Virus record (IMG/VR): IMGVR_UViG_3300030102_007579
Span: 1,738-43,864 of that record
DNA: 42,127 nt
Strand: one strand, 5' to 3'
Origin: a virus
The translations under genes were made by a program, and so were the position numbers. The notes under the pieces were generated by a model. It saw nothing but the letters and a program-made list of their open reading frames with translations, was not told the DNA's origin and searched no databases. Positions within the stretch are counted from its first letter, which is position 1, and every line of letters starts with the position of its first letter. This document shows positions 1 through 42,127 of this stretch, piece after piece.

Positions 1-1309
1 TGTGTTGGATGTTTGTTTTATCTCTATCATCTATGTGTTTATTTAGTAAAACTCTATCTATTTCTTCTGGTATGTCCTTGTCACCATAAGCTTTTAACTT
101 AGTATTTAAATCATTTAAAACATTAGATTCTTCTGTGATTTTTTCTTCTATTAATCTAGGATTAACATTTTGTACTTCCTCGTCAATATCAGTAAATTTT
201 TGCCCAACTAAATTGTCTCTTAAATCACTATTAATTTTTAATTCATTTTTTGTTTTTTCTAAATTTTTATAATTTTGTATATTTTGATTTGATAAATCTT
301 TTTGTTGGTGGGTTAACTTTTTTATTTCTTGTTTAAGTTCTTCTGTATTATAGACATTGGATATTAGTTTTTTTGACCATTCAGAATACATTTTTTTAGC
401 TGTACTTTCTTTTTCTTTAAGTATTTCTAACCCCACAAATCTACTTAATATATTACCTCTTTCAGTTGGTTTGGATTCTATAATAGATTCTATATTAGAT
501 GCTGTTGTTAGAACTGTTAATAAAAAATCATTCATTGTACCTATGGATTCTTTTATGAAATTTTCAGTTTCTCTTCTCTGTTCACCTGTAAAGTTTTGTA
601 GACTACCATCAGATTTTTTTTCTAAAAATTCTAAGCTAGTACTGACAGACCAATCTCCTTTTTTTGTTTTTCTTCTTTTTATTTTCCGTATAATAGTAAA
701 ATCTCGACCATCTATTTCTACCTCTCCCTGCACAACTACCTCATTTACACCTCTAAACCTATTAAAAATATCTATAGCTTTATTAGATTTAGTTGTTGTA
801 TTAAAAAATAAAAATAGTATTAAATCAACTGCTAGTACTGACTTACCACCAAAATTTGGTGGGTTTGAGTCTATTACTGTTATACCCCCTAAAGAATTCA
901 CATCAAGATTATTATTATCTCCGAAGGATAAAAAATTAGAAAATTTAATTTTTTTAACATAAACCCTTTTATAATGGGTGTTTATACTCATTTCTTCAGA
1001 CATCTTACCATTAACTTTCTCATCTAGTCTCTTTAAAAGATTAATGTCCACATCCATGTTATTATTTTCAACAAACTGAGTCATTAAGTTTTTTTGGTAG
1101 TTGGTGTCCATAACATTTTGTTCAATGTCTATGTCCAATTCTCCATTATCGTTTCTATCTACAGATTTTGTTAAAACAGTAATATTTCTAGAGTTGTATT
1201 TATTTTGAAAGTAGGATTTAACTCTTTTGATTCTTTCTTGAGTAAAATTTTCAGGAATATCTTCCCAAGTTACCTTTATAAATGGATTGTCTAATTCTTT
1301 AAAATTCAT
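1..1309 (-). CDS. sbcC: SbcC/Rad50-like recombination ATPase (T4 gp46-like), partial
   Basis: The gene runs off the left window edge; about 436 N-terminal residues are present. The product should be the ATPase partner of the SbcD-like nuclease encoded at 2112-2897, forming a DNA end-processing complex for recombination-dependent replication. I translated it by hand. An AAA/SMC head begins near residue 115 (KIKFSNFLSFGD), and a P-loop reading NPPNFGGKS lies near residues 149-157. From about residue 310 the sequence becomes a Lys/Glu/Asn-rich coiled coil. About 110 residues precede the head, whereas T4 gp46 begins almost directly at it. The first ATG is at 1309, but the frame stays open and protein-like upstream to a stop at 1355-1357, with an ATA codon at 1346-1348, so a non-ATG start is possible. 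The C-terminal ABC signature and Walker B lie outside the window. Confidence 0.85.
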   Translation of the reverse strand, partial: MNFKELDNPFIKVTWEDIPENFTQERIKRVKSYFQNKYNSRNITVLTKSVDRNDNGELDIDIEQNVMDTNYQKNLMTQFVENNNMDVDINLLKRLDEKVNGKMSEEMSINTHYKRVYVKKIKFSNFLSFGDNNNLDVNSLGGITVIDSNPPNFGGKSVLAVDLILFLFFNTTTKSNKAIDIFNRFRGVNEVVVQGEVEIDGRDFTIIRKIKRRKTKKGDWSVSTSLEFLEKKSDGSLQNFTGEQRRETENFIKESIGTMNDFLLTVLTTASNIESIIESKPTERGNILSRFVGLEILKEKESTAKKMYSEWSKKLISNVYNTEELKQEIKKLTHQQKDLSNQNIQNYKNLEKTKNELKINSDLRDNLVGQKFTDIDEEVQNVNPRLIEEKITEESNVLNDLNTKLKAYGDKDIPEEIDRVLLNKHIDDRDKTNIQH

Positions 1310-1359
1310 ATATAAAATATGAGCATTTTTTTCTGGAAAATCAAGTATGGGATTTTAAG

Positions 1360-1674
1360 TTAGTCTTCTTTAGGTGGTCTATTTTCTTCAAACCATTCTA
1401 CCATAGCATTTATAGCCCAAACTGACCCACTAGCTAACATACCATCAAAAAATATACTAGTATAAGGGATAGTAATTAATTCTGCCGTTGGTGAGAAAAA
1501 TGCTAGTGAGAAAAAGAATCCAACCCAAGTAGATGTACACATCATACATTGAATTAGGTCACCAAAAAATTCTGATTTTTTTATTAACCAATTTCTTAGG
1601 TTTTCAAAAATACTACCAAACACTAATATGTTTGACATTCCATAAGCTGTTAAAATCCAAATAAATATTTCCAT
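1360..1674 (-). CDS. Small membrane protein, DUF1360-like
   Basis: This 104-residue protein is strongly hydrophobic, with likely membrane segments near residues 2-21, 48-65 and 75-92. A CMMCTSTWVG motif at residues 43-52 resembles the Cys-x2-Cys...W-x-G signature of DUF1360-type small membrane proteins; I recognise this by pattern only. The C-terminus is charged (WFEENRPPKED) and probably cytoplasmic. The gene sits between the coiled-coil gene, 4 bases upstream, and sbcC, and is presumably co-transcribed with both. The role is unknown. It could anchor something to the host inner membrane, but nothing in the sequence shows a partner. Confidence 0.7.
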   Translation of the reverse strand: MEIFIWILTAYGMSNILVFGSIFENLRNWLIKKSEFFGDLIQCMMCTSTWVGFFFSLAFFSPTAELITIPYTSIFFDGMLASGSVWAINAMVEWFEENRPPKED

Positions 1675-1678
1675 AGTT

Positions 1679-2119
1679 TTAATCGTAATAAGTGTCGTTT
1701 AAGTTAGATGACCTCATGTGTTTAGTTCTCCTATTGACGGTAACGTTTTTAAAATGTTCTAACACATCATCTTGTTCTTTTATTTTATTTTTTTGTTCGT
1801 TTATTATATTATTTTTTTCAGTTAAATCTTTTTTAAGTTTTTCTAACTCATCAATCAACTGAGTGTCTTTTACTTCTTTAGTTATTATTTTTTCAATTAT
1901 AACTTCTTTTTCTACCGGTATTTCTTTAATTACTTCTTTTATAACTTCTTTTTCTACTGGTACTTCTTGTATTTGTGATTTGGGTAAAAATGGTGCTATA
2001 CCGTACTTGTCTAGTGTTAGTCCATCTTTAGCACATTTAACAATAAACCCATCAATATCTTCTATTTCATTTAATTGGCAATATTCTTTAAACTCTTTAT
2101 GTTGTGTTTTACTAAGCAT
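1679..2119 (-). CDS. Coiled-coil protein with VEKEVIKE repeats
   Basis: I do not recognise a family. The 146-residue product has a mixed N-terminus (residues 1-50), then a degenerate repeat of Pro-Val-Glu-Lys-Glu-Val-Ile type (about residues 52-84), then a Lys/Glu/Asn-rich heptad-like coiled coil (about 88-125) and a basic tail. The start overlaps the 3' end of the sbcD-like gene by 8 bases, which suggests translational coupling. Its position between sbcD and sbcC parallels T4, where small genes 46.1 and 46.2 separate genes 46 and 47, but I see no sequence evidence of homology to those. The low-complexity composition makes any database hit hard to interpret. Confidence 0.75.
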   Translation of the reverse strand: MLSKTQHKEFKEYCQLNEIEDIDGFIVKCAKDGLTLDKYGIAPFLPKSQIQEVPVEKEVIKEVIKEIPVEKEVIIEKIITKEVKDTQLIDELEKLKKDLTEKNNIINEQKNKIKEQDDVLEHFKNVTVNRRTKHMRSSNLNDTYYD

Positions 2120-2897
2120 TTGTTAAAATTTCTTTACCGTTTTCAATATCTTCTATATCTTTTATCTTAAAATTAAGATAAGGTTGGGGATTATCAATAT
2201 TAAAAAACTTATATTTTTTTGTTTCTACATTATATAATCCGTATCCGTGATTTTTTATACTTTCACCAAAATTCTGATTTATCATTGACCCTACCATATA
2301 AGCTTTTTTATTACCTGGTATTTTAAATGTTTGTCTTTTATGTATATCTCCAGCTAATACGACATCACACCCCTCAAATATTTCAACACTATAACCATCT
2401 TCAAATTCAAAACCTATATCAGTATATAAACCAATTATTGGTCCGTGAAATAAACCTATTTTATGTTCTTTACAACTTTCTGGAATTTCAGGTCTAGTAT
2501 TATGTGTTAATAATGAATACACACACCACAATATATTATTGTCTTTATAACATCCTTTATCTTTATAGTATGTTATATTAGGATTATTTAAACTTTCTAC
2601 TACTGGAGATATAGCGTCCATCCTATCTAGATTATTTTCTAAAAAATCATGATTTCCAATTATGTAAACACATTTACATATTTTTGCGGTTTCTGTCATA
2701 AACCACGACATTAAATTTATGAGTTCTGGTGTCATTTGGTTTTTAGAATGGACAAAATCACCGGTAAAAACTATTCTATCTGGTGATAATTTTTCCCACT
2801 CTTTAAGTGCAATTTCTAATATGTTTTTATCCCTTAAATGTTGTTTATATAACTTTAAGTGTAAATCTGAATAGTGTATGATAGTTTTAATAGACAT
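2112..2897 (-). CDS. sbcD: SbcD/Mre11-like metallophosphoesterase nuclease (T4 gp47-like)
   Basis: A 261-residue calcineurin-fold phosphoesterase, probably the nuclease subunit working with the SbcC-like ATPase on DNA ends. Visible motifs in order: DLH at residues 11-13, GD at 46-47 (TGDFVHS), GNHD at 81-84, a metal-ligand His at 151 (LFHG) and GDIH at 183-186. This is the expected order for metal-dependent phosphoesterases. The second motif is GDFVH rather than the usual GDxxD, a modest deviation. The protein is shorter than T4 gp47 (339 residues), with little room for a C-terminal capping domain. It follows the ParB-like/membrane gene with a 1-base overlap (TAATG) and overlaps the coiled-coil gene downstream. 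Confidence 0.9.
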   Translation of the reverse strand: MSIKTIIHYSDLHLKLYKQHLRDKNILEIALKEWEKLSPDRIVFTGDFVHSKNQMTPELINLMSWFMTETAKICKCVYIIGNHDFLENNLDRMDAISPVVESLNNPNITYYKDKGCYKDNNILWCVYSLLTHNTRPEIPESCKEHKIGLFHGPIIGLYTDIGFEFEDGYSVEIFEGCDVVLAGDIHKRQTFKIPGNKKAYMVGSMINQNFGESIKNHGYGLYNVETKKYKFFNIDNPQPYLNFKIKDIEDIENGKEILTNA

Positions 2898-3583
2898 TAA
2901 ATTTCAATTTGTTTTAAACGCATAAATAAAGCTGTTAAAGACATACAAATTACCATTTTAATAAAACCCCCATAAGCTATATAAATTATATAACCTAAAA
3001 CAGTTAACATTAAAATAATTACTCTCATATTTTTGTATAAATTTAACCAAATTGTATAAAGATACGGAAATCTATCTCTCCACTTTTTTTTGTCCGGGTC
3101 TCCTTCATAATAAACTGGTAGTGAATAGGTATTTTCAGGAAAATATCTTACAGTTAACCAACTTATAATACCTAACATAACGGTAGCTAAAAAATTATCT
3201 ATAAAAAAGTACCAGATAATAATAGCAAATAATATAAAATTTATTATTTTAATTATTTTTTTTTGGTTACTACTAAATAAAGGTTTTAACATTCTCTCAT
3301 ATAAATTTTTTAATGAAGTTTTAGGTTTATCTTGACAGATAACTTCTACTTCATAATCTTCACCATACATTTCTTCTAAAACTTTTACTCTGTGATTGCC
3401 ATTTATTACATTATATTTTTCTTCGTGTTTATAAACTAGAATATATGAAAAATTTTCTGGTTTATAGCCTTGGGTTTTTATACTTTTTCTTAGTCTACGC
3501 CAACTATAGAATATTGATGTTGTTGTTCTTTTACCTACGGTCTTAATATCTTTTAGTTTTACTTTTATTTTTTGTTTACCCAT
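2897..3583 (-). CDS. ParB-like N-terminal domain fused to membrane helices
   Basis: A 228-residue protein in two parts. Residues about 1-90 look like a ParB/sulfiredoxin-type fold: a YILVYKHEEKYNVINGNHRV segment (residues 47-66) matches the pattern of a beta strand followed by 'xGNHRvxxL', with a YGEDYEVEVI strand after it. Residues about 110-128, 130-147, 186-204 and 206-222 are hydrophobic and read as four membrane helices in two pairs, with a charged loop between. ParB-like domains can act in NTP binding, DNA binding or as nucleases; which applies here is unknown. The 5' end overlaps the nuclease gene by 8 bases. Coding is convincing; the domain assignment is moderate. Confidence 0.75.
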   Translation of the reverse strand: MGKQKIKVKLKDIKTVGKRTTTSIFYSWRRLRKSIKTQGYKPENFSYILVYKHEEKYNVINGNHRVKVLEEMYGEDYEVEVICQDKPKTSLKNLYERMLKPLFSSNQKKIIKIINFILFAIIIWYFFIDNFLATVMLGIISWLTVRYFPENTYSLPVYYEGDPDKKKWRDRFPYLYTIWLNLYKNMRVIILMLTVLGYIIYIAYGGFIKMVICMSLTALFMRLKQIEI

Positions 3584-4349
3584 TCTTATTCATTATTTTT
3601 AAAATTTCATCTCTAAAATCGTAACACTTCATAATCTTATAAGTTTCATTATTTTCATTAAACCAAACAATATAACAATCACCTATTTCTAATTCGGTAT
3701 TTCTTTCAACTATTAATTTATAAAAAGATAGTTGTAAAGAGTATGTATTCAATTCACAAACATCTAGATGAGATAAAGGTTCTTTAAATTGTTGCCATTT
3801 ATTATATTTTTTTATTTCTTTATTGGTTTTCCAATCCCAAATTTCTAATTTTTTAGACTTTTCATTATAAAATAACTGGTCAATCATCCCTGTAATACCC
3901 CACTCTTTATCTCCAACTACAATTTCTGCTCTAACTGGTATTAGTTTACCAAAAGATTTTTCATAAAACTCACCAAACATTTTTGTTAGTTTGTTAACAG
4001 CTTGTTTACATTCTAACATATTTTCTACACTACCTAAAGCTTCTGTAATTTTATGTTCTGGAAAAGGAAATAATTTATTTGTTAAAAAATTTTCAGCATA
4101 TTCATGAAAAGCCGAACCTTTTTCACAAGAAAAGTCTGCTTTATATTTCCATTCTTTTAATATTTCTTCTTTTGTAATTCCCCTTTCATCCGCCTTTTTT
4201 TGTGACCAATAATCTTTATCAAATGGATGTTTATATTTAGATATTACAGATGTAACAGATTTAGTTCTTACACCATCTAGATAATATATGTGTTCCTTAT
4301 CGTGAAACTTTATATTATTAAACTTAGCTAATTCTCTAATAATTTTCAT
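3576..4349 (-). CDS. PD-(D/E)XK nuclease, RecB/Cas4-like
   Basis: A 257-residue protein with the full set of RecB-type nuclease landmarks. GSAFHEYAE is at residues 78-86 (metal-ligand His), Asp157 lies in GMIDQLF, WDWK is at 171-174 (the D-x-K pair) and the QxxxY motif QLSFY is at 206-210. It should cleave DNA with Mg2+ or Mn2+; families of this shape include phage exonucleases used in recombination or genome degradation. The N-terminus (HIYYLDGVRTKSVTSVIS) is also typical of this nuclease group. It directly abuts the primase gene (stop TAA of the primase immediately before this ATG), so it belongs to the replication/recombination set. Confidence 0.85.
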   Translation of the reverse strand: MKIIRELAKFNNIKFHDKEHIYYLDGVRTKSVTSVISKYKHPFDKDYWSQKKADERGITKEEILKEWKYKADFSCEKGSAFHEYAENFLTNKLFPFPEHKITEALGSVENMLECKQAVNKLTKMFGEFYEKSFGKLIPVRAEIVVGDKEWGITGMIDQLFYNEKSKKLEIWDWKTNKEIKKYNKWQQFKEPLSHLDVCELNTYSLQLSFYKLIVERNTELEIGDCYIVWFNENNETYKIMKCYDFRDEILKIMNKNG

Positions 4350-5264
4350 TTACAATAATTTTATTTCTTTTAGTCCTTCTAACCCACCTAGTTCACCAAC
4401 ATCTTTATCTTTAGGTAATTTTATCAATCTAATTCTACCTGTTAATTTACCACCATCTAATTTACGGTATAGTTTTTCTGCGTCATTCCACGCATCACCA
4501 TCTAAACAAATTATAATATTTTTTTTACAATTATCATAGAGTTTATTCCATAATTTATCACTAACATTTTTACCTAGGACTGGTATTGAGTTGTCTACGA
4601 AAAACATATCGAATACACCTTCTACCAAATAAACGTCTTCTTCCCAATTTATTTGATGTTCATTAAAAATAATCTTGTCTTTTTCTGCTTCTGGATTTTT
4701 ATATTTATTTTTGTGTCCAACATATGAACGAGAAACAAAGTAGTTAATATCACCACTTTCGTCAAATGAAGGTACTATAATCCTACCTCTATAATTACCC
4801 TCGGTAGTATACCCTAAAGAATATTTTGTTATAATTTCATCACTTATATTTCTTTTTCTTAAATAATTATAAGCCTCTTTGTATGGTATAGTTAATTTAT
4901 TACCCTTAGTAAAAGATATATATTCGTTAGGTAAAGTAACATCTTTATAGGTTCTTTTTTGTGTTTTTATAAAATCACCACCTATTAATTTCCATGTAGA
5001 TTTATTTCTTTTATTACCCCACTTTAAAAATAATTTATTTAAAGAACCATGTGTACCGTAGGTCTCCGAACATGCCCAACACTTATAGACCCCTTGATGA
5101 TAGTTTACCTCAAAATTTCCTTTACCATCACCCCTGTCTAAACCTTTTATGTCATACGAACATACTGGACAATCAAATGAAATTTGTCCTTTGTTTGGGT
5201 AGTGTGAATTTATGTCACCTAAAACATCTTGTAATAGTTCTAATAGTAGTGGGTTATCTTCCAT
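4350..5264 (-). CDS. DNA primase, CHC2-type zinc finger plus Toprim (T4 gp61-like)
   Basis: A 304-residue primase that would make RNA primers for lagging-strand synthesis. The N-terminal zinc-binding module has paired cysteines at residues 32/35 (CPVC) and 62/65 (CWAC). A core region follows (YLRKRNISDEIITKYSLGY, about residues 134-152, typical of primases), then a Toprim domain with VEGVFD at 214-219 and the acidic LDGDAWND at 254-261. The length is close to T4 gp61 (342 residues), and no fused helicase domain is present, so a separate helicase is expected elsewhere in the genome. A 35-base spacer separates it from the upstream resolvase gene. Confidence 0.9.
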   Translation of the reverse strand: MEDNPLLLELLQDVLGDINSHYPNKGQISFDCPVCSYDIKGLDRGDGKGNFEVNYHQGVYKCWACSETYGTHGSLNKLFLKWGNKRNKSTWKLIGGDFIKTQKRTYKDVTLPNEYISFTKGNKLTIPYKEAYNYLRKRNISDEIITKYSLGYTTEGNYRGRIIVPSFDESGDINYFVSRSYVGHKNKYKNPEAEKDKIIFNEHQINWEEDVYLVEGVFDMFFVDNSIPVLGKNVSDKLWNKLYDNCKKNIIICLDGDAWNDAEKLYRKLDGGKLTGRIRLIKLPKDKDVGELGGLEGLKEIKLL

Positions 5265-5299
5265 GTAGTAAATGTATGGAATTTTTATTGGTTAATCAA

Positions 5300-5896
5300 T
5301 TACCAAATGTTTTTTTGTTTCATAGCACCTAACACACAAGTATAAGCATCTGCCATGTCATAATTTTCTTTTTTAAGTGTATTATTACGTGTATATGCCC
5401 ATGTTAAGTGAGGTTCTCTGTCTGAAACGTGTTGCCAAATTATCTGTTTTTTATCACACCCTACTTCATATTTTCCAAATAATACTTTTCTACCTTTATT
5501 ATTTTCTGTAAATAAACTAGGAAAAGCAAATTTTCTTGAGTTATATGTTGATATGAATTCTGGGACTATACCTAAAACATCATAGATTACTCTAGTAATA
5601 AATGAGTTATATCTCATTAGAGTAGCAACAGTTCTAATATTATTAGAATTAATTAGTGGCTCTTCTATCACTACTTGTGTTATGCCAACTTTAGTATAAT
5701 CACTTAGTTTATTCTTAAAGTGGTTAGTTTTTTCTAACATTTCTTCTACTTTACTATCTTTAGGTGGTTTAATTTTTGGTGAAAAATGTGTTAACTCTAA
5801 AAGTTGTCCATCTTGTAAGTCAAATAAAGCCCACCCTATAGTTTTTGTAGATATATCTAACCCTAAAATTTTAGGTCTATTTCCAATATTTTTCAT
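5300..5896 (-). CDS. RuvC-like Holliday-junction or structure-specific endonuclease
   Basis: A 198-residue RNase H-fold protein. It has the RuvC acidic set: Asp14 in ILGLDISTKTIGW, Glu78/Glu79 in VVIEEP, and Asp180/Asp183 in YDMADAY. Such enzymes resolve branched DNA during recombination and before packaging; in T4 that job is done by the unrelated endonuclease VII. The gene starts 10 bases after the last fibre-like gene and opens the replication block. The order of acidic residues and the final D-x2-D-A motif make the assignment strong, although a RuvC-related nuclease with another substrate cannot be excluded. Confidence 0.85.
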   Translation of the reverse strand: MKNIGNRPKILGLDISTKTIGWALFDLQDGQLLELTHFSPKIKPPKDSKVEEMLEKTNHFKNKLSDYTKVGITQVVIEEPLINSNNIRTVATLMRYNSFITRVIYDVLGIVPEFISTYNSRKFAFPSLFTENNKGRKVLFGKYEVGCDKKQIIWQHVSDREPHLTWAYTRNNTLKKENYDMADAYTCVLGAMKQKNIW

Positions 5897-5906
5897 AATT
5901 AAAATA

Positions 5907-7112
5907 TTAGAATTTTAACTTCAAAGTCAAGGTTACTGGTGTATTTTTAGGTTTTTTAATTGGTCTATCTGGTTTTGCTATAGCTAATAATCTATTTTGT
6001 GCATCATATAACCCTATCTCTGTTATAAAAGTAGATGTTACATCTGATAAATCCCACACTTGATTTACTTCACCAAAAGGTGTCATAAATTGTATTCCAG
6101 TATCACTACCTCCAGCTCCATAATAAGGTGCATCTGCACTTGCTGCCGTTTGGTTTTCTGTTATAAAGAATTCACCGGAATTGGCGACAACATTAATAGT
6201 TAACAATATTTCTCTTTCAAAAGAATAATAAGTACAAGAACCAGATGTATCTGCCGTAAAAAATACTTGGGTAAATGCTGATTCTGCACCAGTGTAACCA
6301 TAGTCAATTGTAGTTGCACTTGTACCAGAAGCTGAACCAGAATATAAGAAATTTTGTACTATTGTTGGGTCTGTTAGAACTATAAATCCTTTGTCTAAGT
6401 AACAAATTCCTACTGGAACATCTTGTGATTGTGCATATGCTTTAGGTGTGTTAGATGAAGATACTGTGTCGGTAAATCTAAAGTTATCTACACCACCATC
6501 AGTATACCCGTTAGGTATTACATCTTCTTGCCAACCACTAGACCAGCTTGTTATGGTAGTTGTTGTAGAGGATAATTGTGGACCTAAAATTTCATCTGTA
6601 AATAAAAATGCTATATTTGTGGAATGCATACTAGGGTCACCTTTCACATTTTCATCTCTTATAGATGGGTTACCAAAATATTCACCATTTAAAGAATTAT
6701 CAGATGAAAATGGTTCTGGTTCGTAATAAGAACTATAGAAATCTAAGGTATTACCAACTTCACCCCCACGGTATGTTCCACCCATAGGTAATGTTAGTTT
6801 AATTGTCCTCCCATCTATAAGTTCACCATAGGTGTTAACTCCTATATCAACAACAACTACGTTCTCTTGACTTAGACCACTAAAACCACTTCTTACCCAA
6901 GAAGACTCAAATGTTTCACATTGTGCTGAAGTTGTAGGGAGGTTAAATGATGAGAATAAGTTTGAGAAGGGTCTTCCATTAGAAGGGTCTCGTTGTACTG
7001 CTGTAAATGTTAGTGAAGTACCTGTTGTAGTAGTCCATCCATTCCCTGACCAAGGAACTAATGTAGTTTCTATAAATTTTTCGTTTGCTGATATTCTTTT
7101 AAGTTTTCCCAT
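5907..7112 (-). CDS. Fibre-like tail protein with ITEIGLYD C-terminal module
   Basis: A 401-residue, beta-rich protein full of Thr, Ser, Gly and aromatic residues, as in phage fibres and baseplate adhesins. The C-terminal about 50 residues (ITEIGLYDAQNRLLAIAKPD, then PIKKPKNTPVTLTLKLKF) match the end of the 809-residue protein at 10299-12728. A similar 'ITEIGLYD...L.AvAk' pattern is known in fibre/tail-collar modules of other phages. The N-terminus (GKLKRISANEKFIET) lacks the LTDxGR module found in three upstream proteins. It is the last tail-type gene before replication genes begin. The function is inferred to be host contact or baseplate periphery. Confidence 0.75.
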   Translation of the reverse strand: MGKLKRISANEKFIETTLVPWSGNGWTTTTGTSLTFTAVQRDPSNGRPFSNLFSSFNLPTTSAQCETFESSWVRSGFSGLSQENVVVVDIGVNTYGELIDGRTIKLTLPMGGTYRGGEVGNTLDFYSSYYEPEPFSSDNSLNGEYFGNPSIRDENVKGDPSMHSTNIAFLFTDEILGPQLSSTTTTITSWSSGWQEDVIPNGYTDGGVDNFRFTDTVSSSNTPKAYAQSQDVPVGICYLDKGFIVLTDPTIVQNFLYSGSASGTSATTIDYGYTGAESAFTQVFFTADTSGSCTYYSFEREILLTINVVANSGEFFITENQTAASADAPYYGAGGSDTGIQFMTPFGEVNQVWDLSDVTSTFITEIGLYDAQNRLLAIAKPDRPIKKPKNTPVTLTLKLKF

Positions 7113-7113
7113 T

Positions 7114-7548
7114 TTAATTCCAATTTTTATAATTAGCTGAATTAGTGTTTGTATCTAAAGCTAAGGACGCTCTACCTGGAAAGTAAAGTTTTATCATGTG
7201 AAAAGGGCTAGCTTCACCCATATTATTTCCATTACTTTGTACTCCAGGAAAAACTGTTCTTTTTGTTAGTTTACCATTACTAGGGTAATCAACAAACATT
7301 ATTTTACCTTTATCAGGTGAACTCATTACTGATAAATATTTAGATGTTTTAAATCTAGCACTATACTCACCAGGTGTACCAAAAAAATCCATTCCGTTCC
7401 CTCCTGTAGATACTATATCCTGGTATCTATTTCTACCACCTTTTATAGTTTGCATGTCAAAGTATTGAATGGGTATTTTACCCACTTTACCACTATTTTC
7501 AGTGTAATTACTATTCTGTCTGTACCAATTTAATGCTTTTACATTCAT
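7114..7548 (-). CDS. Hypothetical tail-region protein
   Basis: A 144-residue protein I do not recognise. It is soluble, contains no Cys, and is rich in Gly, Asn, Ser, Tyr and Lys. Segments such as KLTKRTVFPGVQSNGNNMG and MIKLYFPGRASLALD suggest beta structure. It lies 1 base before the 401-residue fibre-like gene and 4 bases after the 628-residue one, so it is probably translated with them and may be a small fibre accessory or an adaptor. No signal peptide, membrane segment or enzymatic motif is visible. Confidence 0.65.
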   Translation of the reverse strand: MNVKALNWYRQNSNYTENSGKVGKIPIQYFDMQTIKGGRNRYQDIVSTGGNGMDFFGTPGEYSARFKTSKYLSVMSSPDKGKIMFVDYPSNGKLTKRTVFPGVQSNGNNMGEASPFHMIKLYFPGRASLALDTNTNSANYKNWN

Positions 7549-7552
7549 AATT

Positions 7553-9439
7553 TTAAATTTCTTGTCCTGTTATTACTTTCCTAAATAAAGCATCCCCCGC
7601 ACTTGTTGTCCAAGTAGTGGAAGCTCCTGAAGCGTAACCAAATCCTCTAGGGTCTGGTGAAAATGATGTTTTAGTTTCTCCTGCAGCACCATAAAACTTA
7701 AATTCTGCGTCATCATATATTCTATAATAATTTTGTGAAGAAACAGTATTGTACGATACTGAGTCAGTAACAGCCTCTTTATTAAATTTAAATCTAACGG
7801 TTACTTTACAAGGTGCTGCACTAGGTGAGTTTTGGGAATATACTGTCCATGTTACTGGTATAGATATGTTGTAGTGGTTAAGACTAGAACCACTTAACCC
7901 ACTTCTAAAACCACCACTATAGGTATCTGTTCTCCAAAAATTGTTATTTTGTGATGCTACACCAACGAATATTTCGTCAGCCATTTTCATCATACGTGTA
8001 CTTAGGGTGTAGTAAGGTTCAGTTTGTGCAGCAACTCTTCCAGAATCTATACTTATTGCATTATCTTTAGATGGTAAAATACTAAAATAAGGACTAGCTC
8101 CTCTTAAACCATTTTGATTTATGTTCCAGTTAGATGTGTATTCTAACCCGCCAACTAATAACCCAAAAGTATCTGAAGGATGAGTAGTTTTAGTTATATT
8201 AATACCTTTAGCTTGTTGCCCATTTATTTCAATATATTTACCTTCTTCTTGACTTAATCTTTTCATTTTTATTGGGTAGTATGTTGGGGATACATCATTA
8301 CCTTTATTGATGTTTAATACTAACCTTGCTGTAGGTAACGTGGCTGTGATATTAGCGTATCCCTCATTTTCTAAGTTCTCAGCACCCACACTTGTTTCCA
8401 TATCCACACTAGAAACAAACCCCATAAAAGTATTTGTGATGTCTATCATGTCAGTTGCCCAACCTGTTTGTTTATTAGACATATCAAATGTTGGGTAAGG
8501 TGCTACACTATTTTCATCCCAATTATTTATACCACCACAATTTAAATAACCCATACTAAAAGCTTCGAAACCTATACCTGCAGAACCAGAACCTTTTGTA
8601 TATCTAGTTCTTTCATTATTTAATGAAGGTGAAAATACTAAAGAAAATGGAGATGCTACATTTAATCCTTTTAGGTAGGTACCATTAAAATTAATACCCA
8701 TATTTTCACCCCTAGTCATAAACGCTCCACCAGCTAAAGCTAAACCATTAAAATAACTATAGTCTTTCATTGGTACTAACTTAACATCTTCACTTCTAAA
8801 TTCTGCTCCAGTATATACTCTGACACTATCCCAAAAATCTAAATATTGACTAATACCGAATTCAGATAAGTCGTTAAGAAAAGAATCATAATCAGAATTA
8901 GTTAAAACATTTAAAGTATCTTTAAAATAATTGTTAAGACTTTCCTCAATAGTTGTTGGGTTAGATGATAGTATATCTTTATGGTCTGTTATATATTTCG
9001 AAGCTAATAATTTATTTAATACAAAATAGTCGTGAAGATATACATCTATTTCTACATTATCTCTATAATATTTAACACTACCATTTGTTGTTTTAACACC
9101 TACAGCTACATATGTTGTTTCATTACCTCTAATATTAATAGCATTAGTTTCAGGTGTTGCCCATATTATATTTTTTTGTTTATAACCATTATTAACTTGT
9201 TTTCTAAAATTTATTAGATTACCTGTAGGGTATGGAATATAACCTAATTGTGCAGAATCATTAGTCGTAGCGTTAGTATCTGCATGTTTTTGGGAATTTC
9301 TGTAGTCTATATCAGCATCTGAAATAGCAAATTTTTCAAATAATGAAGTTAAACTCTTGCTTTCTAAGACCCGTCTACGTCCCTCATCAGTTAATTGTAA
9401 CTCTAATGTCGTTGTTGTTGCACTCGTTATATATGCCAT
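7553..9439 (-). CDS. Fibre-like tail protein with LTDxGR/DIDYR anchor module
   Basis: A 628-residue protein. The first 50 residues (LQLTDEGRRRVLES at 15-28, then FAISDADIDYR at 37-47) match the start of the next two upstream proteins (9490-10299 and 10299-12728), implying a shared attachment domain. The rest is Gly/Asn/Ser/Thr- and aromatic-rich beta sequence typical of adhesins, with no repeats I can resolve and essentially no Cys apart from two. A 50-base spacer containing AT-rich sequence separates it from the dockerin gene. I infer a fibre or receptor-binding protein mounted on the baseplate; the receptor is unknown. Confidence 0.75.
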   Translation of the reverse strand: MAYITSATTTTLELQLTDEGRRRVLESKSLTSLFEKFAISDADIDYRNSQKHADTNATTNDSAQLGYIPYPTGNLINFRKQVNNGYKQKNIIWATPETNAINIRGNETTYVAVGVKTTNGSVKYYRDNVEIDVYLHDYFVLNKLLASKYITDHKDILSSNPTTIEESLNNYFKDTLNVLTNSDYDSFLNDLSEFGISQYLDFWDSVRVYTGAEFRSEDVKLVPMKDYSYFNGLALAGGAFMTRGENMGINFNGTYLKGLNVASPFSLVFSPSLNNERTRYTKGSGSAGIGFEAFSMGYLNCGGINNWDENSVAPYPTFDMSNKQTGWATDMIDITNTFMGFVSSVDMETSVGAENLENEGYANITATLPTARLVLNINKGNDVSPTYYPIKMKRLSQEEGKYIEINGQQAKGINITKTTHPSDTFGLLVGGLEYTSNWNINQNGLRGASPYFSILPSKDNAISIDSGRVAAQTEPYYTLSTRMMKMADEIFVGVASQNNNFWRTDTYSGGFRSGLSGSSLNHYNISIPVTWTVYSQNSPSAAPCKVTVRFKFNKEAVTDSVSYNTVSSQNYYRIYDDAEFKFYGAAGETKTSFSPDPRGFGYASGASTTWTTSAGDALFRKVITGQEI

Positions 9440-9489
9440 TTTTTTATTCTCTTATTATATAATTATCTCGTTAAACGATTTCTTTTAAT

Positions 9490-10299
9490 TTAAATACAAG
9501 TCATACAATCTCCATTACAAGGTGATTCTTTACCCATATATTCACATAACATACAAAAAACATATTCATCTTTACAATATTCAAATATGTTTTCTCCGTT
9601 ATTACCCAAACATTTTAAAAAACTATTTAAATCTTTTACACCCACTATACCATCACCATCAAAATCCCCAATTAATTCATTATTTGTACTTTTATTACCC
9701 ATTAAACTTAAAAAAGTTTTAAAGTCATTTATATCAACATACCCATCTTGATTAAAATCTGCACATATAGTGCAGTAAGAAGGAAAATAAGTAGTGACTG
9801 ACATACCCATGCTCCAACAACTACTTTTCATACCAGAAGACGGTATTTCTACTTCTTGGTGTTTTACGGGTGGTTTATATGCTGACCACAAAGTAGATTG
9901 TACATAGTCACTACCAATACTACTATTATAAAATTTAATGTTACCTTTCTTTATTTCAAATTTAGGTCCTTTCATTACAGAGGAAAGAGTTCCATAATCA
10001 CCTGAAAGTACTAAAGGATTACCACCTCTAGAATCTGGTAAATCATAGAAACAAGAACCAGTTAAAGCACTAACACTTGTCCCTGTTACACCACAATCAC
10101 CTGTAACTGATATATTATCTACACAACTACCGTCACCCACAAATCTACGATAATCAATATCTGAATCTGATAATCCAAATTTTTGAATGGCGTCTAATAG
10201 ACTGACTTGGGATGTGAGCACTGCTTTTCCGTAATCTGATAGATATAGTCTCATCGTATTACCGGATAAAGAATTGTTATGTATATTTAAAAATGCCAT
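9490..10299 (-). CDS. Tail protein with anchor module and dockerin type I domain
   Basis: A 269-residue protein. Residues 18-51 (LYLSDYGKAVLTS ... FGLSDSDIDYRR) match the anchor module of its neighbours. Residues about 178-233 form a dockerin: two F-hand calcium loops, DFNQDGYVDIND (181-192) and DFDGDGIVGVKD (212-223), each followed by a hydrophobic helix (FKTFLSLMG, LNSFLKCLG). This duplicated loop-helix layout is the hallmark of dockerin type I. A Cys-rich tail follows, with seven Cys between residues 242 and 268. Dockerins bind cohesins, so this protein could plug into a cohesin-like partner on the virion or on the host surface; I see no cohesin in the window. The start overlaps the upstream stop as TAATG. 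Confidence 0.85.
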   Translation of the reverse strand: MAFLNIHNNSLSGNTMRLYLSDYGKAVLTSQVSLLDAIQKFGLSDSDIDYRRFVGDGSCVDNISVTGDCGVTGTSVSALTGSCFYDLPDSRGGNPLVLSGDYGTLSSVMKGPKFEIKKGNIKFYNSSIGSDYVQSTLWSAYKPPVKHQEVEIPSSGMKSSCWSMGMSVTTYFPSYCTICADFNQDGYVDINDFKTFLSLMGNKSTNNELIGDFDGDGIVGVKDLNSFLKCLGNNGENIFEYCKDEYVFCMLCEYMGKESPCNGDCMTCI

Positions 10300-12728
10300 T
10301 AAAAATCAATAGTTATTGTAAATTGTTGAGTCCCCGTTCTTGTAATAGGTGACTGCAATTTAGCAATAGCCATTAAATCTGGATTCCCATTTTCATTATC
10401 AAATAAACCAATTTCAGTTATTCTAGCGTTTGCTGCTGGTAAACTAGGATTTGCTGCGTTATAATCCACCCAAGTAGGGTTGGTTGATTGTGTATACTGA
10501 TTATTACCTAACTGTACTACGTGTTTCATTTCATATATTGTTGCCATTATATCAGTAGCTAAACTACCGTAGAAGAAATATTCATCACCAAATTGTAAGT
10601 GTGTTGGTTGTGTCGAACTAGGAATATTTATAAAATTATCTAAGTTATATGAAGTCATCGCTGACCAAAAAGGACAAGTTGCTGTACTACCTGCAGTGTA
10701 ATCTTCAGTTATATAAAACGTGTGACCTACTAGTTGTGAAGCGGAAATTTTATCACCTACAGTATGGTTTGTTAATTGTGCTGTCACATCTCTGTAATAC
10801 CAATTTGCTGGGTTTAGTGTATTACCATTAGGAACTAATTGTGTTAGTATATATACTTCTGTCGCTGTAAACCCGGTACCCAACTCATCAGTAATTAAAT
10901 AAGGAAATTCCCTACCTAATGTAAAAGCTACATCAAAAGCATTTTCTCCTGGTTCTTTTGTTTCTTTAACATAGTAATTACAATGTAATCCTGTCGTCAT
11001 ACCTGTATTAATCAACATATAAGTTATATAAAGAGTATCCCCGTCAAATTGTACGGCACCATTAGTACATCCTGTAGTACACATAGTACCAGCTGGAAAT
11101 TTTTCTGTTTTAGGAGCTGGTAGTGTCCAACTTCTATTAGATTTATACGACATTGCTGCTAATAATTCTTCATCATCAATTACAACCATTTTATAATCAG
11201 GGAATACTTTACCAACTCTATTAGGTCTAGTTGTACCACTACCAGAATTATCGTCCCATAAATGATAATACCTTAATCCATCATCATTCATATTAGGGTT
11301 TAAGTTGGATTGCATTAGATGTGGTTGTGCACCAACAGGAAAAACGTTAAATCCAGCTGGGTCAACATAAAAAGTTTGGCCGTATACCGTTTCATCACCC
11401 ATACCAGTACCAACACCTGAACCCGTAGTACTTGTTTTTTTATGCCACATTAACCAAGGTAAATGCATTTTAAAATTACGTGCTTCACCTATTGTAGTTG
11501 CTGGATTATATCCTTGAGCTTCTAAAGCAAATTTCTCACCATAAAAATCTGTTGTATTTAAATTTGTATAATGTATAAATCCAGCACATTTTTGTTCTGA
11601 TGGTTTAACACCTCTTACATTACTAAAAGAATCATAATACCAAGTACCACAAAACATGTCTTGATAATCGTCATATGCTGTATCACTAAATGTTTGTCCA
11701 TTGTCACTTTCTAAACCAAAATACTCTTTAGAACCTGAATACCCACTAGAACCATACTCATTAACACCTTCATAAATACTAGTATCTACACCAGCTACAG
11801 TGTGTGTCCAATTAATATTCATATTCCATATTTGTGCATCAAATTGTGAAACATCACAACAACTATTAAAAGATAGTGTATCGTCACACCAATATGTTGA
11901 TGTATTAGCTGTAACATATATACTGTCAGTTGTCATAGGGTCAGCTGATAGACCAGGATAAACCCTTACCCTAGCAAAAGTTTCAGCGGAGTATGATTGA
12001 AATGCTAAATTTGCACTGTTATTAAAATCAGCTATATCTCTATCTACTGTTAGTGTTATAGTAGTACTTTGTTGGTCGGCTGCTACACCTCCATTATCTA
12101 AAACTTGGTAAAACAGTGTAGGTGAGGGTGCGTCACAGTTTAACTCAAAACAGCTTGTACCACCCGATAGTTGGTAAGTTACGGAAATTAAATCTCCTGG
12201 TTGAGGGGTGTAGTCTATACCATTAGAAGAATAACATTCGTTAGGGAAAAGACTTGTTGTACCAGCACTTAAAATTTGCATGGTTGCTCCTCCAGTCATA
12301 GCTGAAGTTGGTGTTACCCAATTTGAATTTAGTACATACTCAAATCCTACTTCCGCACCGAAGTTACATCCTGTTCCACTAAAAAATCCTCTTTGAGCTG
12401 CTGTATTGTAAACCTCCTCAAATCCTGGTTGTGGTATTGTTGGGCCAAACGTATCACCACTAGCTATACCGTCTTGTAATGGATATTTAACATGACCTTT
12501 ATTTTTTGCTGGAAAACCTAAAAGATTTTGTGCGTTATGTTCAGCTTGTAAAATATGTGTGCCCCTAGCAAATGGTAATGAATTTGTATAACAGTCATAA
12601 CAAAATTCACTGTCTCCAATTTGGAATAGTCCTATATTTAATTTACCTTCTGATAATTTTTTCCTACCAGCGTCTGTTAGTCGAGCTACGATAGCTCCTT
12701 GTGTACTGTTTTTAACTATATAACTCAT
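10299..12728 (-). CDS. Large fibre-like protein with anchor module and ITEIGLFD end
   Basis: An 809-residue protein that carries both shared modules of this cluster. Its N-terminus (ARLTDAGRKKLSEGKL at 15-30, then LFQIGDSEF) matches the anchor of the next two downstream proteins, and its C-terminus (ITEIGLFDNENGNPDLMAIA, then PITRTGTQQFTITIDF) matches the 401-residue protein. The middle is beta-rich and contains scattered Cys pairs (CYDCY near 43-47, CDDTLSFNSCC near 284-294). It is probably a trimeric fibre or receptor-binding protein. A 57-base spacer with a TATTTAT motif precedes its ATG, suggesting that a transcription or translation unit restarts here. Confidence 0.8.
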   Translation of the reverse strand: MSYIVKNSTQGAIVARLTDAGRKKLSEGKLNIGLFQIGDSEFCYDCYTNSLPFARGTHILQAEHNAQNLLGFPAKNKGHVKYPLQDGIASGDTFGPTIPQPGFEEVYNTAAQRGFFSGTGCNFGAEVGFEYVLNSNWVTPTSAMTGGATMQILSAGTTSLFPNECYSSNGIDYTPQPGDLISVTYQLSGGTSCFELNCDAPSPTLFYQVLDNGGVAADQQSTTITLTVDRDIADFNNSANLAFQSYSAETFARVRVYPGLSADPMTTDSIYVTANTSTYWCDDTLSFNSCCDVSQFDAQIWNMNINWTHTVAGVDTSIYEGVNEYGSSGYSGSKEYFGLESDNGQTFSDTAYDDYQDMFCGTWYYDSFSNVRGVKPSEQKCAGFIHYTNLNTTDFYGEKFALEAQGYNPATTIGEARNFKMHLPWLMWHKKTSTTGSGVGTGMGDETVYGQTFYVDPAGFNVFPVGAQPHLMQSNLNPNMNDDGLRYYHLWDDNSGSGTTRPNRVGKVFPDYKMVVIDDEELLAAMSYKSNRSWTLPAPKTEKFPAGTMCTTGCTNGAVQFDGDTLYITYMLINTGMTTGLHCNYYVKETKEPGENAFDVAFTLGREFPYLITDELGTGFTATEVYILTQLVPNGNTLNPANWYYRDVTAQLTNHTVGDKISASQLVGHTFYITEDYTAGSTATCPFWSAMTSYNLDNFINIPSSTQPTHLQFGDEYFFYGSLATDIMATIYEMKHVVQLGNNQYTQSTNPTWVDYNAANPSLPAANARITEIGLFDNENGNPDLMAIAKLQSPITRTGTQQFTITIDF

Positions 12729-12740
12729 AATTTTTCTCTT

Positions 12741-12754
12741 TAATCATAAATACC
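12741..12754 (-). promoter_or_regulatory. Spacer motif GGTATTTATGATTA (candidate promoter or start element)
   Basis: On the gene strand the 57-base spacer upstream of the 809-residue gene contains GGTATTTATGATTA, ending 12 bases before the ATG; the TATTTAT core is at 12746-12752. The same core occurs in three other spacers (24939-24945, 39051-39057, 41423-41429). It may be a late promoter element or a translation-start element. The motif itself is seen; its function is inferred from recurrence alone. Confidence 0.35.
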
Positions 12755-12785
12755 TTTTATTTTAATTTGTTCACTTTACACTTTA

Positions 12786-15700
12786 TTAATAACCACCACC
12801 CGAAGAAATACTTCCACTTGAAGAACTTGGGGTTATGGTTAAATTGTTATTTGTTACTGGTGAATAAAATACATTTCTATCCATAACAAAATTTATTGTG
12901 TCAGTTTGTGACTCACTTGTAATTGTTTGTCCACCAATTAATGGATAATACCTCCTTATTAAAACATAATAATAATAACTATCTACATTAGGTGGTAAGA
13001 GTGTAAATTCCCTAAACATATTACCTGTCATATCAACATCAATTGTTTCTGTAAGTTCTTGTACCAAATTTCCAGTAGAATCAAAAAGTCTAACTATTAT
13101 TTCTTCTTCTAAATTATTATTTTTTACATAAGTTACAGGGATTACTGGATTTTTTGTTATCGGCATTGATATTACTTTATAGATTGTTTTGTAAAATAAT
13201 ACTATAGTATCACCACTACTATAAGTGGATATATCATTTAATAATTGTATCTTAGTATCACTAAATTTTCTATAATCTTTTTCGTCGTATTGTAAAACAC
13301 CATTTATTGCTAATGTTACTGCACCTACAGATTGTTTTTCTAAATTAATGTAGTAGTATCTATTTTCTTCATATATATTTTCTGTTGTATTTGTACTAAC
13401 TGTTTCTGGGATTTCAACGGACTGTGTGTATGCACCACCTTGTGTGTCGTACATAAATTGAAGGTCATCTCCATTCTGTACTGTTTCTGGGTGGAATATG
13501 ACACTTCTAGTATTTTCATAAAAATAGTAATCACCATAATCCGTTTGTGCGTCACCACCCACATTATAACCATCAGGTACTGTAGTACCACTTCTACCTT
13601 CTTTTAAAATTACACCATTAACACTAACTACCGGTCTACTAGCTACTGGTGACTCTAGATTATAATAAAAAGTCGCAGAACTGTAAGTGGTTGCGGTAGT
13701 ATCAGGTAAATCTCCTGAACCACTAATTAATTTATAATTTTCAATTCTTAGTATTGGGTTACCTGTAACTGGAACATCAAAATTATCTAAAAATAATTGT
13801 GGAATTGGTGGATTCTGTATTAAAACCATATAAAAATCAGTACCAGCATCTATGTCGGTATCCGTTGGATACTCTGCTGTATCTACCCACGTATCAGTTG
13901 TTGACTTTTTATCTTTATATAAATAACTAGGTCTAATAATAAACTCCCATGAACTATCTGTGGATAAACCTGAGAAAGGCATAAAGGTTTCAGCACTAAA
14001 TATTATAGATTTAACATCACTATCCATATAAGCTGGCATCGTATCAAATATAGCTTCATAGTCCGCTAATGGAGCAACTTGTTCTGTTTCAAATATATAT
14101 GGATATACCCTAAATTTAGGGTACATATTTTCAAAAATCATATCTTGATTGTTACCACCAAAATAAAATTGTAGATTTTTACCTTTATCATTTTCTAAAT
14201 TATAGACTTCTAAAGCTGGTCTTCCACCTATTTCTGTAGATATTGTGGTTGTTGGTCTACTTAATCCATTAATTGTTAGTGAAGGATTAGGCATAGTTTG
14301 TAAAGACACATTAACTGTTGGTCTAACCTGTGGTACTCCTTTTTGAGTGGTATTGTATTTAGGCCTACATTTTGTATTATTTATGTTTACTGTAGTTGCT
14401 GTTGAAGCTGTAATTCCTACAGTAGTAGTTGGTCCATTATCTACACCACATATAGGTCCTTCCATATATTCATTAAATGAATTACCTGTAAATTGCATGT
14501 GATAAAATCTTGCATCATCTTGGGAACTACTCCAAAAACCAATTTTTCTTGAACCTAGGAATTTACATAGTCCATAATTATCTGCCCATTCTGGTGCAGA
14601 ATCATTATTACCTACCCATGTAGTTTTATCTAATAAGTTAAAATCTATAGTATAATCTGAATTAAATGGATTTGCGTCACCATTACCTTTTGTAATGGCA
14701 CCCCCAGATACATTTGCCATTGTATCGGTAAATTCTACTCTAAAAAATTGTCCGTAATCACCGTACCTATTACACCTTACTCTAGTAGCTCCCATAGAAC
14801 TCCAATTTGTTCCACTAGTAAATGGTGTTTTAGCACCTGTATTACTGATAATTGTTGTGATACCAAAATCTGGTGCTGATGAAGTACATCCTCCATTACA
14901 ATTTCTAAATTTAGGGGTATTATACTTACTCCAAGCGTAAGCGTCTTGTCCATAGTTGTAGACAACATTTATTCTGTCACTACCTGCTGTCATTACAACG
15001 TCTATAGTATATGTAACACCAGTAGGTCCATATTTACCCCTATCATCTCTAAATGACGCTATTGTAAACGCTATTGTGTCATCATCCCCAGCACCTGACC
15101 TAAAAGTAAATTCCCAATTATAGTTATAATAAGAACATAAACTTTGTTTACCTGCAGGAGCACTATTATTACCACTAGTAGTATATAATTGGGATGAACC
15201 TCCTTCTAAAACTATTCCAGTTGCAACAGCAACGGTACCTCCTGAATTAACTGAAAAATCATTAGACGTAACATCTTCAATAGTTACACCGTATGTAATA
15301 CCTGTTAAACCACTCACAGCTACCGGACTCCCAAATATACCATAATCATCTCTAGGGTCTAATGTTCTCCAGGCATATCCTGCTCCTTGTGCTGGCCACC
15401 AGTATAGATATTTTTCAATTACTGTATTATAATAAAATTTACCTATATTAGCTGCACTTGACGCTAAAGTAACCGGACCTAAATCACCACCTTCTGTCAT
15501 ATCAATAGCTGCTTCACCTAAATACCAATCAGCACTTGTATCAGTTAATCTACTTGCTGTTGTTCCCGTATAAAACCAAACATATGGATTACTACTATAA
15601 ACTTTACCATCTTTAGCTAAACCAGTATCATAATATTCTGTAACACTACCACCACCATTTGGTCCCCATCCAGCGAGAAATCCTTGGTCATAGGGAGCAT

Positions 15701-16346
15701 TAGGTACGTATGGTACCCAAGATATTGTTGTTGAGGATAGTGTATTTAGATTCCAACCGGCCGTACTCATTCCATTATTACCGTCATTATAATTATATGG
15801 TGTACATCCACTGTTGTCTGGTGCAAGATTTGTATTCATAGGTCTATCTTCAATAACACTAACTGTATATACACCATTAGTGATAGAAGAAAATGTATGT
15901 GTCGTATCTGCTGTTGTACCATAATGTGTGTCCACAACTCTACCATTTTTAACTAATTCGTATCTAAAACTTGAAGTTGTTGTGGTAGAATCTATAACAC
16001 TTATTTGACCTAGTTTATTAGTGTTTAAAACACAGTCATCATTTGATAGATTTGCTTCAATAACTGGGACTGTAAATCCACTTATTTGTAGTTCTGTACT
16101 ACCTGTATTACCTATAGAATCTGTTATGGTTGCCTTATACCAACCTTCACAAAGATTTATAATATCAAAAGTATCAGCAGTATAACTACCACTACTACCT
16201 GACCAACTAACACTATATGGTGGTATAACACTTGTATTACCAGAAACGTCAACAGACCATATTTGTCCATTACATTTACTACTTAATGTGTGTTCCACAT
16301 TATAGTTAATTAACATTATGTCTCCGTTTGATGTTGCTATTGCCAT
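12786..16346 (-). CDS. Giant tail protein with N-terminal SprB-like repeat and GGGY end
   Basis: An 1186-residue protein. Residues about 22-90 follow the SprB/adhesin repeat pattern: Cys-x-Gly-x-Ile, PPYSVSWSG (42-50), then INLCEGWYKATITDSIGN (63-80). A weaker second copy covers about 95-165 (ending VYTVSVIED). SprB repeats are characteristic of Bacteroidota surface adhesins. Two copies of a 'vNGV.....DY.......gD.l...Y' tail-fibre-like unit sit near residues 885-970 and 1005-1055. The C-terminus is Ser/Gly-rich and ends SSGGGY, like the 1148-residue protein. I infer a surface-contact tail component. The product starts 9 bases after the 1323-residue gene's stop. Confidence 0.75.
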   Translation of the reverse strand: MAIATSNGDIMLINYNVEHTLSSKCNGQIWSVDVSGNTSVIPPYSVSWSGSSGSYTADTFDIINLCEGWYKATITDSIGNTGSTELQISGFTVPVIEANLSNDDCVLNTNKLGQISVIDSTTTTSSFRYELVKNGRVVDTHYGTTADTTHTFSSITNGVYTVSVIEDRPMNTNLAPDNSGCTPYNYNDGNNGMSTAGWNLNTLSSTTISWVPYVPNAPYDQGFLAGWGPNGGGSVTEYYDTGLAKDGKVYSSNPYVWFYTGTTASRLTDTSADWYLGEAAIDMTEGGDLGPVTLASSAANIGKFYYNTVIEKYLYWWPAQGAGYAWRTLDPRDDYGIFGSPVAVSGLTGITYGVTIEDVTSNDFSVNSGGTVAVATGIVLEGGSSQLYTTSGNNSAPAGKQSLCSYYNYNWEFTFRSGAGDDDTIAFTIASFRDDRGKYGPTGVTYTIDVVMTAGSDRINVVYNYGQDAYAWSKYNTPKFRNCNGGCTSSAPDFGITTIISNTGAKTPFTSGTNWSSMGATRVRCNRYGDYGQFFRVEFTDTMANVSGGAITKGNGDANPFNSDYTIDFNLLDKTTWVGNNDSAPEWADNYGLCKFLGSRKIGFWSSSQDDARFYHMQFTGNSFNEYMEGPICGVDNGPTTTVGITASTATTVNINNTKCRPKYNTTQKGVPQVRPTVNVSLQTMPNPSLTINGLSRPTTTISTEIGGRPALEVYNLENDKGKNLQFYFGGNNQDMIFENMYPKFRVYPYIFETEQVAPLADYEAIFDTMPAYMDSDVKSIIFSAETFMPFSGLSTDSSWEFIIRPSYLYKDKKSTTDTWVDTAEYPTDTDIDAGTDFYMVLIQNPPIPQLFLDNFDVPVTGNPILRIENYKLISGSGDLPDTTATTYSSATFYYNLESPVASRPVVSVNGVILKEGRSGTTVPDGYNVGGDAQTDYGDYYFYENTRSVIFHPETVQNGDDLQFMYDTQGGAYTQSVEIPETVSTNTTENIYEENRYYYINLEKQSVGAVTLAINGVLQYDEKDYRKFSDTKIQLLNDISTYSSGDTIVLFYKTIYKVISMPITKNPVIPVTYVKNNNLEEEIIVRLFDSTGNLVQELTETIDVDMTGNMFREFTLLPPNVDSYYYYVLIRRYYPLIGGQTITSESQTDTINFVMDRNVFYSPVTNNNLTITPSSSSGSISSGGGY

Positions 16347-16355
16347 TACTATTTT

Positions 16356-19300
16356 TTATTTTCCTTTACAAGGTTCTTTTTCACTTATGCATCTGCCCAC
16401 ACTTTCACACCAATAATAACCAGGTTTACACAAACCTGAATCCTTAATATTAAGATATTCTAACTCACTAATTTTATCAGACTCCTCTACATATACATCA
16501 TCGGATAAATCCCTACCTGGTTCGTCCTCTGGGTCTGATTTTGATGGTTTAACTGGTCCACCACCTTCATCAATTACTACTTGGGTACAAAGTTTTACAC
16601 ATTCTTCAAATGAGGTAAATCTTCCATTTGGGTCTTCAAAACACAAACCATCTTTACAACTATATCTTATAGTTTGTATACCCTCATCACCTGTGTAATA
16701 AATACCACCACCAGGATTTGTAAATATGTTAATGTTTACATTATCTTCTAATTCATCTGGATTTCTTGGTCTACCACTAGGTCTGCCTTTTGGTTCTATA
16801 CCTCCTCTATCTTCTCCTTCTACATATGGTGGTTTTTTAGGTTCTGGACCACCTGGTCCTGCCGGTTTACCACCACTAGAAGATACTTCTTCACCACCAT
16901 AAAGTGTATTGGTTGCGGGTGTACTTAAAATTTGTGGTCTTAAATTATTTATAACTTGTTCTATGTAAAGATTGTCTGTTGCACAATCACCAACTAGATG
17001 AGCTCTACAATTATTATTTAGAGAAAAACAATATTCTTGTGCATTTTTTAAACAATCGTTACATTCTTTAGTTTCTAAATCGTGAAATATATTTGTTATA
17101 CCGTATATTGGGTCTAATTTTAAACTACTAGCTAGTTCTTGTCCACATTGACAGTAATATTTACATTTAGTACTATTTGATACTACTTCTGGTTCTGGAT
17201 TATAGTGAGAAAAAGCAGAAACAATGTTAACATCTTTTCCTTTTATATTTAATTTTCTATTTAAATTAACAACTTTCCAATCTGCTGGTGTAGTTTTATG
17301 TATAATATCGTAAGTACTAGCTACTTTTGTTCCAGAACAAGGTTTGTGGAAACCACAATCGGGTGTGATGACTATATAATGTAATAAAGTATTACCATAA
17401 TAATTTTTAAAATTATTAACTATAACATATGACTGGGACAATTGTGGAAAATTAAAATCACATTTTCCACCATATTCATGACTATTATAAGTCGGTATAT
17501 AAAATGAGAACAGACCATTTTCTTTCATACCGGTCATTTTAGAGTTGGATTTATCACTCAAAACATAGTCTTTGATTGTATTATTTTCAATCATTGTTTG
17601 CCAATTGTTAGATGGTTTTTCTGTGGTTATGTCCCAAACTAATTTATTGTCTGGTGCACTACTATCTAAGAAATTTAAACTACCAAAAGTGTTTGTGCTA
17701 ACAAAAGGTATTTTTATATTACCACATTCACTATCTGATAGATATAAACTACCATCTAGTTCTATAGTTCTTGTTATATCACCTACCTTATAATCAAATG
17801 GTAAAGATTTTTTAGTTGAGTCGAAGAATAATTTTTTACTAACAACACCATTTGATGCTTTAATACCTCTGTAGTATGGTGATTCAAGAGTATTACCACT
17901 CATATCTAATCTATGTCCAAAATTTATATCTATTGCTGTCGCACCACCAGTTAAGTAATAAAATCCACCTTTAGAAGTTGTGTTCCAAGCTGTTTCATAT
18001 TTTAACTGTATAGTTTGTCCGCTTATTAAATTTATTAAACCAGTATCCAATGTAACAGGTATTTGTTTATGGAATATTGTGGATGATGTCATAGAACTTA
18101 ACACACAACTATTTGTACCACTAGTTGTCATATCATTTTTGTCAACATCTAATGTTAGGTATGCATTTGCAAAACCGTCTGTTTGTCTACTTCTAACAAC
18201 CTTAAATTGTGTTAATGTTGTACCTGTGCCACCTGTAGAGGAACCACGTACTAATGAAGCTGTAAAGTTAAAGTTTAAAATACCTGTATTAGCTGGTGCA
18301 TCACCACAAATATATTTTTCTCTACCTGATTTACAATCTCTATATTTTTCACCAGCATTAAATTTAAAATCTGTATCGGTAGCCACTACTTCTTTTTCAC
18401 CGTCACCCGCTTGAATTATTGAGGTATTTATAAGTCTTTTTATTTCGTAATCGTTACTTGGATAATTTCCTGTAAAACCTGAAGGATATGCCTTTTCAAG
18501 ATATTCACACCATTGGCTGTCGGTATATTTTATATTTAAATAACCTTTATATATAAACCTATAAACACCACTGGTTATCGCTGAATAAGTTAAATAATTA
18601 TCCACATCTGTTTCATTAAAAATTAATGTACCATTATTCCTACCATAAGCTTGACTAAATGCGTAAGGTCTATACTCTAGAGTGGTATCCCCGATTAACT
18701 TCATTTTTGTTTGTCTTTCTATATTACTAATTGGTACGACCGTATTAGCTGTAAATGACGCTCCACTTAAATGTAAATCATAGGTTTTATTAGGTATATT
18801 TGCATCACCTGTAGTAGCAGTAAATCCTGTATATAATTCTTTTTCATCTTTTTTATCATATGTTGTAAAACAAAAATCAGTAACAGTATTTGCACTAATA
18901 GGTGCTATGGTATATAATGGGGTTAGAATATCATGTGCTTCTGGAGTGTGGTTTGCTCCAACCATTGCACCCTTTTCTGGGTGTACATGATAATAACCTA
19001 TATATTCTTCTCCACTTGGTAGAAGATATTCGTTTCCAGAAGTATATAGTCCTTTTTCGGAACCTATTTTTTGTGGTCCTACTACACACTCTTTACTAGG
19101 ACAAATAGTTATGGTGTTAATATCCCCATCAACCGTATAAGTAAATCTTATATCTGTAAAAGTATTTAAAGAACTTCTATTAACCCATTGAGAAATTCTA
19201 GAGTATGTTCTAGGAATGTTTTGTACTTGTCCTTGACTGTTAATTGTGGGATAAGTTTCAACACTACCTATTTGTTGGTTTTTTAATTTTTCACTGAATG

Positions 19301-20327
19301 CTTTTAGTTGTGTTTTTGTTGCAAATTTTAATGAGTAACATTTATCAGCATCCACAAAAAGTTCATTATTCTGTAATTCTTGTGCCCAGTTTAGTGGAAA
19401 AACGTATTTACCATTTTTAAATACTTTTCTACTTTCTTTAATTTCATTATTTTCTACAAACCTAGAAACATTATACGGTATTTCTATTAAATTATTACTA
19501 GGTAAATTTACATCTTCCAAATTAACGTTAGGTGTCAATGGATTTTCTACAGCATAAACTCTACTACTAATTAAATCTAATGTTTCAGGTAGACAATTTT
19601 GTGGTGTTAATTGTTTCTTGTAATCATATATTAATTCTCTATCAGCTAAATCTTTTGGGTGTAGGGTTAGGTAAGTTGTTTCTAATTTTATTTCCTGTGG
19701 TGGTGTGGTAATTTGTTTTACCGGTTCTATACTTATTATATCACCTTTTATTATTTTATTCTCATCTAAATTAACTTTAAAATCTAGTGAATGTACATAT
19801 TGCCCACAATTCTCTATGAACATATCCATATCAAAAGAAAGGTTATGTATTGTATTTTTTCTAAATGTAACACCTGGAATTATCATTTGTAATGCATGAG
19901 CCTTACCACCTACAATTTTACCAAATGATTTAATACTCCCACTATTTGGGTTTGTACTAAAATAGTTTCTATGACTTAGGAAAGCTCCTGCCATCCCTCC
20001 TTGTATTTTTTCAAACCCAAAATTACCTTTAGAATTTCTAAAAACTTCTAGTATTATAGGTGTTCTTTTTAAACCTATAAATTTATTTATATTATAGAAT
20101 TTTAATAATTTTTCATCAAAGTATAAAAATACTCTTTGTACACCATTTTTAACTTCTACTATAACATCTACTGGGTAATCAGTATTATAAATAAAATGAA
20201 AAGATGCTCTTTTGTTAATAATTTCAGAGGGCACTCTACTATTAACATTTCCAGACATGAAAAAAACAAATTTTATTTCATCACCTAAAACCCTTAAATC
20301 TACTTTTGTTCTATATACTTTTTCCAC
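16356..20327 (-). CDS. Giant tail protein with HxHP motif and Cys-rich C-terminus
   Basis: A 1323-residue protein starting at a GTG codon. Near residues 440-460 it has GYYHVHPEKGAMVGANHT followed by PEAHD, which resembles the His-x-His-Pro...Asp metal-binding motif of JAB/MPN (JAMM) peptidases but with Thr/His where Ser is expected, so activity is uncertain. From about residue 1070 it is Cys-rich, then Pro/Gly-rich, then carries one C4 module near 1219-1246 (CKDGLC ... FTSFEECVKLC) of the same type as those repeated in the 2651-residue protein. The extreme C-terminus (CKPGYYWCESVGRCI) is again Cys-rich. It is probably a structural tail or host-contact protein; a peptidase role is only possible. 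Confidence 0.7.
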   Translation of the reverse strand: MEKVYRTKVDLRVLGDEIKFVFFMSGNVNSRVPSEIINKRASFHFIYNTDYPVDVIVEVKNGVQRVFLYFDEKLLKFYNINKFIGLKRTPIILEVFRNSKGNFGFEKIQGGMAGAFLSHRNYFSTNPNSGSIKSFGKIVGGKAHALQMIIPGVTFRKNTIHNLSFDMDMFIENCGQYVHSLDFKVNLDENKIIKGDIISIEPVKQITTPPQEIKLETTYLTLHPKDLADRELIYDYKKQLTPQNCLPETLDLISSRVYAVENPLTPNVNLEDVNLPSNNLIEIPYNVSRFVENNEIKESRKVFKNGKYVFPLNWAQELQNNELFVDADKCYSLKFATKTQLKAFSEKLKNQQIGSVETYPTINSQGQVQNIPRTYSRISQWVNRSSLNTFTDIRFTYTVDGDINTITICPSKECVVGPQKIGSEKGLYTSGNEYLLPSGEEYIGYYHVHPEKGAMVGANHTPEAHDILTPLYTIAPISANTVTDFCFTTYDKKDEKELYTGFTATTGDANIPNKTYDLHLSGASFTANTVVPISNIERQTKMKLIGDTTLEYRPYAFSQAYGRNNGTLIFNETDVDNYLTYSAITSGVYRFIYKGYLNIKYTDSQWCEYLEKAYPSGFTGNYPSNDYEIKRLINTSIIQAGDGEKEVVATDTDFKFNAGEKYRDCKSGREKYICGDAPANTGILNFNFTASLVRGSSTGGTGTTLTQFKVVRSRQTDGFANAYLTLDVDKNDMTTSGTNSCVLSSMTSSTIFHKQIPVTLDTGLINLISGQTIQLKYETAWNTTSKGGFYYLTGGATAIDINFGHRLDMSGNTLESPYYRGIKASNGVVSKKLFFDSTKKSLPFDYKVGDITRTIELDGSLYLSDSECGNIKIPFVSTNTFGSLNFLDSSAPDNKLVWDITTEKPSNNWQTMIENNTIKDYVLSDKSNSKMTGMKENGLFSFYIPTYNSHEYGGKCDFNFPQLSQSYVIVNNFKNYYGNTLLHYIVITPDCGFHKPCSGTKVASTYDIIHKTTPADWKVVNLNRKLNIKGKDVNIVSAFSHYNPEPEVVSNSTKCKYYCQCGQELASSLKLDPIYGITNIFHDLETKECNDCLKNAQEYCFSLNNNCRAHLVGDCATDNLYIEQVINNLRPQILSTPATNTLYGGEEVSSSGGKPAGPGGPEPKKPPYVEGEDRGGIEPKGRPSGRPRNPDELEDNVNINIFTNPGGGIYYTGDEGIQTIRYSCKDGLCFEDPNGRFTSFEECVKLCTQVVIDEGGGPVKPSKSDPEDEPGRDLSDDVYVEESDKISELEYLNIKDSGLCKPGYYWCESVGRCISEKEPCKGK

Positions 20328-20338
20328 TATATTATTAT

Positions 20339-23300
20339 TTAATATCCTCCACCACCACCGCCTGAGGAACCTCCACCACCATAAGAACCACCTCCTCCAC
20401 CACTAGATGAAGAACCAGCACTTGATGTACCACCCATACTAGATGAATAACTAGTTGTGGAAGGTGTACTTATCCCCGCTGCACCACCACCAGATGGTGA
20501 TGATGATGTAGTAGTCGGTGCCGATGGGGTTGTAGGACTATCACTACTATTTAAATTATAGGTTTTTAACCAACTCAATCCTTTAGTGCCAAATTCTTTT
20601 AAACCATATATACATAAAAGATTATTCGTACTACCTTGTTTTGTAAAGGTTGGTTTTGATTGAAATTTTCTTTTATTAGTGTTAAATTCTTGAGCTAGTA
20701 TTTTTGCTTCTTTAACCACTAATTGACTTCCTGAAATTAAAGACCTTTCATTTATATCATAAGATGAGGCGTATGTTGATACTGGATTAGTTGTGTTACC
20801 TGTAAGTATGTTATTATAATAAGTTGTATTTTCTTGGGGAGCTGCAGGAGGAGCGTTAAAACTCATCATTCTTGCCTGAAATTGAGGTGCTGGGAATGAT
20901 GTATATCCTGTTGGATTTACTGTGAATTGACCTGTATGAATACTACTAAGTGGTGTACCGGACATTGAGTAACATCTATAAACAAACTTGTCTCTATGAA
21001 AATCTGAATTTTCTACTTTAACACCACTAGTCCATAAAGTGGTAGCTGGCACCATTTGTTCAATTATTCTTATCCAGTAATCCCCCATAGATTGAGCATA
21101 ATCCACCATTTTGGTGTAAGTATACTTATTATTATCACCACAACTTTGGTTTAAATAATCTAAATACATCTGTTGTAACACGGGATACCCACCTGTTTTA
21201 CCATCATTAATGGTCATTCTATTCTTAACGTCAATAAAATATTTCCAAAAATTATCTCTAAATAATTTAAAGTCTAATTTTTTAGCGTTTATTTGTGGGT
21301 TAGTAGCATCCCAAGTACCTCCACTTGTTGGGTATGGTGGTGGTAATGTTCCACCACTAAACATACAATTATAAAGACTAGATTGTCTCCAAACATCGTA
21401 TGTTAATCCTTGTCCTATGTTTAGGTTTAAATCAACATTTTTAACATTTAGAATTAGTTTTTCATTACTAGTTTGGTAATAAGCACTTCTCCAGTACCTA
21501 TCATTAAAACTATATTTTCTCGTTTCATTCTCCGCAATACATTTATTGTTTTGGAACATTTCAATGTACCTAATTCTACCCATAAGCATTTTTCTCCATT
21601 TCGGGTGTGTCTGTGCTGCGGTTAACTCTTCAAATTTTTCAATTAATTTTTCTTTTTGACTCTGTAATTGTCCACAATTAAATCTAAATACCTTATTTTT
21701 AAAACCTGTTTGTTCAAAATTACCAGAAGGTGCAAAAATACCAATGTCAGCTTCTATATCTGGTCTATATATATTTTGTCCTATTTCTACCCAAGATTTT
21801 TTATCATCTATAATTCTTTCTAAACTATATCCTAAATACATGTGTGGGAATCTTCTAAATCTGTCTAGATAAGGAGCTTTTGGGTCATTTGAAAATTGTC
21901 CTGTTGTCCAAAATCCACCCCATGTAAATTCTCTAAATTTAGTTACAACGTTAGGATTACAACCACTTAGCGTTGAGTCTTGTTGGTTTATAATTAAGTC
22001 TGATTTATGTTCTTCAGTTCTTTCGAACCAACCAGCTCCTCTTTGGAAATAGAAATTATCTGTTATCCTGGGAACTTTAGGGTAACCTTCACTAGTTATA
22101 GGGTAATCGCTAAGTGTGAATGGGTGTGTTGTTGTACCAGTAACATATGTAAAAGATGAAAATGGTATACTATATTTAATTGTTTTTGTTTCGTAGGTAC
22201 CACCTGAAATAAATGACCAATTATCATAAAATTTATTTATGTTTATTTTAGCATCTGCTAAAACTACATACTCATTAAATTCAACTAAAGCTTCAGGTGC
22301 TCCTAATAATCCAAGTAAAAACTCTATAGATTTTCTAGTTCCTTTCGACTTAAATAGATATCCAGTATTAAGTAATATTCTTCTATACAACTCAATATCT
22401 AGTTCTGCTGGTGTCATACTAACACTAGTCCCTGAATATTCTGGAACAGAAACTCCTAATACATTATTCAAAAAAGTATTATTATTTAAAGTATTTGGTG
22501 TCGACCAACCTAAAGTTCTAGCAAAGTTTTTAATTAATTCATTAGGTATATTATTTTTACCATCATATGTTACATTAGTCATGTAAGCTATACCGTCAAC
22601 AAATAATTTTATATCATCGAAGCTTCTTCCATATATTTGTAAAGTTTTTTCTACTTTTTGGTCGGAGGTGTCAAATTCTTTAAGTACTGGTGATGTTAAA
22701 AATCTAGATACTAAATTAGTTTTTTGTATATCTAATTCTTGACCTAAATCTGATAATTCAGTTAAATAATTAGTGTATGCATTTGTACTAACATCAATAT
22801 TAATAGCATCTTGTTTAGGCCAAGTAACTAAATTATCACTATAGAAAGTTCCACCCATACTAGATTCTTTTATAAGCCTAAAATTAGCTGTATACTCTGG
22901 AGTAACTTCTCTATTCATTAAAAATCTTTCTACATAATCAAAATTTTTGAATACGTCGTCACTTTCTAATTTGTTAGGTTTTACAAAAAAAGTATCTGTT
23001 GTACTAGTATTGTTTATAAATGGGTTACCCTCTACTGTAAAAGTTAAAAATCCTGTGGTTACTGTTTGGGGTTTAAAGTCTATTATCTTATACTCTAGTG
23101 CATTTATTTCTCCTCCTAAAGTTAAAACATAATTTTTATATTCCGTAGTTAGATTTCTTAATTTTGATACTGTACCATCAGCAACTTTAATTAGAGTATC
23201 TGAGCCATACCCAAACATTTCTAAATTATTTAAAATTTGTTCTTTACTAATAGGTGTATTTAATAACTCTCCGTTTGATGTGAATTCTATAACAAATGGA

Positions 23301-23785
23301 TTTGATATATGGTCTACATTAACATTAAATGTAGTTTGATTCGTACCTATGTCGTAATTTATATTATAAGCTGTAGTATTTCCACTTTGGTTTAATGAAT
23401 TTACACCGTCAATAAATAAAGCTGCTGGAAAAAAATTAATTATATTTTGAGTTGCAACACTTAATCTCTTTTTTAATGAGCCGTATAAAACTAATTCAGC
23501 TATATTACTAGTATCAGTATTTATGTATACTTGGTAATTATTTTTCGCAAAAGATTGTGCTGTTTTTAAATCACTAAAATCTAAAGATTCCAATGTAATT
23601 GGTTTAGAGAAACCTTCTAAAACTTGGTTAGTGGCTACACTTCTAGTATATTCTTGACTTATAGAAAAATTACCCATGGTCATCTGTGATGAACCATCGG
23701 TTATTTGATTACCAACTAAATTATCACTAAAGGTATCTCCTCCGTGTCCTGGTGCTGGTGGATATCTAAATCTATTACTAGCCAT
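20339..23785 (-). CDS. Large baseplate/tail protein with Ser/Gly tail ending GGGY
   Basis: An 1148-residue protein I cannot assign to a named family. The N-terminal half contains globular, mixed alpha/beta sequence, including IELYRRILLNTGYLFKSKG then RKSIEFLLGLLGAP (about residues 464-497), a pattern reminiscent of phage tail proteins such as P2 gpI-type components, though weak. The last about 70 residues are low complexity (Ser, Thr, Gly, Pro) ending in a run of Gly and a terminal Tyr. The protein upstream (302 residues) is 6 bases away, and the GTG-started gene follows after 11 bases. Baseplate or tail-hub structural roles are likely. Confidence 0.7.
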   Translation of the reverse strand: MASNRFRYPPAPGHGGDTFSDNLVGNQITDGSSQMTMGNFSISQEYTRSVATNQVLEGFSKPITLESLDFSDLKTAQSFAKNNYQVYINTDTSNIAELVLYGSLKKRLSVATQNIINFFPAALFIDGVNSLNQSGNTTAYNINYDIGTNQTTFNVNVDHISNPFVIEFTSNGELLNTPISKEQILNNLEMFGYGSDTLIKVADGTVSKLRNLTTEYKNYVLTLGGEINALEYKIIDFKPQTVTTGFLTFTVEGNPFINNTSTTDTFFVKPNKLESDDVFKNFDYVERFLMNREVTPEYTANFRLIKESSMGGTFYSDNLVTWPKQDAINIDVSTNAYTNYLTELSDLGQELDIQKTNLVSRFLTSPVLKEFDTSDQKVEKTLQIYGRSFDDIKLFVDGIAYMTNVTYDGKNNIPNELIKNFARTLGWSTPNTLNNNTFLNNVLGVSVPEYSGTSVSMTPAELDIELYRRILLNTGYLFKSKGTRKSIEFLLGLLGAPEALVEFNEYVVLADAKININKFYDNWSFISGGTYETKTIKYSIPFSSFTYVTGTTTHPFTLSDYPITSEGYPKVPRITDNFYFQRGAGWFERTEEHKSDLIINQQDSTLSGCNPNVVTKFREFTWGGFWTTGQFSNDPKAPYLDRFRRFPHMYLGYSLERIIDDKKSWVEIGQNIYRPDIEADIGIFAPSGNFEQTGFKNKVFRFNCGQLQSQKEKLIEKFEELTAAQTHPKWRKMLMGRIRYIEMFQNNKCIAENETRKYSFNDRYWRSAYYQTSNEKLILNVKNVDLNLNIGQGLTYDVWRQSSLYNCMFSGGTLPPPYPTSGGTWDATNPQINAKKLDFKLFRDNFWKYFIDVKNRMTINDGKTGGYPVLQQMYLDYLNQSCGDNNKYTYTKMVDYAQSMGDYWIRIIEQMVPATTLWTSGVKVENSDFHRDKFVYRCYSMSGTPLSSIHTGQFTVNPTGYTSFPAPQFQARMMSFNAPPAAPQENTTYYNNILTGNTTNPVSTYASSYDINERSLISGSQLVVKEAKILAQEFNTNKRKFQSKPTFTKQGSTNNLLCIYGLKEFGTKGLSWLKTYNLNSSDSPTTPSAPTTTSSSPSGGGAAGISTPSTTSYSSSMGGTSSAGSSSSGGGGGSYGGGGSSGGGGGGY

Positions 23786-23791
23786 AAGTTG

Positions 23792-24700
23792 TTAAACGTT
23801 TATTGTACTAAATGTCTTACTAAAATCTATATTGTTACCCCTATTTGCTCTAATTTCGTATAATTGGTCATTAAATTGGTCTCTGACTTCATATAAATCG
23901 TACTGTTGATAGATATTTTGATTAAAGTCATAAAGGGTATAGATTCCGTCGTCTATCGATTTAGATTGATTACCGTATAATGCAATTGCTAAAGTATCAA
24001 AGTCATGGTCTACCATTTCTACATCTAAAACAATAGGGTTAAAGAAAGTATTTGTAATTATAACATTTTGGCCTGGTTGTCCTATAAATGGAATCGCGTT
24101 AGGATTATTAGAAGGTGCACTAGTTGGTGTTAGTGTACAAAATATTAAATTTGTTTCGGTATTAGTGTAGACGTATCTAGGTGCTATTTGATTTGGGTTT
24201 GTTAGATTTGCTGCTACTGGTTCACAATAAAAATTAGATGTTACTATTCTAAAAAAGTTATGTATTTTTTCTCCATTTGCTTGTAAATATTCTATTCTAT
24301 AACCAACTAGAGAATGTGGTTTAAATCTACTTCTATATGCTGCTGGTACATTATTTAAATCAAATACCAGTCCTTTTACGTTTGGTAGTGATGCCAATAT
24401 ACCACAATCTATTATAGTGGTTCTTATTTCTACTGGTCTTATATAGATTGTATAGATACCTTTTGCGGCAAAAACATTAGATGGTAATTGTAAATCATAT
24501 AAACCACCTAAAATTTCAACACCATTTTGTCCACCAGTATTGTTTTGGTGATAGTGAGGTGTAAGTAGGGTGGTAGCTGGTAATTGTGAGACCACAAAAT
24601 TAGAAGTAGCATCCCTACTAGGGGTGTAGTGTACAATAATTTGTACATCATCTGGAAGTACGTCAGCTGGTCTTTTTATTCCGTATGCTCCTAATGCCAT
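23792..24700 (-). CDS. Putative baseplate/tail protein (302 aa)
   Basis: An unrecognised 302-residue protein. It begins ALGAYGIKRPADVLPDDVQI, then alternates beta-like segments (GIYTIYIRPVEIRTTIID, LIFCTLTPT, PIVLDVEMVDHDFDTLAIAL). Only three Cys are present, unlike its giant neighbours. It is 3 bases from a 73-residue gene and 6 bases from the 1148-residue gene, so all three are probably one translational unit. It has no signal peptide, membrane segment or catalytic motif. The placement among baseplate genes is the only functional clue; a connector between baseplate and fibre would fit. Confidence 0.7.
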   Translation of the reverse strand: MALGAYGIKRPADVLPDDVQIIVHYTPSRDATSNFVVSQLPATTLLTPHYHQNNTGGQNGVEILGGLYDLQLPSNVFAAKGIYTIYIRPVEIRTTIIDCGILASLPNVKGLVFDLNNVPAAYRSRFKPHSLVGYRIEYLQANGEKIHNFFRIVTSNFYCEPVAANLTNPNQIAPRYVYTNTETNLIFCTLTPTSAPSNNPNAIPFIGQPGQNVIITNTFFNPIVLDVEMVDHDFDTLAIALYGNQSKSIDDGIYTLYDFNQNIYQQYDLYEVRDQFNDQLYEIRANRGNNIDFSKTFSTINV

Positions 24701-24703
24701 CTT

Positions 24704-24925
24704 TTAAGGTTGTTTATTTATTTTATAAAACCCATATCCATGTAACTCTAATTCACCTAAATTTGGTGTTTGTCCTAATCTTTGGGGTCTTTCAAAGACA
24801 GTTATTTTTCCTCTTTCAATAAATATATTAGACCTAGTTTCTGGTCTTTCACAAACATTCATTAAAACTTCCTCTTTTGTTAAAGGAGGTATGCAACCAT
24901 TTCTAAAAATTTTTTTAAATCCCAT
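24704..24925 (-). CDS. Small tail-region protein (73 aa)
   Basis: A 73-residue, basic protein of unknown function (begins GFKKIFRNGCIPPLTKEEVL). Its ATG follows a 52-base spacer, the clearest break between the 2651-residue gene and the next block, and its stop is only 3 bases from the 302-residue gene. Segments FIERGKITVFERPQR and LGELELHGYGFYKINKQP look like beta strands. The small size and its place at the head of a gene group suggest an adaptor or a chaperone, which is speculation. Confidence 0.6.
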   Translation of the reverse strand: MGFKKIFRNGCIPPLTKEEVLMNVCERPETRSNIFIERGKITVFERPQRLGQTPNLGELELHGYGFYKINKQP

Positions 24926-24938
24926 CTATCATTTTATT

Positions 24939-24945
24939 ATAAATA
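24939..24945 (-). promoter_or_regulatory. TATTTAT motif before 73-aa gene
   Basis: On the gene strand the spacer reads GATATTTATAATAAAATG followed by ATAG and the ATG at 24925, so the TATTTAT core lies 13 bases upstream of the start. It matches cores at 12746-12752, 39051-39057 and 41423-41429. No hairpin with a T-run is evident in this spacer. Confidence 0.35.
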
Positions 24946-24977
24946 TCTAATTAATAATTTCTAGTATTTCATTTTAT

Positions 24978-27900
24978 CTAAAATAACATATTATCTGTTG
25001 GTCCTGCTGGACCAATGACATCTACTGGGTCAGGCTCGACAGTTGGGTCACATATCCTACCTACACTGTCATAACGACATGGTTTCCAAGCTGAGTAGTA
25101 TACCTGATAAGTCACACCCCATTGAGCTCCACTACCATAATTTACATCTCCATTTTGTGGTATATTATCAATAAAACAAGGTGGTGGCATATGTTTATGT
25201 AGAACTGGGGATAAATCAAACCATACAACTGGACTAACATTAATCATTTCTGGCTCCATACACCTACCTAGAACATCATCCCATCCATAATAACATGCAC
25301 AACACCAACAACATCCTTTTCCATTATTGTCTACTGGATTAACGTCGTATATACACTCACCTATTTGAAAATGTAAGTAGTTACTTGTTACTGGAGCTGC
25401 TCCATGTGGGAAACTCACAGGTGTTGGTAAATACGTATTAAGATTGTGATTACAGTTATCACATGGTTCTTCTAGCACTGGTTGACAAGTTCCATTATCT
25501 ACATCAATACCACAAGGTGCCCACATACCACCACCAATATTCTGTCCAACTATACTACTTGGTTCTGGTTGTCCATCTTTACATATCGGTGGTGCACTAA
25601 CCGAGAATAATAAAGTTTGTAAACTTTCAGGTGCGTATGGATTTGCTAATGCTGGACTTGGTCCATATGGTACACAACAATAACAACAATCACCATCAGT
25701 AGGGTCAAAAACACAATCATTTATACTGTATGCTACTGAATTACTCCAAGGACCTAAATAATTTACAGGGCCTGTTAATAAACTACCTAAATTAACATCA
25801 CAATCATCACAACCTAAAAGTGGGTCTGTACAGTCTAAAAGACAGTCTTGAAGAGCTGTTGGGCCCGTATATTGTCCCATTCCATTTCCTGGGTCTATAC
25901 AATTACATGAACCTGGACAATTAACACAATCAAAAGTATCTGGTATTGTTGGGTCCTCACAACAATTAAAAGCTTGTTGGCAATCTAAAAGACTACTATA
26001 TGTACCTGCAGGGTCTTCTACACACTGACAAGGTGGTCTACATATATTACTAGATGTTACAGCTATACACAAATTAGAATTACTAGTACAACCCGGAGCA
26101 TTGTTACAAGGAGTATTAGGGTCATTAGCTATTTTTGAACTTACCTGTAATAAATCAATTAAAAAACCATCAGGTGAATATGCAGGGTTTCCTGCCGCAC
26201 CTTGAGCTGGATTATAGAGGTCGTTCCATGTTGCTGGTGTAACACATGTTTGAGCGATTCCCCAAATAAAATGGAAGTAACTAGATGTGACGTTGGTAAA
26301 CATCATATCTGGATGGCTAAATTCTATACCACTTCTTTTAAGACGATATGTATTACCAGCAGCATTTAAATTTGTTTCTTCAAAACAGTCTAGTGACAAT
26401 GCCAATCCAGGCATAGCTCCATAAGGGTCAACTTGTGTACCACCTACATAATTTACATGTTCAGTATGATATGCTGGATAACCACCTAACACACCTGTTT
26501 GGCCATTACCTGGTAAGACAGTATATCCTAATGATTTATGTTTCAATAATAATACTTGTAAAGCTGTACCAGGATTAGAATAATAACCTAAATTTATGAT
26601 ACTATTAACTTGGGGGTTACTGTATCCTATAGTAAGTAATAATGAAGCGTCGGAAGGGTATACGGTAAATTCATTTGAAAAACTTTGGGTTAGACCAAGT
26701 CCAACTGGTTGAGTAACATATGGAGGGTGAGAACCAACCCCTGTATTCCAACCTGTCCAAGCTGATGATACTGTATTGTCACCCTTACATGCCCATGTCT
26801 CTGTTAAATAACAACATGTGGTAGTATCTGCGGTACACGCATCTAAAGTATTATACCCAACAGTAGCATTTGCATCCCAAATACATGGGCAAATTCCTGT
26901 ACCTGGGTCTGGATTTCCTGTGTTACAAACATAATAACCAGTTGGGACGGGTTGACAACAAGGATTAGCGTTTGCTGCAATATTACAAGTAGGTAAATCG
27001 TTATAAATACAATTAGGTCCAGTAACACAAGGTTGGCAGTAACACGGTCCTGTTTGTGCACATTCACAATTAGACGTTGCGGCAAAAAGCCCAACATTAG
27101 TTTCCCCATAACTGTACATTTCTTGTTTTGCATCATACACAGTCATACTTGTAGTAAATGTTTGTGGTAAACTTAGATTTGCATTAACCTGATTTAATTG
27201 AGTGATAGCATCATTCCAATCAACAAAATATCCTGAGCATCCATTTGCTGCGGTATAAATGGTATTATTAGAATGACACTTAGGGCGTGTTCTAAATACA
27301 CCACCAATACCACCATACTGATTAGGGTCAGGATTAGGACAAGAATTATTGACAGCGTTTGGACTTACAGCTTTTTTACTCTCAAATGGTGTGTTTGGTG
27401 GGAAACTTTGTACTATCCAATCAAAAAGTATGTGAGGGAAGTTCCAGGAACTGGTTCCTGCATTAATACCCATCGCTCCAAATCCAGTGGTTCCTACTGG
27501 ATTTATTGGGTATTCCAGAGTTGCGTTAGAACATACGGTATATAGTGGTCCTCCTTCAATACATTCAAACATAGTTGTTGCTGCTGTTGTAGGACAAGAA
27601 GTGTCACATGGTACCCACATTGGGTACCCACCATTTGTTTGTCCACCAGGAAACGTGTTTGGTACATTGGCTGCTAAGAAATTTGAATATTCATTATACC
27701 ACTGTGATGGGTCCATACCACCATGTAAAGCTGGGTCATATTGGTCGTATACCATAACATAACAACAACAAGTGTTTGCTGAATCACAATGTGTTACTAC
27801 ATCTGATATGTTGTAAAAATTAGTAGCTCCCCAACTAGGTGCACTAATAACACTACCCACAATTGGAGTTGGGATAATAACGGAACTTAATGACCAATTA

Positions 27901-30900
27901 CCACTTGCATCAATTACAGGGAAAGTAACATTACCCGCGGTTAAACAATCTTGACATGGACAACAAGTTGTATTGTCTGAACCTATACCACCTAATGGAT
28001 AAGAGTTTGTGGTACAAGCCGACATAGTATTATAAGCAGTACAAGCTAAATAAGGTGGATTTGCGGTTAAAAATGGTATAGTTATAAGACTACAATGACA
28101 TGGGTCTGGTTGAGCTATCGCACCTAAATCTGGTTTACATTCTCCACATATAAAGTTACACTCATCTTGACAATCTGCCGGGTTTGAAAAAGGTCCATGT
28201 ACACAATCTGCTGGCATCGTACCAACAAAACTTATACAACCATCAGTTGCATGGCAACAATATTCTGTTGATTGTGGACAACAAGGATATTGAGTTTGTA
28301 AACTTATACAATCTCCTATTGATATCGCACAACTAAAATTATATGGATTTAAGTCACATAAACAACTAACAGTTGTATCACAACAAAATCTACAAGCAGC
28401 TTGACAGTCAGTTAGACTAGCAAATCCTGTAGCTCCCGCTGGATACGGTGTAGCATTACCTTGTTGACCAAAAACTTGATTTTGTGTCCAACCTGGGAAA
28501 GGTGGTGTTGTAATCCATCCTTGAATAGTTGTTTCTGGAAAACAATTTGTTGTGGTAGCTGATTGTCCCGGATTAGTATCACAAAAATAAACTGATGGTG
28601 CTGTACAATTACAATTATTTGTATTTGCCCAACAATCAAAAGCTGACGTATGTTCTGGGAATAAACCTAATGGGTTACTACCCACAAACTGACATTGTCC
28701 TCCTGTTGATGATGCGTCACATGCCCATTTACAGTTTTCTTGACAGTCTGCTAAAGTAGTGTAAGCAGCAGATGGATATAGTGGGTCCCCTGGAAAAACT
28801 TCTATACATCCACAACCATCAGGTGCTACACAAGGTGATAAAGAACTACACCATTCTGTATCATCACAATGAAATTTACTAGTTGCTCCAGAACAACAAT
28901 CTAAGTTATTTGGTGGTGGTGCTAATATACCTTGTTGACACTGAAATACACTTATAAACCCATACCAACTTGATGTGTTAGTTGTCACTCCATTTATAAC
29001 ATCTTGTAACATAACACAATCTGTAAAGTCATCAGTTGGGTCAGCAGGTGTACCATTATCATCACAGAAACAACCCGCTTTACAATGGTCCATACATGTA
29101 CTTGCTGTATAACAATTGTTCGCGGCCTCTTGACCGAAAACATAATTACAAGGTACAACATTAAGGGTACAACCATTAAAAAAGTCACAACTATATGTAT
29201 CACCAGATACTTGTTGACATGGGTCACAACCAAAACCTATACCTGCAGTAGCTCCACTTGGTGTACTACCACAACTTATCCACGTATTAGGGGTTCCATT
29301 TGGTGCATCTGGACCTCCCGGTATAAAATAATTACAATCATAGAATCCTCCTGGGTAAGGGTTACTATATATTGGTGTGTCACAATAATAACAACACACA
29401 TCAGGTGCTCCTAATTGCCAAGATACATAATCATATAACTCATAAGCATTATATACACTATCCCATTCTCCTTGGTCTACACCAATACCTCCAGTAAACG
29501 GGTCACAAGCACATTCACAGGTTACTTCATCAGGTACACACCCAGTAGGGTTATCTGTAGTACATTGTGTAAAGTTACAATATATAGGACCAAGAGGGCT
29601 ACAAGGTGGATTACCACCCACAACCGCAATATATACACAAGGCCAGTATGGCCAAGATGGGTCATACTGACCACTTGCTGGATTAAATATTTGTGAATTT
29701 TCATCACATTCTATATCACAACAACCTGTTGCCATACAACAAGCCGAAAAAGAATCATAGGGACCTCCAGGTGACCAACCCCAACCACTAGGTAATGTTG
29801 CTGGATTTGAGTAATTTTGACAGTTACCATAGCTACTACCATCTGTTAAATTAACAAGACAGTCATGTCCACCATCTGTAGGGCAATTGTCGTCACAATC
29901 TTGTGCGGTGGGATAACTTCCATTTGGATATAAAGCTAATAAACCTGGGTCTATAGGATTTGGGTTTGCACCGAACCCACTTAAAGGTACGTTTGCTGGG
30001 TTAATAGCCCAAGTTGCTTCCCAAGCTGGTAATGGTGTAGGGCAAGGTGATAATTGTTGGCAGGGTGTGGCATCACCACTTAAACAAACCCAACAGCTAG
30101 TTAATGGTGGTACACAATAAGTGCAACACTGTGCTGATGTAGTATAAGGACCACAACCTGGTGTAAAACAAGGTATACATGTACTACTACCAGGAAAACC
30201 AGTACCACCACTACAAGGTTGTACCCATGGGTCGTAACAAAGCCAAGCACAAGGACCAGGTATCCCATTATTATTATTTGGGTCACTAGCACAATCACCA
30301 GAAGTAGCGTAAGTACCTCCAACTATTTGTACACAACCTTGGTCACAAAAATATTCCCAAGCTGTAAAATCACAACACGCTGATATTCCTTGGCCTGGAA
30401 CACCGTTTTCACAATCATTTAAAGTGTAAAATGGGTCTAAAAATAACTGATTATTATTAGCAGTTATTTGTGGGGTAGCTAGAATATAATTTGTCATTAT
30501 ATCGTAATAATCCGCATCCGGTAAAGCTGCACATGATACTTCAGAACAACAAGGTGTTGATGTTGGTGTTGTACATGACCAAGCTATTGGATTACACCAA
30601 TCTTCACAATCTGTCATTGAAGAGAATGTAACTGAAAAAGGATATGTGGCTGCTGAGTAAGCTGGGTGTGTATAATCTATTTGAATACACCCTGGTTGGT
30701 CACAATTATATTGATTTGGGCAATGCCATCTATCATCGACTGGACAATTACCATTATTATATTCTGTTAAACAACCACCAGGACCAGCGTAAAAAGTAAA
30801 ACTATTAGGTGTACTTCCTGAAATTAATTCACAAACATAAGGACCTGGATTGTTCAAATCTGGTGGACATACCCAACTTACACAACCTACATAATCCCAA

Positions 30901-32933
30901 TAAGATACGTTAGTAGTTGCTGTAGGTACTATACCTGCCGGTACATTAGTTAAAGCTCTATAACAATTTCCATCTGGACCATATATAAACTCTCCTGTAT
31001 TAAATGTTTGGGTGTTATCCCATTGTCCCGCTACACCAATACCACCCATAGGTGAATAAGCGTTGAATGGACTATATGGGTCAGCACATGGTAGTGCACT
31101 ACCTGTAGGACAAGTTACACAGTCTGGTGTACAGGCCTCCCAAACATGTACATCTGTACCCCCAGTAGGATTAAGATAAACTCCTTGGTATAACTGATGT
31201 GGTAGTATTCCAGCAAATGGACTATTACCACCCACATTACTTGTTTGTACTATATCTGTTACTGCTATATAACAACAACAAGATTGTGGTGTAACATCAT
31301 AAACTATATCTCCTTTAACATAATCTACAAATGGTGACCAATTAGGTGGATTAGCAGGTGCATTAGCTGTTATAGTTTCTACAGTTAAAGTAACTCTATC
31401 AATATATTCATCTTTTGTTAAACAAAATTCACAAGTTTCTTCAGGACACTCAAAACAATCTTCACCACCAAAAGCTAAAGAATTTAAACCACAACTAGTA
31501 GCTACAAAAATAGTTATTCCATTTCTAAAATCGTAAAAATCTATTGGTGTTTGTCCATTAGCTGAAGATATCGTATATCCCGTATATTGTACATTTGCCG
31601 CAAATATGTTTCCAACCATACCTGCTGTTATGGTATTTGTTAGTGGGTCAACAACATCACCACCAACTGGAACTACAGTAAATAATTCAAACCCATCAGG
31701 TAAAAATCCTGGTGCTAAAGTAGATGGTGCATTACTATAACTTGCAAATATACCTACAGTACTTTCTGTTATACCAGTAACTTCAAAACATGGAGTTATA
31801 TTAGTACCACTATATTCGTTTATATTAGTACCGGAATCCAATGGATAGTAATTAGGTGTTCCTATGGTCCCATAAGTACCATGATATGCGGTTGATGTAA
31901 ATAATGGTGGTGGAAACACAGAAGGTGTTGGGTTAGGTCCACTTAAATTTACTTGATATGGGTTACCTCCTGGTGTACTAGGTGATAAAGGACCACCCAT
32001 ACCCGCACCAGTAGGTGGGGCTGTAGAGAAGGGTTGAGCTAATATTTGTGTATACGTTAGATTAGGTACTGTTATTATTTGACTAACTGAAGTTGGTCCC
32101 CATGGACCATTATGTGTTATACTAATACTGTACTGTGAAGGATTCACATATTCGTATTCACTAGTTAGAGAAGGATATTGTAAATCTTCACAACACGGAT
32201 AACCGTTTGCATTGAATGGGACAGAACAGTCACATTCTCCCCAATCAATTCTATATGATGATTTTTGAAATTCTTTATACGAACCAAAATCTGTTGTGTT
32301 ATACACCTGTATTTTCATCCCATTACCTGTTGTATTAGCTGTAAAATTAAAATTAGAAAATACTTGTTGTTGGTCTATTCTTCCGTCCCAAATACTATAA
32401 TGTCCTATATCGTTATAATCTTGTGTTAAAGTTACTGGAAGTTTATATAGAATACTATCTAAGGGGTCTAAACAACTACATATTTCTACACTTTCACCCC
32501 AAAACGCATTAATACCTTGTGAGTTTAATGATTGATTTATATTTGTATTAGTAACGTCATATATTGTAATTAAATCATTATAACTACCTGTATAAAAAGT
32601 TGAACCTGAAGTAAGTACTAAACCTTTAAACTGAACATAACTATATCCATCTGGGTTGAAGCAATTAGTTGGGTTTGGACTTAACGGTTGGTCCCATAGA
32701 ATTACACACGGATTAGTCGGTGAACAATCTTTTAATTCGGTTGGAAAACTAGACATAACACTACTATCTATAGCATTCATTATTTGAGAACCTGTTGAGT
32801 TGTACATGGTTATCCCAGAACAATTTGTACTAAGGTTTATTGGATAAAAATTTGTTCCTCCAGTACATGGCATTGTCCAAGTACTTCCAGTATCTGGGGT
32901 ACTTCTTCTTATTGTAAACTTTTGTATATCCAT
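24978..32933 (-). CDS. Giant Cys-rich repeat protein, probable tail adhesin
   Basis: A 2651-residue protein with about 200 Cys by my hand count, few before residue 510. Two repeat types alternate. Type 1 (six copies, starting near residues 529, 637, 1155, 1700, 2393 and 2516) runs W-x4-6-Y-x3-D-x-V ... CC-Y ... W-x-PC, e.g. NWSPFVDYVKGDIVYD ... SCCCYIAVTD; the front half resembles chitin-binding CBM5/12 modules. Type 2 (about 14 copies) is a four-Cys unit ending like AYTTLADCQENC or TYSSLLDCQQAFNC. Two less Cys-rich globular stretches lie near residues 1790-1960 and 2080-2250. No signal peptide or enzyme motif is visible. It sits among baseplate genes, so I infer a virion surface adhesin; disulfide or metal stabilisation is possible. 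Confidence 0.75.
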   Translation of the reverse strand: MDIQKFTIRRSTPDTGSTWTMPCTGGTNFYPINLSTNCSGITMYNSTGSQIMNAIDSSVMSSFPTELKDCSPTNPCVILWDQPLSPNPTNCFNPDGYSYVQFKGLVLTSGSTFYTGSYNDLITIYDVTNTNINQSLNSQGINAFWGESVEICSCLDPLDSILYKLPVTLTQDYNDIGHYSIWDGRIDQQQVFSNFNFTANTTGNGMKIQVYNTTDFGSYKEFQKSSYRIDWGECDCSVPFNANGYPCCEDLQYPSLTSEYEYVNPSQYSISITHNGPWGPTSVSQIITVPNLTYTQILAQPFSTAPPTGAGMGGPLSPSTPGGNPYQVNLSGPNPTPSVFPPPLFTSTAYHGTYGTIGTPNYYPLDSGTNINEYSGTNITPCFEVTGITESTVGIFASYSNAPSTLAPGFLPDGFELFTVVPVGGDVVDPLTNTITAGMVGNIFAANVQYTGYTISSANGQTPIDFYDFRNGITIFVATSCGLNSLAFGGEDCFECPEETCEFCLTKDEYIDRVTLTVETITANAPANPPNWSPFVDYVKGDIVYDVTPQSCCCYIAVTDIVQTSNVGGNSPFAGILPHQLYQGVYLNPTGGTDVHVWEACTPDCVTCPTGSALPCADPYSPFNAYSPMGGIGVAGQWDNTQTFNTGEFIYGPDGNCYRALTNVPAGIVPTATTNVSYWDYVGCVSWVCPPDLNNPGPYVCELISGSTPNSFTFYAGPGGCLTEYNNGNCPVDDRWHCPNQYNCDQPGCIQIDYTHPAYSAATYPFSVTFSSMTDCEDWCNPIAWSCTTPTSTPCCSEVSCAALPDADYYDIMTNYILATPQITANNNQLFLDPFYTLNDCENGVPGQGISACCDFTAWEYFCDQGCVQIVGGTYATSGDCASDPNNNNGIPGPCAWLCYDPWVQPCSGGTGFPGSSTCIPCFTPGCGPYTTSAQCCTYCVPPLTSCWVCLSGDATPCQQLSPCPTPLPAWEATWAINPANVPLSGFGANPNPIDPGLLALYPNGSYPTAQDCDDNCPTDGGHDCLVNLTDGSSYGNCQNYSNPATLPSGWGWSPGGPYDSFSACCMATGCCDIECDENSQIFNPASGQYDPSWPYWPCVYIAVVGGNPPCSPLGPIYCNFTQCTTDNPTGCVPDEVTCECACDPFTGGIGVDQGEWDSVYNAYELYDYVSWQLGAPDVCCYYCDTPIYSNPYPGGFYDCNYFIPGGPDAPNGTPNTWISCGSTPSGATAGIGFGCDPCQQVSGDTYSCDFFNGCTLNVVPCNYVFGQEAANNCYTASTCMDHCKAGCFCDDNGTPADPTDDFTDCVMLQDVINGVTTNTSSWYGFISVFQCQQGILAPPPNNLDCCSGATSKFHCDDTEWCSSLSPCVAPDGCGCIEVFPGDPLYPSAAYTTLADCQENCKWACDASSTGGQCQFVGSNPLGLFPEHTSAFDCWANTNNCNCTAPSVYFCDTNPGQSATTTNCFPETTIQGWITTPPFPGWTQNQVFGQQGNATPYPAGATGFASLTDCQAACRFCCDTTVSCLCDLNPYNFSCAISIGDCISLQTQYPCCPQSTEYCCHATDGCISFVGTMPADCVHGPFSNPADCQDECNFICGECKPDLGAIAQPDPCHCSLITIPFLTANPPYLACTAYNTMSACTTNSYPLGGIGSDNTTCCPCQDCLTAGNVTFPVIDASGNWSLSSVIIPTPIVGSVISAPSWGATNFYNISDVVTHCDSANTCCCYVMVYDQYDPALHGGMDPSQWYNEYSNFLAANVPNTFPGGQTNGGYPMWVPCDTSCPTTAATTMFECIEGGPLYTVCSNATLEYPINPVGTTGFGAMGINAGTSSWNFPHILFDWIVQSFPPNTPFESKKAVSPNAVNNSCPNPDPNQYGGIGGVFRTRPKCHSNNTIYTAANGCSGYFVDWNDAITQLNQVNANLSLPQTFTTSMTVYDAKQEMYSYGETNVGLFAATSNCECAQTGPCYCQPCVTGPNCIYNDLPTCNIAANANPCCQPVPTGYYVCNTGNPDPGTGICPCIWDANATVGYNTLDACTADTTTCCYLTETWACKGDNTVSSAWTGWNTGVGSHPPYVTQPVGLGLTQSFSNEFTVYPSDASLLLTIGYSNPQVNSIINLGYYSNPGTALQVLLLKHKSLGYTVLPGNGQTGVLGGYPAYHTEHVNYVGGTQVDPYGAMPGLALSLDCFEETNLNAAGNTYRLKRSGIEFSHPDMMFTNVTSSYFHFIWGIAQTCVTPATWNDLYNPAQGAAGNPAYSPDGFLIDLLQVSSKIANDPNTPCNNAPGCTSNSNLCIAVTSSNICRPPCQCVEDPAGTYSSLLDCQQAFNCCEDPTIPDTFDCVNCPGSCNCIDPGNGMGQYTGPTALQDCLLDCTDPLLGCDDCDVNLGSLLTGPVNYLGPWSNSVAYSINDCVFDPTDGDCCYCCVPYGPSPALANPYAPESLQTLLFSVSAPPICKDGQPEPSSIVGQNIGGGMWAPCGIDVDNGTCQPVLEEPCDNCNHNLNTYLPTPVSFPHGAAPVTSNYLHFQIGECIYDVNPVDNNGKGCCWCCACYYGWDDVLGRCMEPEMINVSPVVWFDLSPVLHKHMPPPCFIDNIPQNGDVNYGSGAQWGVTYQVYYSAWKPCRYDSVGRICDPTVEPDPVDVIGPAGPTDNMLF

Positions 32934-32934
32934 C

Positions 32935-33798
32935 CTATGTTGTTACGTATTCATAAAATTTTATTGGTCCATTGACCGTCTCACCTAATGGTGACAATAC
33001 AATTCCCGTAGCTCCAGCTACTGAATTATATGGGTGTATAGTATAATTATATTTAGGTGTTGTATTGTATGTTTCTATATTTAAAATTACTTGGTAGTAG
33101 AAAAAATCTTCAAAACTGTATTGTCCTTGTATTGGTGTCGGTTCTTGATTTAACATTCTCATTACAGTACCAGTTCTAGCATTAAAAAATTTACATGTCA
33201 TGTAAAATGTGTTAGCTGTAAATAAGTCTCTATCTTTTAACCATTGTAAATAATAATTTTCATTTGCACCTTCTGGTGCTGAAGCAGCAGAAAAAGCTGG
33301 TGTATATACATCATACAATGGTAGATTTATACCTTGACTTTTTTGTCTCCAATACTCTTCAGGGTCTTCAGCTAAAATTACGGGTACTGTTTGTTTTCTA
33401 CAGTTATTAGTAGGCATTATTGTTGAGAAGAGTAGTTTTTGTTCTTCTCTTACTGGTACATCGAAAAAATCAAATTTAAAAAAACTTTTAGTAAATGATT
33501 GTGAATTTCTAGCCAGCTCTCCATTAGTATAACCTAATATATTAAAATCATTGACATAAGTAGTATTTAAACTATCCCAAAATTCAAACTCGTAATATAT
33601 TTCAAAGTTGGGTGGGTAGTTAGGTGTATATCTAGTAGTTTCATAATCTTGTATAAAATTTATATTACTTTGTAATTCAATTTCATCATACATTTCTAAA
33701 AGTTGTTCTCTACCAACTTCATCAAATATTTGACCTAAAGGTACAACTACTTTCTTATCTTCCGAAGAAGCTTTTATTTGTATTCTATTCACAGACAT
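32935..33798 (-). CDS. Putative baseplate protein (287 aa)
   Basis: An unrecognised 287-residue protein with an alpha-helical, acidic start (VPLGQIFDEVGREQLLEMYD, about residues 19-38) followed by aromatic-rich sequence (FEIYYEFEFWDSLNTTYV). Its first 14 bases overlap the end of the 605-residue gene in another frame, so the two are probably co-translated. Only one base separates its stop from the giant Cys-rich gene. Only two Cys are present. A baseplate-wedge or adhesin-anchoring role is suggested by position alone. Confidence 0.7.
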   Translation of the reverse strand: MSVNRIQIKASSEDKKVVVPLGQIFDEVGREQLLEMYDEIELQSNINFIQDYETTRYTPNYPPNFEIYYEFEFWDSLNTTYVNDFNILGYTNGELARNSQSFTKSFFKFDFFDVPVREEQKLLFSTIMPTNNCRKQTVPVILAEDPEEYWRQKSQGINLPLYDVYTPAFSAASAPEGANENYYLQWLKDRDLFTANTFYMTCKFFNARTGTVMRMLNQEPTPIQGQYSFEDFFYYQVILNIETYNTTPKYNYTIHPYNSVAGATGIVLSPLGETVNGPIKFYEYVTT

Positions 33799-35602
33799 CT
33801 ACAAATTCTGAAACTACATTTATGCTACTAGAGCTATAACCAAACATTACAGGTTCTATTTTAAATTCTGTATTTAAATAAGGGTAATGTGCGTCATTTA
33901 AAAACGGATAACTAACACCATTATCCCCATCTTCAAAAAAATCTATAGGCAAGATAGGTCTCCACCTAAAGGTACCTTCTGATAAAGAATAAGTAGCGTA
34001 TGGGGGTGTTGTAAATAGACTATCTTCATAACTTATAGTTGTGGATAATTTACGTATTGGTATTCTATGGTGTGGTTGATAGTTATATATTGATTTTACA
34101 TATTGACTAGGTATAGAGGTATTGGGGTATCCCGCAAATTCATACATAGCATCTCTATTAAATTTTAAAGAGTGTTTGATTTCTGAAATTACTCTTTCTT
34201 TTAACTCAAAAGCATTGTATTCAACAAAAGCACCTCTATAGGTAGTACCACTTAAAGGTAGTGGGTCTAAACCATTAGTATTATTTTGAAATAGGTTTGT
34301 GGGGTTTGTATTATTATCCACAAATGGGTCTATGAATCCATTATGTCTAAAGTTCCACTCCCACCCATATCCAGTTGGTGAGTTAGCGGGAGCCTCGTAA
34401 TGCCACATTAAGTTTCTATTTGTTTGAAAAATTGTTAGATATAATTCTGTCAAAGGTCTATTAAGGTTATCAGAAAATTCTTCCACATCTATATCAAGAT
34501 TTATATTCCATAAAAAAGATTTAAAATCTTCTATAATTGCTGTTTTATCACCGTAACCATCAGGAGTTCTTCTAGATTTATAAACTCTACCTTTTTTATT
34601 ATATATTCCATTTTCAAATCCAGTTCTATCTAATGTATAATCGGATGAATTAGTTATCAATTTATGAATATGGGTACAATAAGTAGAACGTGTCTCATTA
34701 ATATTATCTAAATTTATTATACGTTTTATAACACAAAAGGAATTTGTTGGTACGGCTGCTGGGTCTATACCTTTAGTGTATATGTTTAGGACATAACTTT
34801 CTGAATTTGCAAATTCATTACCTAGAAAATCTACCTTGAATATGTTTTGATTAACTGTATTTGATACATTATTTATATCTGAAGTAATTGGTACGGTTGG
34901 TACTAGGTTTGCTCCACCAAAACTATTAATAGACACACTACTTTGTAATTCTACAAATTCACCTGAAGATATTCCGTGAGGAGATGCTGTTGTTATTCTT
35001 ATAGTTTCTTTTCCATCTGTCGTTACTACTTGTATACGAGCTGGTATACCATCCCCACTATTAAAATTAATACCATCTGTACCATCACCCATACTAAATG
35101 ACATAGTTTGTCCTGTATCACAACCTGAAATATAAGATATGTAAGCTACCCAATTATCTTGGTAGGAATCTAAACTACTAAATTGTGAAGCTGTTGTTAT
35201 CCCATATCTATATGGTGGCATAAAAGTAAATAAATCTGATGGGGGTAAACCAACACAAGGTGGTCCTGACCAATAACCTAAACCTGGACTTGCAGTCGCG
35301 GGGTCTGGACAACCAATATAATCCGGTGTAAAATACATGTATTCCAAAACTCTACTATCGTTAGTTACTCCAGTTATCTGATTACTATATAATATATCTA
35401 TTTTACCATAAGGTCTATATGTTGTAGAGTATTCTCTTTCAAAATCAAATTGGTCTCTTAGGTTAAGAACTAAATTTCTATCACCCTCTATCATAGCACG
35501 TTGTTCTGCTGTTAAAAAAGGTTGTAAACTAATATCTTTATTTTGAGCTCCGGCAAATCTAGATTCACCCCTAACAATTCTTATATTTTTTTTATTACTC
35601 AT
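33785..35602 (-). CDS. Putative baseplate protein (605 aa)
   Basis: A 605-residue protein. The N-terminus is basic and helical (FLTAEQRAMIEGDRNLVL, about residues 29-46), the middle contains 'PHGISSGEFVELQ'-like beta segments (about 208-220), and the C-terminal half is mixed alpha/beta with many aromatic residues. I do not recognise a family. The order gp25-like, gp6-like, 1133 residues, 605 residues mirrors the T4 run 25/6/7/8 only in position; no T4 gp8 or gp10 similarity is visible to me. Its start overlaps the upstream stop as TAATG. Confidence 0.7.
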   Translation of the reverse strand: MSNKKNIRIVRGESRFAGAQNKDISLQPFLTAEQRAMIEGDRNLVLNLRDQFDFEREYSTTYRPYGKIDILYSNQITGVTNDSRVLEYMYFTPDYIGCPDPATASPGLGYWSGPPCVGLPPSDLFTFMPPYRYGITTASQFSSLDSYQDNWVAYISYISGCDTGQTMSFSMGDGTDGINFNSGDGIPARIQVVTTDGKETIRITTASPHGISSGEFVELQSSVSINSFGGANLVPTVPITSDINNVSNTVNQNIFKVDFLGNEFANSESYVLNIYTKGIDPAAVPTNSFCVIKRIINLDNINETRSTYCTHIHKLITNSSDYTLDRTGFENGIYNKKGRVYKSRRTPDGYGDKTAIIEDFKSFLWNINLDIDVEEFSDNLNRPLTELYLTIFQTNRNLMWHYEAPANSPTGYGWEWNFRHNGFIDPFVDNNTNPTNLFQNNTNGLDPLPLSGTTYRGAFVEYNAFELKERVISEIKHSLKFNRDAMYEFAGYPNTSIPSQYVKSIYNYQPHHRIPIRKLSTTISYEDSLFTTPPYATYSLSEGTFRWRPILPIDFFEDGDNGVSYPFLNDAHYPYLNTEFKIEPVMFGYSSSSINVVSEFVDVCE

Positions 35603-38600
35603 TATATTACACTATCTGCTAGTTCTTCATCAACATATAATCTAATGAATTTATTATAAGCTGTTTCTCCTGGTCTTAAACCAAAATAATAAAATAATGG
35701 TTGTGAAAATAACATAGATGGACCTGTATCTTGTGTCATTGGTGGATACGCATCTTGTGGAGTACCTGGTTGTGGGAAACTATTTAGTAAACCTACATTA
35801 GCTTGATAGTCACCAGAATTTATAGTTGGTGGATTACCTGCTGGAACTGTCCAATCATCTCCTTGTGATTGGTATGGTCCTGTAGTAAACTGCCAATCAT
35901 TGTTTTCAGTACCAAAACCACCAGAACCATCAACTCTCCAAGTATAAAAAGGTATTACTTGTGAACTACCAGATAAATCATAAGCTAAACAATCTATTAA
36001 ATCTGCTCCAGTCATAATTGTTGGTGTGGATGCTGTAAATAAATGTGGTCTCCACTGTATATCGTATGCTGGATTTACATTAACAGCATAATCAACATAC
36101 GTACCACTATTAGCGTAACTGTTTGGTGTTGGGTATTCTATATCTTCTATGATTTGTCCTCCTGGAGGTGGTGCTCCTGGTGGAACAGTACAATCACAAT
36201 TAGTGGTTGTGGTATTAGTTTCATAACCAAATACACCTAACATACAATTTTGCATTAAAGCTTGTGCCATATCACCCCCTATTTCATCTTCTGGTCTAGC
36301 AAACAAATCACCTAAATTCATATTAGGTTCAGAAGCTTTAAGATTATAAGCATCAGAAACTAAATCTGTTATATCTTGAAACGTTGTACTGCCTATTTGG
36401 TCGGTTACTGAACATTCTTGAGCAAATTCTTCATCCAAACATATTTGTTGAATGCATTGATTTCTTGAACCCATATCAACTATAGTAGTTGGAAAATATA
36501 AGTGTCTATCCATATCACCTTCCGAATGATTATTAGAACTACTGTTACCTCCTCTAACACCATCTGTATCACCTATAAAACTACCCGTAGTAGATGTATT
36601 CCATCTAAATGGAGAACATCTATAGTAAAAAGTATGGTCGTTAGGGTGTAAATAAACTACTTTTTTACAATATCTCGTACCTGAAGTATCATAAGTGTCA
36701 TTAGCCGCGTCATAAGATAATTTAGCTCTAAATTGGAATTGGTATAAAAATCCGTTTACCCAAGCGTTTTCCCAAAAATAATTCATTATACCATTACATA
36801 ACGCGGAAAATACCCTTTCTCTTCTATACCACTCTCTTATTACTACTGTATTAGTATTAAATCCAGCACAAGTTACATTCATACAAATTGGTTTAACATA
36901 ACAACCTCCACCAGCAGCTAAATCATTATTAGGGTCTGTAGAACCACCTAACGCGTTTGGTGGTGGGCTAGAAGTTGTCGAATTGTACCCATATGAATCA
37001 GGACAACAAACTACATCTCTTTCAACACCAAAAATATTAGTAGATACCCCACAATCATCATTACTCCAACCATAACCAGATTGTAACACAGCCATGTCTG
37101 CGTTTGCGTTTGTTCTACACATACAATCTTCACATTCAGGATATTTTTTTTGTCTTAATGTGAATAAAATAAATCCTGATGGTATTCCGAAAACAGTACA
37201 TGCTGGTTGACAGGAACTACTCCAACTTAGTTGTGAACAGATGGTTGGGGATGGTGGAAAGTTTAACATACTAGCTAACCAACTCCAAGCATTAATTAAA
37301 TTGTAAATAGCACAAACTACTGTCATTATAATAGCAACCACAACCATTACAATACCAAAAACAGTTGCTATAATACCTACTATTGAGGTTAATGCTAGAT
37401 ATATAGCGTAAGTAAAAAATAAGATGAATTGGTTTAAAAATATAATAGCTTTTGCTCTTCTAACAGCACTATTAATTGGAAAAAACATTGCACTGGTAGA
37501 ACATTGTTGGTCTTGTTCTGGTAATATTTCTTTTATACCTATAAATTGTCTTCTACCATTATGTTTTACATGGTCATGAAATTGAGAGTATGTGTATACC
37601 CTATTAAATGTCATATCATAGAATACATCTTTCGCTCCTGGTATTAAATTTGCTTGAGCCCATGGGTGATAGTCAGTATATTCAATAGAAAAACAATACG
37701 GGTCATATCTTTTATTATTACCTGCACCATCAACTAAATCTTCACCTATTTCAGGCCAATCCCCATTAATATCTGTATGTGGTCCAAATTCTCTAATTTG
37801 TGGTACTAGATGTGACCCACGTCTTCTTTGTCTAGCTGTACCAGCAGATTGTTCTGGTCTAACTCTAAATCTACACCTAGTTCTTGTAGCCACACCTAAG
37901 GATGGGTCGTTAGATTTAACTAAATTACCAAACTCATCCGTTATGACATGGTCTAAATTCATAGGCATGTGAACTAGGAAAGAACCCGTTTCGTCTATAA
38001 CCCTTCCACCATTTTCAAAATAAAATCTTTCTAATACCGGCACTTGACCTCCACCTGTGCCAGAACCATCATAAGGCCAAGGAGGAAAAGCTGTTACGTC
38101 TTCTTTAAAAAAGGGAGTATATCTAACACAATCTATTATACCTGGTTGAGTGGCTAAACTACACAGTTCTCCCATATGTTTTTTAGGTCTACACCTTTTA
38201 TTTACCGAATCTTTGTCTGTATCTGTAGCGGTACTACCCATAAAGACAGCTGTTGGTTGTATTTTAACACCTGAGTTAGCTAAATCAAAATCTACTCTAG
38301 TTATTGATGCGTTACAAAATTCTTCATCACCCCAAAATGGTCTTACGTCTATAGATTTTTGTTGGCCTATAATTTGTGGTAAAGAATCTATCGCAGCGTC
38401 ATCTCTAAATCTCGTACCATCAAAATCAGAGTCTGGAAATCCTAATTGTTTAAAATCTTCAGGTAACATAGAAAAACATCCAATATCACTTAAATCCACA
38501 TCCATTACTAGAGTTTGGTCACCTACTGGTACCCCATACAACATAAAATCACCTGATTCATTACTTCTTGCTGTAAATTTATAATATTTATCATAAACGT

Positions 38601-39003
38601 ATTCTATTTCTTGTTTTTCTAAAACTTCGTTTATGGTTGGAAATGTACCAACTGGAATATGACAATCAAAGTTTGGGTCTTTAGATAAAAGATTGTATCT
38701 TTTTCCTGCACTATCAGTATCAAAAGGTTGTGTGAAGGGATATAATTGTCTTATTACTGGATTTTGTTCGTCTTCAGTATCTATCGGTATGAATATTGAA
38801 ACTTTAGCATTTGGTATTCCGTAACCACCATTAGAAATAACCCTACCTACTACAACACCAAAATCAGCACACATTCTAGTGTAAACTTCATTTTGTGAGA
38901 GTGATAAACTTAAAATTTCTAATAAGTCAAAATCTTGGTTTAACTCAAAACTTACTTTTTGGTCTTTTCCAACTTGTGTTCTTACTCTAATAGATTTAGA
39001 CAT
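35602..39003 (-). CDS. Baseplate protein with CarboxypepD-like domain and membrane-like block
   Basis: An 1133-residue protein. Residues about 48-165 follow the carboxypeptidase regulatory-like beta-sandwich pattern (VVVGRVISNGGYGIPNAKVS, later SNESGDFMLYGVPVGDQTLV). Residues about 515-580 are a long hydrophobic block (IIFLNQFILFFTYAIYLALT, then SIVGIIATVFGIVMVVVAII and more) that could form two to three membrane helices, which is unusual for a virion protein. It is followed at once by a Cys-rich stretch (CSQLSWSSSCQPAC, CEDCMC). By position after gp25 and gp6 it could be the gp7-like wedge protein, but I see no gp7 similarity. A 102-base spacer precedes the ATG. Confidence 0.75.
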   Translation of the reverse strand: MSKSIRVRTQVGKDQKVSFELNQDFDLLEILSLSLSQNEVYTRMCADFGVVVGRVISNGGYGIPNAKVSIFIPIDTEDEQNPVIRQLYPFTQPFDTDSAGKRYNLLSKDPNFDCHIPVGTFPTINEVLEKQEIEYVYDKYYKFTARSNESGDFMLYGVPVGDQTLVMDVDLSDIGCFSMLPEDFKQLGFPDSDFDGTRFRDDAAIDSLPQIIGQQKSIDVRPFWGDEEFCNASITRVDFDLANSGVKIQPTAVFMGSTATDTDKDSVNKRCRPKKHMGELCSLATQPGIIDCVRYTPFFKEDVTAFPPWPYDGSGTGGGQVPVLERFYFENGGRVIDETGSFLVHMPMNLDHVITDEFGNLVKSNDPSLGVATRTRCRFRVRPEQSAGTARQRRRGSHLVPQIREFGPHTDINGDWPEIGEDLVDGAGNNKRYDPYCFSIEYTDYHPWAQANLIPGAKDVFYDMTFNRVYTYSQFHDHVKHNGRRQFIGIKEILPEQDQQCSTSAMFFPINSAVRRAKAIIFLNQFILFFTYAIYLALTSIVGIIATVFGIVMVVVAIIMTVVCAIYNLINAWSWLASMLNFPPSPTICSQLSWSSSCQPACTVFGIPSGFILFTLRQKKYPECEDCMCRTNANADMAVLQSGYGWSNDDCGVSTNIFGVERDVVCCPDSYGYNSTTSSPPPNALGGSTDPNNDLAAGGGCYVKPICMNVTCAGFNTNTVVIREWYRRERVFSALCNGIMNYFWENAWVNGFLYQFQFRAKLSYDAANDTYDTSGTRYCKKVVYLHPNDHTFYYRCSPFRWNTSTTGSFIGDTDGVRGGNSSSNNHSEGDMDRHLYFPTTIVDMGSRNQCIQQICLDEEFAQECSVTDQIGSTTFQDITDLVSDAYNLKASEPNMNLGDLFARPEDEIGGDMAQALMQNCMLGVFGYETNTTTTNCDCTVPPGAPPPGGQIIEDIEYPTPNSYANSGTYVDYAVNVNPAYDIQWRPHLFTASTPTIMTGADLIDCLAYDLSGSSQVIPFYTWRVDGSGGFGTENNDWQFTTGPYQSQGDDWTVPAGNPPTINSGDYQANVGLLNSFPQPGTPQDAYPPMTQDTGPSMLFSQPLFYYFGLRPGETAYNKFIRLYVDEELADSVI

Positions 39004-39036
39004 CTTTTACATTATATATTAACCCAAAAAAGGTTT

Positions 39037-39067
39037 ATGGTGTTTATAAAATAAATAGTTCCACCAT
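39037..39067 (-). promoter_or_regulatory. Imperfect hairpin in 102-base spacer
   Basis: On the gene strand the spacer between the gp6-like gene and the 1133-residue gene contains ATGGTG and CACCAT, which can pair, with an inner TTTAT/ATAAA stem and a TTT loop; six bases bulge out on one side. A short T-run (TTTTTT) follows five bases downstream. This could be a weak intrinsic terminator, an mRNA processing site or simply part of a promoter region; the low GC content makes the first uncertain. Confidence 0.3.
39051..39057 (-). promoter_or_regulatory. TATTTAT motif before 1133-aa gene
   Basis: The core reads CTATTTATTTTATAAAC on the gene strand, about 47 bases before the ATG at 39003 and inside the hairpin at 39037-39067. 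It is further from the start than the other three copies (12-17 bases), which suits a promoter better than a ribosome-contact element. The flanks match the other copies least well. Confidence 0.3.
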
Positions 39068-39105
39068 TAAAATTAAAAGTAAGTTATAGGTCAATATAGT
39101 AAAGT

Positions 39106-40947
39106 TTAGGAGAAAGTTGGTTTGGTATTTCTCTTAGTTCTAACAGCTATGTCCCTTTCTGGGAATCTAATTTGTAATATTTCATCAGGTTGTGCAAAAA
39201 TAGTATCATCTATTAATCCTATTTGTTTGGTGGTTCCATTAGAATATGGTTGTGTACTAACAGATTGTGAGTATGGGTCACCAACTTTATTATATACTCT
39301 AATATCAACTATGTTTATAACACCTGGTTCATTCATTATTTGTTTTCTTAATTCACCTAAAGATAAATCCTGCCCCATCTCTATTTTGTTAACACCAAAA
39401 TAATCCCCCACAATAGTAATTACATCTGTTACTACTTCACCTTGATTTACATCATTATTTAAAATTAAATCAATTTCAAAACTTAAATCTATTACTTTTG
39501 CCGAACCTACCATTATATAGTCATTTAACATTCTATGATTTGATAAGTATGTGGCTATATTATTTTTAAGTGTTGAGCTTACATTAGATGTTAGAGTCCC
39601 TTCTGGTGTGTACGACAACACATTTAATTTAACTTTATTTTCTATTTCCATCGCACTCACCTTTGCTGGTGCACCAAATGATGAAGGCATAGTTCTTAAT
39701 TGTGAAACATAATCGTTTATTGTAACTGCTCTTTGTTGAGCTGCAAAATTAAAAGATATGTAATTTCTTATTTCTTCTTGACTCATAGGGTCTGCACCAC
39801 CTATAGCGGATGTTACGTTATTTACAGCCAAACTATTAATAACGGTTTGGTTTATCTGTTGGCTAGGCCCAGCAACTACAAAATCTATTGTACCCACATT
39901 TTTAACTGCTCCAGCACCTATATTTGAAGCTTTACCACCACCAACCCTATATTGTATAAAAAGTGTAGTGTTACCTTTAACCGTATTACCTAAAGCTATG
40001 TTATTCATAAATCTAGACATGTCTAGTTGAACCCCTTTTGAACTAAATTCATCTAGTAAATCTTGTGAAGTTTGGTTACCACCACCAAATGTTAAAAAGA
40101 AGAAACCTTCTGGTGTGTATTCGGTAACAAATCTTTGTGGGGTTGTTACGTATTTACCAACTTTCATACCCACACTATCAGGTGGTGTAGATGGGTCCTC
40201 AACAAAAACTTCGTTTTGAGCTAAGGCTTCTACTTCACGCCATTTATTTGATAGGGGTGAAATAAACTCTGATGAGTTTGGTAGGGATTGGTAACCTACA
40301 CCGTCTTTTTGTATTATTGAGGTGACTGATATCACATTTTTTTCTGGTAAAAATAATTTAAAAAATGGTTTACTGTCAGTATCTAAAATTTCTTTTTTAA
40401 ATACTTTGGTGGTACCATTAACTAAAACCTCTCTTTTAGTTATTGTATAATTAATTAAAATACCGTTAGAATCAAAATTAGGTATTTTTGTACGATTGGG
40501 GATGCCTTCCAGACTATAAGGAGAAGAAAAATCACAATCATCCACTAATTCAAAAATTTGACCACCACCATTAAATTGTGAACCAGCTCTTAATAACCCC
40601 AAATATTTAAAATCTTCTTTATCACCTAAAGCTGGTACAATAACTGATAAATCACCTACTGTAACTGAAGGTCTATTACCCGGTACTTTTAAACCATATG
40701 TTCTTGCTAAATTATATAGTGAACTTCTTTCTTGTGCGAACTGAAGTACTGTTTCTTGGAAGGTTCTGTCTATTTGAAAGTTTAGATTATCCGCGACCGC
40801 GGCATTTAAGTCTAAAAAAACTGAGTATATAGATGCGTCATTAGCGTTTTGAATTAAATCTGGATAGTAAGTATTAGTTAACCTTAATAATTCATTTCTT
40901 ATCCCTAAGAAATCTCTTTCCGTATAAGCTATTTGTTTTTCTGCCAT
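39106..40947 (-). CDS. gp6: Baseplate wedge protein, gpJ/T4 gp6-like
   Basis: A 613-residue baseplate wedge protein close in length to T4 gp6 (660). The N-terminal region (YTERDFLGIRNELLRLTNTY) is typical of the family. The central 'AIGGADPMSQEEIRNYISF' plus 'QRAVTINDYVSQLRTMP' stretch (about residues 390-430) is the classic baseplate-J signature: A-x-GG-x-D-x-x-S-x-x-x-I, then R-A-V-T-x-x-D-Y. It should form the wedge ring that links the hub to the tail-fibre layer and drives sheath contraction. It begins one base after the stop of the gp25-like gene, so the two are co-translated, as the two families often are neighbours in phage clusters. Confidence 0.9.
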   Translation of the reverse strand: MAEKQIAYTERDFLGIRNELLRLTNTYYPDLIQNANDASIYSVFLDLNAAVADNLNFQIDRTFQETVLQFAQERSSLYNLARTYGLKVPGNRPSVTVGDLSVIVPALGDKEDFKYLGLLRAGSQFNGGGQIFELVDDCDFSSPYSLEGIPNRTKIPNFDSNGILINYTITKREVLVNGTTKVFKKEILDTDSKPFFKLFLPEKNVISVTSIIQKDGVGYQSLPNSSEFISPLSNKWREVEALAQNEVFVEDPSTPPDSVGMKVGKYVTTPQRFVTEYTPEGFFFLTFGGGNQTSQDLLDEFSSKGVQLDMSRFMNNIALGNTVKGNTTLFIQYRVGGGKASNIGAGAVKNVGTIDFVVAGPSQQINQTVINSLAVNNVTSAIGGADPMSQEEIRNYISFNFAAQQRAVTINDYVSQLRTMPSSFGAPAKVSAMEIENKVKLNVLSYTPEGTLTSNVSSTLKNNIATYLSNHRMLNDYIMVGSAKVIDLSFEIDLILNNDVNQGEVVTDVITIVGDYFGVNKIEMGQDLSLGELRKQIMNEPGVINIVDIRVYNKVGDPYSQSVSTQPYSNGTTKQIGLIDDTIFAQPDEILQIRFPERDIAVRTKRNTKPTFS

Positions 40948-40948
40948 A

Positions 40949-41410
40949 TTATAAATTAATTATTACAAAATCTTTAGTTTGAAATACATTATCTCCAGCT
41001 GTATAGTCTATTCTAACTCTTATAGAATATTCTCTTTCTGTAGCACCAACAAAAGTAAAACTATTATCTTCTACATCTGGTGTATTTATTTCTTCCTTTT
41101 CTTGTTGCCTAACATCCTCAGCTGTCATTACTTCCACTTTTGTAATTGTTAAATTAGGTATAAACTTATCTACCGCTTCTCTTATTTCAGTGTCTATAGA
41201 AGTTTTAGTTGCTGCATCCATAGGTTCAAAAATATACCTCATTAAATTAGTGCCAAAATCAGGTAAAAAATAACGCGTACCTTTTAATGTAAGTATTAAA
41301 TGAATTAAGTTAGACCTAACTTCACTGTCTGGTGTTTTATTAAGTCCAAGAAAAAATCCTTCACTACTTTCTGTAAATGGAAACGTTATACCGTATCTTT
41401 GATTGGGCAT
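40949..41410 (-). CDS. gp25: Baseplate wedge protein, T4 gp25-like
   Basis: A 153-residue gp25/lysozyme-like-fold structural protein. The diagnostic stretch is GTRYFLPDFGTNLMRYIFEP (residues 49-68), matching the 'r.pdfG..l..liFep' pattern, followed by the helix TSIDTEIREAVDKFIP and beta strands. In contractile tails it sits under the sheath in the wedge and primes sheath assembly; despite the family name it is not expected to be a lysozyme. The start is 28 bases after the DUF5522-like gene, and the TATTTAT motif lies just upstream. Confidence 0.9.
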   Translation of the reverse strand: MPNQRYGITFPFTESSEGFFLGLNKTPDSEVRSNLIHLILTLKGTRYFLPDFGTNLMRYIFEPMDAATKTSIDTEIREAVDKFIPNLTITKVEVMTAEDVRQQEKEEINTPDVEDNSFTFVGATEREYSIRVRIDYTAGDNVFQTKDFVIINL

Positions 41411-41422
41411 TCTTTTTTTATA

Positions 41423-41429
41423 ATAAATA
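41423..41429 (-). promoter_or_regulatory. TATTTAT motif before gp25-like gene
   Basis: On the gene strand the 28-base spacer reads GTATTTATTATAAAAAAAGA directly before the ATG, so the core is 12 bases upstream of the start. It is the first of four similar sites and heads the baseplate block, which would suit a promoter for structural genes. The A-run before the ATG is also typical of starts in hosts that do not rely on a Shine-Dalgarno sequence. Confidence 0.35.
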
Positions 41430-41438
41430 CTTCAAAGA

Positions 41439-41645
41439 TTATTTTAATTGTGTGTTTGTTTTTTGATGGGGTGGCCAATATGGGCAATGCTTACATCCAT
41501 TACCACAACAACTACCACGTTTTTTATGGTACTCTTCTGTCATCACCATCATTCCATTTTGCCAATAAAAGTCTTTACCCTGTAGTTTAGGTTTCAGAAA
41601 TTCTCTATAATGTAGTTCTGCTATCCAATCGTCTTTTCTATTCAT
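41439..41645 (-). CDS. DUF5522-like small Cys-rich protein
   Basis: A 68-residue protein whose core GMMVMTEEYHKKRGSCCGNG (residues 31-50), followed by CKHCPY (51-56), matches my memory of DUF5522, a short family seen in Bacteroidota and some others with the pattern 'G.mVfT..YH.kRG.CCg.gC.HCPy'. Cys46, 47, 51 and 54 could bind metal. The role is unknown. It overlaps the zinc-ribbon gene by 8 bases, so it is coupled to it and to the ribonucleotide reductase gene. Its presence in a phage supports a Bacteroidota-linked origin. Confidence 0.75.
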   Translation of the reverse strand: MNRKDDWIAELHYREFLKPKLQGKDFYWQNGMMVMTEEYHKKRGSCCGNGCKHCPYWPPHQKTNTQLK

Positions 41646-41823
41646 CTTTTATATCTATTATATTTTCTTTGTGTTCACAGTGAGGACACGTTATTTTTTT
41701 ATTAGTATTTAAATCTTTAGTGTTGTTTAGAGACAATAAATGGTAGTCAGAAACTGACCACCATTTATTACACTTACCACATTTAAAATGGTATAAGATT
41801 TCTTTACTAACTTTATGCTTCAT
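41638..41823 (-). CDS. Small zinc-ribbon protein
   Basis: A 61-residue protein with two Cys-x2-Cys knuckles: Cys15/Cys18 (FKCGKCNKWWSVSD) and Cys46/Cys49 (ITCPHCEHKE), spaced as in zinc ribbons. Similar short 'C.kCxkWW' proteins occur in T4-like phages of marine bacteria. It overlaps the end of the ribonucleotide reductase gene by 11 bases and the DUF5522-like gene downstream. It could bind nucleic acid or another protein; nothing narrows this further. Confidence 0.75.
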   Translation of the reverse strand: MKHKVSKEILYHFKCGKCNKWWSVSDYHLLSLNNTKDLNTNKKITCPHCEHKENIIDIKDE

Positions 41824-42127
41824 CTAATTCTTTTTCCATCGATTTTAAATCAACATCTATTTCACAAGTACCACCAGCACAAGCTAATTCTCCAGTTAAG
41901 TTTGTATTATCATCTAACTCAACAACTCTACTTAAGTCAACATCCTTAAGTGACTCCATCATTTGATTGTATTTTTCCTCTGTAATATCTTCAAAAGGAG
42001 CTTGAGTATATGTACCACCATCATAAGGTAATACTGATAAACCATTATAGTGTTTTCTATTTTCCCACATCCATTCACCGGCTGGTTCCCAATCTTCTTG
42101 TTTTAATGAAATAGTTGCTGATACATT
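41813..42127 (-). CDS. nrdJ: Ribonucleotide reductase, probably B12-dependent class II, C-terminus
   Basis: Only the last 104 codons before the stop are in the window; the frame is open through the right edge, so the apparent ATG at 42070 is internal. The segment EWMWENRKHYNGLSVLPYDG then GTYTQAPFEDI matches the C-terminal region of adenosylcobalamin-dependent ribonucleotide reductases. The tail ELACAGGTCEID has a Cys-x4-Cys pair, as used by these enzymes to accept electrons from thioredoxin. The enzyme would make deoxyribonucleotides for phage DNA synthesis without needing oxygen. The class is inferred from these few motifs; the catalytic core lies outside. Confidence 0.75.
   Translation of the reverse strand, partial: NVSATISLKQEDWEPAGEWMWENRKHYNGLSVLPYDGGTYTQAPFEDITEEKYNQMMESLKDVDLSRVVELDDNTNLTGELACAGGTCEIDVDLKSMEKELDEA

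Follow-up and report, generated by a model that had tools for sequence, protein, structure and literature searches.

A giant cysteine-rich modular phage protein encoded in a T4-like baseplate cluster, a candidate host-contact fibre

Phage virion proteins fold in a reducing cytoplasm and are usually poor in cysteine. A precedent for disulfides in the virion is provided by phages Milano and 7-7-1 (PMC10811340, PMC12796354), and the structural proteins of Milano contain 2.1% Cys, compared with 0.9% for the virion proteins of T4 (PMC10811340). The giant protein described here resembles these systems in that disulfides, in this case predicted from sequence, would occur in myophage particles produced inside a reducing cytoplasm, and in that the larger of its two repeat modules (module A) matches by fold the 7-7-1 tail fibre and chains of the Milano baseplate complex. 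It has no sequence relation to them, however, and whereas Milano combines its average of 2.1% Cys with interchain links, the giant form carries 7.4 to 8.7% Cys in one chain, most likely in intra-domain bonds.

Two further systems are similar in part. The CBM5/12 (ChiC/ChiA1-type) domains of phage tail fibres share with module A the pattern W..x..Y..GD.V....Y.A......P....W, a short beta fold and repetition within tail-fibre proteins. Module A differs in adding conserved CC and W-P-C cysteines and a longer insert ahead of the last Trp, in being interleaved with six-Cys units and in having window copies that score below the Pfam cut-off. The BACON tandem-repeat tail proteins of crAss-like phages also are made of tandem carbohydrate-binding-type domains, occur in phages of Bacteroidota and have a suggested host-binding role, but they have another fold, belong to another phage lineage and, in the text consulted, are described with no mention of cysteine enrichment (PMC6949934).

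The giant open reading frame and its neighbourhood

The stretch of DNA analysed (the window) comprises 42,127 nucleotides, positions 1,738 to 43,864 of the 43,864-bp linear virus record IMGVR_UViG_3300030102_007579 (GC content, 32.7%); no tRNAs or RNA families were found within it. The features around which the analysis was organised are as follows.

24978..32933, minus strand: giant ORF, 2651 aa, 200 Cys, with orthologues in IMG/VR
39106..40947, minus strand: baseplate wedge gp6-like protein (Baseplate_J, PF04865, 3e-8)
40949..41410, minus strand: baseplate wedge gp25-like protein (PF04965, 2e-12)

Translation of the window revealed that the giant ORF is a single uninterrupted frame; a plus-strand reading of the same interval is full of stops and was ruled out. 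The protein contains exactly 200 Cys (7.54%), the number that a preliminary description of this DNA had estimated by hand, and 183 of them lie beyond residue 510, where that description had placed nearly all. The remaining tallied ORFs of the window contain 0 to 4.8% Cys. Three scans of IMG/VR, carried out with the protein and with alignments, recovered full-length orthologues with conserved gene order, and a fourth scan, with an N-terminal alignment, yielded 103 relatives; complete giant forms are 2,440 to 2,991 aa long and contain 181 to 255 Cys. Since the ORF is found at full length in independent metagenomes, an assembly error is excluded.

Searched directly, neither the whole protein nor its single window modules had a match in Pfam, PHROGs or PDB. 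The giant protein was likewise unmatched among 50,697 phage records, and isolate phages gave no tblastn match whether the query was the giant, mid, split or minimal form (defined below), so that a strong full-length match to a well-characterised protein was absent from all four collections; no report of this layout was found in the literature. The earlier statement that no system of this layout has been described therefore holds for the layout but not for its parts, since CBM5/12-type domains of tail fibres and PKD folds are both familiar. The combination of this size and Cys load with a six-Cys module, a broken-open anchor gene and a swap domain is without counterpart in the libraries, isolates and papers searched. 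A content of 7.4 to 8.7% Cys in one protein, with each Cys near-totally conserved, characterises a lineage that is present in many metagenomes and has no isolate match.

In the relatives inspected, the locus has the order gp25, gp6, 1133 aa, 605 aa, 287 aa and giant. With adjacent gp25 and gp6 homologues, and a T4-type major capsid gene in related contigs (E about 1e-64), this is a T4-like baseplate cluster. The capsid gene (gp23) was found in 5 of the 10 related contigs tested, a count outside which the window, itself a fragment, falls. The closest isolates by gp6 and capsid are Flavobacterium phage immuto, Microcystis phage Mel-JY01 and megaphage LR756508. Shine-Dalgarno-like motifs precede 5% of window genes compared with 4% in shuffles; the corresponding values are 5% and 5% for immuto and 33% and 17% for the Microcystis phage. 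The lack of such motifs in the window, as in immuto, fits Bacteroidota. A Bacteroidota promoter motif occurred at chance level. T4-like phages of about 33% GC with marine Bacteroidetes as predicted hosts have been described (PMC7198788). We conclude that the giant protein belongs to a T4-like phage lineage whose hosts, by a tentative assignment, probably are marine Bacteroidota. Most of the source samples are presumably marine, going by IMG numbering.

Two observations on neighbouring genes were made. The 1133-aa protein of the baseplate cluster (window 35602-39003, minus strand) contains at residues ~515-575 a long, very hydrophobic, transmembrane-like stretch. In relatives L114 to L116, gp23 was matched in two pieces ~500 bp apart in one frame, which suggests an insert between profile positions ~99 and 121.

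Repeat modules and variable domains

The preliminary description had regarded the protein as a two-module mosaic. When a profile of eight orthologues was aligned with itself, significant off-diagonal repeats were present (residues 2371-2489 versus 2487-2634, E=1e-7; residues 526-635 versus 1695-1816, E=1.6e-5). Iterated HMMs resolved two modules in the giant protein: module A, of about 85 positions (W....Y...D.V....CCY......P......W.PC), in 6 copies, and module B, of about 37 positions (W.C...C.C....G.Y.sl.dC....CC), in about 9.

31119..31349, minus strand: module A1, residues 529-605, CBM5/12-like with added Cys (HMM; model core pLDDT about 55-80; Foldseek)
30864..31031, minus strand: module A2, residues 635-690, the shortest and nearest to canonical CBM5/12 (HMM; PDB profile search)
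29265..29474, minus strand: module A3, residues 1154-1223 (HMM)
27594..27842, minus strand: module A4, residues 1698-1780 (self-alignment and HMM)
25503..25760, minus strand: module A5, residues 2392-2477 (self-alignment and HMM)
25068..25394, minus strand: module A6, residues 2514-2622 (self-alignment and HMM)
30594..30710, minus strand: module B, small Cys unit, residues 742-780 (HMM)
30273..30353, minus strand: module B, residues 861-887 (HMM)
28731..28832, minus strand: module B, residues 1368-1401 (HMM)
28611..28727, minus strand: module B, residues 1403-1441 (HMM)
28158..28262, minus strand: module B, weak, residues 1558-1592 (HMM)
27960..28142, minus strand: module B, residues 1598-1658 (HMM)
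26811..26933, minus strand: module B, residues 2001-2041 (HMM)
25959..26042, minus strand: module B, residues 2298-2325 (HMM)
25830..25934, minus strand: module B, residues 2334-2368 (HMM)
27069..27593, minus strand: swappable domain V1 (~170 aa), residues 1781-1955 (P0001/P0003 comparison)
26043..26810, minus strand: variable region V2, residues about 2042-2297 (low conservation)

Above 17 bits, the real protein gave 6 A and 8 B matches and the shuffles gave 0 in 200 trials, controls that included versions with every Cys held at its own position. HMMs built only from distant relatives (~38% identical overall) recovered the same A sites and most of the B sites, several of the latter weakly. 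Self-alignment, HMMs and shuffles thus agree that both module types are real. The protein is not a pure string of them, however: an anchor region extends to residue ~510, and two stretches (~1781-1955 and ~2042-2297) are variable and poorer in Cys, so that the layout is better described as an anchor plus a mosaic. No significant match to either module was found in other window ORFs. One sub-significant unit was noted near the C terminus of another large tail-cluster protein (ORF 16356-20327), where window positions 16584-16670 (minus strand; residues ~1220-1248) encode a lone near-canonical module B-like unit, YSCKDGLCFEDPNGRFTSFEECVKLC.

The fold of module A was approached by profile and by structure. 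A profile of 18 modules, taken from window relatives and distant phages, matched CBM5/12 domains in PDB (best E=1.1e-4; top matches 3wx7, 8yfp, 4ny2 and 1ed7), the enzymes concerned being chitin-oligosaccharide deacetylases, chitin deacetylase DA1 and the chitin-binding domain of chitinase A1. A profile restricted to modules of the giant form matched exclusively CBM5/12 enzymes, at E values of 1.4 and up. Among the module members, 4/18 matched a Pfam family, which was CBM_5_12 in each case. The best of these scores, 22.9 bits for a module of relative L022 on its own, is below the PF02839 cut-off of 26.2 bits; the region after the anchor gave sub-threshold PF02839 matches in L022, L025 and L028, and no window module alone exceeded the cut-off. 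An AlphaFold model of residues 515-905 had a mean pLDDT of 49, with about 55-80 in module A1, and was used only by sub-region. In Foldseek searches, in which no PDB match reached E<=0.001, the low-confidence A1 model aligned with 4nz1 (49 columns, 1.6 A, probability 0.96) and 1ed7 (TMt 0.64); the matches comprised CBM5/12 chitinases and deacetylases, the tail fibres of 7-7-1 and cyanophage A-1(L), chains of the Milano baseplate/receptor-binding complex (8fqc) and an Anabaena contractile-injection protein. Against BFVD, 28 viral proteins were matched at E<=0.001, several of them named ChiC_BD, ChiA1-BD or CBM5/12. Together these searches provide good, if indirect, support for a CBM5/12-like (chitin-binding-domain-like) fold in module A; by the formal cut-off, the giant protein is not a CBM5/12 member. 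Chitin, the known CBM5/12 ligand, is unexpected on the surface of a likely Bacteroidota host, and the ligand therefore may be another glycan or none.

Module B is 37 to 45 residues long and contains six Cys, as do all 6 consecutive B modules of the array in relative L014. Its profile had no PDB match at E<=5, and Pfam returned three weak, single-member matches only. Six-Cys families of solved structure (Kunitz, knottin and the like) were not matched in these PDB and Pfam searches. By profile comparison, module B is without a relative in either library.

Across V1, proteins P0001 and P0003 are 31% identical by forced alignment, and the 1,780 residues preceding it are 98% identical; between P0001 and P0004 the backbone is 73% identical and V1 65%. 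Similarity in V1 is thus incongruent with that of the backbone, which indicates domain exchange. V1 had no match in Pfam. In the middle of V2, 4 to 7% of residues are invariant per 100 residues. These stretches also bear on the reading of the whole protein. A garland- or sheath-like decoration serving the virion as armour or spacer, with disulfides for mechanical strength and CBM5/12-like beads that are structural rather than ligand-binding, would agree with the Foldseek matches to the Milano 8fqc chains, with the small beads that separate anchor from tip in the Milano short tail fibres (PMC10811340) and with the fact that phage CBM-like folds can be pure spacers. The rapidly swapped V1 and variable V2 are better suited to recognition, however, and the dominant fold relatives of module A are CBM5/12 enzymes; we regard such an armour as unlikely. 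In a host-contact fibre, the A modules would be candidate glycan binders and V1 a candidate specificity cassette, both of which are testable.

Conservation of cysteines and their probable state

The preliminary description had left the Cys as either late-formed disulfides or metal ligands, and a comparison of 14 orthologues (40-100% identical) favours the former. Over residues 1-1780, 111 of 140 Cys (79%) are invariant, compared with 22% for the next residue type, and 90% of Cys are retained at 38% identity. Variable Cys columns form local pairs with a shared presence pattern (922/927, 1368/1374 and 1716/1722, and nearly so 1111/1119; permutation p about 0.001). At 922/927 and 1716/1722, absent positions mostly are substituted rather than deleted, and the pair 922/927 is absent from L013 and from L016/L017 but kept in L014, which is close to both.

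Were the Cys to bind zinc or iron-sulfur, the product would be either a reduced fibre stabilised by metal or a surface protein that scavenges it. This would suit the reducing cytoplasm, the mild excess of CxxC (21), CxC (20) and CC (23) over about 15 each in shuffles, and the weak match of one module-B member to a zinc-finger model (E=0.029). Metal-type Cys/His ligand sets would be lost in fours, however, whereas the variable Cys vanish in twos; only 2 of 16 His are invariant over residues 1-1780; CxxC is not dominant; module B has six Cys; and module A resembles an extracellular fold. We give metal binding little credence. Paired Cys loss, unconserved His, mild CxxC enrichment and the six-Cys module B together favour disulfides over metal sites, and the Cys pattern thus appears to be a disulfide signature.

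As to the route of oxidation, phage-encoded disulfide machinery was considered and set aside: 13 related contigs, all fragments, contained neither Erv/ALR nor DsbA above cut-off. Thioredoxin is encoded by 3 of these 13, one of which has a Cys-poor minimal-form anchor protein, so thioredoxin is not diagnostic. Since the protein is synthesised under reducing conditions, and since neither a sulfhydryl oxidase nor DsbA turned up in the related contigs, disulfide formation most likely would be a late event, taking place once assembly is complete or when the particle reaches oxygenated water.

The anchor region, the architecture series and a proposed role

The N-terminal region and a short ORF downstream of the giant gene link the protein to smaller ones.

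31473..32471, minus strand: baseplate-anchor core, residues 155-487, common to all relatives (E=4e-90)
24704..24925, minus strand: 73-aa C-tail ORF, previously unlisted (LTKEEVLMNV..PETRSNIFIERGK...LHGYGFYKI, E about 1e-31)

The core consists of a QDxNDIGHYS..WDG...FSNF segment, a PKD/Ig-like domain at ~165-295 and then a beta-rich domain. With PKD domains it shares the signature YxIDWGDG...HxY...xYxIxI...PWGxTxxSxxxxVP; it differs in that the WGDG of PKD is WGECDC in the window, with four extra Cys, and in that the anchor core lies in a phage baseplate operon. In Pfam, the homologous region of relative L099 scored 24.6 bits against a PKD cut-off of 23.5, L022 and L028 were sub-threshold and the window was below the cut-off. 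An AlphaFold model of a minimal anchor protein (mean pLDDT 49) matched PKD and FN3 folds in Foldseek. Against bacterial and archaeal genomes, the anchor alignment gave 31 pattern matches and no relative.

The core occurs on its own with the C-tail in other phages, as proteins of 364 to 391 aa with 0 to 4 Cys; this minimal protein is found in dozens of phages, in the same baseplate operon. A stand-alone C-tail ORF (~73 aa) was present in all 11 giant loci examined, and its match identifies the 73-aa ORF as the detached C-terminal tail of an ancestral anchor protein. In several relatives, a gene of 190-210 aa (L002:17960-18532, L014:18759-19391) separates the giant gene from the C-tail ORF; it carries a GSF...W(D)xDxI motif like that of minimal nucleotidyltransferases, has no Pfam match and is absent from window 24701-24977.

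Four architectures were distinguished (minimal, split, mid and giant). Beyond the minimal protein, one set has a core gene of 540-644 aa and, after it, a distinct Cys-rich gene (760-940 aa) that carries the C-tail; in another, an anchor gene of ~870-1,250 aa precedes a second gene, in most cases Cys-rich, that carries it; and in the giant set all Cys-rich parts are fused to the core, with the C-tail separate. When 57 core sequences were placed on a quickly searched, midpoint-rooted tree with some long branches, the four architectures required three changes, the minimum possible, and the giants fell on one side of a branch with SH-aLRT 99. We infer that the direction was from minimal to giant. 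Ranging from 364 aa without Cys to a giant with 250 Cys, these architectures offer a natural series for studying the route and timing of disulfide formation in phage particles and the growth of a new phage adhesin.

We consider it probable that the giant protein serves a T4-like myophage as an adhesin, a disulfide-stapled fibre that is anchored on the baseplate, contacts the host and binds glycans. The preliminary description had suggested a giant host-contact protein from position alone; the gp25/gp6 context, the CBM5/12-like modules and the swappable domain speak for this, with the virion location itself presumed. The N-terminal PKD-containing region would dock on the baseplate, and the C-tail, now a separate 73-aa product, probably would still bind beside it. 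A string of CBM5/12-like A modules and six-Cys B micro-domains would extend from the anchor, stapled by about 100 disulfides into a compact arm resistant to protease and shear. Along this arm, the A modules may make many weak contacts with cell-surface or extracellular glycans, and specificity may be set by V1 and V2, which recombine and lie nearer the C terminus. Neither a trimerisation motif nor a fibre shaft was recognised in the giant protein.

Instead of being part of the virion, the protein could be expressed late and released at lysis (e.g., as a decoy or matrix), its position in the tail cluster being incidental. Dozens of phages, however, conserve the N-terminal core together with the C-tail as a small baseplate-operon protein, and bacterial genomes contained no relative, which makes this highly improbable. 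As a bolder and more tentative extension of the fibre reading, which we hold to be possible but somewhat doubtful, these proteins may constitute a new class of adhesin: a small, conserved baseplate protein would have been split at the junction of PKD-like core and C-tail, with the tail persisting as an independent peptide. Glycan-binding and six-Cys modules would have been inserted step by step into the opening until one virion protein carried ~100 disulfides, which would form outside the reducing cytoplasm, so that outside redox completes or triggers folding of the arm.

Other Cys-containing proteins of these loci were noted. In the split architecture, the slot after the anchor gene is occupied by separate proteins of 5-7% Cys with GCTDPxAxNYxPxAxxDDGSC repeats.

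L034:11402-13687: GCTDPxAxNYxPxAxxDDGSC-repeat protein
L038:11383-13773: GCTDPxAxNYxPxAxxDDGSC-repeat protein
L031:11682-14498: GCTDPxAxNYxPxAxxDDGSC-repeat protein

In the window, a 269-aa protein of the structural cluster (9490-10299, minus strand; 4.8% Cys) contains two dockerin/EF-hand-like calcium loops, DFNQDGYVDINDF and DFDGDGIVGVKDL; similar loop pairs occur near the N terminus of the L028 and L029 anchor proteins.
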